DNA from: Aureliella helgolandensis
GTDB taxonomy: Bacteria; Planctomycetota; Planctomycetia; Pirellulales; Pirellulaceae
DNA length: 64,000 nucleotides
Assembly: GCF_007752135.1 (NCBI RefSeq)
Contig: NZ_CP036298.1
Span: 1,922,001 to 1,986,000, forward strand
Direction: 5' to 3'
The notes under the pieces: generated by a model
The model's database searches: none
The model's input: the letters and a program-made list of their open reading frames with translations, nothing else
What the model was told of the DNA's origin: nothing
In this document: positions 1 to 64,000 of the stretch, piece after piece
How the letters are laid out: each line of letters opens with the position of its first letter
Position numbering within the stretch: the first letter of the stretch is position 1
Program-made: the position numbers and the translations under genes

Positions 1-456
1 GCCGGAGTCTGGCAAGTCGCAATTGAACGGGGAAGTTTCGGCTGACTTGTATTTAGCCGGCAACAAATTTACTGGTTCTCTCCCTGGCGGCGGCGCTTGG
101 TTCATCATTTCCCTTTCGATCTTTCGCATGTCATCCGCGCTCATCTCCGCGGTAGTCTTTGGCACCGTAGATTCCTGAGTCTTGGTGACCGTGACTTTAT
201 AGCGGCCGGGCATGGCCCCATCGCCGGCTGCGAGGGTGGTGGCATGAAATCTACCGGATGCATCGCTGACCCCCGAGGCCGCGCGCTGGCCGGCCTGGGG
301 AACGAAGGTCACAGTAGCCCCTGCGAGCGGTTCGCCTTTGTAGGTTACTTGGCCACCGGCTTCTACCGTGCCAAGCGCATTGCCACCACACCCGCTACTG
401 AATCCAATTAAGAGCAATCCTACGCTTGCTGGCCACCACCCTATTCTTGCACTCAT
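1..456 (-). CDS. Carboxypeptidase-regulatory-like lipoprotein, 3'-truncated by the window edge
   Basis: Reads open from an ATG at 456 down to the first base, so the C-terminus is missing. The N-terminus is a lipoprotein signal (hydrophobic stretch GLLLIGFSSGCG, lipidated Cys about residue 23). It is followed by a beta-sandwich signature typical of small planctomycete lipoproteins (VTYKGEPLAGATVTFVP, later ASGRFHATTLAAGDGAMPG and YKVTVTK). These carboxypeptidase-regulatory-like proteins are commonly encoded just downstream of DUF1559 genes, and here the gap to the upstream DUF1559 stop is about 124 bases. The role is unknown; it is presumably membrane-anchored on the periplasmic side. Family assignment is by motif recognition. 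Confidence 0.8.
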   Translation of the reverse strand, partial: MSARIGWWPASVGLLLIGFSSGCGGNALGTVEAGGQVTYKGEPLAGATVTFVPQAGQRAASGVSDASGRFHATTLAAGDGAMPGRYKVTVTKTQESTVPKTTAEMSADDMRKIEREMMNQAPPPGREPVNLLPAKYKSAETSPFNCDLPDSG

Positions 457-580
457 CCCTTAACACTCCCCGTCTTTCGCTGTCTCAACGTTCACCGAGC
501 CCAGTCCGAACGTCGGACTGCAGCGGAACATTTTTTCCAGTGTCTTGATGTAGCTTTCGGCTGCACATGCAGCCAAACAC

Positions 581-1651
581 TTAGTCTTGCAAAGACGATA
601 CCTCGCCGCCGCCTTTAGAGCCCAATGCGCCCCAGACGCCGTATGGACTCATTCCGGTACCTGGGTGCGTGAGACTTAAGTTGCCAGTATCGATCGACTG
701 ACTCATGAATCGTACCGAGCCATCTGCCAAAGCAAGATTTACGCCGCCGGTATGGTAGCTCTGTGTGGAATAGAATCCGGTTTGGCCGCGCCAATTGGCG
801 CAGGACGGTCCATTTGGAGGGAGAATTGTATTGAAACCCAGATTAGCCATGAGGCCTTGACACCATCCCTGGCCTCGCCAACCTTGCTCGCCAGTAGGAG
901 GGTTGTACCGCCCGTCGGGGCCAGCAAATGCCATGCAGTTCGTCGGCGGCGTGGTATTATTCATCGTCACACCGGACTTGATACCGCCTTTTATTAGGTT
1001 TGCCTGACTAAACGTAACGATCTCGCCCAAGAGCACTGTATTGCTAGTGCCGTCGGTGATCCCGGCTATCTTCGTGCCATTTTCTCGCCCAAAAATCCCT
1101 CGAGGTTGTGCGGGCGGTGACTGCTCAACGCTGTTGGCATCATCGCCTCCGCAGAATGCATAGTTCGTTTTCCCATACTCGAGGTTCCACATCGAAGGTG
1201 AACGTTGTCCGCTGGCAGGGTCGCTGGGGCAGAGCAAACTTGCCATCCTCGACGTGTAGGGACAAGCGCGGTCCGCCGCCGCTGACGGCCCGTAGGTTGG
1301 TTTCCAACCTCCTGCCGGCCATGCCCCTCCTTCGTATACCCCGGGAGTCCAAATCAAATTGTAAACATTACCTTGCTCAAAAAAACCAAGGATTCCGGTA
1401 AATCCTCCGCGTGTGTCATCACCCGGCAGCCACCTTGGGTAAGCCCTGGGCGCAAAAGTCTTGTACGTGTCGTGATAGTTGTGCAGTGACAATGCGGCTT
1501 GCTTTAAGTTGTTCGAGCACTGCATTCTGCGGGCCGCCTCGCGAGCCGCTTGCACTGCAGGCAATAGCAAACCTACCAATATCCCAATTATCGCAATTAC
1601 CACCAATAATTCGACGAGCGTGAAACCACTTGTTGACCGTCTTATCACCAT
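581..1651 (-). CDS. DUF1559 domain protein with prepilin-like N-terminus
   Basis: Type IV prepilin-like leader and helix ([19 protein letters not shown]) near residue 10, then [17 protein letters not shown] and the C-terminal signature [16 protein letters not shown] that defines DUF1559. About 356 residues. The ATG at 1651 is preferred because a GGGAG ribosome site lies 7 bases upstream; the open frame extends 36 bases further but adds nothing family-like. DUF1559 proteins are a large planctomycete family of presumed surface or pseudopilin-like proteins of unknown function. The downstream small lipoprotein (1-456) is a usual partner. One of four copies in the first 30 kb. Confidence 0.93.
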
Positions 1652-2070
1652 CTTCAGCTCCCAATAAAAAACAACTGAATACCTCAACCTAGGAAGTTTA
1701 AAAACGCCTATGTGTTATCTCCTCCTGCTCGAACGATTTAACGATCGTTTTTCGAATAATTACGCAACCCCTCCCGTTAACGAGGGCTTAGCGGTGCCTG
1801 GGGTGACGCAAGCGTCAATGGGATTCCAGGCTCTGTTGGCCTCGTGTCGCTGTAGTAGAGACGGATTGGCTAGCATGTAGCCCGCTCGCCCTTGCCGAGA
1901 AGTTGGAGATTGGAGTAGCGGCAGTCAAGATTTCGGGAAGATGGCCGGAGTCGGGAAGTGGCCTTCGGCGTTGGTTGCTGAAGAGGAATTGCTTCCGAGG
2001 CAATTGCATCATCGGACGTCGCTTTACGGTTCGAACTTTCCTTCACGCTGAGGTCTATTAATTCGCCTCG
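1652..2070. other. Intergenic stretch between DUF1559 gene and IS element
   Basis: No convincing gene. It contains the DUF1559 ribosome site and presumably its promoter next to 1652, and the 3' flank of the ISL3 transposase. Terminal inverted repeats of the element could not be fixed by eye. The open frames here have no recognisable protein features. Confidence 0.5.
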
Positions 2071-3309
2071 TCAACAGAATTGGTGGGCGAGTTCGTGCTC
2101 GGGGAGCTTGGCTAGCTCATGATATAAAACGGTTTTATAGACTTTAGTTGTTTTGAATCCATAGGATTTTCTGAGTGCGACTTTGGCTTTAGTGTTCATG
2201 CCTTCGACACTGCTGTTGGATAGCTCACCTTTGGCGGCGAACCAGTTCAGCAACAAGCCTCGGTGGCGACGTAGTGTGCCAGCCATTTCCTTCATCGGCG
2301 CAAGCTGACTACGCATTGCACGTGTACACCAAGCATCGAGGAATCTGCCAGCCCAGTAGTCGCTGCGGTAGTTCCAGAACCGCTGAAAATCTTCTTTCAT
2401 CAAGTAGGCTCGCATCGTCCGCAGATTGTATTTCAGGAGTTCCCGGAGTGTAGTCGTCTGCTTGGCAGTGCGATTCTCAGGACGCTTGAGCAAGCACCAA
2501 CGACTGTGCTTCAAAATCGGTTGGTAGCCATCTTGTTGCAACTGACGAGTCTCCTCGGCACGCACTTTATCGACCTTCTTGTTCATCGTCGCCATCACGT
2601 GGTAGCGGTGCAGAATATTCAGCGCCTGGGGCGCTCGCTTGGCGATCACGTTCAAGTAGGGCTTCCACATGTCGCTGCACACAAACTGCAGCCCGTGTAT
2701 GCTTCCTTGGAATAACTCAAAGAATTGATCCAGCGTCTTCTCCTCACGGTTCTCTCCAACCCATAATAGGCGGCGCATACCTGCATCGATTTGGTACACC
2801 AATGTCAAGTAACGATGACCTCGCCGCGAAGCGATTTCATCAACGCCAATTGCAGTAAACTGGGGCTTTTCTCGATGAATGAGCCCCCAGCTCACAGCAT
2901 GGTGGACGCTGCGGTAAACTCGGTTCCAACTCGTACCAAAAATCCGCGCCGTCTCGCTCCAAGACAGACGCCGAGCCCAAGTGCTCAAAAACCACTTGTA
3001 AGCGGTCGTCATCCGTTCCTTGCCGCTGGACCACTCCAAATACTCGGTCTTCACACCACAGTCCGGGCAATCAACCCGCCGCATCGCGTACACGAAAAAT
3101 ACAGCCATCCCCAGGATAGGAACAAACTCAAATTCTCTCGGTGATCGCGTATTGTAGATCGGCCCAAGCCTGCGGCACTTACCGCACCGTGGACGACTGT
3201 TTTTACGGGGTTTGACTTCAACCAGCAAACGATCTTGCGAAAAAGTTGCCTTGCCGCACACAAACCGCTTGAGTCGATAGCGATGATTTAGGATAGTCTT
3301 TAGCTGCAT
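2071..3309 (-). mobile_element. ISL3 family transposase (intact)
   Basis: About 412 residues from the ATG at 3309. The frame is open for 27 more codons upstream but those look non-family. Features: N-terminal Cys-rich zinc-ribbon-like segment (CGKCRRLGP, then CPDCGVKTEY), a helix-turn-helix region (SWSETARIFGTSWNRVY), and the ISL3 DDE core with Asp in TAIGVDEIASRRGHRYLT, Asp in FVCSDMWKPYL and Glu in NSSVEGMNTKAKVALRK. Length and motif order fit the family. The frame is uninterrupted, so the enzyme may be active. The left and right element ends were not resolved. It lies between a DUF1559 gene and an aldehyde dehydrogenase, with no passenger gene seen. Confidence 0.9.
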
Positions 3310-3382
3310 CTGGTGTGGGGGATTAGGTTGTTGGAGTTGATTTAAGCACCAAAACCAATACCTGATTTCTCCACCAGATGCA
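3305..3382. repeat. 11-bp inverted repeat flanking the transposase leader
   Basis: TGCATCTGGTG at 3305-3315 is matched by its exact reverse complement CACCAGATGCA at 3372-3382, with 56 bases between. The inner arm overlaps the transposase start codon. It could form a hairpin over the transposase leader or be an internal transposase-binding site; it is not proven to be the element terminus. Confidence 0.45.
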
Positions 3383-3756
3383 CCTTTCATTAATACAATT
3401 CGATCGACTTAGCCCCTTCCGCGGAGCCCGAGCGAAGGGCAAACCAACAGGCTCACCCACTCATTTCGTGGGACAGCCGAATAATTGGAGCACCTGAACG
3501 ATACTTCGATTTTTTGACGCCCAGGACGGCCTCGGTCACGCCCTCCTGTGCGCGCTGGCCAAATCATGATTGTCATCCAAGTGCCTGCGAAATGCACGAA
3601 CCACCCCGGGGCTTCATTGTTGGACTTCGACCTAAGTCGGTTTGTCCAACGGAAGTAGTTTTTGGGTTGATCGCGAAATCGGCACCGTTGCGGGCTTAAG
3701 CTGTACCGGTGACGAAAAAGAGCCTCGTCAACTGAGATTCAATGTCGCATCAAGGA
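3383..3756. other. Intergenic stretch upstream of the IS, downstream of the aldehyde dehydrogenase
   Basis: Nothing coding is supported. It separates the transposase leader from the aldehyde dehydrogenase stop at 3757. No terminator hairpin with a T-run was recognised. Confidence 0.4.
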
Positions 3757-5184
3757 TCACCGCATGGCCAGCCGAAGGAGCAAGTGAATCATTGTTTTCT
3801 TGCTGCGGTCAAAAGGGGCTTTGAACAGCGAGGTGCTAGCGACCGCCCGCTGCACCATCACACCACGTTTCTTGGAAAACGTGACGAACCCGTCATGGCC
3901 GTGGTACTGCCCCATGCCGCTGGCCCCCACGCCGCCGAAGGGTAAATGGTGCTGGCCCAAATGAAACATGCAGTCGTTCACCGTGACGCCGCCTGAGAAC
4001 GTGTGGTCGAGCAAATGCTTCACGCGGCTTCTATTTTGATCGAAATAGTACAGGGCGAGTGGCTTGGGATGGTCGTTGACATAGGCAATCGCGTGATCGA
4101 TCGTTTTGTAAGTCAGCACCGGCAGCATGGGCCCAAAAATCTCTTCTTGCATCACCAGCATTTCGTCAGTGGCGGAAAAGATCAGGGTTGGCGGAAAGAC
4201 TTTGTTTTCGGGCGTTCCTCTTTCCTGGGCCGACGCGAGCACCACCAACCGTCCGCCCTTGGCACGCGCATCGTCCGCGTAAGACTTCAAACGCCGATAA
4301 CGGTCGCGACTGACGATCCGAGTGTAATCGGGATTGTCGACTAATCGTGGATAGAGTTTGGCCACATCTCGACGGACTTGGTCCTCCAGTGCAGCCTCTT
4401 GTCCCTCTCGTATAAACAGGTAATCCGGAGCGACGCACGTTTGACCTGCGTTGTAAAGTTTTCCCGTCATCAGTCGGGGCACCGCTCGCGACAGTGGATA
4501 ACTTTCGTGAAGGATCGCCGGCGACTTGCCACCGAGTTCCAAAGTCACCGGCGTCAAATTCTCGGCGGCGGCTCGCATGATGATCTTTCCGACTCGAGTC
4601 GAGCCAGTGAAAAACAGGTGGTCAAAAGGCAGACTCGAAAATCGTGCCGACATCTTGGTGTCACCGGTCACGCACGTGACGTATTCGGGAGCAAACGTTT
4701 CGGCGATGATCTGTCGGATCAATTCGGCCGAACGTGGAGTGACTTCAGAGGGTTTGATCATGACATGATTGCCCGCGGCCATCGCTTCGACGACCGGTCC
4801 GAGCGAAAGCAGGAGTTGATAATTCCACGCCCCCATGACGCCCACGACTCCGAGCGGCTGGTACTGAACAAAGGCACGGCTGGGCATCAAATACCAACTG
4901 CTGCGAACCCGCTTCTGACGCATCCAGCCTTTCAGATGACTTCGCGTGTGGCGGATTTGTTCGTAAAGCGGAAACATTTCCAATGCCAAGGTCTCTTCCG
5001 GAGATCGGCCACCGAAGTCTTCCGAGATTGCCCGCACCAGTTCGTTCTGTCGCTGGCGTAGCACTCGCCTCAATTCGGCCAAGGCCCACAGTCGCTTGCG
5101 ATAATCGGGAACCTGGCGCCTGAATTCTGCTTGCTGGGCTAGCAGCAAGCGTTGCAGTTGGCACATCGATTTCGGATCGTTCAT
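3757..5184 (-). CDS. Aldehyde dehydrogenase family protein (ALDH3/coniferyl-aldehyde type)
   Basis: 475 residues, the usual length of compact class-3 aldehyde dehydrogenases, which oxidise aldehydes to acids with NAD(P). Visible motifs: cofactor-side VMIKPSEVTPRSAELI, FTGSTRVGK, the catalytic Glu motif TLELGGKSPAIL at about residue 210-222, and the catalytic Cys in NAGQTCVAPDYLF at about 243. EEIFGPMLPVLTY and PFGGVGASGMGQYHG follow near the C-terminus. It starts 16 bases after the stop of the GMC oxidoreductase, so the two are probably one operon in which an alcohol or sterol is oxidised and the resulting aldehyde cleared. The substrate cannot be told from sequence. Confidence 0.92.
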   Translation of the reverse strand: MNDPKSMCQLQRLLLAQQAEFRRQVPDYRKRLWALAELRRVLRQRQNELVRAISEDFGGRSPEETLALEMFPLYEQIRHTRSHLKGWMRQKRVRSSWYLMPSRAFVQYQPLGVVGVMGAWNYQLLLSLGPVVEAMAAGNHVMIKPSEVTPRSAELIRQIIAETFAPEYVTCVTGDTKMSARFSSLPFDHLFFTGSTRVGKIIMRAAAENLTPVTLELGGKSPAILHESYPLSRAVPRLMTGKLYNAGQTCVAPDYLFIREGQEAALEDQVRRDVAKLYPRLVDNPDYTRIVSRDRYRRLKSYADDARAKGGRLVVLASAQERGTPENKVFPPTLIFSATDEMLVMQEEIFGPMLPVLTYKTIDHAIAYVNDHPKPLALYYFDQNRSRVKHLLDHTFSGGVTVNDCMFHLGQHHLPFGGVGASGMGQYHGHDGFVTFSKKRGVMVQRAVASTSLFKAPFDRSKKTMIHLLLRLAMR

Positions 5185-5200
5185 GTTTTAAAGCCCGTGT

Positions 5201-7030
5201 TTACACTGTCTCGGAAGACTTTCCGTCAGCGGGCGTTGCCAAGGAATCTCCAGCGGTTGGCAATCGCAGGGCCGCCGGCGCGCCCGCTGGCACGATGGGG
5301 TTCCTCGGATAGATCGCTGGCAATCGTCGGTAAGCTTCGTTCATGGCCGGTCGTGGATCTTCGTCGCCCAAGTTGGGCCACAATGACATCGCCCGCTCGG
5401 CCTGGGCCGTGATGGTCAACGAGGGGTTCACGCCAAGGTTGGCAGATACCGCCGCACCGTCGACCACGTGCAGACCGGGATAGCCGTAAACTCGTAAATA
5501 AGGATCGATCACTCCGCGTTGGATCGAATCGCCAATCGCGGCACCGCCGAGAAAGTGCGCAGTGATCGGAATATTGAAAACGTCGTTCCATCCTCCATAC
5601 GCGACGCCGCCGATGCGTTTGGCGATTCGCCGCACCACTTCATGCCCGATCGGGATCCACGTCGGGTTCGAAAGACCAGTGCCTTGCTTGCTCGTAAAGC
5701 GTCGCCCGAACCAACCGCGTTTTGTATAGCAGGTGATGGAGTTGTCATGGGTTTGCATTACCAAAGCGATCATCGTCTGTTGCGACCATTTTTTCAAACT
5801 CAAGTTGCGCAACACTCTGGCCGGGTGTCGCAGCAGCTCAAACAACCAATTTGCCAGCGGCCATCGCGCACCTCCTTTGGCAAGCGCCGTCGTCAGCAGA
5901 CCCATGGCATTGCTCCCCTTACCATATCGTACCGGCTCGACATGCGTTTGCGGATCAGGATGAAATGAAGACGAGATCGCGACGCCGCGGGAAAAGTCTT
6001 GATCGGTGTCAAAGCTGCGTGCGCCCAAGATCGCCTCGGAATTGGTCCGCGTCAGTAAGCCCAACCGCAATGATAGATCGGGCAGGTGACCTTCGTCACG
6101 CATTCGATGCAACAACTTTTGTGTGCCCATCGTTCCGGCAGCCAATACGACTTGAGGGGCGATAAAAGTGCGACGTTTGGGCTTGCCCAAGCATCCCAAC
6201 AGCCCGTCACTTGGCACGGTGTCGATGGCGTAACGACCATCGTCCAGCGGCCGAATTGTGGTGACGGTGGTCAACGGGTAAACCATGGCCCCGCCGAGTT
6301 CTGCCAAGAACAGGTAATTTTTCAGCAGCGTGTTTTTCGCGTTGTGTCGGCAACCCGTCAGGCATTCTCCGCATTCGGTGCAACCGCTTCGGGGCGGACC
6401 GATGCCGCCGAAAAAAGGATCTTCAGTCTCCACCCCAGGCTTGCCAAAAAATACGCCCACTGGTGTCGGTCGAAAGCTGTCCTCCACTCCCATCTCTTTG
6501 GCCACAGCGCGTATGACCTGATCCGCAGGCGACGTGCTTGGTGCCGATACGACTCCCAGCATACGACTGGCCAGATCATAAAATGGCGCCAACTCGGTTT
6601 GCCAATCGGTGATATCGGCCCATTGGGGATCGGCGAAGAACGCCGGAGGAGGAACGTAGAGTGTATTTCCATAAACCAACGATCCGCCGCCCACACCGGC
6701 GCCGGAAAGGATCATGACGTTCTTAAGCAGCGAGATGCGTTGGATGCCGAAGCATCGCAGCAACGGAGCCCATAAAAACGCGCGTAAGTCCCAAGAAGTT
6801 GTTGGCAAACTCTGCTCATCGAATCGGCGACCTGCCTCGAGTATTGCCACGCGGTATCCTTTCTCGGTCAAACGGAGCGCCGCGGTGCTGCCCCCAAACC
6901 CGCTGCCGATGACGACAACGTCAACCACCTCGTCGCCGTTGCTCTGCCCAACCATGGCTTTGCGAGGGGCCTCGGGGGCGCTCGGTCCCATGTCGGCGTC
7001 ATCAGCCGACGTGTGTGATGTTGATTCCAT
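5201..7030 (-). CDS. GMC-family FAD oxidoreductase (cholesterol-oxidase-like)
   Basis: 609 residues. The N-terminal Rossmann motif VVVIGSGFGGSTAALRL binds FAD, and LILSGAGVGGGSLVYGNTL-type sequence fits the GMC family. A Cys cluster GCTECGECLTGCRHNAK near residue 215 is found in a GMC subgroup related to cholesterol oxidases and may bind an Fe-S cluster or be structural. The C-terminal FAD-contact block VVDGAAVSANLGVNPSLTIT is present. No signal peptide is evident. It is the first gene of a likely two-gene operon with the aldehyde dehydrogenase. The predicted reaction is oxidation of an alcohol or sterol hydroxyl; the substrate is unknown. No clear Shine-Dalgarno precedes the ATG. Confidence 0.9.
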   Translation of the reverse strand: MESTSHTSADDADMGPSAPEAPRKAMVGQSNGDEVVDVVVIGSGFGGSTAALRLTEKGYRVAILEAGRRFDEQSLPTTSWDLRAFLWAPLLRCFGIQRISLLKNVMILSGAGVGGGSLVYGNTLYVPPPAFFADPQWADITDWQTELAPFYDLASRMLGVVSAPSTSPADQVIRAVAKEMGVEDSFRPTPVGVFFGKPGVETEDPFFGGIGPPRSGCTECGECLTGCRHNAKNTLLKNYLFLAELGGAMVYPLTTVTTIRPLDDGRYAIDTVPSDGLLGCLGKPKRRTFIAPQVVLAAGTMGTQKLLHRMRDEGHLPDLSLRLGLLTRTNSEAILGARSFDTDQDFSRGVAISSSFHPDPQTHVEPVRYGKGSNAMGLLTTALAKGGARWPLANWLFELLRHPARVLRNLSLKKWSQQTMIALVMQTHDNSITCYTKRGWFGRRFTSKQGTGLSNPTWIPIGHEVVRRIAKRIGGVAYGGWNDVFNIPITAHFLGGAAIGDSIQRGVIDPYLRVYGYPGLHVVDGAAVSANLGVNPSLTITAQAERAMSLWPNLGDEDPRPAMNEAYRRLPAIYPRNPIVPAGAPAALRLPTAGDSLATPADGKSSETV

Positions 7031-8643
7031 GGAAGTTCTTTATCAGTCGTCAGCTCATCGTGGTTTGTCTCTAAAGTAACACTATCTGCCGCTCAGGGGG
7101 TGAAACTTGGGGGTAGAACAAATTTTTCGAGGGTGCTTTTTGGGCATGTTGCGGCAACATTGGTTTCAGTGATTATGCTCAACCCTATGCGATGGAAGTC
7201 CAAAGATGGCCCGAATGGCTCGTGCTATAGCGCTCGATCCGGCTGCGCTCAACGTCCTTCACGCCTTTTCTGGCGTGTTCAGACGTTGTCTCCTCCTAGG
7301 CGATGAGCTGAAGAAGCGTTGGCTTCTTGGATGACGAAGACACGTCCAAACCGTATGTGCTCTGGCTTGCTGGTGTTGAACAAAGCGACTGCTGGCGATC
7401 GGGCAAAGGCGGTGTCGTAGCTGTAGCAAGCCAGAGCTGCAACCGACGAAGAACGTACCGAGCCGCCGATCCCGCCGTGGAATCGCCGCGCGACACTCAG
7501 GCTATCGCAAGACGAAGCAACCGAGCGAATCAGCAACGCAGGCGACAATTGTTAGGAAGTAGTGGGAGGGGACTACGTAGACGTGATTTGCTTCAACGAA
7601 AATCCCTGTTTGGCGTCGAAAACCCGGAGCAAGCTGACCTTGGATAACAGCGACACCAGCTGGCTCTCGTGCGATGGACCGAGCTGAGGAACCAACACGA
7701 AGGCCACTTCGCTGTCGACGGGAACTGAACTCAGGAATTGTTTGAAGGCATTTAATCCACCTGCCAAGGCAACGACTCCGACGATCGAAAACCGAGCACT
7801 TTAAAGACGTCGGTGTTTCTCAAGATTTCCGCTCTCGTCATTTACAAGGGTACTGATTGGCTTTATGCACGAGGATAAAACGCTTGCTGGTCAATCGACG
7901 ATCGGGGGGGCAGGGGCTGCGTGAAGCAATTGGCCCCTTGCAGTAACCAACTCTATCCACCAAGTGCAGCCTTCGCGGGCCACCGCGAGCAGAATGGTTG
8001 AATCCGCCAAGCCCACCCGTGACCGAGATACCGTCTCGTCGCATGGCATTTGCTCGCTTGGACGGGTTGCTCCCGGTCGTCTCTGCGATGGCATCGCAGC
8101 GTACGCGGATATCATTTTGGCCTCGCAGAATCGTCGAATTCAGGCCCGACCGCAGTCGTTGTTCTTGCCCCATGTCGAACCGACCGAGAGCGTCATGTGC
8201 AGGTGACGATGCATGCCACGCCCACCTTTATCGTGAAGTGCAGCCAATTCGTCCTTTCAGTGGATCTGACCCGACGTTGTCGATTTGATAGCTCGTCATG
8301 GCGGTTTCGCACTCAAACGCCTCGAACCAAGCGAGCCATCGACCGCCATGGAGCGTCCTGCACCTGGATACGAGTCCGTTTCATCGTTGTTGCCGAGACT
8401 GATAGTGGCTGGAGCATCGCGGTGCACTTCGTCTAGCAGGCAATCTTGAGATTACTGCATGGGAAGTCTCTAGGCAACGCTTCAAGAAGATCGATTCTGC
8501 GAGGGGGGCGGGCGTTAATACCGTTCCAGACTGCATTTTCCGCAGCACCTCGGAGAGCTACTAATCGATTTATTCGTATTCAATGGCACAGACGCCAGAA
8601 CCCACCGATTACGAATAGTCGAAATGGATGTTAATTCCGCTCC
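7031..8643. other. Gene-poor 1.6-kb region with decayed sequence
   Basis: Between two divergently oriented genes (GMC oxidoreductase on minus, porin on plus). Apart from the CheB fragment at 7573-7800, frames here are short, overlap on both strands and lack family signatures. The promoters of both flanking genes must lie at its edges. It is best read as degraded accessory DNA. Confidence 0.5.
7573..7800 (-). pseudogene. Fragment of a CheB-type methylesterase domain
   Basis: Minus-strand frame between a stop at 7801-7803 and a stop at 7573. It reads ARFSIVGVVALAGGLNAFKQ, then FLSSVPVDSEVAFVLVPQLG and PSHESQLVSLLSKVS. This closely matches the start of CheB catalytic domains (PIVGIGASAGGLEAF..., AFVxVxHLxPxHES). 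Only about 55 codons remain and the match ends abruptly. The catalytic Ser of the S-A-G-G motif is Leu here, the second catalytic position (H of QHL) is Gln, and no complete start or receiver domain exists. It is a remnant of a chemotaxis-type CheB or CheB-CheR gene, not a functional protein. Confidence 0.6.
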
Positions 8644-10179
8644 GTGAGACGTAGGTCAAGGGAAATGCTAGCGAAACTAACTCAAGTAATGCTGGAGGTA
8701 TTCGCCGCGCTGACTACGGTGAGCGCTTCATACTGTTTAGCTCAAAATGTGGAAGCCTCCCCCTCCCTTACTGCATTGCAGCAGCAAATCGATTATCAGG
8801 CAGCGCAAATCGACGAATTGACGAAACTGCTCGGAGGCAAGCAGGCCGCGGCTGCATCACCATTTGGCGCAGCTCTGGGCAGGGAGGACAAGTCGCGTAT
8901 GCCTGGAAGCGTGCTGGGGGATCCGCTAATCTTGGAAAAGCCGACTGATGTGACCAGCGATAACAGTAGTAACGCTAGCGGGAGTCATCCGACGCTAAAC
9001 TTCTACGCAGACTACGATCGAGGGTTTGTAGTCCGGGCGTTCGATCCCCCAAAGCATCCCTTTGAGCTCAACGTCAGTGGCTGGATACAGTTTCGCCACC
9101 ACGCTTTTGACCGCGATGTAGCGTCGTGGACAGATAGCGCAGGGGGGACCAGGCTAGTACGAGACCGCAATGCGTTTGACATCGAACGCGGGCGCCTCGT
9201 GTTTTCCGGCTTTGCCGTTGATCAGCGACTCACCTACTTCCTTCAACTAGATGGGGATACGGACGGGGCGCATAGCGTCGACTTTTTTGACTACTGGTGG
9301 GGCTGGCAACTGACAGATTCGTTTCAGTTGCAGTTCGGGAAACGCAAAGTTTCTGCAAGCCGCCAGTGGCTATTGGGCGCTCGACGAACCCGATTCATCG
9401 ATCGCCCCATGGCCAATGACTTTTTCCGGCCAGATCGAACTGTCGGGATATTTGGAGTTGGAACGATTGGTGACAATGGCCACTATGAGTTAATGGTCGG
9501 CAACGGTTATCACACTGCGAATCTGCCGAACCTAATCACCGACGACCGATTCACATTCGCCGCGACCAACTATTTTGATTCTCGCGGCAACATTGGTGGT
9601 CAGATCGTGGACTTTGATTGCACGCGAAACCCGTTGGTGCGTTTCGGGCATTCCTTTGTCTATTCGCCAAACACGTCCGATGCAATTGGCATTCCCTTGG
9701 GAGAGGCCGACTTTCTCCGACTGTCCGATGGAACGCGTCTTACGCAGACGGGAGCACTTGCTGCCGGAGTAACTGTGTCTGAGTACGACATCGTTTTCTA
9801 CGGCCTCGACGCCATCTTCAAATGGCGAGGGTGGAGCTTCGATTCAGAAGTCTTCATGCGTTGGATCGATAACATCATTGCGGACGCACCGCTGCCCGAT
9901 GATAGCCTGGAACAGTATGGCTTTTACACGGAAGGTGGCTACTTCTTGATCCCCAAGAAACTCGACGTCAATGCCCGCTACTCGCAAGTGAAAGGCGAGC
10001 AGGGAACGGCATCTGAGTATGCAGCAGGATTCAATTGGTATCCGCTTGGCAAGCCGCAGCTGAAGGCATCCTTTGACGTTACGGTATTGGACGGTAGTCC
10101 GCTTCAAAACACCGCGAGCGACATATTGGTAGGTGACGATGGAATACTGTTCCGAAGTCAGCTTCAGGCCGAATTTTGA
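8644..10179 (+). CDS. Phosphate-selective-type porin (OprO/OprP family)
   Basis: 511 residues. Signal-peptide-like N-terminus ending near SYCLAQ, a short coiled coil (LTALQQQIDYQAAQIDELTK) at about 40-60, then a beta-barrel porin region rich in alternating aromatic strands (WIQFRHHAFDRD, LTYFLQLDGDTDG, QLQFGKRKVSASRQWLLGA). It ends in a Phe (LFRSQLQAEF), as outer-membrane barrels do. Such porins pass phosphate or other anions, and planctomycete versions are often of unknown selectivity. The first start is a GTG at 8644. An ATG at 8665 is in frame but a purine-rich stretch lies only 2 bases before it, so the exact start is uncertain. Monocistronic. Confidence 0.85.
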   Translation: MRRRSREMLAKLTQVMLEVFAALTTVSASYCLAQNVEASPSLTALQQQIDYQAAQIDELTKLLGGKQAAAASPFGAALGREDKSRMPGSVLGDPLILEKPTDVTSDNSSNASGSHPTLNFYADYDRGFVVRAFDPPKHPFELNVSGWIQFRHHAFDRDVASWTDSAGGTRLVRDRNAFDIERGRLVFSGFAVDQRLTYFLQLDGDTDGAHSVDFFDYWWGWQLTDSFQLQFGKRKVSASRQWLLGARRTRFIDRPMANDFFRPDRTVGIFGVGTIGDNGHYELMVGNGYHTANLPNLITDDRFTFAATNYFDSRGNIGGQIVDFDCTRNPLVRFGHSFVYSPNTSDAIGIPLGEADFLRLSDGTRLTQTGALAAGVTVSEYDIVFYGLDAIFKWRGWSFDSEVFMRWIDNIIADAPLPDDSLEQYGFYTEGGYFLIPKKLDVNARYSQVKGEQGTASEYAAGFNWYPLGKPQLKASFDVTVLDGSPLQNTASDILVGDDGILFRSQLQAEF

Positions 10180-10369
10180 TCCGTACCACGAGGTGAGTTT
10201 CCTTCACACGCTCCTGGGGTGAGTTCTCACCAGCGCAGTGTTGTGGCGGATCAGTCCGCAGGGGAGGCCGCCTTCCGTCCCCGCGGTTCTTGATATGTCG
10301 TTTGCGTTTTCGAATCAAATCTGCTTTAATCGTCTTCACTCGAAATCTCCATCGTGGTTAGCGAGCGGC

Positions 10370-10398
10370 TTGTTGGGCTGGTGAAAAAAGACCAACAA
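10370..10398. terminator. Possible hairpin between convergent genes
   Basis: TTGTTGG at 10370-10376 pairs with CCAACAA at 10392-10398 around a 15-base A-rich loop, in the 290-base gap between the convergent porin and lipoprotein genes. A run of seven T follows about 18 bases later on the plus strand. The distance makes it a weak rho-independent terminator candidate. Confidence 0.3.
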
Positions 10399-10469
10399 AC
10401 TGCAGGATATTTCGAGTTTTTTTATGCGCAAATGCTCCGCCAAGCAAGTGGAGTACGCTTGTTTAAGGA

Positions 10470-10925
10470 CTAGTTGTGAGAGTGATCGACCGGCTGGTGC
10501 TCTAAGGCTCCCTGAACTTCAATAAGTAGGTGATTGCTTTCACCTGGCGAAATTTCGATGGTTAGCCCGGAGGTTGAATAGCTGGCAAAGCGTCGGTCGA
10601 TGACTCCAATAGTGCTTGGGCGATGTCCTGCTATTCCTTCGGCCATCACGAATTGAGCGACGACGCAGTCGTGAGTTCCCGCCACTGCGCCGTCCCCGTC
10701 TTTGTACGTGGTGAGCGTAAAGCTCCCATCGGGTTGGATCTGTCCGCGAGCTTGTACGCCGTGCTGACGTGATTTTAATTCAACTGTACCGACGTGAACG
10801 GGGCCACCCGAAGTGAACTCGACTTTTCCGGCAACGGGGTAAGTTGGTAAATGGTCCGAACAACCCACCGCTGTTAAAAAAAACAACGCAAGTGTTGCAC
10901 CATGAATCCTGCGTCTACTCAGCAT
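10470..10925 (-). CDS. Small carboxypeptidase-regulatory-like lipoprotein, DUF1559 partner
   Basis: 151 residues from an ATG at 10925 that overlaps the end of the upstream DUF1559 gene by 11 bases, implying coupled translation. Lipoprotein signal [10 protein letters not shown] with the lipidated Cys at about residue 22. Then the beta-sandwich pattern of this family: [40 protein letters not shown] and [18 protein letters not shown]. The C-terminus is His-containing (PVDHSHN). Function unknown; likely a periplasm-facing lipoprotein working with the DUF1559 protein. Confidence 0.85.
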
Positions 10926-11925
10926 GGCTCACGACCATTCCGTCAGCGCGGTTGCATAAGTTTCCGAGTGTCTCGGTGTCGATCGTTTTGGTGATACCAC
11001 GAACACTGCCGTCAGCCAGCACGAAGTGGCAAACGCCTGGATGCCAACTTCCCCAACTCACGAGGCCGTTTCCTTCGTCCCGATTGTTTTGCACAATTGG
11101 CACCGTAGGCCCGCCGACTCGCGTAGAATTGAACACATGATCGCCGTTGAAAATGAATGCATCTTCTGGTGAGCTTCCGAGCTTTCCAAGTGGCACATGC
11201 ATTTCGCCTGATAAAAACGTGCTGCTCAATCCATCGGTAATATGGCTCATGCGAAGCTTGTCGGTCCAATCAAGCGGAACGTCCGAATTGCACTTGGCGT
11301 GACTAGAAATAATGACTCCGTTGCCATTCCCGCCATAGTAGAAGTCGCTTGGTAGACCGGACGATCCAGGGGATAGGTCGCCATGGTTGCCGCCATAGTC
11401 GCCAACTGCGCCGCTGATTTGCTCAACGCCGCTAGTTGTCACAGGGACTTTACAGCCGCAAGGTAGAGTGATCCAAGTCGTGGTCGCTGCTACCACGACC
11501 CCTTCACCTCTTGCACTTGAAGCTGTTCGGCGCGAAGGGCAACAATAGGATGCCACCGTGAATTCGCGAATCTCCGGAGAATGATCGGCATAGGCGATCG
11601 AGTAGTCCCACCGTGCCTCGGCTGATGCCTGTTCAATGAACGGCATGATGCGCACAAGCCAAGTTGTTTGCTCTCCCCCACACGCTCGGTCTGCCGGAGC
11701 ATCGGGACGCGGTTGATAGCGAGCTGGCGGAAACGCCTTCAGCGTGTCATGAAACATGTGCGTCGCCAAACCAATTTGATGCAAGTTGTTTTGGCACTGC
11801 ATTGCACGAGCCGCCTCACGGGCCGCTTGGACAGCGGGAAGCAGCAATCCAACAAGGATGCCAATGATGGATATAACAACTAACAGTTCGACTAGCGTAA
11901 ACGCCTTCTTAATACGACTACTCAA
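10915..11925 (-). CDS. DUF1559 domain protein, TTG start
   Basis: 336 residues. Prepilin-like [20 protein letters not shown] starting at residue 7, [14 protein letters not shown], and the C-terminal [17 protein letters not shown] signature, in which HPGV replaces the commoner HTGGV. The start is a TTG at 11925: a stop lies four codons upstream and no ATG is available before the prepilin motif. A GAGGG stretch lies about 12 bases upstream. Internal Cys pairs (CGGEQ, CGCKVPV, YCCPSRR) suggest disulfides outside the cytoplasm. Overlaps its partner lipoprotein gene. Function of the family unknown. Confidence 0.92.
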
Positions 11926-12077
11926 AATCGATTTCTACCCTCTGTTGTAGCCATTGGGGCCCAGTTTGTGTGCCTCAATTCTACCTGGGGCATTTCGAAA
12001 ATGTGCTATCGACTCACTTATTCTGCGGCACGGTCTAAAAAACTGTTGCGGTTTTGTCGATTGTCTGGCAGTTTCGT

Positions 12078-13682
12078 TTACTTTTCTTCAAATGCCACGC
12101 TCAATCTGCGGCCATTTTCTGAAATTAGAGTACGCAGTGCGTCCAACTCCTCGCTGTGCGATGAGTCGCCGGTCTCACTACGTAGTTCCTGAGTTTCCTG
12201 CTCATGTTCCAATTCATGCTCGAGGCTTTCGAGTTTTTTCCTTAACAGGTAGGCCTGGATTTGCTGGTAAGGACGCAGTTCGAAGTGCCGCAACGCGTAG
12301 CCCACTTCCAGCTTCCGAGACCATTCCTCCAGGATCGGGATCCAGTGTAGTGCGCGATCGTACTCACGGCTGGTAATGCCGGTGAGCACTTCCACGCGCG
12401 CTAAGCTCATTTCCTCGAGGACTTCTCTTGGTTTCGGATAGTAGGCGTAGCAACCGACAATACTCAAAGCGACAAGGCCAGCTAAGCAAGTCAAACCAAC
12501 GATGCGCGGTGATACCTGTCGATTCAAACCACTTCCAACGCTTGGGGATTCGAGGGAATCCTCCACGTTTTCTGATGCTTTCCTAAAATCTGCCTCTAGC
12601 ATTCTATCAGTAAAACTTCGGGCAACAGTGAGACTGGCGGCTCCACTGGCAAGCATTACGGCGACCAACCCCGTGGTTGCAGCGTCAAAGATGCTGAGAT
12701 TCTTGACGATCGCGTCCCAGATCGTGGCAAGCGACAGCGGGGTGCCGCTGTGAAATGGATTCGTATACACATCGAATGCATGGGTATGTCCTGCGGGTTC
12801 AACTCCAGGCGGTATCAACGGGCGATCGATGGCATAAGCAACGCCGAGTACTACGGCGAACAAGACGCCAAACCAAATCGCAGTTGAACGCCAGCCGAAA
12901 TTCTGGCCAATCCACCACAGCGTGCCGAGGTTTACACCAGTCCCCAACAATAGCAACGCGAAGGCGGCTCCAGGTGAATTGCCGTGTGCGAACATCATCC
13001 CAAGTTGACTCATCGTCAACATCGGTGTTGCGTAGATGGGTACCGCAACTAGCGACATGATGGTGGGAGCTAAGGTATCGCCCTGTTCGACCGAGGACTG
13101 CAGTGCTCCGTGTGGTAAGAGTGACCCCAGGAACCACAAGCCAGCGAGCGCAATCAAAGCTAGAACTCCGCTTGGTCCGCACAGCTCACGCCCCATGAAA
13201 ATCGCAGAAACCCCAAGTCTTCGCAAGCCAATCGGCGCTCCGACGCGATTGGCCGAATCGCTGTGGGGAGCTGCGAATCGATCCCAGATTAGTCCAAGGA
13301 TGGTGACAACCAACAGCGATCCGAAAGCGAAACCCACAATCACGTAAGGTCGAGAAAGCGTAAGTCCATAGAGTAGCGACAAGGGGTTGAACAACGGTGC
13401 AGACAGTGCAAAAGCAGTGATCGCACCGGGACGAATACCCATCCGTCGCAACTCGCGAATGATGGGAATCACACCGATTGAGCAAACCGGTAACAGCATG
13501 CCGACCAACCAGGCTTGTGGCAGGGCCCACACCGACTCACTGCCAAACAATCGTTTCGTGCCCGATTGCCCCAAGTAATATCTCAACACCGCTGCAATGA
13601 ACAATCCAACAGCTAGAGTTGGTGCGGCTGCCGCGATGCCTTGTACGAATCGCACCAAGCCACCCATTACCATCACATTCAT
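12078..13682 (-). CDS. Two-domain permease (pfam03773-like) with soluble C-terminal extension
   Basis: 534 residues. Residues 1-290 form at least eight membrane segments in two permease halves. The family motif PVCSIGVIPIIRELRRMG, with Cys in the helix, is at about residue 60, followed by SAPLFNPLSLLYGL. The family includes SO_0444-type permeases proposed to move heavy metals or metalloids. Two further hydrophobic segments (about 335-355 and 400-420) lead to a charged, coiled-coil C-terminal tail rich in Glu and His (SLEHELEHEQETQELRSE). The ATG at 13682 overlaps the preceding lipoprotein stop by 4 bases, so it is the last gene of the DUF58-MoxR operon. Substrate not determined. Confidence 0.8.
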   Translation of the reverse strand: MNVMVMGGLVRFVQGIAAAAPTLAVGLFIAAVLRYYLGQSGTKRLFGSESVWALPQAWLVGMLLPVCSIGVIPIIRELRRMGIRPGAITAFALSAPLFNPLSLLYGLTLSRPYVIVGFAFGSLLVVTILGLIWDRFAAPHSDSANRVGAPIGLRRLGVSAIFMGRELCGPSGVLALIALAGLWFLGSLLPHGALQSSVEQGDTLAPTIMSLVAVPIYATPMLTMSQLGMMFAHGNSPGAAFALLLLGTGVNLGTLWWIGQNFGWRSTAIWFGVLFAVVLGVAYAIDRPLIPPGVEPAGHTHAFDVYTNPFHSGTPLSLATIWDAIVKNLSIFDAATTGLVAVMLASGAASLTVARSFTDRMLEADFRKASENVEDSLESPSVGSGLNRQVSPRIVGLTCLAGLVALSIVGCYAYYPKPREVLEEMSLARVEVLTGITSREYDRALHWIPILEEWSRKLEVGYALRHFELRPYQQIQAYLLRKKLESLEHELEHEQETQELRSETGDSSHSEELDALRTLISENGRRLSVAFEEK

Positions 13683-14293
13683 GTTTTGTCTCCCGGGCGT
13701 GTTGGGGCTTCTATGATGTCACTAGAGGCTGATTCCGTCGCGTCCTGCAAAACGCTAGCCGGTTCTTCCGCAAGAGGCGTATCAGTTAAACTCGGCAGCA
13801 GTTGGGCGGACTCTACTAAGAGAGCTTGGAGCCTGCGGAAATCTTCTTCAATATCGGACGCACTCACATCGCTGCGCGACAAGTGCTCACGCATAACTTC
13901 ACATAACTCATAAATGGGTAACCACTGCGATTCGCTCAAGTCGGTGTCGGCGGCTACTTCGGGGATCCACTCCACCAAATCCCGCAATTCAGATTCGCAT
14001 TGCTCGCTCCCATTTTCTTCGGTTGCAAGCTTCGACTCCCCCACTACGCTTGCCAATCGGCTTATGCGTTGATCGATCTTTGTGGCTGCGTCGACTAGGC
14101 CACTTGGCCAGTGCGCAGGCAAGTCATGTTCTTCTTCGAACAAAGACTCCTTTTCCACCCCGCAGCCCGTCAGCAGAAGGCAAATCAATAGGCATGCCCC
14201 AAAGACCTGTTGGCATACGAGCGAATTGCCTGGGCACGAATCGGCCAAGAGCGTTTGTCGGCTGACGATCCGAGAACGTAGAACACTGATCAT
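13679..14293 (-). CDS. Hypothetical lipoprotein in MoxR operon
   Basis: 204 residues with a lipoprotein signal GACLLICLLLTGCG whose Cys is at about residue 44. The stretch before it is long, so the true start may lie downstream of the ATG at 14293. The mature part is acidic and helical (KIDQRISRLASV, EQCESELRDLVEWIPEVAAD, DIEEDFRRLQALLVESAQLL). No known domain recognised. It overlaps MoxR upstream and the permease downstream by 4 bases each (ATGA), so it is translationally coupled to both and probably acts with the permease. Confidence 0.75.
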   Translation of the reverse strand: MISVLRSRIVSRQTLLADSCPGNSLVCQQVFGACLLICLLLTGCGVEKESLFEEEHDLPAHWPSGLVDAATKIDQRISRLASVVGESKLATEENGSEQCESELRDLVEWIPEVAADTDLSESQWLPIYELCEVMREHLSRSDVSASDIEEDFRRLQALLVESAQLLPSLTDTPLAEEPASVLQDATESASSDIIEAPTRPGDKT

Positions 14294-15246
14294 CGATAGT
14301 TCGGTACGTCGACCGCCTCCAGGATACTTTGGATCACATCATTGGTTCTAGCGTTGCGAACCACCAGTCGCACTCCGAGCACTGGTTCGGCGACCGCTTG
14401 AACGTCATCGGGGATGACAAAGTCGCGATCGTGCAGCAATGCCCAGGCTTTAGCAACTTGCTGCCATATCAACATTCCACGTGGGCTGACACCGAGGACT
14501 ACTTGAGCATGCTGCCGCGATTGCTCGCATAGGGAGATGATGTAGTGCTGGACTGCATCGGCGACAAGAATCTCACTAACATGACACTGCGCGTGTGCAA
14601 GATCATCGACGGAGAGTGGAGTCGCGCCGCCAGAAGTGAAGCTGCGTGTCTGGAGTTTGAGAATCGACAATTGTGCTTCGCGATCCGGATAGCCGATTTC
14701 GAGCTTCATTGCAAAGCGATCGAGTTGAGCTTCGGGAAGTGGATAGGCTCCGTGACTATCGATCGGATTCTGTGTCGCGATCACAAAGAAGGACGGGGAC
14801 AACAGCTGCGAGCGACCGTCAATGGTGACCTGTCGTTCAGCCATTGCTTCAAACATAGCGCTCTGCGTGCGTGGCGTGGTGCGATTGATTTCATCGGCTA
14901 GCAAAATGTCCGCGAAAACTGGCCCCGGGTGAAACTCGAATTCTCGCGATTTTTGATTGAACAAATTGAATCCAGTTATATCAGTAGGCAGCAAGTCCGG
15001 CGTGCATTGAATCCGCCCAAACTTGGCCTGAAAACTAGACGCGACCGCTTTCGCGAGGGTTGTCTTACCCAATCCTGGAAGATCGTCCAACAACAGGTGC
15101 CCTCCGGCCAACAGGCAAGCAATCACCAATTCGATCCGATCTCGCTTGCCAAGTAACGCTTCGTTGAGCTGTTTCCGCAGGACATCGATGACCTTCGCGG
15201 TTGTTTCCACGGTGTCTCTTCGTTCGGTGTGTACAATTGAATTCAT
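14290..15246 (-). CDS. MoxR-family AAA+ ATPase
   Basis: 318 residues. Walker A LDDLPGLGKTTLAKAVASSF near residue 50, Walker B DILLADEINRTTPRTQSAM near 110, sensor 1 IATQNPIDSHGAYPLPEAQL, and a C-terminal lid domain (VLGVSPRGMLIWQQVAKAWAL). MoxR ATPases are chaperone-like and act with DUF58 and transglutaminase or VWA partners, all present here. The ATG at 15246 overlaps the transglutaminase gene by 4 bases. The central position in an unbroken five-gene operon suggests it helps assemble or activate a complex with the neighbouring membrane proteins. Confidence 0.93.
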   Translation of the reverse strand: MNSIVHTERRDTVETTAKVIDVLRKQLNEALLGKRDRIELVIACLLAGGHLLLDDLPGLGKTTLAKAVASSFQAKFGRIQCTPDLLPTDITGFNLFNQKSREFEFHPGPVFADILLADEINRTTPRTQSAMFEAMAERQVTIDGRSQLLSPSFFVIATQNPIDSHGAYPLPEAQLDRFAMKLEIGYPDREAQLSILKLQTRSFTSGGATPLSVDDLAHAQCHVSEILVADAVQHYIISLCEQSRQHAQVVLGVSPRGMLIWQQVAKAWALLHDRDFVIPDDVQAVAEPVLGVRLVVRNARTNDVIQSILEAVDVPNYR

Positions 15247-17657
15247 GAAGGGCTCTCGACGATGCGTAACTTGCGAAGTTTAGCCACGGTAAGTTCTCTC
15301 CAAAGTTCCAGAATAGAGGTGCGTTGCTCTGCCGATAGCGAGCTGCGGTTGCCAAATAGCAGACAATCCGATGCTTCGAGTACGGTACGAACTTTATTAC
15401 TTTGGCATTCAGGAAGATTCAATGATGCCGACAGATGTTTCCGCAGTACGGCACCGCGTGGTCGCTTTCTGCCCAAAAGCGATAGACGGACATCCAATAT
15501 CCAAGCCGTCCACCGCACCCGACGCCTGTCGCTGAGGACGACTAGGGCAGGAGCACAACACCAGCAAAGTAAATCGAAGATCCAAGCTCGTAGTAGGTAC
15601 AAGATGCTGAGGCTGATTGATGCAACAAGACAGCAGCCAGCAATCTCCCAACGTGCTTGCATGGCCTGATACCAGATGCTGGCGGTGGTACGAGGAGCAC
15701 GATAGCCAGGTGTAGGCTCGAGTGGAATCCAATAACCGTGCCCGGCGTTGATTTCGAGCCACACATGGACATCGCTGCCTTGAACCGCGTACTCGTTGTC
15801 GGCTTTAACGTAATGCTTGGGATTTATATAGAAGCCCGTGACCAGACGCGTTTCATAGCCCAAATGCTCGAGCATCAAAGCTGCCACAGTTGCGAACAGG
15901 TAGCTTGGCCCAGATCGTACTTGCAAGAACTGCTCAAGTGCTGTCTGGTGTTTAGTATCCACGTTGCCCTGCCTGTGTCGGAACTCTCTGCGCAGGCCTT
16001 CGACGACAGAACGGACTTGCTCCCAACCTCTTGACGTTTCGTCTGCATAGCTGTGTGCAAGTTCCGCCAGTTCTTCTTGGCATGTCTTCGCGCCACCCAC
16101 GTGCTCCTTTCCCGGTGAACAATGTTGAAGCAACTGCTCCATTTTTTCGAGGTCGATCTCCCCGTTCACGAAACGCACCATGGTATAGTCGGGGACGCGC
16201 TCGCGTCCCGGCATCGAGAGACAATCCGAGGCATCGTAGTGGAAGAAGTCGGCACGGCTAATTTGATCTATACTCCACAGCTTGGTTCCACAGCGACTCG
16301 GGATGATCGGCGATCCGTATCGCGTGAACTTGGCCGCTTCGGCCACTGCGCCGCGAAAGGGGCTGAGCGAACTCGCAAATTTGTTGCCCGGCGCGAAAAA
16401 CCAACTTTGTTGCTCGACTTCAATCGCTCCAGGTTTGGCTGCGCGTGATGCTTCAGCTCTCGTTATTGGTGCCCCGGTCCAAGTTACTCCGTCAAAATGA
16501 TGAAAACGTTCGACCGCCAAGTGTGCGTGCGCTCCGCCTTGCCAGAAGAATAGTGCGTTCGAAACTAGGTCCTCGGGCAGTGCCTTGCGTTCAGTTGGCT
16601 TGCGCTCGATTCCGAATTCGCTTGCACTGGACGAGCGATTGGCTTCGCTAAATTTCCCTTCATCGCTTTGAACATCTTGTGGCGACAATGCCTGAGCTTG
16701 TTCCACCGATTCCTTTGGCTTAGGCTCGCCAAACTCATCGCTGAACACATCGAACAGACTAGGCTTCTCCGAATCGAGGAACATGTCGGTTTCCACCGCG
16801 CCGAAGGATGTCGCGTGGTTCTTGGCGGCGATCAATGCGTCGCCATTGCCAACTCCTGATCGAGCCGCGCTGTCCTTGCCGGTTGTTCCACCGCTGGTCG
16901 GCATCAGCTCTGCTCGCAACCTTTGCCATACCGGCACTCGATGGCCAATCGCTAGAGTACTTCCGACGAACACAACAAGAACTAGCGCGAGATAAGTCCA
17001 ACGGAGGCCCACAGACCTATCGATGTGCTCGGCGGACCTCGATTCCAGGCCCTCCCAATGATTGCCTACCAACCACCACATACACAGCGCAACCCAGGCA
17101 TAAGCAAACCAGGTTGCCGATGCGACATCCGAGATGAGTGTTGCAAATAGAGCTACGAAACCGCTGCACACGACGGATAGGCTAACGGTACGTGACCGTG
17201 TCCCCAATAAAGCACTCGACAATCCCGCCCAACCAAGAGTTCCGAGCATGACAATTTCCGATCCATTGCCAACTCCGCAGCGTTTGGCGAGAAAATTGAT
17301 GGCCCAAGGGGAGGCGAAAGCGACAAGTAGTAATATTACCGTCGCTACATTGAGTCGTTGTTCCAAGCCTTGCCGTAGTGGCAATTGTCCCAGCGAGGTA
17401 CGCAAGCGATGGCAGCAGCCTGCCGCGAGGATAACCCCGGCACATAGAATTGCTTCCCAGGCCATGAACAACACGCTGTCATAATTCGCTCTACGTTGCA
17501 CTAGAGTTACTAGTGCCACGCAAGCCATGGCAATAGCACCGGAACGTCGACGAGTCAGCGAGTGTTCTACTCGCTGCACGAGTGGTTGTCGCCGCAGAAA
17601 ATTCTCGGTGGTGCTGGGCGATGATCGCGGTGCTGCACTAAGCGGCGAAATTTGCAA
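15243..17657 (-). CDS. Transglutaminase-like membrane protein (TgpA/DUF3488-like) with altered catalytic residues
   Basis: About 804 residues. Several N-terminal membrane helices (about 45-190), one helix near 235, a long extracytoplasmic part with the transglutaminase-like core near 580-645, a further helix at about 670-695 and a cytoplasmic tail. The core reads SGPSYLFATVAALMLEHLGY, where the usual catalytic Cys (GxCxxFA) is Ser. The His is kept in DVHVWLE and the Asp of the usual DPTP is Glu in LEPTPGY. It may be a binding or pseudo-enzyme version. The start was chosen at TTG 17657 because a perfect GGAGG lies 6 bases upstream; the open frame runs to 17696. It overlaps the DUF58 gene by 20 bases and MoxR by 4. 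Confidence 0.82.
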   Translation of the reverse strand: MQISPLSAAPRSSPSTTENFLRRQPLVQRVEHSLTRRRSGAIAMACVALVTLVQRRANYDSVLFMAWEAILCAGVILAAGCCHRLRTSLGQLPLRQGLEQRLNVATVILLLVAFASPWAINFLAKRCGVGNGSEIVMLGTLGWAGLSSALLGTRSRTVSLSVVCSGFVALFATLISDVASATWFAYAWVALCMWWLVGNHWEGLESRSAEHIDRSVGLRWTYLALVLVVFVGSTLAIGHRVPVWQRLRAELMPTSGGTTGKDSAARSGVGNGDALIAAKNHATSFGAVETDMFLDSEKPSLFDVFSDEFGEPKPKESVEQAQALSPQDVQSDEGKFSEANRSSSASEFGIERKPTERKALPEDLVSNALFFWQGGAHAHLAVERFHHFDGVTWTGAPITRAEASRAAKPGAIEVEQQSWFFAPGNKFASSLSPFRGAVAEAAKFTRYGSPIIPSRCGTKLWSIDQISRADFFHYDASDCLSMPGRERVPDYTMVRFVNGEIDLEKMEQLLQHCSPGKEHVGGAKTCQEELAELAHSYADETSRGWEQVRSVVEGLRREFRHRQGNVDTKHQTALEQFLQVRSGPSYLFATVAALMLEHLGYETRLVTGFYINPKHYVKADNEYAVQGSDVHVWLEINAGHGYWIPLEPTPGYRAPRTTASIWYQAMQARWEIAGCCLVASISLSILYLLRAWIFDLLCWCCAPALVVLSDRRRVRWTAWILDVRLSLLGRKRPRGAVLRKHLSASLNLPECQSNKVRTVLEASDCLLFGNRSSLSAEQRTSILELWRELTVAKLRKLRIVESPS

Positions 17658-18924
17658 GATCGGCCTCCATAAGCAGTTGTTCCAGTTGCGAAGCAATATC
17701 TTGATCCAGGTCGATCAAACCGCCATTGTGAACTCGGCCAGATTCTCCTCTGCCACTACAGTCTGTGCTGCGAAAGCCTCGACCTGGCGTGATCAGTTCG
17801 AAGCAGATGGTTTGCTCGCGATGTGGGCGTCCGTTCTCGTCCCAAGCATGTATTCGAATCGTTGGCATGCTCGGCTCCACGTGCGATGTGGCCTGTAATT
17901 TCTCTGGACTACTGTCCAGCGGTACGTCCGACAACAAATCTCTTGCCCGCCGAGAAGCATGTGGGCCAGGCGGCAGGCAAATTGGTTGGTCGTCGATCCA
18001 CAATCGGAACGGTATATGGCGTGCAGAGAGTAGTTCACTCACGCTAGCCGCCAATCGTACTCGCCAGGCCAAATTCTCTCTGGCGCATCTCGCTGTTCCT
18101 AAGCTGCGAGCTGTTGACAATTGCACATTGATCGTCTCCTGTTGGGGGCCGCCACGTTCGCACACAACCAGTCGCTCATTCCGCGCCGATTGAGCCCAAT
18201 GAATGGATTTCAAAGAATCGCCATCGCGAAAATCTCTTACACCTTGAAACTCACCGTGCTTGCAAGGCCTGTTTCCGGGACCATGATCGGACCACTTTGA
18301 ACCCACGCGTTCAACATCGGACTGCAGAGGGATGTACAACGGCCGCACCAGTACAGGGACGACGTCTTCTACTCCGATTCGAGCAGTCCAAATGCCGAAT
18401 GGAAACGAACAAGCTATCTTTGGGGGGACGGTTGGATAATGGCCTCGATACTCTGGACACAGAGGCAGTCGATAGGTCGCTCGGCTAAAGGCTGGGACCA
18501 GTCCCAGCACGCCATCAGCCTGAGCTTGCCTATCATCCTCTGCATCGCCCATTTGAGAAAAATATCCTTCGATGCGCAGGCCAGTAATCGGCAGCGGCAA
18601 GTAGTTCGTTACGCTAAAGCTCAAGAACGTGTCTTGTCGTTCCCGCAGCTCAAAGTCCACCGGCCGTAGTTTGCAGCGTACGCAACGCGTTGCCAGCCAG
18701 GGAAAGCTCAGTCCGAGGACAATTACTGTTGCCAAACCCGCCGCCACGCTCCAGCCCAGCGGGCTTAAGAACGCTCCTACCAGCAAGCTCGCGACCAGCG
18801 CCAGTGCGAACCAACCCACCGGCTCCTTTAGCCAGTAGACATACCGATTCGCCCACGGACAAAAGTCGCGGTTGGACAGCGCGTAGATGCGGTCAACCAA
18901 CCGGCCTAAGTGAATGAAATTCAT
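17638..18924 (-). CDS. DUF58 domain protein
   Basis: About 428 residues from ATG 18924; a 24-codon open extension upstream was not used because it would run into the preceding gene. Two membrane helices at about 30-75 (WFALALVASLLVGAF, GLATVIVLGLSFPWL), a beta-rich segment, then the DUF58 signature near residue 235-260 (EFQGVRDFRDGDSLKSIHWA, QSARNERLVVCERG). DUF58 proteins regularly pair with MoxR ATPases, as here. First gene of a tight operon with transglutaminase-like protein, MoxR, lipoprotein and permease. Its start is 16 bases after the PEP-CTERM stop, so that gene may be cotranscribed. Function presumed in envelope protein assembly. Confidence 0.88.
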   Translation of the reverse strand: MNFIHLGRLVDRIYALSNRDFCPWANRYVYWLKEPVGWFALALVASLLVGAFLSPLGWSVAAGLATVIVLGLSFPWLATRCVRCKLRPVDFELRERQDTFLSFSVTNYLPLPITGLRIEGYFSQMGDAEDDRQAQADGVLGLVPAFSRATYRLPLCPEYRGHYPTVPPKIACSFPFGIWTARIGVEDVVPVLVRPLYIPLQSDVERVGSKWSDHGPGNRPCKHGEFQGVRDFRDGDSLKSIHWAQSARNERLVVCERGGPQQETINVQLSTARSLGTARCARENLAWRVRLAASVSELLSARHIPFRLWIDDQPICLPPGPHASRRARDLLSDVPLDSSPEKLQATSHVEPSMPTIRIHAWDENGRPHREQTICFELITPGRGFRSTDCSGRGESGRVHNGGLIDLDQDIASQLEQLLMEADLANFAA

Positions 18925-18940
18925 CCCAGTGCATGCCTTC

Positions 18941-19708
18941 TTAGGTGCCGATGCGTCGGCGATGGAAAAGCCCACCTGCCGCGACGAATCCAGCAAGCAG
19001 CAGACTGCTGGGTTCTGGCACTGCGGAAATCTCGCTGCCGGTTACAAAGCGAAACGAGGCAGTATCGGAATACAATCCCTGGGCAATTGAGCCGGCGCCA
19101 GAGTTCGTTCCACTAATCGATAGACTGACGTCGTAGATGCCTTCGCCAGTGAAGCCAAAGTTGTAGTGATCGTGACTGAGAGGATTTTGCGTCCAACTAT
19201 TGTCTGTCCCCGTTGGCGCCAGAGTAGATGCGAATACAACAGGATTCCCCAAACTGTCGCTTTGCCACAACGCAAACTCAGAAGGGGCACCCGAAAAAGT
19301 GGTGATTGAATTAAACGTCCAAGTGAGCGGCGTCGACCAACCGTCAGAGGCGTTTAGCTCTTCGGTTCCGAAGCCCAGAAAGGGTTTCTGCGGATTGGAA
19401 CTCTGTGGAAGGAACCAAACCGAATCTCCGGCGTTGGCTGACAAAAAATCCCACTGCGAGCCGGTTGGGCGAGCAATCGACGGATTGGGAACCCCGATGA
19501 GAAGATCGCCTGGATCGTATTCCCCGGCCGGTGCCGTTCCACCGCCAAAGAGCCCTACAGGATCTTCGTTATGCGAATGCAAATGAAGATTTCCATCTTC
19601 GAAGCCGACTCCAAGATCGGAGTGACCGGAGATATAGATTTCTGCGTGAATAGAATTAGTTACTGAGTGCAAGACGCAAATGGTCAATGCAAAAACAAAT
19701 GTCTTCAT
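18941..19708 (-). CDS. PEP-CTERM protein with choice-of-anchor-M-like domain
   Basis: About 255 residues from the ATG at 19708. Signal peptide MKTFVFALTICVLHSVTNSI, mature part beginning AEIYISGHSDLGVGFEDGN, and the motif LSHDHYNFGFTGEGIYDVSL near residue 185. That motif resembles the H-x-H-x-N-W-x-F-T-x-x-G-x-Y block of choice-of-anchor-M surface proteins, whose actinobacterial members sit beside zinc/manganese-type ABC transporters. The C-terminal sorting signal is VPEPSSLLLAGFVAAGG followed by HRRR, a clear PEP-CTERM tail. Predicted to be exported and sorted to the cell surface. It lies between a DUF1559 gene and the DUF58 operon, all in one direction. Confidence 0.82.
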   Translation of the reverse strand: MKTFVFALTICVLHSVTNSIHAEIYISGHSDLGVGFEDGNLHLHSHNEDPVGLFGGGTAPAGEYDPGDLLIGVPNPSIARPTGSQWDFLSANAGDSVWFLPQSSNPQKPFLGFGTEELNASDGWSTPLTWTFNSITTFSGAPSEFALWQSDSLGNPVVFASTLAPTGTDNSWTQNPLSHDHYNFGFTGEGIYDVSLSISGTNSGAGSIAQGLYSDTASFRFVTGSEISAVPEPSSLLLAGFVAAGGLFHRRRIGT

Positions 19709-19772
19709 GGATGCGTTTCCTGGTAAGGATTGAGTACGGGTGAGTACATTAAAACTGGATGCAAAAAAACGA

Positions 19773-20900
19773 TTAGGGTATTTCACCGACGGCCTCACCT
19801 CCATTGCGAGAACCAATCGACCACCACACTTGGTTGTCGATGCTATCGCTCAGGAACTGGATATGGCCATCGACGAAGCAAAGCAAGGCTCCTCCCACGT
19901 GATTGCTACTGGCAGTCACAATGTTGCTGCCGTCGTCTTCGCCACCATACAGGTGGCAGTTGCGCGTGTTCAGCGGCATGACGTGCATGTACAAGTTCGA
20001 TGCCAGCGTCCATCCTGAGATCCAACTACGGCCATGCGGCAGAGAATAGGTGGGATCAGCTACCGACACTCCATTGCAGTACGTAACCCAATCCCCGAGC
20101 CGTCGATTGCTACTGCCGGCTCCAGCACAGAATGATGTGGTTGCAGGTTTGGAACTGCCCTGCATGGTGGTTCCAAAAGGTCCGGTAGTTCCCACCGCAT
20201 TGTTGATGAGGCGTTCCGCTACGAGAGCGGTGCTCGAAGTGCCGTCCGTGAAGTCGCGTAACTTGATCTTGGGTATTTGCCAAGCATCAGGCTGGAGGGG
20301 ATTGATGATTGGCATCGCGCCATTCGCGACTTTGAGTGGTGCCCCCGATCCTTCGATTCCGGTTGCACCACGAACCCATCCTAGGTTTCCTGCATACGAT
20401 CCAGGGGCGGGCTGGGCAGTACCGAGCGTTGGTGTCTGAAGGACTGGGTCGGATGGGCAAAGAAATGTGGGTACGATTGTTGCAGCAGCTCGAGCGTTCG
20501 GATGCGTAGCACTCATGGTTAAATGCCTGTAGTCAAAACTGCCTGAGAAGCTTTTGTCATCAACCATCGACTGGCAGAAGTCAATCGAGTTGTAGAGTGG
20601 CCCCTGCTCAATCTGCGGTAGGATCCTCGCCATCCAACTCGCAAAACCGCTCCCCAACTGTGGATTCGCGTGGCTTGGCCCGGTTGTCGTAAGTGGAAGC
20701 GATCTGTGGAGCGTTTCATAATTTAGGATGGCCAGCCCCATCTGCTTGAGATTGTTGGCGCACTGCATCCTCCTGGCTGCTTCGCGTGCCGCTTGCACCG
20801 CCGGAAGAAGCAATCCGACAAGGACTCCGACAATAGCGATCACCACCAGCAGCTCCACGAGCGTGAAACCACGTCGTGCGCTCGACGATTCCGTAAACAT
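19773..20900 (-). CDS. DUF1559 domain protein
   Basis: 375 residues from the ATG at 20900; an open frame extends 42 codons upstream without family features. Prepilin-like [20 protein letters not shown] at residues 8-27, [18 protein letters not shown], and a C-terminal HVGGALLCFVDGHIQFLSDS in which the usual ADGSV is VDGHI. The middle contains CHLYGGEDDGSNI. The gene ends 64 bases before the PEP-CTERM start and may be cotranscribed with it. Surface or pseudopilin role presumed; function unknown. Confidence 0.92.
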   Translation of the reverse strand: MFTESSSARRGFTLVELLVVIAIVGVLVGLLLPAVQAAREAARRMQCANNLKQMGLAILNYETLHRSLPLTTTGPSHANPQLGSGFASWMARILPQIEQGPLYNSIDFCQSMVDDKSFSGSFDYRHLTMSATHPNARAAATIVPTFLCPSDPVLQTPTLGTAQPAPGSYAGNLGWVRGATGIEGSGAPLKVANGAMPIINPLQPDAWQIPKIKLRDFTDGTSSTALVAERLINNAVGTTGPFGTTMQGSSKPATTSFCAGAGSSNRRLGDWVTYCNGVSVADPTYSLPHGRSWISGWTLASNLYMHVMPLNTRNCHLYGGEDDGSNIVTASSNHVGGALLCFVDGHIQFLSDSIDNQVWWSIGSRNGGEAVGEIP

Positions 20901-21231
20901 GGAAATTCCCGTTAGTTGAAATTGTTCGTTCCAAGTACAAGTCGCCCGGGCAGCGCGGTTGGCGTCTGACAAAGGTTTGGTCGGACCATTTACGGCGCGC
21001 CGCGCATACCGCGGGCAAACGTGCACTTGGATTTAGTCGAAAACGTTGACAACGCGCGTTCACACTTCGATGCCACGGCGACACTTTGACCCCAACGGAC
21101 ACAAGATTGCGAGGGATCGAGCCTTGATGGATCGAAAGCATGGGCGAAGAAAGTGAAATCGCGAGCGACACGAACGGGCGAACCCAACGCGTGAGGATGC
21201 AGACGAAATCAGCTCAAGAAATACCGCACAG
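20901..21231. other. Intergenic, no gene seen
   Basis: Upstream region of the 19773-20900 DUF1559 gene and downstream flank of the first His/Cys-rich gene. The GGAAATTCCC string just above the start (20901-20910) is palindromic but too short to call. No open frame with recognisable features. Confidence 0.4.
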
Positions 21232-21639
21232 CTAGGCGCGGCTTGGCGGCCCTCGGGCCTTGAGATAGACAGTCCGAATGGAATCGGCTGATAGATACGA
21301 CGTAGCAATTGAGGTGATCAGTTGGCCGCTGTAGACTTCGATAACGAAGCTGTGCTCGGACTGAGCTTGCGCGTAAAAGGCACAGATGGAGCACGGACCA
21401 TGACTGGCCACAATTTCGGGACGGTCGCTTGGGGCCGACGCCCCGTGCTCCGATAAATGCTCACCATGCGAACAGCAATGCGACGAGTGGCTTTCGCCGC
21501 TTGACGGAGCATGTTCGATTTGGCAGGAAGCGTCGCTATGTGAGCACGCAGGCTCGTGATGGTGCCAATGAGGCCCAACCGCAGCTGGCACTCCATAGAG
21601 TGCAATCAAGCATATTGCGACGATACGTTGGGAAAACAA
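21232..21639 (-). CDS. His/Cys-rich small protein, copy A (TTG start)
   Basis: 135 residues. Hydrophobic N-terminus (FSQRIVAICLIALYGVPAAV) acting as signal or anchor, then GPHWHHHEPACSHSDASCQ, SHSSHCCSHGEHLSEHG and a C-terminal helix region with GPCSICAFYAQAQSEH. The density of His and paired Cys indicates metal binding, and the protein faces the periplasm. The start is set at TTG 21639 because a GGAG lies 7 bases upstream and the paralogue at 33114-33521 has a stop directly before the same TTG. The two proteins are then both exactly 135 residues. No known family is assigned with certainty; it resembles small DUF2946-like proteins. It lies downstream of... the island's last core gene is at 21833 on its upstream side. 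Confidence 0.75.
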   Translation of the reverse strand: MFSQRIVAICLIALYGVPAAVGPHWHHHEPACSHSDASCQIEHAPSSGESHSSHCCSHGEHLSEHGASAPSDRPEIVASHGPCSICAFYAQAQSEHSFVIEVYSGQLITSIATSYLSADSIRTVYLKARGPPSRA

Positions 21640-21646
21640 CTGAGAA

Positions 21647-21666
21647 CTCCGCACAAACGGGTGCGG
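21647..21666 (-). promoter_or_regulatory. Leader hairpin overlapping the ribosome site of copy A
   Basis: On the minus strand CCGCAC-CCGTTT-GTGCGG forms a perfect 6-bp stem with a 6-base loop. The final GG of the stem is the first half of the GGAG ribosome site that precedes the TTG start by 7 bases. The same element with an identical stem and loop stands before copy B. Folding would mask the ribosome site, so it is a candidate translational control element. Confidence 0.5.
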
Positions 21667-21832
21667 TCCGACCGAGCGTAAGTCTATACACAACCGGCGG
21701 TCATGTCAACTTTCGCGACGACGAATCGCAGCAAACTTTCATCCGATATCTTACAGCAATTCTTTAATTTTGTTGAGCTGCCTGACACCGAAACGATCTA
21801 GCGCTCTTCCTGGCAACGAGAATTGATTGTAA

Positions 21833-24800
21833 CTAGGCAGCTGGTGAAGTCGTGAGCGTGCTTTTGCAGGACCTGCGAAAACCCGCTGCAAGACCACCGA
21901 TTACAATCGCGAGGAACAGCCAGATCGCCCTTGTCGGCTGGGTTTCGTTTTCAGCCGGTTGTTCAACCACCTGATCGCGAATTTCCTTCATCTCGATGCC
22001 TTCGACCTTTGCAGGCGATTCGTTGGGTTGGATGGCAGCGGCGAGGGCAGCCTGGTATTCACTGACGGTTTGCGGGGTCGCGCCGGAACTGGGGGCATTG
22101 AGTTGCTTACCTAGGAACTCGTGGAAAGCTGCGTTACCGCAAGTCTCATAGGAACACGCGGCCCCATGTTCGGCAACAAGTTCGACGTGGACCTGGGCCA
22201 AGCGTTGAAGGACCTCAGCAGCGGGATTCCAGTACCCTTTGCGTGCGGTCTCAAGCATCACCGCGGTCATTTCTTGTAATGCGTACGGGTTTTTGTCTTC
22301 AAAATACTCACGCATTTCTAGGTTGTATTTGTCTTCGATGTAGACTTTGTACGTTTCGTCCCACATGTCTTGTTTGATGGCAGAGGGTTGCATCACGTTC
22401 CAGCCATACATATTGCGAACACTTTCGGTGAGAGAGGCTGCCGCCGAGGCGCCTTCGCGTTGCATGCCTTGGATATACTTCGGGTTCCACATCGTGGTGC
22501 GCGCCTCTTCACGGATCGCACCGACCGACGTTGTCACTTTCGCGCGTCCTGGTTGGCGTAGATCGCTGAAATATCCAGTGGGATCGTTGCCAGTCGTTTC
22601 ACGAACCGCCAAAGTGATTCCACCCATGAACTCGTAGACGTGGTCGAGCGACAAAGGTCCCCAGGTATTCGAGCTACGCGGATGAACCACCGCGTCCACG
22701 CCTTGCATCTGCGCCTCCAATAAACCAGGCAGGACCGTCCCCCAGCGATCGCCATCGCGGTAGACGCCAGACATATTCTGGATGTACTGCTTGGCGACTC
22801 GATCGCTTGCTTCCCAAGTGTCGCCCTTTTCCACCATGCCCATGATCTGCGTGCCATAACTACTGTTGCTTGCGGAACCGAAGATGCGAGCTGTCGCGAA
22901 ATCCCTCGCGTTTTTGGCGGAGATGCCATTGGACTTAAGTGTCAGTTCTGTCTGTTCGGTCCCTTCACGGACGAAGTTCGGATACTCCTCTGCTTCGATC
23001 GCACTCGCAATCTGAACCGCGTTGTCGATCAATGCGATGCGAGAAGCGGCGGCGTCGCGAAATTGCCCAGAGGTCTGTACCAACACATCAATCCTTGGCC
23101 GATTCAATTCACTCGCAGGAATGGCCTCTACGTCATAAACTACGCCGCGCGAGTTCCACACTGGCCGCATGCCCATTAAGTAGAGTATCTGAGCCAGTCC
23201 GGTTCCTTTACCACGAATGAACTCTCCGCCCCAAAGAGATATGGCCACTTGCCGAGGGTATTGTCCGCCATGGCTCGCCCGATGCGCTTCAAGCATTTGA
23301 TCGGTGAGTTTCATGCCAACTCTCCAAGCTTCGGGGCTAGGCGTTTGCTCTGCGTTGATCGAATAGAGATTGCGACCTGTCGGCACTGCGTCAGGATTGA
23401 CCAGCGGATCGCCACCGCTGGATGGTGCAATATATTCCGCGTTGAGCGCTGCCACGATTTCGTCGAGTTCGGTCTGAGGCGAGCTGCGAAGGTTTGCAGC
23501 GTTTTGCTTGGCAGAGTTGATGAGTTCGATGAGTGCCTGTTGGTCTTGTGGACGCTTTGAAACCCAAGATTGAAATTCATTAACGTCTTTCCAAAGACCT
23601 CCATCCGCTTGTGCTGCTGCGGAAGGGATTGAGGGTTGGTCTCCCGATACGTCTTCGAAAACAGGAGCAGGAGACACCTTGGTTTCGTCGGATGAAGGCG
23701 CCTTCTTGGTTGCGCCCGAGACACCGTCCGACTCTTGACCGCGTTTGGGGAGTTCAGCGGCGCGCATGGCTTCGATCGCTTGCGTCATCTTCAGTTGTTG
23801 CTCGGGTGTGAAAATCTCATCAACCTGCAACTCGTTAGACAGCACGGACTCCACAAACTGCGCGGCCCATTGCTGTTGGAACTCAAGCTTTGCGGGATCG
23901 TCTGCCCTGCCGAGTGAGGCAAGCAGTTGATCGACTCCTTGTTCGCCCATCATGGCGGTGACTGTTTGTTGAACTTGATCGGGGGCGAGCTCGCGCCCGA
24001 TTACGTGCAGGCCATCGGTCACACTTTGGTCCTTCAATTGATGGATGTAATTGTGCACCTCTGTCAGCTCGTCTTCCTTGAGCATTCGCCCCGCGAGATG
24101 TTCCGCATCGAGTCCCAAATCGGTCGCGATGTTCAATTCACGCACCAGCTCCGTGACGGAACGGAGCGTCTCTTCACGCAACAGCGGATCTTCGACTTGC
24201 TCCCAATCGTGAATCTTGTCATGCAGCAGCGACAGTTCGCCGTACAATCCGGCTTCCATGAAAGGTGGCGTGAGGTGTGATACAATGACGGCATTGGAAC
24301 GTCGTTTGGCTACCAAGGCTTCTCCGACGTTGTTGATCACGTAAGGGTAAATGTGAGGCACGTCGCCGATGAGAATCTGTGGCCAACAATCACGGCTTAA
24401 GCAATTGGATTTACCGTAAGTAAACTCCAGGGATCCGTGCGTGCCAAAGTGCATGATGGCATCAGCACCGAATCCATAGCGGGCCCACAGGTAGGAGCCT
24501 AGATAGAAATGGGGAGCGGCTTGGTCCGTACCGTGAATCGAGCTGATTTCGTTTTCGTTCTCGCCGCCGCCCACCGTCGGCTGAGGCATGATGACAACGT
24601 TGCCGAATCGAATACGACTGATGACAAGGTGCGGCTTGCCTTCGACGTTGGTCACCATCTTGTCGCCAGGGAGATCTCCCCAAAGATCAATCGTCTCCTG
24701 CTGACGCTTCGGTGAAAGAGCCTCTTGGAACCAGCGCGCATACTCCTTCGCCGGAACCAATTCGGGGTCAGCTTCTCGCAAGAATGTTTCGTAGGCGCCG

Positions 24801-26083
24801 AGCGCCCACTGCCCGAGAGTCTTGCCCTTGGTCTGAATCAAGTCAAAAAGCGCTTCGGGAGATTCAGGCAAACCGTCTCCCAAATCATAGCCTTCAGCTT
24901 CAAGACGCTTCAGCGTATTCCATAAAGCCGGGACGACCTCCAAACCGCCAGCTGAGAGCGCTGCAAGCCCAGGCGATTTGTAGTACACAATGACCAGCTT
25001 CTTTTCGGAGTTGGACTTCTTGCGAAGTTCTAACCAATTCATTGCCAAGTCGACCCGTGCCGTCATTTGGTCGTCCATTGGTGTCCGAACGCTTAAGTTG
25101 CGTTCGTTGGGTTCCATCGACGTAACGACGATGGGCTCGATGATGCCGTCCAGTTCAGGTGCCGTGATGGACTGTCCCAGAAAACCGCCCTCCATCCCGC
25201 GTTCGTCGGCCAACCAAACATCACGGCTGCTGAGTAGCGGGAGCGCGCTGACGATCGGACAATCCAACTCTCGCAAGAGTGCGTCTCCTTCGCCGCCGCG
25301 CGACAGGCGGCCGTGGGGAAACGTGAGGATCAGGTCCGGCTGAATTTCACGCAGCAATGGAAGCATCTCGGAACGACCGAACATGGGATAGACTTTCGCA
25401 CCTCCGTCTTCGAGTGCTGTGAGGAGTGCATCGACCGGGGCACGATTGAGCGTATCTTGCGGGTCCATGAAGCTCCCCAGCAAGACAACTTTATGAGACT
25501 TGCTATCGGCCCCCAATCCACGTTGCGATTGAAACTGTTCAAACTCATCCAGTGTCTCGAACACCGTGTCATCATGGTGAAAAAAACCGCTTTGCGGATT
25601 TTCGATCAGAGGAGGCACTTTTACCTCGCGGCCTCCCAAGTGATGAGCGGCATAGTGAGTCATACCAATCAAATTCGCCTCGCCACCATTCTGCATGTAT
25701 TCGGCGATTGCAAGGCGATGCTCCTCAGGCACAGACGTTTGCTGCTCGGAGAGCGCGTTGGTGGCCGTGCGAATGTAGAAATGCGTGCCCGACTCCCTCG
25801 CAGCATCCATTCGTGCGACTTGCTCATTAGTCAGATTAAGTCCCTGACCGCGAATGAAAACAAGGTTGTAGTTGCTCAACCGAGCGGTTTCTATTCCTGA
25901 GTCCTCGTAGCGATGAATGGTATAGCCGGCTTGCTGAATCGCAGTTTCCCAATTCGCCCAGTCGGTATCCGAGAATCCAATCGTCGCGATCCGGAATGGT
26001 CGCAAGTACTCATAGTATGCCCATAGCCCTCCGGCAAAGAACGCGAGCAGCACACCGAGCGAAATCAGAAGTCGTTTAGTCAT
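21833..26083 (-). CDS. Membrane-anchored CobN/HmuS-like chelatase large subunit
   Basis: 1416 residues. It has the CobN/BchH fold signature MHFGTHGSLEFTYGKSNCLS near residue 545, DVPHIYPYVINNVGEA, and in the C-terminal half AISLWGGEFIRGKGTGLAQI and PRIDVLVQTSGQFRD. It has a membrane helix at residues 5-25 and another at about 1384-1404, with a low-complexity Ser/Pro/Asp linker at 775-830. Soluble cobaltochelatase CobN lacks such anchors. Membrane-tethered versions encoded with ExbB-like and DUF2149 proteins are known from the hmu haem-uptake loci of Bacteroidota (HmuS). Last gene of a five-gene unit, 3 bases after the DUF2149 stop. It probably inserts or removes a metal in a tetrapyrrole or related ligand at the membrane; the substrate is unproven. 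No CobS/CobT partner in the window. Confidence 0.88.
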   Translation of the reverse strand: MTKRLLISLGVLLAFFAGGLWAYYEYLRPFRIATIGFSDTDWANWETAIQQAGYTIHRYEDSGIETARLSNYNLVFIRGQGLNLTNEQVARMDAARESGTHFYIRTATNALSEQQTSVPEEHRLAIAEYMQNGGEANLIGMTHYAAHHLGGREVKVPPLIENPQSGFFHHDDTVFETLDEFEQFQSQRGLGADSKSHKVVLLGSFMDPQDTLNRAPVDALLTALEDGGAKVYPMFGRSEMLPLLREIQPDLILTFPHGRLSRGGEGDALLRELDCPIVSALPLLSSRDVWLADERGMEGGFLGQSITAPELDGIIEPIVVTSMEPNERNLSVRTPMDDQMTARVDLAMNWLELRKKSNSEKKLVIVYYKSPGLAALSAGGLEVVPALWNTLKRLEAEGYDLGDGLPESPEALFDLIQTKGKTLGQWALGAYETFLREADPELVPAKEYARWFQEALSPKRQQETIDLWGDLPGDKMVTNVEGKPHLVISRIRFGNVVIMPQPTVGGGENENEISSIHGTDQAAPHFYLGSYLWARYGFGADAIMHFGTHGSLEFTYGKSNCLSRDCWPQILIGDVPHIYPYVINNVGEALVAKRRSNAVIVSHLTPPFMEAGLYGELSLLHDKIHDWEQVEDPLLREETLRSVTELVRELNIATDLGLDAEHLAGRMLKEDELTEVHNYIHQLKDQSVTDGLHVIGRELAPDQVQQTVTAMMGEQGVDQLLASLGRADDPAKLEFQQQWAAQFVESVLSNELQVDEIFTPEQQLKMTQAIEAMRAAELPKRGQESDGVSGATKKAPSSDETKVSPAPVFEDVSGDQPSIPSAAAQADGGLWKDVNEFQSWVSKRPQDQQALIELINSAKQNAANLRSSPQTELDEIVAALNAEYIAPSSGGDPLVNPDAVPTGRNLYSINAEQTPSPEAWRVGMKLTDQMLEAHRASHGGQYPRQVAISLWGGEFIRGKGTGLAQILYLMGMRPVWNSRGVVYDVEAIPASELNRPRIDVLVQTSGQFRDAAASRIALIDNAVQIASAIEAEEYPNFVREGTEQTELTLKSNGISAKNARDFATARIFGSASNSSYGTQIMGMVEKGDTWEASDRVAKQYIQNMSGVYRDGDRWGTVLPGLLEAQMQGVDAVVHPRSSNTWGPLSLDHVYEFMGGITLAVRETTGNDPTGYFSDLRQPGRAKVTTSVGAIREEARTTMWNPKYIQGMQREGASAAASLTESVRNMYGWNVMQPSAIKQDMWDETYKVYIEDKYNLEMREYFEDKNPYALQEMTAVMLETARKGYWNPAAEVLQRLAQVHVELVAEHGAACSYETCGNAAFHEFLGKQLNAPSSGATPQTVSEYQAALAAAIQPNESPAKVEGIEMKEIRDQVVEQPAENETQPTRAIWLFLAIVIGGLAAGFRRSCKSTLTTSPAA

Positions 26084-26086
26084 GTT

Positions 26087-26488
26087 TTATTCCTCGTCCT
26101 CAGCTGGTACATATACGACACGTCCATCGGGCAAGCGGTACGCCTGACCGAGTAGCTCGCCTTGGCCAGCGCCGGTGGCCTCTGAGGCTTCGTAGTGCTT
26201 AATCTCCTCACCTTCTTTGACCACGATCTCCATGTCCGGCGTTCCCGGGTTGGTGATGATGGTGTAATCGCTTTCCTTCAACAGGGCCGGGACTTGTAGG
26301 TAGGAGACGAGCGCAACCATTAGGGCCACAGCGAATACCATGGCCGCGTCGAAAAGATTGGCCAAACCAGAGAGAGGCTCCACTTCCGCGTCCTCTTCAA
26401 ATGAACTGGCTCTTTTGAGTCGCCGCAAACGCAAGTCATTGAGCAGTGTTCGCTGATCTATGCTCTGAGTTGCTAGTGGATCAGACAT
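26087..26488 (-). CDS. DUF2149 membrane protein
   Basis: 133 residues. The N-terminal cytoplasmic part ends in EVEPLSGLANLFDAAMVFAV, the diagnostic DUF2149 beginning of a single membrane helix (about 50-70). A periplasmic domain follows, with GAGQGELLGQAYRLPDGRVV near the C-terminus. The architecture resembles ExbD (one N-terminal helix plus periplasmic domain). It overlaps the ExbB-like gene by 8 bases and precedes the CobN-like gene by 3, so all three are translationally linked. DUF2149 proteins co-occur with CobN-like and MotA/TolQ/ExbB proteins; it probably forms a proton-driven motor complex with the ExbB-like protein that energises the chelatase-like subunit. Confidence 0.85.
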   Translation of the reverse strand: MSDPLATQSIDQRTLLNDLRLRRLKRASSFEEDAEVEPLSGLANLFDAAMVFAVALMVALVSYLQVPALLKESDYTIITNPGTPDMEIVVKEGEEIKHYEASEATGAGQGELLGQAYRLPDGRVVYVPAEDEE

Positions 26489-27179
26489 GGGAAATCTCCT
26501 CGACGTCGGCCTGTTGTGCTATCTCGTCCGAGGCGGCTTGCAGGACTTCCAACTGGCTGGTTGATTCCATCTCTTCCATAATTAGTGGCCGACCTGCAGC
26601 TGCACGAAGACTGATGCGATCAACACAGAGATTTAGCAGTGCCGAATCTACTTGGAACCAATGCTTTTTCACAGACACCAGGTAACCCGCGACGAGTCCG
26701 ACGAAAAGCCCGAGTACCGTTGTGGAGAATGCAATGACCAGATTGTTACTCATCGTTTGTATGTCTCCGACCGCCAAACCCACCAGTGCCGGCCCCAGCG
26801 GTATCAACGTGCCCATCAAGCCCAGGCCGGGACCAAGTTTTACTAGGCCTCGTAAGCTTTCGAGCTGTCGTCGCCACCCCAATTCCGCTCGTTCGGCGAG
26901 GTATGCGATCTGCGCCAAGTCGTTCGCCGCCGCTAACATCTGGAAGACGATTCGTTGCACTTCGCATCGCTGTTCCTGGATTGGCAAGATCGCGGAATCT
27001 TGCACTAAAGCTTGCTCCAGAGTTGCAGTAGAGTCTTTCTGTTGTAATCGAGTTAGGTATTCCTGAAGTACGCGTCCGGATTGAATAAGCGTCCTAACGA
27101 CCGATACAAGCAGTACGACTAGAACAGGAATAAGTAGTGCGTTGGAAAAAATGTAGAATACTTCGGTCAACAGTTGCAT
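26481..27179 (-). CDS. MotA/TolQ/ExbB proton-channel family protein
   Basis: 232 residues. First helix at about 8-28 (FSNALLIPVLVVLLVSVVRT), a cytoplasmic helical stretch, then the family core LRGLVKLGPGLGLMGTLIPL and GPALVGLAVGDIQTMSNNL at about 115-155, followed by IAFSTTVLGLFVGLVAGYLV. These match the conserved MotA_ExbB region. Such proteins use the proton gradient to drive work across the envelope. It overlaps the DUF2149 gene by 8 bases and follows the 246-residue membrane protein by 12. Here it probably energises the CobN-like system instead of a TonB system, since no TonB or TonB-dependent receptor gene is present in the window. Confidence 0.88.
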   Translation of the reverse strand: MQLLTEVFYIFSNALLIPVLVVLLVSVVRTLIQSGRVLQEYLTRLQQKDSTATLEQALVQDSAILPIQEQRCEVQRIVFQMLAAANDLAQIAYLAERAELGWRRQLESLRGLVKLGPGLGLMGTLIPLGPALVGLAVGDIQTMSNNLVIAFSTTVLGLFVGLVAGYLVSVKKHWFQVDSALLNLCVDRISLRAAAGRPLIMEEMESTSQLEVLQAASDEIAQQADVEEISHV

Positions 27180-27191
27180 GGAATTGCTTTG

Positions 27192-27932
27192 CTAATTGAG
27201 TTGGATACGTTGGTTTTGGCGCCGCTGCAACAGCCAGCCCGTCACCAGACAAACGCCAGCGAGAACGGTGAAAGGGACAAGGGAGGTTGCGGCTGCCTGC
27301 GTCGTCGCCACGTCGCTTGTCGATGGCATGGAGTTGTTTAAGCTGGGTGCTACGCAGACGACGGTCAGAAGGCTCAGGCAGCAGATGAAATGTAGTTGGG
27401 CACGCTGTGACGCGGAGAGAAGACTGGCGGCCAAGCTAGTCGCAAGTAGCAGGGCTGAGACTAGGCCTGCACTCGCCATCCCAACCCACTCAGGCCTAGC
27501 TCCGACTTGCCGCGCTAACCAAGATTGCTGTACGATCAGGATCGCGATCACTATTGGGATAGCTGGGAGCGTGTGCAAGATTCCTAGCAGTGTCCGCCAG
27601 CGATCCACGCGATCCTTGCCAGCGACTCTTATTCCGCCGTAGAATGACACTCCCGTAACGACAACCACCACAAGTGCCAGATTTATTAAATTGTCCATCG
27701 GCAGGAATCGGGCTTGCAGATCAGACATTGAGTTCGCGTCAGCAATTGGATTCACCAAGAACACGGCAAGCGCGCTCAAGCCGACGACCAGCGGCAACAG
27801 ATACCACTGCCTCGAAACGGCAAGCCCAGACACTTGCCAGACTAGCGCAATCAGGAAGCAGGCTGCCAACAGGCTTGCTTCGTGACTTCCGCCTATTGCT
27901 AAGAGCATTTCAATGAGATTCGACATTTTCAC
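27192..27932 (-). CDS. Polytopic membrane protein of the CobN-like operon
   Basis: 246 residues with about six to seven hydrophobic segments (for example ASLLAACFLIALVWQVSGLA, LINLALVVVVVTGVSFYGGI, SLVPFTVLAGVCLVTGWLL). No family was recognised; its place matches that of small membrane proteins in hmu-type operons. The first start is a GTG at 27932 whose GTGA overlaps the lipoprotein stop. An ATG two codons later (27926) is equally possible. The tight spacing (4-base overlap upstream, 12-base gap downstream) indicates it is part of the motor/chelatase complex or its transport path. Confidence 0.7.
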   Translation of the reverse strand: MKMSNLIEMLLAIGGSHEASLLAACFLIALVWQVSGLAVSRQWYLLPLVVGLSALAVFLVNPIADANSMSDLQARFLPMDNLINLALVVVVVTGVSFYGGIRVAGKDRVDRWRTLLGILHTLPAIPIVIAILIVQQSWLARQVGARPEWVGMASAGLVSALLLATSLAASLLSASQRAQLHFICCLSLLTVVCVAPSLNNSMPSTSDVATTQAAATSLVPFTVLAGVCLVTGWLLQRRQNQRIQLN

Positions 27933-28330
27933 TCGACTCCTGAAAGTTCATCAAACGGTGCACCGATTCCTTCTACCATCTCGTCGCCTCGTGTTCCTTT
28001 GAACTCAACCATCGCCCAGCGGCAGGTGTCCTTCATTGGTGACAGCCAGTAGACTCGCTGCCGCGATCCACTGCTGTAGCAAACGGGAGTTACCTGCAAG
28101 GCTGGGTTATCTGCTACGTCAGCAGCCCGCCGAAAGTATCTCGCGAGCTGCGCATCGTGCTTCTTGTCCCAGGTTTGTTTCACCCATTCGCTGCCATCAG
28201 CCTGAATGGCGTCTGGTTGAATGACTTCGCGACTCGAACTGGGCACGGATCGGTTGCATCCGGCCATCCAAAGACTGGCTGACAATGCCAAAATCGAAAT
28301 GCGACTTCTACGAGTGCAAATTAGAACCAT
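27929..28330 (-). CDS. Lipoprotein heading the CobN-like operon
   Basis: 133 residues from ATG 28330. Lipoprotein signal ISILALSASLWMAGCNRS with the lipidated Cys at about residue 25. The mature part contains EWVKQTWDKKHDAQLARYFR, VTPVCYSSGSRQRVYWLSP and KDTCRWAMVEFKG, with two Cys that could form a disulfide. No known domain recognised. First gene of the five-gene unit running to the CobN-like gene, and overlapping the next gene by 4 bases. Likely a periplasmic accessory or ligand-binding lipoprotein of that system; this role is inferred from position only. Confidence 0.72.
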   Translation of the reverse strand: MVLICTRRSRISILALSASLWMAGCNRSVPSSSREVIQPDAIQADGSEWVKQTWDKKHDAQLARYFRRAADVADNPALQVTPVCYSSGSRQRVYWLSPMKDTCRWAMVEFKGTRGDEMVEGIGAPFDELSGVE

Positions 28331-28384
28331 TGGGAACCCCGCGATGGAGAAGTCAACGAGCTGAGATTTAGTGTCACGATCAAC

Positions 28385-29365
28385 CTAATCCAAACCATTT
28401 TGTACAACCTCACCATCGCGGCGATCGTGTAGAATCCGCCAAGTGTTTAAGTCGATGCTGTCGGACAGGAAGTGGACGCTTCCATCCGCTAGGGCCGCGT
28501 TGACTCCTCCGGTATGTTGACTCCTTGCACCGGAAACGCATTCGCCGTGGTGCGAGACATCAGGTTGCTTCGCATTCGGTGGAAAGAAACCGTTGATGAA
28601 TGTTTGGTAAGTGATGTTTCGAATCCATTGTCCAGCGCGACGCCCCTCGTAACGCATGGCTGAACGTGCAACTAGATCCTCGGCGGTCGCGGAACACGCT
28701 CCACCGCCGCTCACACGCTTGATTTGCGTTCGATAGTCAACCAAATCCGTAGTGTCGTCCCCTCTCATGCCGAACAGTGTTTCGGCCACGATCAGAGTGT
28801 TGCTTGTACCGTCAGTGATTTCGCTAAACTTCACATTCGAGCCGCGCCAAGCGATACCGAATGTATCCTCACGGCTGCAGTAGGAGAATCCATTTCCTGG
28901 TCCGGCGTTCACCATGTAGTTAGCTCCAGCCCACTCTTGGTCTTTCTCGATGTAGAATGGATTGCCAGGATCACTTGGGCAAAGAAACACCGCAAGTAGT
29001 TGACCGACTACCGGCGCTAGGTTTGGATTGAGATCAGGATTGTATGCAACACCAGTAAGCAGCGGCTGCTGGTAGTCAATGAGGTTGTGAAGGTTGGCTT
29101 GCTCAACGAACGGAAGCAACTTGCTTTGGAACGAGTAGCCGTAAAGCGAATCTTCGGCGGGGCCAGGGAATCTCTTGTGAGCTGATTCGTAGTTGTGCGC
29201 CGCCAGCGCCAACTGCTTGAGATTGTTCGAACATTGCATTCGGCGAGCAGCTTCACGTGCGGCCTGGACGGCTGGCAAAAGTAGGCCCACCAGTATGCCA
29301 ATAATGGCAATGACTACCAGTAGTTCGACGAGAGTAAACGCCTTGCTCTTTTTTGTATGTTTCAT
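28385..29365 (-). CDS. DUF1559 domain protein beside the CobN-like operon
   Basis: 326 residues from ATG 29365. Prepilin-like [20 protein letters not shown] at residues 7-26, [20 protein letters not shown], and the canonical C-terminal HTGGVNAALADGSVHFLSDS. It ends 54 bases before the start of the lipoprotein that heads the CobN-like operon, so it may be cotranscribed. This is the only DUF1559 copy inside the island bounded by the His/Cys-rich repeats, and may be a surface component of the same system. Function of the family unknown. Confidence 0.92.
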   Translation of the reverse strand: MKHTKKSKAFTLVELLVVIAIIGILVGLLLPAVQAAREAARRMQCSNNLKQLALAAHNYESAHKRFPGPAEDSLYGYSFQSKLLPFVEQANLHNLIDYQQPLLTGVAYNPDLNPNLAPVVGQLLAVFLCPSDPGNPFYIEKDQEWAGANYMVNAGPGNGFSYCSREDTFGIAWRGSNVKFSEITDGTSNTLIVAETLFGMRGDDTTDLVDYRTQIKRVSGGGACSATAEDLVARSAMRYEGRRAGQWIRNITYQTFINGFFPPNAKQPDVSHHGECVSGARSQHTGGVNAALADGSVHFLSDSIDLNTWRILHDRRDGEVVQNGLD

Positions 29366-29562
29366 GGTTGTGTTTCCAAAAAGTGGATCGAATGATTTCT
29401 GAAATGGGAACTCTCTGCTCCCGCGAGCGTGTCGCTCCTCTGATGTGGCTGGTTTGCTCCAAAAAGTGCCTCAAGCATTGACTTAGCAGGAGTCCTGCGC
29501 TTGTTTACCAAGGTGAACCACCGCTAGTTCTTCGCGCTCGAGGATTGCAGTGCGAACGATTC

Positions 29563-30195
29563 CTACGCTTTGCAGCAAGCACACTGGCACAGCAAGCGGC
29601 GGTTGTAGAGGTGTGCGGAAACGAGCAAGAGTCCACCCAGAGGTGTCAGGCCAGCCTGATACCAGGGCGCCAAATCGCTCGCGTCTTCGCCCGAACTCAT
29701 CGCAGCGTCGGCAGTAGTTTCAGACGGACAGCACGCGCAACAGCTTGCTGAGCAATTAACAGTCTCATGCGAGGTTGCAGCGTTCGTTGTATGCGCATCC
29801 TGGGTGGGCAAGGCAACACACGACGCGCAACAATCGTCCATTGCAAACGCAGCAAAACCGATCACGGTGATTCCCGCTCCTGCGATGGCTGCTGGTATCA
29901 TCCGTCGATGTTGCCGCCATCCAGGAAGAAATGCGATGATTGCGATCGCAAAACAAAGAATCGCCATGGTCGCGTGAAACGACTCGTGGGACAAGAATTG
30001 CAATCCAAACATTGGGAGGAACCCAATTACAAACGGCATCGCTGCACAGTGAACTGCGCAAGCCACTGATGCAGTGATGCCTAGCCAATCTTGCCATCCC
30101 CCTTGTCGGTTGGTTGATAAGTCTGCTGTTGGCATAGATGCGGCTCTGTTTAAAGTTGATGGTATGTGGTCGAGAGGTGTAGTAGTTGTGTGCAT
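29563..30195 (-). CDS. MerC-domain membrane protein with Cys-rich C-terminal half
   Basis: 210 residues from ATG 30195; an ATG at 30135 is an alternative. The N-terminal part has the MerC-type pattern WLGITASVACAVHCAAMPFV, with a Cys in the first helix, and about four membrane segments (FHATMAILCFAIAIIAFL, AAIAGAGITVIGFAAFA). The C-terminal half carries many Cys: DDCCASC, NCSASCCACC and the terminal LLCQCACC, far more than mercury MerC needs. MerC-like proteins move soft metals across the inner membrane. Its place in the island suggests a transition-metal role; mercury is unlikely since no merA, merR or merT is near. Confidence 0.8.
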   Translation of the reverse strand: MHTTTTPLDHIPSTLNRAASMPTADLSTNRQGGWQDWLGITASVACAVHCAAMPFVIGFLPMFGLQFLSHESFHATMAILCFAIAIIAFLPGWRQHRRMIPAAIAGAGITVIGFAAFAMDDCCASCVALPTQDAHTTNAATSHETVNCSASCCACCPSETTADAAMSSGEDASDLAPWYQAGLTPLGGLLLVSAHLYNRRLLCQCACCKA

Positions 30196-30321
30196 TGGAT
30201 TCAGTTGTATGTATTGAGCGAAATAGTGATGGGCGAAGCTCTAGTGCGCGCAGGTGTTCCGGTCAGACCTCGCACCTTGGAGGCTTGAGTTAGGTCGGAT
30301 GCATAGCGCGGTATCATGGCG

Positions 30322-30888
30322 TTAGCTATGCACACGCTCAGCGAACTCTGCTGCTTTCTCCGGCGATAGCACATGCAACGAGCTGGCGCTAATCAGCATG
30401 ATGTCGCCGACTTTGGTTGCAGTGCCTACCACGACCAAATCTTGGTTCCTATTCAAGCCAAAGAGGATTTCTGCGGACGGCTTGAGAACTTCGCCAGATT
30501 CCTGCACCACTTGGACAATGGCTTGTGCGGCATTCTCCATGTCGCGTTTGCAGAACGGACAATCACCAGGGTCGTTGTGTGAGTGACCCGGCTTGGGAAG
30601 TTCGATAAAATTGAAGGCTGCCGTGTCGAGATCAAAGGGAGATCCAAGGCTTGAGAAAATGCGGCCGACAACTCGTATTCGCTTATCTTCTTCAAAGGTC
30701 GCATAAGCCTCGGATAGCGAGGAAACATCCGCAGGTGCCTCTGGCGTTAGAACCTTGGCCCTCAAATCGGCAATGGACTGTTTTTTTTCACCTTGGCAGC
30801 CTGCAGCAACTGGAAGGCAGATGCTGGAGGCTAGGGTGCCGAGTAGCTTCAAATAATTCCGACGGTTCGTTAATCGTTCCAAGTTCAT
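30322..30888 (-). CDS. Lipoprotein with HxH...CPFC metal-site-like motif
   Basis: 188 residues. Export signal with basic start (NRRNYLKLLGTLASSICLPV) ending at AAGC, a lipoprotein box. The body is beta-rich and may be an OB-like fold (RIRVVGRIFSSLGSPFDLD, LVVVGTATKVGDIMLISAS). The striking motif is PGHSHNDPGDCPFCKRDMEN at about residue 100, with H-x-H, D and C-x2-C positioned as possible metal ligands. No named family recognised. The ATG overlaps the preceding gene's TGA by 4 bases, so it is the third gene of a unit with the propeller protein and the His-containing lipoprotein. Confidence 0.72.
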   Translation of the reverse strand: MNLERLTNRRNYLKLLGTLASSICLPVAAGCQGEKKQSIADLRAKVLTPEAPADVSSLSEAYATFEEDKRIRVVGRIFSSLGSPFDLDTAAFNFIELPKPGHSHNDPGDCPFCKRDMENAAQAIVQVVQESGEVLKPSAEILFGLNRNQDLVVVGTATKVGDIMLISASSLHVLSPEKAAEFAERVHS

Positions 30889-31361
30889 TTTGAAACCTCT
30901 TTGATTTTCTTTAGGTTTTTAACGAGTTGTGCTTCAATCGCTTGGATGTCGACATCTTCTCCGCCATGCAACGTGTTATCGAGCTTTCCAAAGCCATCGA
31001 ACAGAGCTTCTACAGCTTCGTTGACCGCAGTCATTTGCTCCGGCGAGAGTTTGCCTTCCTTTGCAGCCAGTTCGGGCAACTTTTCAAGCGAGTGTCCAAC
31101 TCCATGTAGCGTGTCGTGAACATCCTCGGGTGAGCCATCCACGAACGCTTGGCAGATTTCCGTCGTCATTGCCTCAATGTCTTGCACTAATTCTCGAAAG
31201 TTCTCAGCATGCTCCTCCGAAGACACTTCATGGCCTTGTGATTCGCCATGTTCGTACTCTCCTTGGTTAGGTGTGGCGTCGCGCTGCCCTTGGCATCCAA
31301 CAAAACCAACGATCAAAGACATACTCAAAACACAGCACCCTCGAATGCTTCTATAAAACAT
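30885..31361 (-). CDS. His-containing helical lipoprotein
   Basis: About 158 residues. The ATG at 31361 is supported by a strong AGGAGG ribosome site 7 bases upstream and by a gap of only 2 bases after the propeller gene's stop; the open frame extends a further 23 codons that would overlap that gene. Lipoprotein signal VLSMSLIVGFVGCQGQ. The mature region has EYEHGESQGHEVSSEEHAEN and then helices with spaced His (DTLHGVGHSLEKLPELA, KLDNTLHGGEDVD). No family recognised. The His pattern fits a periplasmic metal-binding or buffering role, which is inferred from composition and neighbours. Confidence 0.72.
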   Translation of the reverse strand: MFYRSIRGCCVLSMSLIVGFVGCQGQRDATPNQGEYEHGESQGHEVSSEEHAENFRELVQDIEAMTTEICQAFVDGSPEDVHDTLHGVGHSLEKLPELAAKEGKLSPEQMTAVNEAVEALFDGFGKLDNTLHGGEDVDIQAIEAQLVKNLKKIKEVSK

Positions 31362-31363
31362 GC

Positions 31364-32701
31364 CTAACCTCCTACTGCGATGATGCGAGTGGGAGTTCCG
31401 CCAACCTGGAGTGTGGTTTGCACTGTCCAATCGCTGGTAGAGAGAATCGCGATGGTTCCAGATCCTGGATTGGTGATCGCAACGTAGGCGCGACCGATGG
31501 CGGTCGCTTCGTGGTGCCCACTGTGTCCCTCAATCAAGCTGCGGCCCACAACGATGGACGATCTGAGATTCGCATCGGAGTAGTTTCCGTCGCGATTCGG
31601 ATCCAGTGCAATCACATGCATTTTTTCTGGAAGTTCGCCACTATGGCTTTCTTCGAAAAGTAGAGCGAACGGTTCGCCGGTTCGTGATTGGACAACTGTG
31701 GGGGTGGTAGCTGAGTTGCCCTCCGCCACGGACAGCCCAACGGTGCCCAACACGGGCTTGGAGCTCGATGCGTCCAGCATGCACAGCTCGGCAGCCGAAC
31801 CACGCCCGGTATTGAACAGCACATGGTTTGCAGATGTCACGAAGGCGCCCGTTCGCCTTGGGGTTCCGTCCGTGTCGTCTCCTAGCGAAACATGATTTAC
31901 AACGACAGCCGTCGCCTGCTTGCTCAAACTGATATCTGCTTCGACCCAGCAAATCCCATCGCTAGGGGCAAAGAATACTTTGCCGGAACAATGCATTGCT
32001 CCGTGAATGCCACCACTGGGAAGTTGAAACTGATAGCGACGGTTGGCATGGCTTCCCAGTCCAACGACATCCACGCGGCCAACATTATCGCCGTCGCGGT
32101 CGATCCAAGTCGAATAGGCAACTTGTCCGGAAACCGCCGCCAGCGTGATGTGTCCTCCACCGGCGCATACAAAATGATCCGCACCTGTGCCTTGGTTGAT
32201 ACGAAGCTGCGCAGGTGAGACCACCGTAAAGCCGTTCTTCTTGTCATTCGCAAGGTAGAACATGCCATCGTAAAGATAAACGTGCGCCGGATTGCCTTGT
32301 TGATCATCCAGCCTCGTGACAAGTAGGTTGGGCTGCGCAGTGTATTTCCAATGGAAATGATTTCCATGGGCTTCTTGCACTACACCGGACTCGATCGCAA
32401 CCCATCCACTCTGAAACTTCCCTTCTTCCGTATCATGAATTCCAGTTAGCACGATTCCATTTGCCTGTTGCATCTGGACATGCATCTGCTTATCTGGCTC
32501 CAGAATTGGAAAGCCATCGACCTTGGCGGTTTTCAAGCTCCATGCTTGATCTCGCTTAAGATCACCAGTTTTGAGCGATTGGTCGGAAGCGTCCTGCCAG
32601 AAAAGACGTGCGATGATCCGCTCGTTGGTTTGGGCGTGCGCTGACGTAAAACCAAGGAGCATTAGGCTCAATGTCAAGAGACTTCGTAGAGGTATTCGCA
32701 T
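31364..32701 (-). CDS. Secreted beta-propeller protein, candidate AztD-like metallochaperone
   Basis: About 445 residues from ATG 32701. Signal peptide LLTLSLMLLGFTSAHAQ. The mature part is a run of beta-repeats typical of a propeller (HVYLYDGMFYLANDKKNGFT, GHITLAAVSGQVAYSTW, GGIHGAMHCSGKVFFAPSDG, HHEATAIGRAYVAITNPGSG, IAILSTSDWTVQTTLQVGG). His and Cys positions (HGNHFHW, VCAGGGH, GIHGAMHC, EGHSGHHE) recall AztD, the periplasmic zinc chaperone of AztABC systems; the match is by pattern, not alignment. First gene of a three-gene unit with two lipoproteins. Probably delivers or senses a metal in the periplasm. A generic YVTN-type propeller is the alternative. Confidence 0.65.
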   Translation of the reverse strand: MRIPLRSLLTLSLMLLGFTSAHAQTNERIIARLFWQDASDQSLKTGDLKRDQAWSLKTAKVDGFPILEPDKQMHVQMQQANGIVLTGIHDTEEGKFQSGWVAIESGVVQEAHGNHFHWKYTAQPNLLVTRLDDQQGNPAHVYLYDGMFYLANDKKNGFTVVSPAQLRINQGTGADHFVCAGGGHITLAAVSGQVAYSTWIDRDGDNVGRVDVVGLGSHANRRYQFQLPSGGIHGAMHCSGKVFFAPSDGICWVEADISLSKQATAVVVNHVSLGDDTDGTPRRTGAFVTSANHVLFNTGRGSAAELCMLDASSSKPVLGTVGLSVAEGNSATTPTVVQSRTGEPFALLFEESHSGELPEKMHVIALDPNRDGNYSDANLRSSIVVGRSLIEGHSGHHEATAIGRAYVAITNPGSGTIAILSTSDWTVQTTLQVGGTPTRIIAVGG

Positions 32702-33113
32702 TTGCTTTTTTCTATATTTAATGATGTTTACGCTTGGGTATGCTTGTTTTGCGAGGTGCACTCGATTTGTAAACACGCACTCAGTGCGCGCAGCGGTCCC
32801 ACCTATGCCGGTGATGAGCTACTAGCACTACCACCGACAATTGATTGACATCGCGGCCAATATTGGCCAAAGCGAATTTGGGCCAACTCTATTGCCACTG
32901 CAAAAAAGCCTGATGGGATGTGCGAGCATCCACTCAACGCAATCGCGCGGACACACTGCTCAATCACACGGAACTAGTTGGCCCGCTAGCGCATGCGCTG
33001 CAGCAGTCGTCGTTAGGAGGCTAGTTGGCGCGTAGGTAGGCCACGATCTCACATCACGCCAGTAAGCTGACCAGCGCGGTGATGCAACAATGCAATGCCT
33101 ACTGTGTTGACGC
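32702..33113. promoter_or_regulatory. Upstream region of the propeller unit, with two inverted repeats
   Basis: No gene is supported in this 412-base gap. It holds TGTTTAC (32725-32731) facing GTAAACA (32769-32775), 24 and 68 bases above the propeller start, and the perfect 14-bp palindrome GGCCAATATTGGCC at 32855-32868. Either may be an operator for the metal-related unit; neither matches a regulator site recognised with confidence. Confidence 0.35.
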
Positions 33114-33521
33114 CTAGGCGAGGCAGGGAGGTCCACGGGCCTTAAGGTAGACAGTCCGAATCGATTCGGCTGATAGATACGCCACAGCAACTGAGGTGAT
33201 CAGTTGGCCGCTGTAGACTTCGAGAATGAAGCAATGCTCGAACTGAGCTTGCGCGTAGAAGGCACAGATCGAGCAAGCACCATGGCTGGCTACAACCTGT
33301 GGATTGTCGCCCGGCCCCGACGTCCGTCGCGCCAATGAATGCTCAACGTGCGAACAGCAATGCGACGAGTGGCCTGCGACGCTTGACGGATCATCTTCGA
33401 CTTCGCAGGAAGCGTCGCTATGTGAGCAGGCATGCTCGTGTTGGTGCCAATGAGGCCCAACCGCGGCTGGCACTCCATAGAGTGCGACCAAGCATATTGC
33501 GACGATACGTTGAGAGAACAA
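33114..33521 (-). CDS. His/Cys-rich small protein, copy B (TTG start)
   Basis: 135 residues, paralogous to 21232-21639 (same length, about 80% identical by eye). Hydrophobic start FSQRIVAICLVALYGVPAAV, then GPHWHQHEHACSHSDASCE, HSSHCCSHVEHSLARR and GACSICAFYAQAQFEHC. The start must be TTG 33521 or later, since the codon before it is TAG; a GGAG precedes it by 7 bases. Differences from copy A are concentrated between the His/Cys clusters, while ligands are mostly conserved and one Cys is gained (FEHCFILEV). Likely periplasmic metal binding. First gene by transcription order at the far end of the island. Confidence 0.75.
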   Translation of the reverse strand: MFSQRIVAICLVALYGVPAAVGPHWHQHEHACSHSDASCEVEDDPSSVAGHSSHCCSHVEHSLARRTSGPGDNPQVVASHGACSICAFYAQAQFEHCFILEVYSGQLITSVAVAYLSAESIRTVYLKARGPPCLA

Positions 33522-33530
33522 CTAAGAACT

Positions 33531-33548
33531 CCGCACAAACGGGTGCGG
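33531..33548 (-). promoter_or_regulatory. Leader hairpin overlapping the ribosome site of copy B
   Basis: The same CCGCAC-loop-GTGCGG stem as before copy A, again with the last two stem bases forming part of the GGAG ribosome site. About 25 further bases upstream (GGTCGGACC and flanks) are also shared between the two copies. Conservation of stem, loop and spacing in two diverged copies supports function. Confidence 0.5.
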
Positions 33549-34915
33549 TCCGACCGAACGCAATTCTAGACATGCAGTAACTCCATGTCAATTGATGCAA
33601 CCGCGAATGACCTCGACAAACTAGTTCCTGAATCCGGCACTGTGCTACGGGTGTTCGACGACGAATCGGAGAGCAGTCGATAGCAATTATCCGTGGCGAG
33701 AAAGGTCACGGAAGCCTCCTAGCCCCAGTTGCTCGAGCAGCCTCCCGTCGCACCACCATGGAGCGTCCCTGCTACTGGCCTGTTGAAGGAAGGCACGAAC
33801 GCTGGTTCTAAAGACCGCAGTTTGTATTGTTCAAAGATCGACAAAAAGTCGCGGTCTAAAGAGGCAACCTGAACGGTGCTGGGGTGATGAACGCTATCTG
33901 CCCTTCAGTTCCCGTATCCGTCGCCTTCACCGTCAATGAACGTGGCAGACTTAACGGCAAGTACGGACTTGGGCATCCGAAGGAAAGGGGCATGAGACAT
34001 ACGGGCTTCCTGCTGTCGCCACGCATTCCGTATTACAAGCCGCCGTGTAGTAGATCGAAGCGGAAGGCTTGAAAGCCGCACTGTCGTTGACTCAGGACCC
34101 GCAGTCGGACGTACAGAATACGAAGACGGGGGCAGCGACCACCAGCTGAGCCTAGTTCAATTGCTAGTGAGACGGCGTATTTCATGCGGAGCCGGCAACG
34201 AAACCGATCGCTACAGCGAACACATTTATTTTGGAGGACCAGTGCGGCGCACACTTTTTCGAACAACGCTTCAAAACGAAGCGATTGGAGGATGCCGCCG
34301 ACGCGCTGGCCTGCATGGACTACGTGGACCGCAACCCGTTGTGAGCCGGTATGACCGATTCGCTCGACGGCTCGGAGGAGTTGCCCAGAGACCAACTGCA
34401 ACCACCCGTTTGACTTGACGGCACGCCGGTGAATCTTGCCGAACACGCGGAACGACACAGGAGGTACGGTCGTCGCTGTGAGACGCAGCTTGGCCAGCAC
34501 GCCTGCCGGGAGATCCGGGAGCGGCTGGCTGCCCAGCGCCCACAGCCATCGAACCGATGGGCGGAAGGCGGGGGCTCTCTCTCAGCCCGCTGGTGCAGAT
34601 GAATCCTCAAAGCCTCCCAGTGCTCCACGACGCCCGACCTCCAGTGCGGTCGCTGCGCGCGCTCGTGCTTGCAGAGTCGCCGGCACCGCTAGGGGCGGCG
34701 TACCATCTCAGCCTAGCAAGTGCAAAATATTCACTGTCCCCGTTCGTTGTTTCTGCAGAATCTGCTGAAAGGTTTTACACGCGGTTGTGTGAAACCTTGT
34801 AGAGCGGGACGTTTGGGAGAGATTTAGTCCATAATGCCAGCATGACACCGCGGTCTCCACCTTGACCTCTCGGTGCAGGACCACCGAGCTATTCATTATT
34901 CTATTGTGAGCGATC
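33549..34915. other. Gene-poor 1.4-kb region with transposase debris
   Basis: Contains the transposase remnant at 34222-34413 and otherwise only short, overlapping frames without signatures. A CCATGGAGCGTCC string near 33760 also occurs in the decayed region near 8350, suggesting common debris. The sigma factor promoter must lie just before 34916. Confidence 0.45.
34222..34413 (+). pseudogene. Remnant of an IS200-like/REP-associated transposase, with in-frame stop
   Basis: The plus frame reads HFFEQRFKTKRLEDAADALA, CMDYVDRNPL, stop (TGA 34342-34344), AGMTDSLDGSEELPRDQLQ. This closely follows the conserved C-terminal block of these Y1 transposases (RFKSQxLLDxAALLACMxYVDLNPIRAG). The stop replaces the Arg expected after NPL, consistent with a single CGA-to-TGA change. 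The N-terminal half with the catalytic Tyr and HUH motif is not found. Inactive debris. Confidence 0.65.
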
Positions 34916-35521
34916 ATGAGCCAGTGGCCGGAAACGAGCGTGAGTTTAATTCTGCGGATTCGTGATTCGCTCGATGCGCTCGCATGGACACAGTTCATGG
35001 CGATTTACGAGCCGGTGGTTTATCGGCTTGCCCGACGGCGAGGGTTGCAGCACGCGGATGCAGAGGATCTGTGTCAGCGCGTGTTCATGTCCGTAGCCAG
35101 GGCCGTTGAAGACTGGGAAGTTCAAGAAGATGGCCCCCAGTTTCGCAATTGGCTAGGTCGAGTCACTCGCAATGCGATCCTGAATGCGCTCACTCGTGTG
35201 AAGCCGGATCGAGCGGCGGGGGGCTCTAGCGCGGCGGATTTGCTGCTGGAAATACCGGACGGCGAAGACTTGACGACGGCGATTTTGAACGAGAGCTGTA
35301 TGGAAGCGTTCCGTTGGGCGGCGAAACAAGTTCAAGGTGAATTCAACATTTCGACTTGGGCCATGTTCCATGAAACAACGATTGGCGGTCGCAGCATCGC
35401 GGACGTTGCGGCGGAACTGGGCAGTAGCAGTGGCGCGATCTACATCGCTCGCTGTCGCGTGATGCGACGCATCAAAGACAAAGTGAACGAAGTGTCCGAT
35501 TTTTGGAATATGGAATCATGA
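34916..35521 (+). CDS. ECF sigma factor (sigma-70 family), kinase-linked
   Basis: 201 residues. Region 2 is YEPVVYRLARRRGLQHADAE with DLCQRVFMSVARAVEDWE at about 35-65, and FRNWLGRVTRNAILNALTR covers the end of region 2. Region 4 helix-turn-helix SIADVAAELGSSSGAIYIAR is at about 160-180. It directs RNA polymerase to an alternative promoter set. The stop codon overlaps the start of the downstream Ser/Thr kinase (ATGA), so regulator and kinase are translationally coupled, a common planctomycete arrangement in which the membrane kinase probably controls sigma activity in place of a classic anti-sigma factor. Confidence 0.92.
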   Translation: MSQWPETSVSLILRIRDSLDALAWTQFMAIYEPVVYRLARRRGLQHADAEDLCQRVFMSVARAVEDWEVQEDGPQFRNWLGRVTRNAILNALTRVKPDRAAGGSSAADLLLEIPDGEDLTTAILNESCMEAFRWAAKQVQGEFNISTWAMFHETTIGGRSIADVAAELGSSSGAIYIARCRVMRRIKDKVNEVSDFWNMES

Positions 35522-38500
35522 AAACCGTATCTCAGTGTCTACAGGAATCGGACATCGAAGCGTTGCTGACCGGCAACGACGCGACATCGCAAAGCCAGCG
35601 GTGGGAAGAGCACATTTCTTCCTGTGACAGTTGCCGCGTGGCGATGGCTAGCCGAGTCGGAGACCTGCAATGGTGGCATGAAGCCGAGCGATCATTGCAG
35701 GGTGAGGTCACCGCAGAAGGGAGCGATCTCTGCGTCGATGCAACTGATGATCGTGAGAGTACCGACGAGCTATTAGAACTGCTCGGGCCGACCGATGACC
35801 CGCTAATGCTGGGACGCATCGGCACGTACGAAGTCCTGGGCGTGCTTGGTCGAGGTGGGATGGGAATCGTTTTCAAAGCCTTCGATGCTCCGTTGAATCG
35901 CTATGTCGCAATCAAGATGTTGCTACCGCATCTGGCGGCATCGGGCGCTGCGCGAAAGCGATTCCAGCGCGAAGGCCAGGCGGCGGCAGCCGTGATCGAC
36001 GACCATGTCCTACCGATTTATGCCGTCTCCCAGTGGCAGAACATTCCGTATCTGGTGATGCAGTACTCGTCCGGAAAAAACCTGCAACGACGGATCGACG
36101 ATGAGGGTCCGCTGGAGGTGAAAGAGATTCTGCGAATCGGCATGCAGGCCGCTCGCGGTCTGGCCGCGGCACACGCGCAAGGCCTCGTCCATCGCGACGT
36201 GAAGCCGTCCAACATGTTGCTCGACGGGTCGGTGGAACGAGTCATGTTGACCGATTTCGGCCTGGCTCGCGCGGTCGATGACGCTAGCATCACGCGCACC
36301 GGAATCATCGCAGGAACGCCGCAGTACATGTCACCGGAACAGGCCAGCGCCGAGACGGTCGATCACCGCAGCGACCTGTTCAGTCTCGGCAGTGTCCTGT
36401 ACGCGATGTGCGTCGGCCACTCGCCCTTCCGAGCCGAATCCAGCTATGGCGTGCTGCGATTGATCACCGACAGAGAACCGCGTCCGATACGAGAACTGAA
36501 TCCAGAAATTCCGGAGTGGCTGTGCTTGATCATCGGAAAACTCATGGCCAAGCAACCTGTCGAGCGATTTGATTCAGCCGAACAGGTCGCCGAGTTGCTC
36601 GAAGGCTGTCTCGCTCATGTTCAGGAACCAACGACCACGTCGCTGCCCGCGTCTGCAGCGAAACTCGTCGAGAGTTTCGGTACCGGCAGTCGTGCCGCCA
36701 ACATGACCGGTAGTCTAGTTGGCTCCCGCTTCCCTCCGATCGGCAAGCTCATTGTCGCTGCCGCATTTGCGTTCTTCACCATTGCGGCCACGATCATTTT
36801 TCTGGAATCGGGCAAAGGCACAATTCGCATTGAGACCAATTGCGATACCGACGTACCCATTGTCATTCGACAGGGTGACGAAGTTGTCAAACATCTGACG
36901 ATTTCAAGAGACGGCGCGACTGCTCGACTGAAAGCCGGTCAGTACATTCTCGAAATCGAAGGTGACGGTATACACTTCGCGATTGAAGGTAACGAAGTTA
37001 CCCTGAGCCGCAGTGGCACTTGGCTCGCGACGATCAGTGAGACCCCTGACGCCGTCCTGGAAAACGCGGAAATCACTCCTCAGCTCTCACCAGATAAGTT
37101 GCCCGGCGGCACAGAGTTGTCACTTGAACGCTCACCCGAATTTGCATCGGTTAAAGTCAAGGTGTTGCGAGAGAACAGGACCGCACTAGCTGGAACTCAA
37201 GTCAAAATCCGAATGATAGGCAGTTCAGATCGTCCAGTAGAGGTGAAGGGTGTCAGCAACAAAGACGGTGTTGCGATTGATCAAGCACTGCCCTACGGAA
37301 AATACCAGATTGAAGTGACGACGCCCGCTAGCTGGCAGTTGAGTAGCAGGTACTTGCCGCAGATCGTGCAGTTTGGGAAGGGGTTAGATCTGACGATTGT
37401 GGCACCATCATCCGACGAGAACTGCGTCACGGTTATCGATTCAAAATCCAAGGCGTCGGCAGACTCGATTTCGAGCCTTCGTTTCGGAGAAGCTCGCGAC
37501 TACATGACCAAGCGAAATCTCATCAGCGGGGCCTATGGGAATCCATTCGTGCCGGAGCCGGACGCGCCGCCGGGCGAGTTTCACTCTTTTCCGACCCCAA
37601 CCAATGGAGTTGGTGAATTGATCTATTCGATCCGTTTCCACTTGACCCGAGAGGTGCTGCAGGTGGATGGAACAACCTCCCTGGAGTGGACTTGGCAACC
37701 TAATGGGCAAAAGCTCCCCGCGAGATTCATGGTCTCACGGCGAGGACTCCATGAACACTCTGCCCTTCGCTCCGTTACGGTGGAACCCACCAACCATGAC
37801 GGCCTCTTCATGAAATCAGGCAATGATTTGATGCGTGTTGGCTACTACCTATTCCAGCTCGGCGAGCCGCTAACGGTTCCGCACAAAATCAACCATCCGC
37901 CCGGAAACCTCACGGTTTACCTTGCGGATATTTATGGGCGTCCAAATGCGGATTCGCAATCCGCACTGGGCATCGCTGAAACTGAAAGCATGAATTGCTT
38001 CTTGCCAATCAGTCTACAAAAGAATTCTCAATGGCTTGCCAGGCTTCTCAATATAGAAGACTGGTCACCCTATCGGAAGGATCAAACTCACCTCGGTCAC
38101 CTCTTGAGAAAAGATGTCGGACTGAAACCAAGCGACGAGGCAACGGTTCAGATCGACGCCTTTTTTGGCGAGTCCGAGAGCACGCCCACCGGAAAAATAT
38201 CCGATGTACTATTCCGCCCTTTTAGCGATACGGATGTTGCTACGGAAAAAAACTCTGGAGCGTTTTCAGCACCGCAGTTCGCTGGCCAGCCGGTTTCAAA
38301 GTGGCTGGACGACTACTGGGAATACATGAACACTGATGTTGCCCCTCACCAAACGGGGTTCGAGCACGAACGTGCGTTGAAGTCGATTGTCAGGTTTCGC
38401 TCGATCCCAGCTTGCGATGATGTGATCACTGCCGCGATGACTGAGTGGTTCGCTGAGATTGAACATGAATTGGACGCGAAAACGCTGACGGTTGCCGCAC

Positions 38501-39417
38501 ACTGCATCGCCACTGTCTCCGGGAAGCGACACCAAAAATCGGCGGTTGACTACCTCTTCAATATGGTCGATCAGATTTCTGAATTGACATTGACCGAGGA
38601 GCTGATCGAAGATTTTTACGATGAAGGGAATCCGTGGAACCTCATTTGTAAACAACTCCCGTTGAGAGATGAAGCGTTCGTCAAACAGATCGCAGATCGC
38701 CTTCGAAATGGAAGTACCAATCAACGACTACTCGCCTTGCAGTTGTCGATCGGTACCGAGTCGGGCATGGAGGAAACCGCCCCAGATTCCGCGGCAGATG
38801 AAGGCTGGATACGTTCCAATCGCGAGCTCCTTCTGCCGGCATTGCTTATTGCATCTCACGACGATAGCGACCGCGTGCGGTTGCACTCGCTGTTGATGCT
38901 GCAGTCATGGAGCACGGTCGACGGCAAAGTCTCGATACGAATGAAAGAGGCGTTCGAGTCAGATCCATCACTTGATGTTCAGTCATTCTTGATCGATTGC
39001 TTCTACCCGCTTAACAAAAATCTGGATGCGATTCATGACAAACTGATGACGTGGGCAAAGTCCAGAGATCCGGAGACCGTGCTAAAGGCGATGTTTTGCA
39101 TGATGCAACCAAGCAATGAGGGGCGGCGCGAGCATTCGATTGACTCGCTAATTCTGCTGTTGAGTGATCCCGAGTGGGGGTTGGAAATTGAGAGCCGTGT
39201 TCCGGCGAATGGAACGCTTAAGTCTCGAAAGATGCGTCAGTTCGCAATCACACTGCTGGGCGAATATGGTAAGGAAGCCCGCCGAGGCCTACCCGTATTG
39301 CAGGCCGAGCTAGCACGCGATCGTGAATTGACTCGGACGTTTGCCCAGACAGCGATTGTAACGATCGCAAGCGACTCAAACGAAGCGTCAATGGAATCAA
39401 CCGGTTTGGGATTGTAA
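35518..39417 (+). CDS. Membrane Ser/Thr protein kinase with large extracytoplasmic region
   Basis: About 1299 residues from ATG 35518, which overlaps the sigma stop; an upstream start at 35503 is open but less likely. N-terminal zinc-finger-like HISSCDSCR (residues 31-39) resembles anti-sigma zf-HC2. The kinase domain spans about 105-365: LGRGGMGIVFKAFD, VAIKML, catalytic LVHRDVKPSNMLL, DFGLARA and PQYMSPEQAS. One membrane helix lies at 408-428, then a beta-rich segment (GTIRIETNCDTDVPIVIRQ), a carboxypeptidase-regulatory-like segment (VKVKVLRENRTALAGTQVKI), and a long C-terminal region ending in HEAT-like helices (KEARRGLPVLQAELARDREL). It likely senses an envelope signal and acts on the coupled sigma factor. 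Confidence 0.9.
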   Translation: MKTVSQCLQESDIEALLTGNDATSQSQRWEEHISSCDSCRVAMASRVGDLQWWHEAERSLQGEVTAEGSDLCVDATDDRESTDELLELLGPTDDPLMLGRIGTYEVLGVLGRGGMGIVFKAFDAPLNRYVAIKMLLPHLAASGAARKRFQREGQAAAAVIDDHVLPIYAVSQWQNIPYLVMQYSSGKNLQRRIDDEGPLEVKEILRIGMQAARGLAAAHAQGLVHRDVKPSNMLLDGSVERVMLTDFGLARAVDDASITRTGIIAGTPQYMSPEQASAETVDHRSDLFSLGSVLYAMCVGHSPFRAESSYGVLRLITDREPRPIRELNPEIPEWLCLIIGKLMAKQPVERFDSAEQVAELLEGCLAHVQEPTTTSLPASAAKLVESFGTGSRAANMTGSLVGSRFPPIGKLIVAAAFAFFTIAATIIFLESGKGTIRIETNCDTDVPIVIRQGDEVVKHLTISRDGATARLKAGQYILEIEGDGIHFAIEGNEVTLSRSGTWLATISETPDAVLENAEITPQLSPDKLPGGTELSLERSPEFASVKVKVLRENRTALAGTQVKIRMIGSSDRPVEVKGVSNKDGVAIDQALPYGKYQIEVTTPASWQLSSRYLPQIVQFGKGLDLTIVAPSSDENCVTVIDSKSKASADSISSLRFGEARDYMTKRNLISGAYGNPFVPEPDAPPGEFHSFPTPTNGVGELIYSIRFHLTREVLQVDGTTSLEWTWQPNGQKLPARFMVSRRGLHEHSALRSVTVEPTNHDGLFMKSGNDLMRVGYYLFQLGEPLTVPHKINHPPGNLTVYLADIYGRPNADSQSALGIAETESMNCFLPISLQKNSQWLARLLNIEDWSPYRKDQTHLGHLLRKDVGLKPSDEATVQIDAFFGESESTPTGKISDVLFRPFSDTDVATEKNSGAFSAPQFAGQPVSKWLDDYWEYMNTDVAPHQTGFEHERALKSIVRFRSIPACDDVITAAMTEWFAEIEHELDAKTLTVAAHCIATVSGKRHQKSAVDYLFNMVDQISELTLTEELIEDFYDEGNPWNLICKQLPLRDEAFVKQIADRLRNGSTNQRLLALQLSIGTESGMEETAPDSAADEGWIRSNRELLLPALLIASHDDSDRVRLHSLLMLQSWSTVDGKVSIRMKEAFESDPSLDVQSFLIDCFYPLNKNLDAIHDKLMTWAKSRDPETVLKAMFCMMQPSNEGRREHSIDSLILLLSDPEWGLEIESRVPANGTLKSRKMRQFAITLLGEYGKEARRGLPVLQAELARDRELTRTFAQTAIVTIASDSNEASMESTGLGL

Positions 39418-40119
39418 GTTGAAACGCGCCTCGAACGCTTTCCTCGCCCGACGGAACCTCTCTCAATCTCGCTACTGCGAAGGACGTTGTTCTTGCCTGC
39501 CGAGAGCCCTGGGGGCTACAGTGAGGCTGCGAAGATGCTTGCCCTGTTTTTCCTCGCAGATCGGCCTGGAGTTGCTGCGGGGCGATGTCCGGCCCCACTA
39601 TCGGCAATCAGACCTCGGGAGCTCTCCGTAGGGTCGTGCAGCTTTCAATTGCCCTATCGGATGTCTGTTTCATTCGCCTTTATGTTGCTATCTGGGTAAC
39701 GCTAGAGATCCACAATCGCTCCAATCCAGCACCATTGGAGAATTCGTTGGGGCATTGACGGAAGCTTAGATGCAAGGGGGGCCACGCGTGCAGGTAGCAG
39801 GAGAACGCGCATCGTTCGGTTACTACTATGAGTACATGACGAGGTTCGCTTAGACCTCTGCGTTCCCTTTATCCGTCACGAGCCAGTCGCTTAGAAATCT
39901 CGCTGCCGATGTCCTCGGATCCACCGGTGACAATTGCGGTTCGATTACTGGACATGAATGGTCTCTCCGAATTCATCGTGAAGTTGCGGTCTGGTGTTTT
40001 CTACTTCGTCACGCTTGAGACAATGCTCGCAAATCAGTGCCAAGGTCGCGAGTCGCCATGCAGCGCGACGACCTTTGAGCCGGGATTTCGACTGCTTGGA
40101 TGACGTCGGCTGGCTCAGC
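39418..40119. other. Intergenic, no gene seen
   Basis: A 700-base stretch after the kinase. Frames on both strands are short and lack recognisable features. No terminator hairpin with a T-run was identified. Confidence 0.4.
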
Positions 40120-40374
40120 TCACTTCTTGCTGTCCGCGTCGAAGAAAGCGTAGGTGAGCTTGCCGGATTGCTTCATGCCGTACGTTGCAGCAAATGGCAA
40201 TTTCATAATATCGTTGCCGTTGCCGTTGCCGTTGCCGTTGGTGTTGGTGTTGGTGTTGGTGTTGGTGTTGGTGTTGGTGTTGGTGTTGGTGTTGGTGTTG
40301 GTGTTGGTGTTGGTGTCAGACAGTTTGAGCTTGACGCAAAGTGCCGAGACGATCGGTTTGGGCAGGCTAAGCAT
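40120..40374 (-). CDS. Doubtful 84-residue ORF spanning the microsatellite
   Basis: ATG at 40374, no clear ribosome site. The residue order is a short N-terminus (LPKPIVSALCVKLKLSD), a (TN)n and (GN)n run, and a C-terminus LTYAFFDADSKK. No family recognised. It could be the repeat-expanded remnant of a gene in the DoxX-like/TetR locus or a chance frame kept open by the repeat. Confidence 0.2.
   Translation of the reverse strand: MLSLPKPIVSALCVKLKLSDTNTNTNTNTNTNTNTNTNTNTNTNTNGNGNGNGNDIMKLPFAATYGMKQSGKLTYAFFDADSKK
40213..40314. repeat. Hexanucleotide microsatellite, 17 units
   Basis: Four GTTGCC units (40213-40236) followed by thirteen GTTGGT units (40237-40314), 102 bases in all, perfect within each block. 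As six is a multiple of three, every frame across it stays open. The minus frame 40120-40374 encodes a Thr-Asn run then a Gly-Asn run flanked by non-repetitive ends (LPFAATYGMKQSGKLTYAFF). Whether that 84-residue frame is a gene is unclear. Length variation by slippage is expected. Confidence 0.9.
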
Positions 40375-40577
40375 GAGCCGTTACTTTCACGCGATTGCAT
40401 TGCCTGCGCCGCGCGATGCTACGATAGCCGGAGCCTCGCGCCGGCGGTTTCTTGCTCTTGCTCGGACAGCTCTGGTGCTAAAACATCCAACCTTGTTCCG
40501 GCATTTCCCCTTTTATCGATGCTGGGCTGCATTCAGTGGCAGCTTTGTCGATGAGCTTCCTACGTCGCTGTCCTGGG

Positions 40578-41042
40578 TTAAGCAACGCTCTGGGCCTTGA
40601 GGTGCACTTTAGTGCTATTCTTTCGTAGGAGTTGTGGGATCTTGCTATAGCGGGAGAGAAGGTTCACGACAGCGACGCTCACGATTCCGGTCGCGATGTA
40701 GACTAGCAGCCACTTAGGGTTCGACCGCAGAAAAAACTCCGAGAATAGAGCACCAGTCATGGCACCCGTTGCGTAGAGGCTATTGAAAGTGAAAAGGAGC
40801 TTGAATTTTTCGTTTCGCTCCTGCTTCAGGAGCAGGATTAGCGAGTTCGTAAAGAACGATATCGCGGCATAACCGATAACGAAGCCTGTGCTAATTCTGA
40901 AAAACGTTGGATCAATTCCAAGTGGTTTGGCCATATCCACAAATGCGGCAACGGATACCGGCCATGCTGCAAATTTCGAAATGGTAAACCGGATGAGCAT
41001 GAGACCTGAAATCGAATTCAGCGCGATCAATAGCGGTTTCAT
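40578..41042 (-). CDS. Small four-helix membrane protein (DoxX-like, tentative)
   Basis: 154 residues from ATG 41042 with an AGGA ribosome site 8-9 bases upstream. Four hydrophobic segments: about 5-25, 47-68 (FFRISTGFVIGYAAISFFTN), 82-100 and 110-130 (WLLVYIATGIVSVAVVNLL). Size and helix layout fit DoxX-like proteins, which often lie next to TetR regulators and carboxymuconolactone decarboxylase (AhpD-like) genes. Both neighbours occur here, the latter as a remnant at 41158-41307. The assignment rests mostly on context and topology. Confidence 0.6.
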   Translation of the reverse strand: MKPLLIALNSISGLMLIRFTISKFAAWPVSVAAFVDMAKPLGIDPTFFRISTGFVIGYAAISFFTNSLILLLKQERNEKFKLLFTFNSLYATGAMTGALFSEFFLRSNPKWLLVYIATGIVSVAVVNLLSRYSKIPQLLRKNSTKVHLKAQSVA

Positions 41043-41157
41043 ATTGGAGTTCCTTTTTTAAACAAGTGACAGTTAGTGAGGTGCATTCCCGGCCGAAGTC
41101 CTTGCAAACGAATTCTTGGCTTCAGCCGATTGGCATGTGTGATTATCCAACGTGATG

Positions 41158-41307
41158 CTACTTCGGCTCCACGTTAGCTCGTGGAGTGGCTTGCGGCACT
41201 CCAGTCGTTTCTCGAAAACTCATGATCGAGTGGCGTATGGCGTATGGCGTATGGCGTATGGGGTTGGGGTTGGTGGTCTCGATCGTATGAACACTAAAGT
41301 TAGTCAT
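41158..41307 (-). pseudogene. Truncated carboxymuconolactone decarboxylase/AhpD-like gene
   Basis: ATG at 41307 with an AAGGG ribosome site about 7 bases upstream. The first codons read MTNFSVHTIETT, nearly identical to the usual start of AhpD-like carboxymuconolactone decarboxylases (MTNFTVHTIETAPE...). Then the frame runs into repeat-derived sequence (NPNPIRHTPYAIRH) and stops after 49 codons. The remaining roughly 130-170 residues, with the catalytic C-x2-C, are gone. The gene lies between TetR and DoxX-like genes in the order typical of intact loci. It appears to have been deleted with simple repeats left at the junction. Confidence 0.55.
41231..41258. repeat. Heptanucleotide tandem repeat, 4 units
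   Basis: TGGCGTA repeated four times perfectly (28 bases), followed by two TGGGGT-like units. It sits exactly where the AhpD-like reading frame loses homology, so it marks the deletion or slippage junction. On the minus strand it encodes a repeat of the type TPYAIRH. Confidence 0.85.
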
Positions 41308-41448
41308 CGCTTTTCCCTTGCTTAATTTGTACTGAACGGTCAAAACTGGTGTTGGGAAATGGGGAGCCGTGCCCCCCTGGATTACTTGACGCACTCGCGG
41401 CGGAACTCCTTACCGTGAATTCCACTAGCTTTCGGTTCACCTATTGGC

Positions 41449-42030
41449 CTATGAAATCAACGCAATTGCCTGCTGGGCGATTTGTCGCAAGGCCGTTTTC
41501 CCGAACGCGCCGCGACCCAGCACGCGAATTCCAGCCACCAATGCAACGAGAGCCTTCGCAGTGGAGCGAGTATCAACCGAGTCGGGAATGGAGCCAAGCT
41601 CCTTTCCTCGGTTGATTCGTCCTTCAAAAAAACTAACGACCTCTTTGATCCCGTCTGACACGAGTTCTTGGACGTCTTCGTCATGCGACGAATATTCGAG
41701 CGCGGTGTTGAACAGCAAGCACCCCTTCTTGTCGGGATCGTCCAGCGTTGCTTTGACCAGCGAATCGAAAAACATTGCGATCGCTTTGCGCGGATCATCA
41801 ACCTTTTCCAGCAACTGCAACTTACTCGTCCGTCGATCACCGCCGTACTTCAGCAGCGCCCGTGCGAAAATGTCACGCTTTCCGTCAAATGCGTTGTAGA
41901 GGCTGCCTCGTTTGATTCCTGTTGCGTCGGTTATGTCAGAGATCGATGTCGCAGCGTATCCCTTCTCCCAGAAGACTTTCATCGCCTGTTCGATCACGTC
42001 CGACTCTTGAAATGATTTTTCCCACGGCAT
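41449..42030 (-). CDS. TetR/AcrR family regulator
   Basis: About 193 residues from ATG 42030; an open frame extends 15 codons upstream. N-terminal helix-turn-helix VIEQAMKVFWEKGYAATSIS followed by DITDATGIKRGSLYNAFDGK at residues 12-50, then a helical ligand-binding domain with a Cys in DPDKKGCLLFNTALEY. This fits the NemR/AcuR-like subgroup that responds to electrophiles through Cys. A matching operator-like palindrome lies about 50 bases upstream. It probably represses its own gene plus the AhpD-like (now broken) and DoxX-like genes downstream. Confidence 0.9.
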   Translation of the reverse strand: MPWEKSFQESDVIEQAMKVFWEKGYAATSISDITDATGIKRGSLYNAFDGKRDIFARALLKYGGDRRTSKLQLLEKVDDPRKAIAMFFDSLVKATLDDPDKKGCLLFNTALEYSSHDEDVQELVSDGIKEVVSFFEGRINRGKELGSIPDSVDTRSTAKALVALVAGIRVLGRGAFGKTALRQIAQQAIALIS

Positions 42031-42079
42031 TGTTTTATCTCGCGTAGTTTGTGCCTTCTTTAGCGAAGTGTACATGGTC

Positions 42080-42095
42080 TAGACCGACCGGTCAA
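42080..42095. promoter_or_regulatory. NemR/AcuR-type operator candidate
   Basis: TAGACC-GACC-GGTCAA: two near-inverted half sites with a 4-base spacer, 50-65 bases upstream of the TetR start. It resembles the TAGACC-N4-GGTCTA boxes of NemR/AcuR-like repressors; only one base of the right arm differs. Likely autoregulatory. Confidence 0.55.
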
Positions 42096-42672
42096 GACTC
42101 GGCTAGTTGTTTCTTCGGTCATTCGCTGCTTGTCCATGAGCCGCTCTACCCAAGACGCTCGAAACCGATCAAAAAGACCGCCGAGTCCACCTGCGTGGCC
42201 ACATGCGACGTTGTTGCAACGGTTACGGTTCGAGTCCAACCGTCCACCAGGCATGTGACTCGAACCGACTTGAATTTCCGAAAACTTTGCCTTCATATGC
42301 AAGATGTTGCATTCTAAAACGCTGGTGCTGCTAACCACCGAATTGCCCCAGTTGGAAACCTGGCAAGTCAGAATTTGGCCGATGTTTACAGGAGCATTGT
42401 TGCTCCGATTCCTGACCGATTCGGCAACGGCTCAAGCCGTGAACTTAAGCTCTTCGAACCCCTTGATGCGTTCTCACATAGCTTGCAGCATTCGAGCACA
42501 TCAACTGCCGTCGCTTCGTAGACGTGACATCTCTTGCGCTGAATAATCTTCGCATGATTGAACTCAGGACGACCTCTACCGCTGAAGAAGACGGGCCTTT
42601 TGATCTGCGGGAGCAAGCCATCGAGTGCAGCGGCAGCTAGACCGTCGATTCCGAATCTCTGATTTTTCTGGA
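42096..42672. other. Intergenic, no gene seen
   Basis: Between the TetR operator and the end of the second kinase. Frames are short and without signatures. No repeat or hairpin of note was found. Confidence 0.4.
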
Positions 42673-45294
42673 CTACATGGTGTCATTTTCAATTGTGGCA
42701 TTTTCGGCTGCACTGTCTTTTTCTTCGGTGACCAGCTTGTGAATGATCTGTTGTGTTTGAACTGCGAAGGGATGTAGCTTAGACTCCGCGTCGATGGCTT
42801 CTACGTCCGCGACTGCTGAGGCGATTGCAACACGTTCCGCGTTTGTGTTTCGTTGATGGCGATGGATCTCGGAAAGACTTCGGTACAGCAGGGCTCTCCA
42901 GCATCGGTGGGGCATGCTGGCGGGCGATGCATCGACCAAAGACGACTGGATGGCAATGGCCTGCTCGAGGCGTTTCTGTCCAAGGGCGAAGTCGCCAGCC
43001 GAACGGGCGAGGCTCGATAGCTTGTGCAGGATGTGGACTTCGGAGACGGCGAACAGTTGTGTCTTGGGATTGAGCGATCGCAGCGGTTGCAATTCGGTGA
43101 GCGCTTCGTGAAGTCGCTCGTCTGCGTCGTCGACGAAGCGTTCCGAACCGAACTGCCGTCGAAGATGTACGCTGGCGAGCAATTCGATCAAGGCAAATCG
43201 AGCACGGGAATCGTTTGGGGTTTGAGTCAGTCGTTCTCGTAGTATTTCGGTAGCTGATCGAAACTCTGCCTGTCGAATTGCTGGCCGCTTTGCTCGACGT
43301 GAATCGGCAAAATGAATCCTGGCTCTTAGCACGGCAAATTCACTCGCGTCATGTACGGACGGCTTGAGTTCACTCAGTAGCGATTTGGCTGCCGACAATC
43401 GCTCGCGGGCCATTCGCGATTCATCCGGCGATCTGGTTTGGTCGCGGCGACGTTGCGGAGGTGGATCGCCAAGTGAAACAAGTGCATACGCCAGCTGCAA
43501 CTTCAGCCGATCGTCGGGATCGACGACAGCTTCGCCGGACTGGATTGCCATTGCGTAGGCTTCGTCCGATTTCGCGTAGTCTAGTTGCGATCCGTAGACT
43601 TTGCCAAGCTCGTTGTGCAACCGCGCGATGAGAATTCTTTTCTCATTGGTTGGCAAACCGGCCAACTCGCCGCGTGTCTCCAAGAGTTCAACGCTTTGGC
43701 GGAGAGTTGTGATCGCGGCGTCGGTCTGTCCGAGTTGTTGTTGAATCTGAGAAAGCCGAAGGCTCGCTTCAATCATTTGGCGAACAATATCGGGCCGAGT
43801 GGGCGACTGATTCGCCAAGCGTTCATACAGCGGTTGGATGTTTTTCAACATGCTGGCAGCATGCGGTGAGGGATCCAGTAGAAATTGTGCTGAATCGATT
43901 TCTCCCAAATCCATATCCCCCATCGCGGATGCTGGAATGGCAACGAGGTCCACAACGCCGTCGAGTGATTGCAGTGCGAGGTCGACCGTTTGTTCCGATT
44001 GTGCGAGTGCCATGCTGGTCCGCTGGTTGGCAGCAGATGTCATTGCAAAACCGACCGACGACGCAACTGTTGCCGCCAGCATCGACATGACGGCAATGCC
44101 GCTGACCCCAGCCAGCTTCGGATTGCGTTGGCACCAACGCACAAGTCTCTGAGACGCCGTTGTGCGTCGAGCAAGAATAGGCTCGTCGTTCAAAAAACGA
44201 TTCAGATCGTCTCGTAAATCGGACGCGGATTGATACCGATGCGCCGGCTCAGGATTGATCGCTTTGGCGACAATTGTTTGCAGATCCGCTGGAACGTCCG
44301 TGCGAACATCCCTCAGTGGCTCAATGAGATGAAGCTTTACGGCCTCTGGCAGTTGATACGGAGTCAGGTCTTTGAAAACGGGGGTACCAGTCAGCATTTC
44401 GTAGAGTGTCAATCCAACACCGTACACGTCTGACCGCTCATCGGATTGTCCCTGAAAACGTTCCGGTGCCATGTAGCGAGGGCTGCCGCTGAGTGCGTGC
44501 GTCATGGTCGGATCCTCTAGCGTGTTCCGCGCAAGTCCGAAGTCGGTGAGTTGCGCGACGCCATCTTCGTCAATCAGGATATTGGCCGGCTTCACGTCGC
44601 GATGGAGGATGCCGTTTCCATGAGCGTAAGCAAGTCCGTCGGAGATCTGGCTGGCGATTTCAGCTGCGGTGCGACAAGCGAATGTTTGGATTGTCGTTTG
44701 GTCGTTCGACTTGTGGCTACCGTCGCCAGACGGTGGGGGCGACGCTGTGGCGAGCGTAGCTACGGGGCCGATGAGACGATCGAGCGACTGGCCTCGAATG
44801 AGTTGCATTACCAGATAATGAGTTCCATCGCATTCGCCTGTGCCGAAGATTGGCACGATGTTGGAATGGTGCATCGCCGCCGCAGTGCTGGATTCTCGCC
44901 TGAAATTCTGTAGCGCATCGTCGTCTAGCAAAGATTGCTTGGGCAGCACTTTGATCGCGACACTGCGCCCGAGCGACTCTTGTTCCGCTTCGTAAACGAT
45001 CCCCATCCCGCCTCGCCCGATCTCTCGCACCAGCCGAAAGTCGCCGAGTCTTTCAAAGACCCGCCCTGCAAGTGTTGCGCTGCCGTCGCTTTCGGATTGC
45101 TGGTCCACTTTAACTTTTTCGACCGAAAGTACCAGCGGAAAGACACGTCGGATTGGCTCGCTCAAGTCCGGATGGCGACTCGCGTATTCTTCGATGGTGG
45201 GACGCTCACCGTTGCGATAGCGAGCCACGAAATCGCTGGCGAGGATATCGACCCTTGAATAGGTGTCGTCGTCGATTGGATCGGGAAGTTGCAT
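42673..45294 (-). CDS. Membrane Ser/Thr protein kinase with TPR-like C-terminus
   Basis: 873 residues. A planctomycete-type leader (DFVARYRNGERPTIEEYASR HPDLSEPIRRVFP) precedes the kinase domain at about 85-370: IGRGGMGIVYEAEQ, VAIKVLPK, catalytic ILHRDVKPANILID, DFGLAR and SPRYMAPERF. A membrane helix lies at about 400-425, and a long extracytoplasmic or helical-repeat region follows with TPR-like segments (LLETRGELAGLPTNEKRILI, LGKVYGSQLDYAKSDEAYAM). An in-frame copy of a short interspersed repeat adds PPPSGDGSHKS in the kinase domain near residue 190, between the hinge region and the helix preceding the catalytic loop. No sigma gene is adjacent. Targets unknown. Confidence 0.9.
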   Translation of the reverse strand: MQLPDPIDDDTYSRVDILASDFVARYRNGERPTIEEYASRHPDLSEPIRRVFPLVLSVEKVKVDQQSESDGSATLAGRVFERLGDFRLVREIGRGGMGIVYEAEQESLGRSVAIKVLPKQSLLDDDALQNFRRESSTAAAMHHSNIVPIFGTGECDGTHYLVMQLIRGQSLDRLIGPVATLATASPPPSGDGSHKSNDQTTIQTFACRTAAEIASQISDGLAYAHGNGILHRDVKPANILIDEDGVAQLTDFGLARNTLEDPTMTHALSGSPRYMAPERFQGQSDERSDVYGVGLTLYEMLTGTPVFKDLTPYQLPEAVKLHLIEPLRDVRTDVPADLQTIVAKAINPEPAHRYQSASDLRDDLNRFLNDEPILARRTTASQRLVRWCQRNPKLAGVSGIAVMSMLAATVASSVGFAMTSAANQRTSMALAQSEQTVDLALQSLDGVVDLVAIPASAMGDMDLGEIDSAQFLLDPSPHAASMLKNIQPLYERLANQSPTRPDIVRQMIEASLRLSQIQQQLGQTDAAITTLRQSVELLETRGELAGLPTNEKRILIARLHNELGKVYGSQLDYAKSDEAYAMAIQSGEAVVDPDDRLKLQLAYALVSLGDPPPQRRRDQTRSPDESRMARERLSAAKSLLSELKPSVHDASEFAVLRARIHFADSRRAKRPAIRQAEFRSATEILRERLTQTPNDSRARFALIELLASVHLRRQFGSERFVDDADERLHEALTELQPLRSLNPKTQLFAVSEVHILHKLSSLARSAGDFALGQKRLEQAIAIQSSLVDASPASMPHRCWRALLYRSLSEIHRHQRNTNAERVAIASAVADVEAIDAESKLHPFAVQTQQIIHKLVTEEKDSAAENATIENDTM
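44719..44764. repeat. Short interspersed double-palindrome repeat, copy 1 (inside kinase gene)
   Basis: ACCGTCGCCAGACGGT (44719-44734, 6-bp stem, 4-base loop) and, after a spacer, GGCGAGCGTAGCTACG (44749-44764) containing the palindrome CGTAGCTACG. The same two modules recur at 45349-45412 and 50479-50520. Inserted in frame in the kinase coding sequence. Confidence 0.8.
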
Positions 45295-45348
45295 GCGGTG
45301 TCAAAGTAAAGGTAAGTAGTCTTGGGAGGAGGCTGTGGAGCGACTGCT

Positions 45349-45412
45349 GCGAGCGTAACTATCGTTGCCAGACGGTGCAACTGGGGCCACGCACTGGCGA
45401 GCGTAGCTACGT
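45349..45412. repeat. Short interspersed double-palindrome repeat, copy 2 (intergenic)
   Basis: GCGAGCGTAACTATCGTTGC followed by CAGACGGTG, then GGCGAGCGTAGCTACG at 45397-45412. It is a partly diverged tandem of the same modules, lying in the gap between the kinase start and the deiodinase-like stop. Confidence 0.75.
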
Positions 45413-45423
45413 CGGCTGCGCCG

Positions 45424-46818
45424 TTACCGACCCCGTGGTCTCTGTCCTGCACCGGGCCGGCCTTGACCGCGCTGACTTGCACCGCCCGGAAAGTGACTTC
45501 GCCCGTTGACCATGCCTGCCGCTTCGTCTTTGTCCCGCCAGACAGTGAATTCCTGTTGTACCGCTGTGCACCACCCCATTTCTTTGTTGCACGCAAAGTA
45601 CTGGATCTTTACCGAAATTGGTTGGTCCGCGTCCCAGTCCTTGACATCGATCAAGAACTCGCGGGGCTCATTGTCTGATTCAGCTTCTAAAGGTTTCGAT
45701 TGCCCTGTTGCAGCTGAGATTGTCGCACCTTCGGCAACGATCTTGTACTCCGGTGGATCGGCCAAGTTATTCCAACTCGCTCCCAGTACCGGGTCTTGCC
45801 GAAAGCCAAGATACAGCTTACCAGTTCCGGTCTCTATCAATTGTTGGTCAGCCTCTGGCCGAAGTTTTACATAACGATTGGACGGATTGAAATTGATTGA
45901 GCGCAAGGCAGAGACGGGATTGCTTTGCCCGCCAGATTCAACACGCAACGGAACAGCCACCCCTTCCACGCGAACCCGTTCCAGAAGCATTTCGCTCTTG
46001 GGCGTGATGTGACGTTCGAAACGAGGCAGCTTCAAGTCTTGGGCGACGGTCAGTGTTTCCGGCTTGCCGACCAGCGTCTCCAGCGATTCGCGAAGGCTTG
46101 AGCCGCGTCCCCATGAATTGCGATGCACCACTTTACCCGCTTGGTCGAATACGAACTGTGAATTCGGAGCTAGGACGAAGTAAGTTTTCAAGCGGTTGTC
46201 AATTGGATCCGTCAACCACGGGATTTGAGTTTGCAACAGCTCCTTGGCATGGTCGACTTGAGCAAACCGGTCCTCGATCGACGATGGCTGCACGAATCCC
46301 CAATTCTCTGGGTGTGTGAGGGATTGGTACAGGAAGTAGAAGTCAACACCTCGATCCTTGAAATCGCGAGCAACCGCCTCGATCTCGGGGTAGGAATTTC
46401 GGAACTCGGGGCATGTCAAACAGCCACCTACGATCACGGTGTACTTCGCCTGGAAGATGCTATTCACTGGCACCAACTCCCGATCGACATTGTAGACTTC
46501 AAGTTCCGCAGGAAGTTCGGCCCCGATCGGAAATTTTTGGTTGAATTCGATGTCACGTGGACGCTCGCGATCACGCGGACGACCACTCTGCGATGCTTGC
46601 CCACCACGCTGGCCTCCGGCCTGTCCACGCCCCTGACGGACCTGCCCTGGACGATCTTGCCCTGGACGATCTTGCCCAGCACCACGTAGACCTTGGCCGA
46701 ACCCTTGGCCGCTTTGCCTTCGACCTTGCGGGGGTTGTGCTTCCAGTGTCTCGGAAATCAGCACGATTGCTATCCAAGTTGCGAAGCTGAACAGAACTGG
46801 AATGCTGGAGCGTTTCAT
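45424..46818 (-). CDS. Deiodinase-like thioredoxin-fold protein with low-complexity N-terminus
   Basis: About 464 residues from ATG 46818. Signal peptide (IPVLFSFATWIAIVLISETL ending near EAQ), a Gly/Arg/Gln-rich low-complexity stretch (residues 25-75, with repeated GQDRP units), then a redoxin domain with VIVGGCLTCPEFRNSYPEIE near residue 129 and VDFYFLYQSLTHPENWGF. The pattern matches iodothyronine-deiodinase-like proteins, with Cys where vertebrate enzymes have selenocysteine and the conserved His kept. The C-terminal segment IQYFACNKEMGWCTAVQQEF resembles DsbD-type N-terminal domains. It follows the EF-hand gene and ECF sigma gene in the same direction. Exported redox role likely; iodothyronine is not an expected substrate. 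Confidence 0.78.
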   Translation of the reverse strand: MKRSSIPVLFSFATWIAIVLISETLEAQPPQGRRQSGQGFGQGLRGAGQDRPGQDRPGQVRQGRGQAGGQRGGQASQSGRPRDRERPRDIEFNQKFPIGAELPAELEVYNVDRELVPVNSIFQAKYTVIVGGCLTCPEFRNSYPEIEAVARDFKDRGVDFYFLYQSLTHPENWGFVQPSSIEDRFAQVDHAKELLQTQIPWLTDPIDNRLKTYFVLAPNSQFVFDQAGKVVHRNSWGRGSSLRESLETLVGKPETLTVAQDLKLPRFERHITPKSEMLLERVRVEGVAVPLRVESGGQSNPVSALRSINFNPSNRYVKLRPEADQQLIETGTGKLYLGFRQDPVLGASWNNLADPPEYKIVAEGATISAATGQSKPLEAESDNEPREFLIDVKDWDADQPISVKIQYFACNKEMGWCTAVQQEFTVWRDKDEAAGMVNGRSHFPGGASQRGQGRPGAGQRPRGR

Positions 46819-47049
46819 GAGTCGACTCGTTTGATGAGATGGTGATTGGGAGGCAACGGAATTCGTCGAGGTCTGATTGGCTGAATCGTGGGATAGGCTT
46901 CTAGTCTGTCGATGCACGCTATTTGCTGGGGGAAGCCTATCCCTCTTTTACGCGCCCGATTATGCAACCATCCGTCCACGATTTCGGGATGTCCGGCCGC
47001 TCACCGAAAGATAAGCTGGCTCCCGGCGCGGCGGTCTTTCAACTCAACT

Positions 47050-47769
47050 TTAGTGTTGCGGGCGTCGGCCTTGAGTTGGCACATTCACTGGAGCGTCTCC
47101 GGTCCGATTTAGAGAGTTGCGATGGAACTGCGACGCCAGCACAAGTCGCTCTCCTTCGTCCAGCGCGCCGTCTTGGTTGGCGTCGGCGCTCGCAAAGGCT
47201 TTGTGCATGTGCTCGGGCAATTCGGACTTGCCGAGCGCACCGTCCATGTTTTCGTCAAAGGCCATAATCTCCTCCGCAAACGCTGCGTCGGTCTGAGCAA
47301 GATCGCCGCCGCGACGCCCGCTGGCAGCACCCACACCGGATCGTCCTCCTCCAGGAGATCCGCCGCCCGGCGGGCCTCCCGGTCCTTGACGTTCGCGGCT
47401 TTGTCGCATTCCGGGTGCTGTTCCTCCCGGCACCCGTCCCCCGGCACCCGCGGGACGCAATTCTTCGGCGGTTAACTTTCCATCGCGGTTTTGATCAAGT
47501 TTCCGCAAGGCATTGGCGGCCGCGTCGATCTCTTCCGAAGATAGTTCACCATCGCCATCTGCATCAAAGATTCGCAGCAGTGGTGGCGTTTGTTGAGCTG
47601 CAGGGTTACTCATCTTCTGTCCGCGACCTCCCGGTCCTTCGCCCCCGGGACCCGATTGTCTTCCGCCGCCTGAACCGGGACGGCCACCGGGAGGCTGAGC
47701 ATTGACATAAGAATCGCTGAATGACAAGGCGTACACGCAGAATGCCGTGAGCAAAAACAAACGCTTCAT
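47050..47769 (-). CDS. Secreted EF-hand calcium-binding protein
   Basis: 239 residues from ATG 47769. Signal peptide RLFLLTAFCVYALSFSDSYV, a Gly/Arg/Pro-rich linker, then four EF-hand loops: DADGDGELSSEE, DQNRDGKLTAEE, DENMDGALGKSE and DANQDGALDEGE. The pairs are separated by a second Gly-rich linker (about 108-150). All loop positions 1, 3, 5 and 12 carry acidic or amide ligands, so calcium binding is likely. It lies between an ECF sigma gene and the deiodinase-like gene in one direction, a grouping seen repeatedly in planctomycetes. Confidence 0.9.
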   Translation of the reverse strand: MKRLFLLTAFCVYALSFSDSYVNAQPPGGRPGSGGGRQSGPGGEGPGGRGQKMSNPAAQQTPPLLRIFDADGDGELSSEEIDAAANALRKLDQNRDGKLTAEELRPAGAGGRVPGGTAPGMRQSRERQGPGGPPGGGSPGGGRSGVGAASGRRGGDLAQTDAAFAEEIMAFDENMDGALGKSELPEHMHKAFASADANQDGALDEGERLVLASQFHRNSLNRTGDAPVNVPTQGRRPQH

Positions 47770-47872
47770 GATTGGGCCTGTGGAGGTTGGTGTGAGTTGG
47801 TGTCACTCGGTTAAACCCGGCCGCTGAGAGACTTCTACCGAAAAATTTGCGAAGTTTTCCAGATCGCCTGCC

Positions 47873-48505
47873 TTACAGCTTTTCCAGCACGGACCGCAAT
47901 CGTTCCAACGCTCGTACATACCGAATACTGGCTGCTTTGGGGGAGATTCCAAGCTCGGTCGCAACTTCCTGATTCGTGAGTTCTTCAAAATGGCGCAGTG
48001 CAACGACTTCGCGATCCATGTCACTCATCTCACCCAACGCCTTTTTGACTTCGGCGATCAACTCGACCTTTACTGCCGCTTGGCTAGGCGAAGTCAGATG
48101 CGCAATGAAGCGTTGTGAAAGACACAACGACGTGTTGCCCCACGGGGTTCCGTCGTTCGGGCTAGCTTCGCGCAAGGTCGAGCGGGATTCGGTGGCCAGG
48201 TGTCGGCGATGCACTCGACTCAGTGTTTGCCCGGTAACGAGTCGTAGCCAAAGAAACAGTGACGGGAAATTGCCCTCGACGTAGTGACTGAGCCGTTTTT
48301 CAGCATCTAGGTAGACCTCCTGCAATACATCATCAGCATCAACACGGGCGCGAATCTGGTCGCTAAGCCTGAAATGGATGATCTGCCACAAGCGGGGGCG
48401 ATGGCGCGAAAATGCATCGGCAAACAGTGACAAATCGCCATGTTTGAGCTGCCGCTCGATGTCTTCATTTCCATCTCCGCCGCTGAAATTCAAGGGAAGG
48501 CTCAT
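47873..48505 (-). CDS. ECF sigma factor
   Basis: About 210 residues from ATG 48505; the frame is open for 110 more codons but these lack sigma features. Region 2: LFADAFSRHRPRLWQIIHFR, then VDADDVLQEVYLDAEKRL. Region 4: MSDMDREVVALRHFEELTNQ followed by EVATELGISPKAASIRYVRA and LERLRSVLEKL. The segment between the two regions is longer than in compact ECF factors. No kinase or anti-sigma gene is adjacent. It probably regulates, or is cotranscribed with, the EF-hand and deiodinase-like genes 100 bases downstream. Confidence 0.88.
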   Translation of the reverse strand: MSLPLNFSGGDGNEDIERQLKHGDLSLFADAFSRHRPRLWQIIHFRLSDQIRARVDADDVLQEVYLDAEKRLSHYVEGNFPSLFLWLRLVTGQTLSRVHRRHLATESRSTLREASPNDGTPWGNTSLCLSQRFIAHLTSPSQAAVKVELIAEVKKALGEMSDMDREVVALRHFEELTNQEVATELGISPKAASIRYVRALERLRSVLEKL

Positions 48506-49177
48506 GAGTCGTTGGTAGTAGCGTTGCGTCAATTCCTCTGGGAAGCCTGATGCAGCATTGGCTGTGCTATCACCTGCTTGGGCACATTCAGCGGAGTTTC
48601 TCTTGAAGTGGGGTGCCCCCACAACCAGTGAAATCGTCCCAACCGTTCCCGAAACAGGCTGACAGGTGATGGCTGTCGGATTTTGGAGTGGAGGGCACCG
48701 ATTCAATTCTAATCTACAAGAATTATCGCTTGAAACCCGTCCGTCTTGCAGATCCGTCCGATTCCTGGCGGAATCGCCGCTGCTTTGTTTCGTTTGGCCA
48801 GCCTCACGGAGGGAAGCCGGATTCACATGTGGCATGCCTAGGTTGGACGTTTATGGTACGGGGACAATATAGCCTCCGAATAGCCTCCGATGGATGTCGA
48901 GTTATCCCAGGTTCTGCAAGGCCGTGGCCCGCAAGGCGGTGTGGGCGGGAGTCACAACCTAGTCCGACCGGTGCGAGGAGCGGAAATGACCCTGCCGAGA
49001 CATGCCACCCCTCGAATGATGTCCCTTCTTCGGCTGTTCGAGACGTGGTCCCAATAGTACTCCGTGGCGGCCCTTTTCTTCTTTTCTTGAGAATAGGCCT
49101 GTAGATCATTTCGGTGCGCAGGGTTTCTAAGAATACACCCCGCTTTGACTCAAACACCCGCATTGGAAAATTTTGTC
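48506..49177. other. Divergent intergenic region
   Basis: Between the ECF sigma gene (minus) and the sulfatase (plus). It must hold both promoters. The open frames extending from the sigma gene and across 48688-49104 have no recognisable protein features. Confidence 0.4.
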
Positions 49178-51994
49178 ATGCCCCTATTGAATGATCGGCC
49201 TATTCGACTTGTCGGTAACGCGCTGGTGTTGTTGACTGCCGCCGTATTGACGGTTGCTTCAATTGCGCACGCTGAAACTCACAAGAACATTGTCATCTTG
49301 GTCGCTGATGATCTCGGCTGGGGCGATGTCGGCTTTCATGGCGGAAGCGTACAAACGCCAAACATTGACCGCTTGGCAGCCGAAGGCGTCCGGCTGAATC
49401 GGTTCTACGCCTACCCTGCTTGCAGTCCGGCTCGTGCCGCCATGCTGACAGGTCGCTTTCCTCAACGCTACGGGATTGCTGGTCCCGTTCGTCCCCGTGA
49501 CGAAGGACTTCCAAGCAGCGAGACAATACTCCCCCGCATGTTTCAGCAGGCAGGCTATCAAGCGAGTCTGATTGGCAAATGGCATCTCGGGCTTGCCGGT
49601 AAAGAGGCGCAACCCAGCCAACGAGGCTTCGATCACTTCTATGGTTTTCTCGATGCGTCCATCGACTACTACCGGCATACGGCGGGCCAAGGGCAAGTCG
49701 ATTGGCAGCGTGACGGACAGAAGATTCACGAAGAGGGTTACGTAACCGACCTATTGGCCGACGAAGCGGTGCGTCAAATTAATAGAAGCGTCTCCAGCCA
49801 GCCGTTTTGCATGGTCGTTTCGTTCAGTGCGCCGCACTCGCCGTTTCAGGCACCCGAAACTCTGGTTGCCAAGTACCGCGGTCGAATGAATGAGCGTGAA
49901 GCGACGTATGCCGCGATGATTGACTCGCTGGACCAAGGGATCGGCCGGATCCTTGCTGCGCTTGACAAACAAAACCTTCGCCAAGATACCATCGTCGTGT
50001 TCACTTCGGATAACGGCGCGGTACGGGCGGGAACCAACGCTCCATTTCGCGGCCAGAAGCGTCAAGTGTACGAGGGTGGAATTCATGTTCCTTGCGTTGT
50101 CCGCGCGCCGGGAGTATTGGAAGCTGGATCCGAGAACGAACAACTCTTTGCGATCCATGACTTGTTTCCGACGCTGGCCGAGGCCGCTGGAGTCACGCTT
50201 ACCCCCACCAAGCCGCTCGACGGGATAAGTCTGTGGTCACAATTGATCAGCAACAAGCCGATATCAAGAGCGATCGTCATTGCCGAAAACGATCATGCGA
50301 TCATTCGCGATGATTGGAAATTGATTCAGTTGGCCGACGGCAGCACGGAACTGTACAACCTGCGGTCTGATCCCACTGAGGCAAAAGATCTGGCAGATTC
50401 GGAGGCCAAGCTCGTCTCGCAGTTGCTGTCCCAGCTGGCTCAGTACAAAGTCGTCGTGCAAACCGATGGCCCCGTCCCACCGTCTGGCGACGGTAGCTAC
50501 GCTCGCCAAAGCGTGGCTTCTGGCCGACACACGCTTGCCGTAACAGCAACCCAACATCTGCAAGAGGGCGAGTCACTTGCAACGGCCACACTCAGAGGTG
50601 ATGCGAAATATGGTGTGCTGGGGGATCCGCGAGTTGAATCCAATGGACGCGGTGTGCGTTTGCTTTCGGGGGAAGATTTCGATGGCAACGGTACGTATGC
50701 TGGTGAGGCTTCGCTGATTAGCAGCAGTGTCTCGCCAGCTCAGCGTTGGTATCGATTCTACATCTCCGGACTCGCACAAGATAACTTCACTGTCGACCAA
50801 GACGATCTGTACTTGAAAGTTGAGTTCTTTCAAAACGGCGGCACGGATTCTCTGGACCTGATCAAAGAGCGAATCTACACACAGGTGTCGCAGGAGCGGA
50901 AGGACTTCTTCGATAAAGATACGAACGAAAGCTTGGGCCACTCGACCTGGCGAACCTACGCGATGGATTTTCGCACGCCGTTCGCGGAAGTTGATACCGT
51001 GAAGTTGAGTGTCGGTTTTGCCAATGGCAAGGGCGAGCAGAGACGCAGCGAGTTTTGGGTGAATTCAATGGACCTGAAGCCGATTGATACACCAGAAAAG
51101 TATGTAGCTGCGAAACCTACAATCCGCGAGTTTCCGCAACCGGACGCCGCGACGCTTGTGGCACTCGGCGGACGTTGGTACTTTGACCCGAAAGGTAGCG
51201 AGCGGAAGCCTCCCCAGCAGTTCGACTACACGAACTCAAACCAATTGCTGTACAAATCCGATCGGTTTGAAGCACCATTTGCCGACAACATGAGTTCGTG
51301 GCTGCGAGCTGGCTATCTGGACTTCGAAGGCAAAGCTGTTGAAAAAGACCAGCCCAAACCGTATGCGGTTGTCATCTCCTTCACCGACAAGCATTTGGTG
51401 ATGCGAAGTCGCAATCTGCCGAATCATCCAACAGCCACGTTCCCCGATCGTTGGCGGATGCTGGACGGCAATCCGTCGTACATCAAGGAGCAGGCGAATA
51501 CGTGGCATCTTCCGCTTAAACCTAAACGCGATCCCACCGCATTCGCGATGGACGAAAAGAATTCCAACCAAGCACTGCCCATGGGGGCGATTGGCGTGGC
51601 GACCAACGGTGTGATCTTCTTCAACCCTTTCGACCACATTTTTGAAACCGATGCAGTTTGGCGACTCGATCGTTGTTGCGGGCACCCAAGTCCTCAGCAA
51701 CAATACCACTACCACAAGTATCCCGTGTGCGTAAAAACACCTTGGAGCGACGAGGGCCAAGCTCATTCCAGCGTAATCGGATTTGCCTTCGATGGCTTTC
51801 CGGTTTACGGGCCTTACGAATCCCAAGGGTTGCTTGCCAAAGACGACACCAGGAATCCGCTCAACGCCTTCAATCTTCACGAAGATCCCGATCGTGGTCC
51901 GCACTATCACGTCACGCCGGGCGAGTATCCGCACATCATCGGAGGGTTCTGGGGGCAGCTCGAAACGCTGAACCGCCCCGGACGGAGAAGATAG
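49178..51994 (+). CDS. Sulfatase fused to a C-terminal YHYH domain
   Basis: About 938 residues from ATG 49178; an in-frame TTG at 49145 is the alternative. Signal peptide VGNALVLLTAAVLTVASIAH. Sulfatase domain at about 35-430: NIVILVADDLGWGDVGFHGG (metal-binding Asp pair), YPACSPARAAMLTGRFPQRY (C-x-P-x-R signature for formylglycine formation, Cys about residue 82), GKWHLG and VFTSDNGA. A linker carries an in-frame interspersed repeat (VPPSGDGSYARQSVASG). The C-terminal part, about 650-930, has a YHYH-type core: CGHPSPQQQYHYHKYPVCV, SVIGFAFDGFPVYGPYES and GPHYHVTPGEYPHIIGGFWG. Hydrolyses sulfate esters outside the cytoplasm, probably on polysaccharides; the role of the YHYH part is unknown. 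Confidence 0.9.
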   Translation: MPLLNDRPIRLVGNALVLLTAAVLTVASIAHAETHKNIVILVADDLGWGDVGFHGGSVQTPNIDRLAAEGVRLNRFYAYPACSPARAAMLTGRFPQRYGIAGPVRPRDEGLPSSETILPRMFQQAGYQASLIGKWHLGLAGKEAQPSQRGFDHFYGFLDASIDYYRHTAGQGQVDWQRDGQKIHEEGYVTDLLADEAVRQINRSVSSQPFCMVVSFSAPHSPFQAPETLVAKYRGRMNEREATYAAMIDSLDQGIGRILAALDKQNLRQDTIVVFTSDNGAVRAGTNAPFRGQKRQVYEGGIHVPCVVRAPGVLEAGSENEQLFAIHDLFPTLAEAAGVTLTPTKPLDGISLWSQLISNKPISRAIVIAENDHAIIRDDWKLIQLADGSTELYNLRSDPTEAKDLADSEAKLVSQLLSQLAQYKVVVQTDGPVPPSGDGSYARQSVASGRHTLAVTATQHLQEGESLATATLRGDAKYGVLGDPRVESNGRGVRLLSGEDFDGNGTYAGEASLISSSVSPAQRWYRFYISGLAQDNFTVDQDDLYLKVEFFQNGGTDSLDLIKERIYTQVSQERKDFFDKDTNESLGHSTWRTYAMDFRTPFAEVDTVKLSVGFANGKGEQRRSEFWVNSMDLKPIDTPEKYVAAKPTIREFPQPDAATLVALGGRWYFDPKGSERKPPQQFDYTNSNQLLYKSDRFEAPFADNMSSWLRAGYLDFEGKAVEKDQPKPYAVVISFTDKHLVMRSRNLPNHPTATFPDRWRMLDGNPSYIKEQANTWHLPLKPKRDPTAFAMDEKNSNQALPMGAIGVATNGVIFFNPFDHIFETDAVWRLDRCCGHPSPQQQYHYHKYPVCVKTPWSDEGQAHSSVIGFAFDGFPVYGPYESQGLLAKDDTRNPLNAFNLHEDPDRGPHYHVTPGEYPHIIGGFWGQLETLNRPGRRR
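50479..50520. repeat. Short interspersed double-palindrome repeat, copy 3 (inside sulfatase gene)
   Basis: ACCGTCTGGCGACGGT (50479-50494) followed directly by AGCTACGCTCGCC, the reverse orientation of copies 1 and 2. It adds a segment reading PPSGDGSYARQS, in frame, at the end of the sulfatase domain. Confidence 0.8.
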
Positions 51995-52514
51995 CAAAAC
52001 CTCATGAACAATCGACCATTTACCAATCTCGTTGCTTCGCTGGGTGGGTTCGAGGTTGGTTCCCGGCTACGCGAGCTACTGCGATTGCAAAAAGGGACGC
52101 ACCAGATCGACCAGCCCGAAGGAAACCGCTTGCTCGCAGAACCATCCCAAGCCAACCGGGGCTGGCGCGACCTCACAGGGGAATGCTGGTAAGCGTCGTT
52201 AGCGGTGACGAAATTTTCCGATCGAAAGTACGACGCAACGGCTTTCATAGCCGATTCGACCAGCGGGATAGGCTAGGATGAAACTTGCTTTTCATCCGCA
52301 ACCGCCCTGGGACAACTCGTTCGCCGCTCCACTTGTCCAACGATGCACAACGAGAACGATCCAGCTTGTCCCTTTCGTTCTCCTCCCGCTGGTCGATTCT
52401 GCTTCTGCGCAGAGTTTCCGGCAAGAGCCTCGCTTGTGGCGTTGAACCCGAGTAAACTCCCAACTGTGTCGACAAGACCCAACGAGTGTCCACTGATCTA
52501 CTAAGGAACGAATT
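51995..52514. other. Intergenic, no convincing gene
   Basis: Open frames occur on both strands (for example plus 52004-52192 and minus 52245-52664) but lack family features, and the minus one overlaps the conserved small gene at 52515. No repeat or hairpin was identified. Confidence 0.4.
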
Positions 52515-52784
52515 ATGGAAGAGCCCCAAGCCACGGCTGTGCCCGAACCACCCTCGAAGGAGGAGCTGCGGTTGGCGATGAAGGCATTCCGCAAACGCCT
52601 CAAGCTGACTCGATTGGACGACGAATCGGGGCTGGGCTATGGGCCTACGTCCTCTGGGCAGCAATCGAACATCGTCGCCATTACACCGCCCAACCAGTTT
52701 CCCAAGGCTGTCTGGCAGGAACTAGCCAAACAGGGAAAACTCAAGCAGGATCGAGGCGGATTTTTCTCACTGGTTGAACCGTAG
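52515..52784 (+). CDS. Conserved small planctomycete protein of unknown function
   Basis: 89 residues from ATG 52515. The sequence SKEELRLAMKAFRKRLKLTR, LDDESGLGYGPTSSGQQSNI and VAITPPNQFPKAVWQELAKQ follows a pattern recurring as a small conserved hypothetical protein in many planctomycete genomes. No export signal or membrane helix; basic helical N-terminal half. Stands alone. No function can be proposed from sequence. Confidence 0.7.
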   Translation: MEEPQATAVPEPPSKEELRLAMKAFRKRLKLTRLDDESGLGYGPTSSGQQSNIVAITPPNQFPKAVWQELAKQGKLKQDRGGFFSLVEP

Positions 52785-53402
52785 CTGACGCCCCGGCCAA
52801 CGCCAGTGCAGGTCAACGGCTGCGGTTGAGCCGCTTACTACCGGCGCTGCCAATCCGTTGCTCGCGTTTGGAGACGCCTTGGCGGGGGCATCGGGCCGAG
52901 TCGGCTGAGAATCTTGCTGCATGCTTCACAGCTTGCCCATTTATAAGCCCTTCGCCCCACGGGCTGTTGATTGAATAGCGTCTGGAGTTTTCACGTGGAG
53001 GCGGCATCTCTAATCGTCCTGTAGTGGCGACCACCTGTCCTTGCTGACGCGGCGGGTTACTATTTCAACAGCCCGGGAAGGGGGGGAGCCGGGCATGGGC
53101 GAGCGATGGCAGGCGAATGCCCCCAGCTTCTTGCACTTCTGGTTCGTTTGGGCCCCGTCTGCGACCTCTGCAGGCTTTCTGAGGCGACCTGAGTCCAATT
53201 GTTTTTCGACAGAAGTGGCCAGTGGACAGATTCTGTCCACTGGGGTGGTGAATGTCTTTGCCTTGGAGAATCCGCGGGATGTCCGCGAGGGCGCTTTGCA
53301 TCGCCAAATTCCAATGAAAACCTTCGTTTTTGCTGGTTGGCACAATTGATGCTAACAGTAAGACGCCGACCGCCTGCTCGCCAACCTCGAAATGCACAAA
53401 CG
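52785..53402. other. Intergenic region upstream of the CusBA-type genes
   Basis: No gene supported. Its main feature is the perfect palindrome at 53219-53243. An open frame runs through 53199-53402 into the adaptor gene but looks non-coding before 53349. Confidence 0.45.
53219..53243. promoter_or_regulatory. Perfect 11-bp inverted repeat upstream of the efflux operon
   Basis: CCAGTGGACAG-ATT-CTGTCCACTGG, 25 bases, no mismatch, 106-184 bases before the possible adaptor starts. No T-run follows on either strand, so it is not a typical terminator. It is a good candidate operator for a metal-responsive repressor or activator of the efflux pair. Confidence 0.5.
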
Positions 53403-54938
53403 ATGCCTGACCATCAAACGCCAGCTCTATCATCCTCGCCCAATGAGCCCCACGCTAGCGCACGCCAAGCCAAGCCTGGTGTGGTTGCATCCTTGCTTAA
53501 ACGCCTGCCGACGTTATTGGTTTTGGCTGTCATGGGAGGCGGCTGGATGGTGATGCACCACATCAATTCAGGCGGTAGCAGCGGCGGCGAAGCCGTTGAC
53601 ATCGCTGAAGATGCTGGGCCCAACGACACGCTCGCGTTGCCTGAAGGCAAGCTCAATGCCGCGAAGTTCAAGAGTGTCGCAGTCCAAGAACAGGCTATTC
53701 AACACATGCACACGGTGCCAGGTCGTTTACGCTATGACCAAACCAAGCATGTCGATGTGAAGGCGCCGATGGATGGGATTCTGGCCGAACTCGTCGTTAC
53801 ACCTGGCGACCATGTTGCGGCCGGTGATTTGATCGCTGTACTTCGTAGTCCTGAAATCGGCCAAGCTCGCGCCGAGATTCTAAAAAGGCAGAAGGAACGC
53901 GACATTGCTCAGCAGGTTTTGCAGCGTGAGATGACGCTGTCCGAGAATTTGAATCAAGTTTGCGAAATGCTCGATCAAAGGAAGCCGGTCGACGAGATCG
54001 AGACGGCTTTTTCCAATCGTGCCCTGGGTAGTTATCGCCAAGAGATTTTGTCAGCCTACTCAAATATGCAATTGGCCGATGAGTTAATTGCAAAAGTACG
54101 ACCGCTGGTAGATGCCGGCGCAGTCGCTGGTCGAGCAGTCCTCGAACGCGAAGGCGAGCGGCAGTTGGCCGAAACAGCCTTCCGTACTGCACGCGATCAA
54201 GCGACGTTTGCTGCGAACCAAGCGATGATGAAAGCCGAAGCGAGTGTTGCCCAAGCCGATCGCCAATTGAATCTGGCGTGGCAATCGCTCGAAACACTTT
54301 TGGGCTACAAAGAAGATCGAGACGTCGTGAACTTGACCAGCGAAGACTCGCTGTCGCGACTAGAAGTTCGAGCACCGTTTGCCGGTAGCGTCGAATCCCA
54401 GGGCTTTGCTAAGAACGAGCGAGTTATGCGTGGTGATTCGCTCGTCGTACTGGCAAACACGGATTCCCTGACGGTGGAAGCCAGCATTCGAGAAAGCGAT
54501 TGGTCGGTTGTCGCGTTGCAGACAGACGCTGAGGTGTCAGTGATGGTTCCGGCTCTCAACGATCGAATCTTTTTCGCCAAGGTGCGGTACTTTGGCCGTG
54601 AGGTTCAGGCGGATACGAACTCGGTCCCCCTGGTTGCACGAATTGAGAACGAAGAGAGCTTGCTTCGACCCGGCATGTTCGTTCGAGTGACAGTACCGAT
54701 CGGCGAAGCTCGGCAGGTGTTGGCCATTAAGCCTGAGTCGCTGTTGCAGCACGAGAATCAACAGTTCGTATTCGTGGATGTGGGCGGCGGTGTATTCAAA
54801 CGGGTCGACGTCTCCACTGGCCAGGCTTCCGACGATTGGGTGGAGATCACCAAGGGGCTGTCGCCAGGACAATTGGTCGTGACCAGTGGCGCATTCCTGT
54901 TGAAGTCGGAATTCCTGCTACAAGGAGAGGGCGAATAG
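53403..54938 (+). CDS. RND efflux periplasmic adaptor (CusB/CzcB type)
   Basis: About 511 residues from ATG 53403; an ATG at 53349 is in frame and possible. One N-terminal helix (LPTLLVLAVMGGGWMVMHHI), then the membrane-fusion protein layout. A lipoyl half VDVKAPMDGILAELVVTPGD pairs with VRAPFAGSVESQGFAKNE-type sequence after a helical hairpin of about 200 residues, and a beta-barrel domain (VSVMVPALNDRIFFAKVRYF, GMFVRVTVPIGEARQVLAIK) follows. No N-terminal heavy-metal-binding CPMHP motif is present. It bridges the inner-membrane pump encoded 99 bases downstream to an outer-membrane channel not present in this window. Confidence 0.88.
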   Translation: MPDHQTPALSSSPNEPHASARQAKPGVVASLLKRLPTLLVLAVMGGGWMVMHHINSGGSSGGEAVDIAEDAGPNDTLALPEGKLNAAKFKSVAVQEQAIQHMHTVPGRLRYDQTKHVDVKAPMDGILAELVVTPGDHVAAGDLIAVLRSPEIGQARAEILKRQKERDIAQQVLQREMTLSENLNQVCEMLDQRKPVDEIETAFSNRALGSYRQEILSAYSNMQLADELIAKVRPLVDAGAVAGRAVLEREGERQLAETAFRTARDQATFAANQAMMKAEASVAQADRQLNLAWQSLETLLGYKEDRDVVNLTSEDSLSRLEVRAPFAGSVESQGFAKNERVMRGDSLVVLANTDSLTVEASIRESDWSVVALQTDAEVSVMVPALNDRIFFAKVRYFGREVQADTNSVPLVARIENEESLLRPGMFVRVTVPIGEARQVLAIKPESLLQHENQQFVFVDVGGGVFKRVDVSTGQASDDWVEITKGLSPGQLVVTSGAFLLKSEFLLQGEGE

Positions 54939-55037
54939 CTTCCACACTCGTTCAACTTCTTGCCTCCCTTTCGTCCTCCCCAAAAAACACAGTGCTGAGC
55001 ATCTGGCCAGCGATAGAGAAATTCGGATCGCGACAAC

Positions 55038-58000
55038 ATGCTTACCAAAATCATTGAATTCTCGCTCGTCAATCGTGGGCTCGTAATCATCTTGACGCTA
55101 TTGATGGCTGGAGCTGGATTTTATTCCGCTTTCAATCTGCCAATCGATGCCGTTCCGGACATGACGAACGTCCAAGTGCAGGTTGTGACCGACGCCGGCT
55201 CTCTGTCGCCGGTCGAAGTCGAGCGGTACGTGACCTACCCCGTGGAAAACACGATGGGCGGCTTGCCCGATGTGGAAGAGCTTCGCAGCGTATCCAAGTT
55301 TGGAATCTCGGTCGTGACGATCGTGTTTGAGGAAGGCACCGACATCTATCGCGCCCGGCAACTTGTGACCGAGCGACTGGGAGACGCGGCCGCCAACATT
55401 CCACAGGGATACGGGACACCCACCATTGGCCCATTGACCACGGCTCTCGGCGAAATATTGCAGTTCGAAGTTCGCAGTGATCGCCATTCGCCTATGGAGC
55501 TGCGAACGATGCTGGAGTGGGAGATCTCGCCCAAGCTGCGGCAGGTCAACGGTGTCACCGAGATCAATACCCATGGTGGCTACTACAAAACGTTCGAGGT
55601 TCAGCCCGATCCCGATCGAATGACCAGCTACGGCATTCCAATGGAATTGCTATTTCAACGGCTGCAGGCGAATAACAACACGTCTGGCGGTGGTTACGTG
55701 ATTCACCACGGCGAACAGCGGTTCATTCGCGGCGTGTCGCTGCTCGAAAACGAGAATGATATCGAGAATGTCGTCATTCGTCGCGAAGCCGATGGTAATC
55801 CAATACTAGTGCGAGATATTGCTGAAGTTAGCATCGAACCGATGACGCGGCAGGGCGCCGTGACTCGTGACGGACGCGGTGAAGTGGTAACCGGATTGGT
55901 GATGATGTTGATTGGCGAGAACTCGCGGGAGGTCGTTGAGTCGGCCAAGGAGCGTCTCAAGGATATTGAGGCTACGCTGCCCGTGGGGGTGCGTCTGGAA
56001 GTGACCTATGACCGAGCGGCACTAATTGCCAGGACGCTCAATACGGTTTTGACCAACTTGACCGAAGGCGGCATGTTGGTGATCGTCGTGCTGCTACTGA
56101 TGCTTGGCAATCTTCGTGCTGGCATCATCGTGGCGCTCGCAATACCGCTTTCGATGCTGTTTGCCACCAACGTGATGGCCTACACCGGCGTGACGGCCAG
56201 CCTGATGAGCCTGGGAGCGATTGACTTTGGATTGATCGTCGATAGCAGCGTTATCATGGTCGAAAACTGCATCCGTAAACTCTCACACGACAATGGGGAC
56301 GCGAAACATCAAGATGTCATTCGCGACGCTGCCGTGGAAGTCCGCAAGCCAACGATGTTCGGTGAATTGATTATTGCAGTCGTGTTCTTACCAATCCTCC
56401 TGCTCGAAGGCACGGAGGGAAAGCTGTTCCGGCCGATGGCTCTGACCGTACTATTCGCGCTCGGCGGATCCATGATTCTCTCACTTTCATTCATGCCTGC
56501 GATGGCGTCGCTCTTTCTGCCCAAGAAGATGAAGGAAGAGGACGTATTGCTGGTGCGGATCGTCAAATTCTTTTACGAGCCATTGGTCACGCGAGCGATT
56601 AAGCACCCCTTTGCTACCGTTGCGATCGCACTCACCGTATTCGCGATGAGTCTGCCGATGGGGCGCCATCTTGGTGCGGAATTCATGCCGCGTCTGGAAG
56701 AAGGAGACTTGTTGGTCGAAGCATTGCGTTTGCCAAGTGCCACGCTTGAAGGATCGATCGCCATGTCGACTCAGATCGAGAAGCTTCTCAAGAAATATCC
56801 TGAAGTGAAGACGGTGTTCTCAAAGACTGGGCGTCCGGAAATCGCCAATGACGTAATGGGCGTTCATCAGACTGATGTGTGGGTTTTGTTGAAGCCCGTT
56901 CATGATTGGCCTAGTCACAAAACACGGGATGAGTTGATCGAGCAAATGTCGGCAGAGCTCAACGCCAACGTTCCGGGGGTAGCATTCGGGTTCACTCAGC
57001 CCATTGAAATGCGAGTGGATGAACTGGTGGCTGGCGTTAAAGCCGATGTGGCAGTGCTGCTTTACGGCGACGATATGGAAGTGCTGGGCGCGAAAGGCAA
57101 GGAGATTGAAGCGGTCTTGCGTGAAATCCCAGGTGCGGTCGATGTTAAAGCCGATTACCAAGCCAATTTGTCAACGCTAACGATTAAGACGAAGCCGCAA
57201 GCTCTAGCTCAATATGGAATTGACGCGCAAACGGTATTGGATGTCGTGTCCTCGATGGGCGGATTTCAAGTGGGCCAGATTTTTGAGGGACGAGCGCGTT
57301 ATCCGATAATGGTGCGCGTCCCTGTGCAATGGAGGGAGAATCTCAAGCTTCTGGAGCAAGTCCCCGTTGCTGATTCCAATGGCAAAGCGGTTCCATTGAA
57401 GGAGCTAGCCGATATTCGTCTAGAAGAGACCCCGCCTACAATCGAGCACGAAGGAAATCGTCGCCGGACATTTATTTCCGCCAATGTGCGCGGTCGCGAT
57501 GTAGCCACATTCGTTACCGAAGCTCAAGCAACGGTGGCAGAGAAGGTCGAGTTCTCTCCGGGGTATGAAATTCGTTGGGGCGGCGATTTTGAGAATCTTC
57601 AATCGGCCAGTCTGCGACTTGCAATCATTACCCCCATCGTATTGATGATCATCATGCTGCTGTTGCATACGAGTCTTGGTTCGTTGCGGTTGGCACTATT
57701 GATATTCCTTGCTGTACCGATGGCGGCCTCCGGGGGCATCATCGCGCTGTACTTGCGTGAGATGCCGTTTAGCATCTCTGCGGGCGTCGGCTTTATTGCC
57801 CTGTTCGGTGTCGCGGTTTTGAATGGCTTGGTCTGGGTGAGCGCCGCGGAGCACTCGCGTAAGTCGGGTATGCCGCTCCAAGACGTCAGCCATGACACGG
57901 CTTTGGTCCGCTTGCGACCGGTATTGATGACGGCACTGGTTGCCAGCCTCGGGTTCCTGCCGATGGCCCTGTCCACCAGCGATGGTGCCGAGATGCAACG

Positions 58001-58148
58001 ACCGTTGGCGACCGTCGTCATCGGTGGACTGATTACCTCGACGCTGTTGACGTCGCTGGTAATTCCCACGATCTACCCCTGGTTCGCCCGAGGCCTGAAT
58101 GATGTTGCGCTAGTCCATCACGATGATCACAATCCGATGTTGACTTAG
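55038..58148 (+). CDS. Heavy-metal RND efflux pump (CusA/CzcA family)
   Basis: 1036 residues, normal for the family. Starts MLTKIIEFSLVNRGLVIILT; porter domains begin LPIDAVPDMTNVQVQVVTDA. The proton-relay helix reads GAIDFGLIVDSSVIMVENC near residue 395, keeping both Asp and the Glu of heavy-metal pumps but with Ser-Ser where Gly-Ala is common. Twelve membrane helices in two groups (about 340-560 and 850-1020). PRLEEGDLLVEALRLPSATL is the second porter signature. It exports a divalent or monovalent metal from periplasm or cytoplasm with the adaptor encoded upstream. A His-rich tail (ALVHHDDHNPM) closes the protein. Exact metal not determined. Confidence 0.92.
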   Translation: MLTKIIEFSLVNRGLVIILTLLMAGAGFYSAFNLPIDAVPDMTNVQVQVVTDAGSLSPVEVERYVTYPVENTMGGLPDVEELRSVSKFGISVVTIVFEEGTDIYRARQLVTERLGDAAANIPQGYGTPTIGPLTTALGEILQFEVRSDRHSPMELRTMLEWEISPKLRQVNGVTEINTHGGYYKTFEVQPDPDRMTSYGIPMELLFQRLQANNNTSGGGYVIHHGEQRFIRGVSLLENENDIENVVIRREADGNPILVRDIAEVSIEPMTRQGAVTRDGRGEVVTGLVMMLIGENSREVVESAKERLKDIEATLPVGVRLEVTYDRAALIARTLNTVLTNLTEGGMLVIVVLLLMLGNLRAGIIVALAIPLSMLFATNVMAYTGVTASLMSLGAIDFGLIVDSSVIMVENCIRKLSHDNGDAKHQDVIRDAAVEVRKPTMFGELIIAVVFLPILLLEGTEGKLFRPMALTVLFALGGSMILSLSFMPAMASLFLPKKMKEEDVLLVRIVKFFYEPLVTRAIKHPFATVAIALTVFAMSLPMGRHLGAEFMPRLEEGDLLVEALRLPSATLEGSIAMSTQIEKLLKKYPEVKTVFSKTGRPEIANDVMGVHQTDVWVLLKPVHDWPSHKTRDELIEQMSAELNANVPGVAFGFTQPIEMRVDELVAGVKADVAVLLYGDDMEVLGAKGKEIEAVLREIPGAVDVKADYQANLSTLTIKTKPQALAQYGIDAQTVLDVVSSMGGFQVGQIFEGRARYPIMVRVPVQWRENLKLLEQVPVADSNGKAVPLKELADIRLEETPPTIEHEGNRRRTFISANVRGRDVATFVTEAQATVAEKVEFSPGYEIRWGGDFENLQSASLRLAIITPIVLMIIMLLLHTSLGSLRLALLIFLAVPMAASGGIIALYLREMPFSISAGVGFIALFGVAVLNGLVWVSAAEHSRKSGMPLQDVSHDTALVRLRPVLMTALVASLGFLPMALSTSDGAEMQRPLATVVIGGLITSTLLTSLVIPTIYPWFARGLNDVALVHHDDHNPMLT

Positions 58149-58769
58149 AGGAAGCATCGGTAGGCGGCGTCCCAGAGACAGTCTGAAAGGCCGTGTCGAT
58201 GCTTGCTAGCAACGTTCGCTGTTTCCCCGCGCGTATCACCAGCGAATCACCAGGCGGGGCATCGCAGGGGAGATCTATCCGCAGTAACCTTCTCATCGCT
58301 CGAATGCACCGTTCGCGTGGGTCCACCGCAGCAGTCCATCGTTCGAAGACGATTCTCTTCCATGGCAAGCGAAGATGAGTCGCGATGAGAGCTCTGGCCG
58401 GAGGATTGCTCCCCACTGAACATGAAATAGCCGTGGGAATCAAGTCTGCCCGGTCACACGCAAGAAGTCATCAATCGACACGTGGCGAGTGGTGGTAGGA
58501 GGGAGGGCGTCTTAGCAGGAGTGCTAAGCTTGGCCTTCGGGAGCGTTGCTCGCGCAACGCCCAAGGAGGAAACCCGGTGCACTACCTCTGCTTGATTCGC
58601 CGCGAGACTGGGGGGAGCTGATTTCGCGTCGGATCGACCTGATCGAATGGACGACCGTAAAGCCGTGGAACGAGACTTCGACGAGAAGTTCGTGCAACAG
58701 ACGAACGAACCAGGGTAGGTGGGGAATCGCTTGCGGCCGACAATTCGCAGGAAACATTGCTCGCGGAAA
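58149..58769. other. Convergent intergenic region
   Basis: Between the pump (plus) and the response regulator (minus). No gene supported; contains the hairpin at 58541-58558. The frames present are short and mutually overlapping. Confidence 0.4.
58541..58558. terminator. Hairpin between convergent genes
   Basis: GCGTTGC-TCGC-GCAACGC: perfect 7-bp GC-rich stem with a 4-base loop. No T-run follows on either strand, so termination is uncertain. The placement between converging transcripts is what one expects of a shared terminator. Confidence 0.35.
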
Positions 58770-60197
58770 TCAATGCGGCGAACTGAAATCGCTTGCTTCG
58801 ATGCCAAGGGACTTGAGCTTACTGCGCAGAGTAACTCGGCTAATTCCTAGAAACGTCGCGGCTTTGAGTTGATTACCGCTGGTATGGGTGAGCACTAAAC
58901 GGAGCAGTTGCCGTTCTGCAATTGAGATGGCTTCGGAATATAGGTTGTCCGTACCGGCCTCGAGCCGTTCGGCAACGAATCGTTCGGCAAGGAACTGAGG
59001 ATCGCTCGGTGACTGCGGATGATCGTGGACGTCCCCCAGGGGGGGCAGGAAATCTGGCAGCAAGATGTTGCCGCGGGCGGTCAGCAAGGATTGTTTCATG
59101 ACACTTTCGAGTTCACGCACATTGCCCGGCCAGTGGTAGCTTCCCAGTACTTCAAGTGTTTCTGGCACAATTGTGCGAATGTTTTTGCCGAACTCATTGC
59201 TGTATTTGCGCAGAAAGTACTCCGCCAATACACGTAGATCGTCCTCGCGGTCCCGCAATGGCGGCAGGTGGATGGTAACCACGCTGAGCCGAAAATACAG
59301 ATCGGATCGAAAGAGTCCCTCGGAGACGAGTTGCTTGAGATCGTGATTGGTTGCCGCGATGATCCGCACATCGACCTGGATCGGTGTGTTGCCTCCGACG
59401 CGTTCGAACGTTTGGTCCTGCAGGACTCGCAGCAACTTCGCCTGGGTCATCGGCGACATGTCGCCAACTTCATCCAGGAACAACGTGCCACCGTCGGCCT
59501 GTTCAAGTTTCCCGATTCGTTGTCGATAGGCGTCGGTAAAGGCTCCCTTCTCATGGCCGAAGATTTCACTTTCCAATAACGCGTCAGGGATTGCGGCGCA
59601 GTTGATCGCTTGAAACGGTTTGGTGGAACGGGCACTGTGGTGATAGATGGCTTGGGCAACTACTTCCTTGCCAGTTCCGCTCTCGCCGAGCAACAGTACC
59701 GTCAAGTTTTGCGAAGCCACCCGACCAATCGCTTTATAGACTTCCTTCATCGCATTGCAGCGCCCGACAATCGCATCGCCGGTAGACACTTCGTCAGCGT
59801 CGGATTCCGCGAGGACCGGTTGAACGCGGACCATCCGGCTGAGATTGAATGCTTTGTTAAGTAGCATTCGAATCTCGTCAAGCTCGAGCGGCTTAAATAG
59901 GTAGTCGTAGGCCCCCAGTTTGGTCGCCTCGATGGCGGACTGAACCGTCCCATGGCCGGTGATGAAGATGAATGGAACTCGCGAATCGAGTTTGAGCAGG
60001 CGTTTGAACAACTCCAGCCCACTCGTGTCCGGAAGACTTAGGTCGAGTATCACGACATCCGGATTCGCCTCGGCAAACAATCGCTCACCTTCGGCACCGC
60101 TTTTGGCCGTGAGAACTGTGACGCTTTCGCTGGTAAAGGCTCGCTCGAATGCTCTGCATATGGACGCTTCGTCATCAATGACTAGTAGGGTTTGCAT
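58770..60197 (-). CDS. Sigma54-dependent response regulator (NtrC family)
   Basis: 475 residues. Receiver domain at 1-118 with acidic pair IDDEAS, phospho-acceptor Asp in VVILDLSLPD (about residue 52), and Lys in YLFKPLELDE. AAA+ domain: Walker A LLLGESGTGKEVVAQAIYHH, GHEKGAFTDAYRQRIGKLEQ, Walker B GTLFLDEVGDMSPMTQAKLL and sensor VRIIAATNHDLKQLV. The sigma54 contact loop reads GAFTDA instead of GAFTGA. C-terminal Fis-type helix-turn-helix QLKAATFLGISRVTLRSKLK. It activates transcription by sigma54 polymerase on phosphorylation by the kinase whose gene overlaps it by 16 bases. Targets unknown; the adjacent metal pump is a candidate. Confidence 0.93.
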   Translation of the reverse strand: MQTLLVIDDEASICRAFERAFTSESVTVLTAKSGAEGERLFAEANPDVVILDLSLPDTSGLELFKRLLKLDSRVPFIFITGHGTVQSAIEATKLGAYDYLFKPLELDEIRMLLNKAFNLSRMVRVQPVLAESDADEVSTGDAIVGRCNAMKEVYKAIGRVASQNLTVLLLGESGTGKEVVAQAIYHHSARSTKPFQAINCAAIPDALLESEIFGHEKGAFTDAYRQRIGKLEQADGGTLFLDEVGDMSPMTQAKLLRVLQDQTFERVGGNTPIQVDVRIIAATNHDLKQLVSEGLFRSDLYFRLSVVTIHLPPLRDREDDLRVLAEYFLRKYSNEFGKNIRTIVPETLEVLGSYHWPGNVRELESVMKQSLLTARGNILLPDFLPPLGDVHDHPQSPSDPQFLAERFVAERLEAGTDNLYSEAISIAERQLLRLVLTHTSGNQLKAATFLGISRVTLRSKLKSLGIEASDFSSPH

Positions 60198-61666
60198 GAC
60201 GCCTCACGTACGGGGATATCATCGGTACCAATGGCCGATGGATCGACTAATGGTAGAGTTAGGCAGAATACGGCCCCTCCGGAAGCTCGGTTTTGTCCCG
60301 TCAATGTTCCGCCGTGCGCGTCGGCGATCCGTCTGCAGATGCCCAGTCCTAGGCCTACGCCGGAGGCTTTGGTGGTCGAGAATGGAGTGAACAGCTTGGC
60401 CAGCATGTCGTCACTAATTCCTTCGCCGTTGTCTACCACCGATAATTCAAGTTGGTCGTCGATTGTGACCACACTGATTGTCACTTCGCCTCCGTCGGGC
60501 ATGGCGTCGAGTGCATTGAGGGCAAGATTCAAGAGCAATTGTTGGATTTGTGAGGCATCCCCCGCAATCATGATCGGATTGTCTTTGCATTCGATAACGA
60601 GTTTGACCGCTTGCTGTCCGCAACGACCTTCGATCAATTGAACTGTTTTTCGAATTACGTTTTGGATGGGAAACACCGATTGTACGCCCTGCTCGGGACG
60701 AGCGAATTCCAGCAGACTGTTGACACTGCGTTCCATGCGTCGAATTTCTTGTTCGACCAATTGAAGATCATCGGTCGGAAAACCTTCGTCGGCAAATTTG
60801 CTGCGGTTAACCTGAATCAACATTTTGATCGACGTCAGCGGATTGCGAATCTCATGTGCGACACCAGTTGCCAACTGAGCGAGTGTCGTCATTTGTTGTG
60901 CCCGCAACGCTTCTGTCTCGCGAGCCATCATTACGCGTTCGGCTTCAGCCTGCTCGGCGGCGGTTAGATCTCGAATGATCGCGATGCGCAGGGGCTTTGA
61001 TTCGGATGGGTATTCACTGACTGACACTTCGACAGGAAAGTGGCTGCCGTCCGAGCGTTTGGCCGTCAGACGAAACGAGGCTGGCAACGCATCCAACACG
61101 GGAGGCAGTCCATTGAGGAACGTTCCAGCCGTTTTTCCTAACAGCTCGTCGAGATCCGTTGAAAGCAAATCGGTGGTAGCTCGATTGCACGACAGGATCA
61201 CTCCTTGATGGTTGAAGGTGACGATGCCTTCACTGGCGTTGGCCACGATTGTTTCGCTGCGTCCGTGTTCTTGGATTGCGATTCGTCGAAGTGGCCCAAT
61301 GATCACCCACCATAACACTGGAGCGCATACCAGGGTCAGTAGCACGGCGTCTAGGACCGCCATACCGGTTTCGCCGAAAAAGTCTAGCATCACATGGGGC
61401 AGCACGAACATCACGCCAACCTCTGCGATGAACATTAGCAACAGCACGATGCCCAGAATCCGCGCGGGCGACCGCAAGATCGAGGACAGGGCTGAAACTC
61501 GGTTGGACATGCGCCAAAACTGATCCATGCGAGGGATGTTGATGGACGAGGAGTCTTGGGAACAAGCCGCACGCCCGCCAGGAAAGCGAGTGGGGATTTC
61601 TCCCGGAATTTCCGCTGCCTGATCTATTCGTTTTCCAGCCGACGATTCTACCAACAAATTGGACAC
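60182..61666 (-). CDS. Sensor histidine kinase (NtrB-like, PAS domain)
   Basis: 494 residues from GTG 61666; ATG 61528 (46 codons later) is equally plausible and starts closer to the membrane part. Two membrane helices (about 65-90, GIVLLLMFIAEVGVMFVLPH, and 105-125), a PAS domain (SEGIVTFNHQGVILSCNRAT, then PVEVSVSEYPSESKPLRIAI), phospho-acceptor box GVAHEIRNPLTSIKMLIQVN near residue 265, N-box LLLNLALNALDAMPDGGEVT and G-box VGLGLGICRRIADAHGG. The short periplasmic loop suggests membrane or cytoplasmic sensing. It overlaps its response regulator gene by 16 bases and is transcribed first. Confidence 0.92.
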   Translation of the reverse strand: MSNLLVESSAGKRIDQAAEIPGEIPTRFPGGRAACSQDSSSINIPRMDQFWRMSNRVSALSSILRSPARILGIVLLLMFIAEVGVMFVLPHVMLDFFGETGMAVLDAVLLTLVCAPVLWWVIIGPLRRIAIQEHGRSETIVANASEGIVTFNHQGVILSCNRATTDLLSTDLDELLGKTAGTFLNGLPPVLDALPASFRLTAKRSDGSHFPVEVSVSEYPSESKPLRIAIIRDLTAAEQAEAERVMMARETEALRAQQMTTLAQLATGVAHEIRNPLTSIKMLIQVNRSKFADEGFPTDDLQLVEQEIRRMERSVNSLLEFARPEQGVQSVFPIQNVIRKTVQLIEGRCGQQAVKLVIECKDNPIMIAGDASQIQQLLLNLALNALDAMPDGGEVTISVVTIDDQLELSVVDNGEGISDDMLAKLFTPFSTTKASGVGLGLGICRRIADAHGGTLTGQNRASGGAVFCLTLPLVDPSAIGTDDIPVREASCKPY

Positions 61667-62186
61667 CGCACATCTCGTCGAAAATGGCCTGCAGCTAGAC
61701 TGAGCAAGCCGAGGAGCTGAGGTCGAGACAACCGCTATCTCGTGCCAGGCCTATAGCCAAAGCAATCGGTGTACCGATGTAGAATCGGGGGCAATGGAGC
61801 TGCGGTTGTTGGAAGAGCAGTGAGGCAACGTGCTGCAGTGAATCCTGTGGACAAATCGTTTCCATCGAAATGAACAAGATGTGTTCAGTTTCTATTGGTT
61901 CATACTTAGATTGCGAATCGACTCTTGGTCCAGGGAAGCACTGCGGAGGCCGTGGTCCGCGAGTGCCGTTGGTTGATCAAACACCTTCGTCGGCTGGAGG
62001 GGAGCTAGCCTTCCAGATTTACGCCGAGACTGTTTGGGACATTCCGACGCCGGATTTCATTGGGTCTTAACCAACGAGGAGTAACGTGGGTGTGCTGGGA
62101 CGTCTAAAATAGGCTCTGAATTATGGTCTTGTAGCATCCCAAGGAATGCCTCGTTTCTTGAGCACTCCGCGCAAAGGAAAAACCTC
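61667..62186. other. Divergent intergenic region
   Basis: Between the histidine kinase (minus) and the truncated propeller gene (plus). It holds both promoters; no gene or strong repeat was recognised. Confidence 0.4.
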
Positions 62187-64000
62187 GTGATTTGTCGGCT
62201 CTCCGCAATGGCTTGCTGGGGTATGATGGCCCTCTACCTCCTGCCTATGGCTTCCCTGCATTCGCAGCCTCCTTCCTCCCCCCTTCCGGCAACCAATCGG
62301 CTCGGTTTGCCTGGCTTGCAGCCCAACGCGACGACTCTGTTGCCGAACGGTTGGTCGCTAAAAGCGCAGGGCGAGCACGTTCCAATGGGGGACTTTCCGG
62401 CCATGCTGCGTGTTTCGCCGGATGGCAAGTATGTGGCTGTCTTGCACTGTGGTTACGGCGCTCATGAAATCCGAATTGTGGACTTGGAAACGCAAACGGT
62501 CCGCTCTACGACGCAGGTGCCTCAGGCGTTCTACGGATTGGCCTTTTCCAGTGACGGAGCGCAGTTGGCCGTCAGCGGTGGGGAGGACGAATGCGTTTAT
62601 GTGTTCCCATTCGCCGAGGGCTTTCTAGCAGCAGGGCGGACCATTCAGGTTGTACCGGCCAAGGAAAAGTTTGTAGTCGCGGGTGTTGAGTGGAGCGTCG
62701 ACGATCGAGAACTGGTCGTCTGCGGCCTGCTGGCTAATGAAGTCCGAATCGTTGATGCTGTTTCCGGAGAAACCAAGAGCCGAGTCGACCTAGGGGCAGA
62801 AGCGTACCCCTATGCGATTTGTCTCGACGTGGAATCCAAAAGTGCGTTTGTTAGCTTGTGGGGTAGTTCGAGTGTGGCTCACATTGACTTGAATCCAGGC
62901 CAAGTCATGCAGCGTTTCGCAACTCAGAGTCACCCAACCGAGATGCGACTGCTTGACAAGGGCGCTCTGCTACTGGTCGCCTGCTCAGACCAAAATAGCA
63001 TTACCGTAATAGATACGCAGAACGGAAAGCAGTTGGAGGTCATCCAAACCGCACTCTTTCCCCATGCCCCCAACGGCAGCACACCGGCTAGCCTTGCCGT
63101 TTCGCCAGACGGGCGGGTTTTGGTCGCAGCGAACTCGGACAACAACAATCTGGCCGTGTTCGACATCAGCCAACGTGGGCAATCCAAGTCCCTTGGGTTT
63201 ATTCCGGTGGGTTGGTACCCAACCTCGGTCCGCTTTTCCCACGACGGACGGACCATTCTTGTCGCCAACGGAAAAGGGCTGACCTCGCGTTCCAATGTCC
63301 ATGGAGCCAATCCAAACATTACGGCAGACAAGACCGTTCGCGAGTATATAGGAGGGTTGCTTCAGGGAACACTTTCGTTCATCCCGTCACCTTCACCAGC
63401 AGAGATGTCCGAAATGACACGTCTGGCGTTTGCTTGTTGTCCCTTAGAGGACGCGAAGGGACGCAATTTTCAAATATCAGAAAATCACCCTATTCCTAGC
63501 AAACCAGGGATGGTTAGTCCCATTGAGCACTGCATCTATGTCATTAAAGAGAATCGGACCTACGATCAGGTCTTGGGAGATATGTCTACTGGAAACGGTG
63601 ATCCGAGCCTATGCATCTTTCCGGAATCTGTCACGCCCAATCATCATGCTCTGGCGCGGCAATATGTTCAATTAGACAATTTTTATGTGGAAAGCGAAGT
63701 GAGTGCTGATGGGCACGAGTGGACCATGGCAGCCTACGCCACCGATTTTGTCGAAAAAACATGGCCAATCAGCTACCGAGGTGGTCGCAAAAAGTTGACT
63801 TACCCCTCGGAAGGAAAGTTCAAAATTGCAGAACCGTCGAGCGGATATCTGTGGGATCGATGTGCCGAACGTGGCGTCGGCTATTTCAGCTTTGGAGAAT
63901 TCGTTGACAACGGGCGGACCCCTGCGGATCCTTGCACCACTAACATCGAAGCTTTGCAAGGGCACTTCGATCCAATGTTTCGATCGTATGACTTGGACTA
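62187..64000 (+). CDS. YVTN beta-propeller / phosphoesterase fusion, 3'-truncated by window end
   Basis: At least 604 residues and still open at the last base. GTG 62187 has an AGGA site 8 bases upstream; ATG 62208 is an alternative within the signal peptide (MACWGMMALYLLPMASLHSQ). A beta-propeller follows with repeated blades (MLRVSPDGKYVAVLHCGY, HEIRIVDLETQTVRSTTQV, SLAVSPDGRVLVAANSDNNN, YPTSVRFSHDGRTILVANGK). From about residue 440 the phosphoesterase (pfam04185-type) domain begins: CIYVIKENRTYDQVLGDM, TPNHHALARQYVQLDNFYVE and SADGHEWTMAAYATDF. The protein is exported and probably acts on phosphate esters; this two-domain type is widespread in planctomycetes and acidobacteria. Confidence 0.88.
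   Translation, partial: MICRLSAMACWGMMALYLLPMASLHSQPPSSPLPATNRLGLPGLQPNATTLLPNGWSLKAQGEHVPMGDFPAMLRVSPDGKYVAVLHCGYGAHEIRIVDLETQTVRSTTQVPQAFYGLAFSSDGAQLAVSGGEDECVYVFPFAEGFLAAGRTIQVVPAKEKFVVAGVEWSVDDRELVVCGLLANEVRIVDAVSGETKSRVDLGAEAYPYAICLDVESKSAFVSLWGSSSVAHIDLNPGQVMQRFATQSHPTEMRLLDKGALLLVACSDQNSITVIDTQNGKQLEVIQTALFPHAPNGSTPASLAVSPDGRVLVAANSDNNNLAVFDISQRGQSKSLGFIPVGWYPTSVRFSHDGRTILVANGKGLTSRSNVHGANPNITADKTVREYIGGLLQGTLSFIPSPSPAEMSEMTRLAFACCPLEDAKGRNFQISENHPIPSKPGMVSPIEHCIYVIKENRTYDQVLGDMSTGNGDPSLCIFPESVTPNHHALARQYVQLDNFYVESEVSADGHEWTMAAYATDFVEKTWPISYRGGRKKLTYPSEGKFKIAEPSSGYLWDRCAERGVGYFSFGEFVDNGRTPADPCTTNIEALQGHFDPMFRSYDLD

Follow-up and report, generated by a model that had tools for sequence, protein, structure and literature searches.

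A planctomycete operon that probably encodes a receptor-less relative of the HmuSTUV haem machine

What does the proton motor of an HmuSTUV-type system really drive? In published drawings, the HmuR receptor is energised by HmuU and HmuV, and HmuT belongs to a haem transporter. The question can be asked anew in a lineage where S, T, U and V persist without a linked receptor, and one such locus lies in a 64,000-nucleotide stretch of the Aureliella helgolandensis genome (NZ_CP036298.1, positions 1,922,001 to 1,986,000), which we refer to as the window. The sequence-only reading had described five closely packed minus-strand genes there, and we found the five ORFs exactly where it had placed them (Table 1), with spacings, in transcription order, of a 4-base overlap, a 12-base gap, an 8-base overlap and a 3-base gap. 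The membrane helices that it had assigned to both ends of the largest protein also agree with our inspection by eye, which located hydrophobic stretches at around residues 5-24 and 1386-1402.

Table 1. Features of the operon and its surroundings in window coordinates
Feature	Coordinates	Strand	Evidence
Small lipoprotein-like protein, operon gene 1, 133 aa	27929..28330	-	ORF list; Pfam: no family above cut-off
Polytopic membrane protein, diverged HmuT, 246 aa	27192..27932	-	hhalign vs HmuT; Pfam: no family above cut-off
MotA/TolQ/ExbB protein, HmuU counterpart, 232 aa	26481..27179	-	Pfam MotA_ExbB 30.7 bits
DUF2149 protein, HmuV counterpart, membrane Asp47, 133 aa	26087..26488	-	Pfam DUF2149 105 bits
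HmuS-type class I chelatase, 1416 aa, hydrophobic stretch at both termini	21833..26083	-	Pfam CobN-Mg_chel 1005 bits
DUF1559 prepilin-like gene, directly upstream of operon	28385..29365	-	Relatives adjoin several sister operons
His/Cys-rich small protein, downstream of operon, direct-repeat copy 1	21232..21693	-	
His/Cys-rich small protein, direct-repeat copy 2, 11,882 bases away	33114..33521	-	
Choice-of-anchor M, PEP-CTERM protein	18941..19816	-	82.8 bits, cut-off 55
DUF58-like protein, neighbouring module	17638..18996	-	Pfam 17.1 bits, below cut-off 23.4
Transglutaminase-like membrane protein, neighbouring module	15243..17696	-	
MoxR AAA+ ATPase, neighbouring module	14290..15246	-	
Small lipoprotein-like protein, neighbouring module	13679..14293	-	
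ArsP_1-family permease, neighbouring module	12078..13682	-	73.2 bits

The five-gene operon is real, and its arrangement is not due to chance, because the order T-U-V-S recurs in 18 of 20 other planctomycete loci of the HmuS type (19 of 21 with the window included, both exceptions being on short or broken contigs). The Bacteroidota order is S-T-U-V. Promoter and terminator scans gave no more sites than shuffled sequences did, and base composition (53-57% GC in 4-kb blocks over the entire window) gave no sign of a recent transfer of the block. As for the first gene, relatives of the small lipoprotein-like protein were found in genera g3 and g7 only among the loci searched (seven loci, with one gene counted twice). 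We rejected an HmuY-like identity for it, given that it showed no alignment with the HmuY of Bacteroides finegoldii and no family match. The two His/Cys-rich direct-repeat copies are 86% identical over 459 bases. The DUF1559 family is frequent in the window alone (four ORFs), so adjacency of a DUF1559 gene is weak evidence.

The sequence-only reading had favoured an HmuS-type protein over CobN, and the comparisons bear it out: the large protein scored 912 bits against the solved HmuS, 375 against ChlH and 368 against CobN. The trees agree. Built with FastTree, they group the protein with its planctomycete relatives in a clade neighbouring the Bacteroidota HmuS proteins and far from CobN and BchH, and the HmuS-type clade received an SH-like support of 100 in both. 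A check set beforehand, placement within CobN together with a cobS gene elsewhere, came out against CobN: the protein falls outside CobN, the window genome gave no TIGR01650 (CobS) match at E<=0.001, and a genome-wide search returned no second CobN-family protein.

The catalytic centre is conserved. His549, Glu588, Asp1147, His1148 and Glu1151 of the window protein correspond to positions 538, 577, 1208, 1209 and 1212 of the B. thetaiotaomicron enzyme, which are kept in all 19 planctomycete HmuS-type proteins aligned. The HFG(T/A)HG motif is present as HFGTHG, with His549 in the place of the catalytic His538, and LSLDHxxEFMGG as LSLDHVYEFMGG, with His1148 and Glu1151 standing for His1209 and Glu1212. 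According to PMC12583661, the H538A substitution abolishes haem turnover. HmuS itself is defined by its activity, in which haem yields protoporphyrin IX and Fe(II) in an NADH-dependent reaction. Other published hallmarks differ. For the site-1 haem ligands Met79 and His254, the window protein has Gln80 and His257, and among the 19 planctomycete proteins the Met79 position is Gln in eight (window included), Arg in five and Met in six; in the Bacteroidota group, Met79 occurs in 53 of 64 sequences and His254 in 63, Met thus not being universal there either. Two proposed porphyrin contacts are changed in 19/19 planctomycete proteins, Ser1014 to Gly, Ala or Pro (Gly in the window) and Gln1198 to Ser or Thr (Ser in the window), while Trp1202 is changed in five of the 19 and unchanged in the window. 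In place of a methionine-rich insertion we counted 2 Met in 110 residues, although 13 of the 64 Bacteroidota-group sequences also have an insertion with less than 3% Met. Altered ligand and contact positions around an intact catalytic centre offer a natural test of the role of site-1 haem.

Regarding the membrane partners, the polytopic protein matches HmuT (hhalign 96.9% over 214 columns) and is a diverged HmuT. Its predicted structure is all-helical (mean pLDDT 89.6) and gave no PDB match at E<=0.001 that would assign it to a class of transporter. The ExbB-like and DUF2149 proteins are 32% and 43% identical, respectively, to their B. finegoldii counterparts. The motor residues are intact: the pore Thr124 is kept in 102 of 103 ExbB-like proteins and the membrane Asp47 in 100 of 100 DUF2149 proteins, whose C-terminal end is a conserved GxxxYVP stretch. 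We take the conserved membrane Asp to parallel those of ExbD and MotB. A common origin of DUF2149 and ExbD was rejected: comparison with the one ExbD that the loci yielded showed no detectable homology (hhalign 1.7%), no ExbD was among the PDB matches of the DUF2149 profile, and the DUF2149 model, which is poor (pLDDT 70.4), gave no significant fold match. The likeness is one of role and a single Asp.

A genome-wide search for the Plug domain located two TonB receptors, both outside the window, and none was detected among 40 window ORFs searched in Pfam, in agreement with the earlier claim that the locus has no receptor. Both were confirmed as receptors; measured in linear coordinates, their distances from the window are 1.55 and 4.98 Mb. 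Within a 20-kb stretch around the operon we detected neither HmuY nor HmuR, so that hmuYRSTUV is incomplete, with S, T, U and V present. A TonB receptor accompanies one of the 21 HmuS-type planctomycete loci versus 57 of the 64 Bacteroidota-group loci; the missing linkage to a receptor and HmuY characterises the lineage and does not reflect a local loss. We also picked 30 planctomycete loci by DUF2149 and found a CobN-type gene in 28 (one of the two without it is cut by a contig end). All 28 carry an ExbB-like gene, whereas a receptor lies in the available DNA of 18, some loci being on short contigs, so that the chelatase is accompanied more consistently by the motor than by a receptor.

According to these results, the operon would encode the planctomycete form of the HmuSTUV machine, a branch with no receptor linked to it, in which the motor acts on the chelatase and metal is removed from a tetrapyrrole; we put the probability of this reading at a little over one half (about 0.55). 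By homology, it appears to be a distant version of the machine with which gut bacteria remove iron from haem. The HmuS-type protein would be anchored in the inner membrane with its body presumably facing the periplasm, and a metal-tetrapyrrole would be held between His549 and His1148 and lose its metal, as haem does in HmuS, if the reaction runs in the same direction. The ExbB-like and DUF2149 proteins would form a proton-driven motor, probably coupled to the chelatase and the HmuT-like protein instead of an outer-membrane receptor. Proton-motor-coupled metal removal from a tetrapyrrole is thus the likely function to judge from the encoded proteins, and we infer haem as the first candidate substrate. 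The sequence-only reading was largely right on family and motor; it had not noted the HmuT identity of the membrane protein, the absence of Met79 and of a Met-rich insertion, the two distant receptors, or the recurrence of ZigA and a permease module near operons of this type. The HmuS scores and clade, the catalytic residues, the HmuT homology, the linkage of motor and chelatase and the conservation of Asp47 and Thr124 support this explanation. It is weakened by the changes at Met79, Ser1014 and Gln1198 (and Trp1202 in some relatives) and the Met-poor insertion, by the lack of a linked haem receptor or HmuY together with hints of non-iron metals from the gene neighbourhood, and by a DUF2149 protein with no detectable homology to the ExbD compared and a poor model.

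These hints bear on the alternative that we take most seriously, although it is rather unlikely: that the operon supplies zinc or another non-iron divalent metal, the HmuS-type protein taking it from a chelate during metal limitation. The model is the Zur-controlled PA1922-PA1925 operon of Pseudomonas aeruginosa, which is believed to aid this bacterium when zinc is limiting (PMC4542158, PMC9431628); PA1923 rises 122-fold and PA1925, a DUF2149 protein (PMC9431628), 56-fold in a zinc-uptake mutant (PMC4542158). Using the NCBIfam zinc-metallochaperone GTPase model (ZigA, cut-off 600), we found that HmuS-type operons of two families have a gene above cut-off no more than about 9 kb away: 609.9 in G238 and 611.1 in G421 (both f3, one genus), and 605.4 for one of two copies in G326 (f108), the other copy being cut by the end of the stretch. 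The operons concerned fall in two separate HmuS-type clades, and none of 71 loci from Bacteroidota and others (L080-L150, flanks of varying length) has ZigA. Also in the window are MerC, the anchor-M protein and a weak match to AztD. Against zinc, the best ZigA match in the window genome falls below the cut-off, at 30.3 bits, the AztD match reaches only E=0.0068 and has no PDB match, and a Pseudoalteromonas stand-in for PA1923 falls outside the HmuS clade in the tree. Moreover, sister loci carry genes of the iron type, namely SIP in genus g7 and one of the Fur family in L075, and a ferritin-like gene lies about 1.5 kb from one of the two distant receptors. No TonB receptor of the kind found in PA1922-PA1925-type operons was detected within the 20 kb around the window operon.

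The neighbouring module bears on the same question. Its DUF58-like, transglutaminase-like, MoxR and permease genes adjoin HmuS-type operons in three genera, and the DUF58-like relative in G238 exceeds the Pfam cut-off (29.8 bits). The best NCBIfam match of the permease is SO_0444 Cu/Zn efflux, at 79.7 bits far below the cut-off of 300, which speaks against zinc. In four of five chosen genomes, the transglutaminase-like protein gave a single match, located each time in the cluster. A wider search refuted a dedication of this protein to the HmuS-type system: 155 of 397 class genomes have it, the majority lacking an HmuS-type match, as do the genomes with its closest relatives (G627, G610, G464). 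Eleven further module loci were read and none had a CobN match. Fourteen genomes have both the transglutaminase-like protein and an HmuS-type match, side by side in five (G000, G238, G361, G421 and G335; three genera) and on different contigs in nine. The adjacency is therefore a recurring association and not dependence.

A palindrome and candidate regulator box, ATGCAATNNNATTGCAT, precedes two G238 cluster genes: it matches exactly ahead of the HmuT-like gene, and ahead of DUF1559 it has two mismatches. In L076, its core stands before the gene that lies upstream of the operon. Allowing up to two mismatches, it occurs at 23 places in G238 versus 8 for the reversed control. To judge by eye from the translations, none of the genes adjoining the other 21 places can be recognised as a zinc or iron gene, and in the window the palindrome is not above chance (3 found, 3.2 expected).

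ZigA and the permease module beside HmuS-type operons suggest that metals other than iron may be involved. In its boldest form, which we find doubtful and offer as speculation, this would be a planctomycete HmuS-type de-chelatase turned scavenger of zinc or another metal: a receptor-less proton-motor machine with altered porphyrin contacts, associated with ZigA and an ArsP_1-type permease module, by which a tetrapyrrole or similar chelate in the periplasm would lose a metal other than iron. If true, HmuU and HmuV would drive the chelatase itself and not an outer-membrane receptor, contrary to the published drawing. That HmuS takes iron out of haem was shown only in 2025 (PMC12583661); the repeated joining of such operons with ZigA and the module, if it has a functional meaning, would extend HmuS chemistry beyond iron.

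One could also propose that the ExbB-like/DUF2149 motor energises one of the distant TonB receptors and that the chelatase only processes its cargo, following the proposal that HmuU and HmuV power HmuR (PMC12583661). Profile searches found no ExbB-like gene of the HmuU-type family in the 17-kb stretch around either receptor, and therefore their motor must come from another place; in one of the 21 loci (L073) a receptor directly follows the operon. We nevertheless consider this improbable. The operon is near neither receptor, the trio is intact in the 10 of 28 loci where no receptor was seen (some on short contigs), and our search control detected DUF2149 in Methanosarcina acetivorans, an archaeon without an outer membrane.

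That the machine inserts a metal into a periplasmic tetrapyrrole is very improbable: the relatives CobN and ChlH do insert metals, and the proton motor could conceivably provide the energy, but the closest characterised relative removes iron, its catalytic residues are matched here, and the membrane anchors are absent from CobN and ChlH as PMC13227078 describes them. Least credible, and rejected, is the reading as a true CobN, the cobaltochelatase subunit of aerobic cobalamin synthesis, since, despite the CobN/Mg-chelatase name that Pfam and NCBIfam give the family, the protein is under all nine CobN/BchH equivalog cut-offs matched (best 758.8 bits versus 1248), lies apart in the tree from CobN proteins of loci with cobalamin genes and has no CobS in its genome, and an Rfam scan of 8000-36000 found nothing at gathering score, a cobalamin riboswitch included.

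Compared with known systems, the preferred reading, metal removal by an HmuSTUV-type machine, places the operon closest to hmuYRSTUV of Bacteroides thetaiotaomicron, whose HmuS (PDB 9d26; PMC12583661) belongs to the same clade. Both proteins have HFGTHG and LSLDHVYEFMGG motifs, the catalytic His, Asp and Glu and hydrophobic terminal stretches, and the partners T, U and V are shared, as compared with the B. finegoldii operon. The window differs in having no linked receptor or HmuY, in its T-U-V-S order, in the changes of Met79 to Gln, Ser1014 to Gly and Gln1198 to Ser, and in an insertion that is not Met-rich. PA1922-PA1925, to go by its published descriptions, likewise joins CobN-like, ExbB/ExbD-family and DUF2149 genes, but has a TonB receptor and a Zur site, and these descriptions name no HmuT-like gene. 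CobN proteins adjoining cobalamin genes (loci L066, L069 and L070) are of the same Pfam family but on a separate branch, and CobN as described in PMC13227078 is without membrane anchors. Finally, the TonB-ExbB-ExbD, TolQR and MotAB stators share with the window an ExbB-like protein with a conserved Thr and a partner with one conserved membrane Asp, this partner being, in the window, a DUF2149 protein with no homology to the one ExbD compared and with a conserved GxxxYVP end.

Checking the open reading frames in the window, we found the five minus-strand genes at the positions and with the spacing that the sequence-only reading had claimed. According to Pfam, their products are a small lipoprotein-like protein, a polytopic membrane protein, a MotA/TolQ/ExbB protein, a DUF2149 protein and a 1416-residue protein of the CobN/Mg-chelatase family, the single CobN-family protein of the genome (one contig, 8.44 Mb). 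That reading had also taken the large protein for an HmuS-type chelatase and not a CobN, and the structure scores, two trees and a search for CobS, which found none in the genome, all bear it out. Against solved structures, it scored 912 bits with HmuS (9d26), 375 with ChlH and 368 with CobN, and it remained below the cut-off of all nine CobN/BchH NCBIfam equivalogs matched. In a 64-row FastTree, it fell inside a planctomycete clade (support 99; supports are SH-like values, not bootstraps), which formed a joint clade (100) with HmuS-type proteins from Bacteroidota, Lentisphaerota, KSB1 and Myxococcota, separate from proteins whose loci carry cobalamin or bacteriochlorophyll genes. Another tree, with 47 rows, gave the same placement, with a support of 100 for the planctomycete clade, and put the proteins of a second planctomycete family (f108) in a separate HmuS-type clade with one Myxococcota protein (99). 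For the named genomes, the analysis took in the 80 top-scoring of at least 567 confirmed relatives from the genome contig scan.

Regarding the partner proteins, the polytopic protein matched no Pfam family above cut-off. Its family profile matched HmuT with 96.9% probability over 214 columns (alignments of 11 and 14 sequences), and the single-sequence comparison with Bacteroides finegoldii HmuT (E=0.010) was only suggestive. Identity to the B. finegoldii counterpart is 32% for the ExbB-like protein and 43% for the DUF2149 protein. Across the compared loci, Thr124 of the ExbB-like protein is kept in 102 of 103 proteins (the remaining one has a gap), and Asp47 of DUF2149, in a helix predicted by a model, in 100 of 100. 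This conserved Asp suggests a stator-partner role for DUF2149, a protein (HmuV) described in a 2026 paper as lacking homology to any known family (PMC13227078). We do not claim homology to ExbD, because the profile comparison with one ExbD gave 1.7%.

With HMMs, we read the gene order of 21 HmuS-type planctomycete loci, including near-duplicates or same-genus entries (L200/L201; L040, L192 and L193). The order T-U-V-S was found in 19 of them, window included, and the two exceptions, L074 and L195, are on short or broken contigs. The 64 Bacteroidota-group loci have the order S-T-U-V, with a same-strand receptor at most 6 kb away in 57 and HmuY in 54. Within the 6-24 kb examined per planctomycete locus, a receptor was present in one of the 21 (L073); the window is among the other 20, as expected from the earlier claim that no TonB receptor is linked to the operon. 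Among 30 Planctomycetota loci chosen by DUF2149 (294 genomes searched, a second place in genome G049 left out), 28 contained a CobN-type gene. All 28 had an ExbB-like gene and 18 had a receptor within the stretch examined; therefore, the genes for the chelatase, the ExbB-like protein and DUF2149 stay together, with a receptor near or not. HmuU and HmuV have been drawn as the energiser of the receptor HmuR (PMC12583661). By inference, the planctomycete loci argue that the motor would serve the chelatase and HmuT. Two TonB receptors are encoded in the genome outside the window, and no ExbB-like gene of this family was found in the 17 kb around either; one of these receptors has a ferritin-like gene about 1.5 kb away.

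In other Planctomycetota (L034-L061), the CobN-type proteins belong to different clades, and the gene order is often receptor-CobN-ExbB-DUF2149, with HmuT missing. Besides, a MAG named Ruminococcus flavefaciens (L098), possibly a misnamed bin, has a Bacteroidota-type hmu operon, and a 90-kb record deposited as a B. finegoldii plasmid (L063) has a complete hmu operon, whose HmuS contains a short insertion.

Positions of features in the window and in compared loci
Feature	Position	Orientation
HmuS-type operon	21833-28330	minus strand
His/Cys-rich gene copies flanking operon, MerC and AztD-like gene	21232-21690 and 33114-33572	direct orientation
Transglutaminase-like protein	15243-17696	
Secreted-looking protein (AztD-like)	31364-32776	
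Distant TonB receptor and ferritin-like gene	L155:7610-9736 and 11211-11837	
Palindrome before the g7 operon	L040:8270-8284	
Palindrome before the gene that precedes the L076 operon	L076:4703-4717	

Downstream of the operon, DUF58-like, transglutaminase-like, MoxR, small lipoprotein and ArsP_1 permease genes form a module. It recurs after the HmuS-type operons of another planctomycete genus, g7 (G238, G421, and the part of G361 that was read), and also after that of G335 in f108, where the small lipoprotein gene is missing. It is not specific to these operons, because 155 of 397 genomes of the class encode the transglutaminase-like protein, and the 11 further module loci read contain no chelatase gene. 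Operon and module are side by side in 5 of the 14 genomes having both; with one module copy in ~8 Mb, we estimate that adjacency within 10 kb would rarely arise by chance (about 0.25% per genome). The transglutaminase-like protein of the window and that of G238 seemingly lack the catalytic Cys of the family motif.

The two His/Cys-rich copies share 86% identity over 459 bases and are separated by 11,882 bases, and such a pair may mark an insertion or a duplication. Since the operon sits between them, and the same-genus genome G464 gave no operon match at E<=1e-100 and showed, in the stretch read, the module accompanied by one His-rich gene, the data suggest that the operon block was inserted beside an older module. 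At the same threshold, none of five other same-genus genomes examined matched; matches above 500 bits occurred in 15 of the 397 class genomes. Base composition shows no step across the window.

One could argue that the operon serves zinc rather than iron or haem. ZigA lies above cut-off near operons of g7 and of G326 (f108), which belong to two separate HmuS-type clades, and in none of 71 compared loci (L080-L150); the window holds MerC, an anchor-M protein and a weak AztD match; and the analogous PA1922-PA1925 operon is reported within the Zur regulon (PMC4542158, PMC9431628, PMC8456098). For iron speak the known chemistry of the HmuS clade, a SIP gene upstream of the g7 operon, a Fur-family gene after the L075 operon and the ferritin-like gene near one distant receptor. 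The window genome has neither ZigA above cut-off nor SIP. Haem is tentatively ranked first among the candidates. The AztD match (a zinc metallochaperone; E=0.0068) is that of a secreted-looking protein with an HGNHFHW stretch and no Pfam or PDB match. The palindrome TGCAATNNNATTGCA precedes the g7 operon and, at L076, the gene that lies ahead of the operon; it could be assigned to no regulator.

In the open-licence literature, the papers listed for HmuS with Planctomycetes or Planctomycetota deal, by title and opening of the abstract, with community ecology or other matters; cobaltochelatase with planctomycetes and ExbB, and HmuS with zinc and ZigA, gave no match there, and the EMBO J paper does not use "planctomyc" in its main text.

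Finally, we aligned 19 planctomycete HmuS-type sequences, with B. theta numbering mapped via the B. finegoldii protein. His538, Glu577, Asp1208, His1209 and Glu1212 are kept in all 19, and H538A abolished turnover in B. theta HmuS (PMC12583661). Ser1199 is kept in 19, Ser1067 in 18 and His254 in 17. Among putative porphyrin contacts, Ser1014 is replaced by Gly, Ala or Pro and Gln1198 by Ser or Thr in all 19, and Trp1202 is changed in five. At the position of the site-1 haem ligand Met79, eight have Gln, five Arg and six Met; the 64 Bacteroidota-group proteins have Met (53), His (8), Arg (2) or Pro (1). The published definition of HmuS comprises a Met-rich insertion, Met79 and His254, in a set restricted to sequences that share at least 50% identity with B. 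theta HmuS (PMC12583661). Some Bacteroidota members of our compared set also fail these features, and the window protein has 2 Met in the 110 residues of its insertion. By the published definition, the window protein is of the HmuS type by descent, yet it fails two features that define the family, Met79 and the Met-rich insertion.
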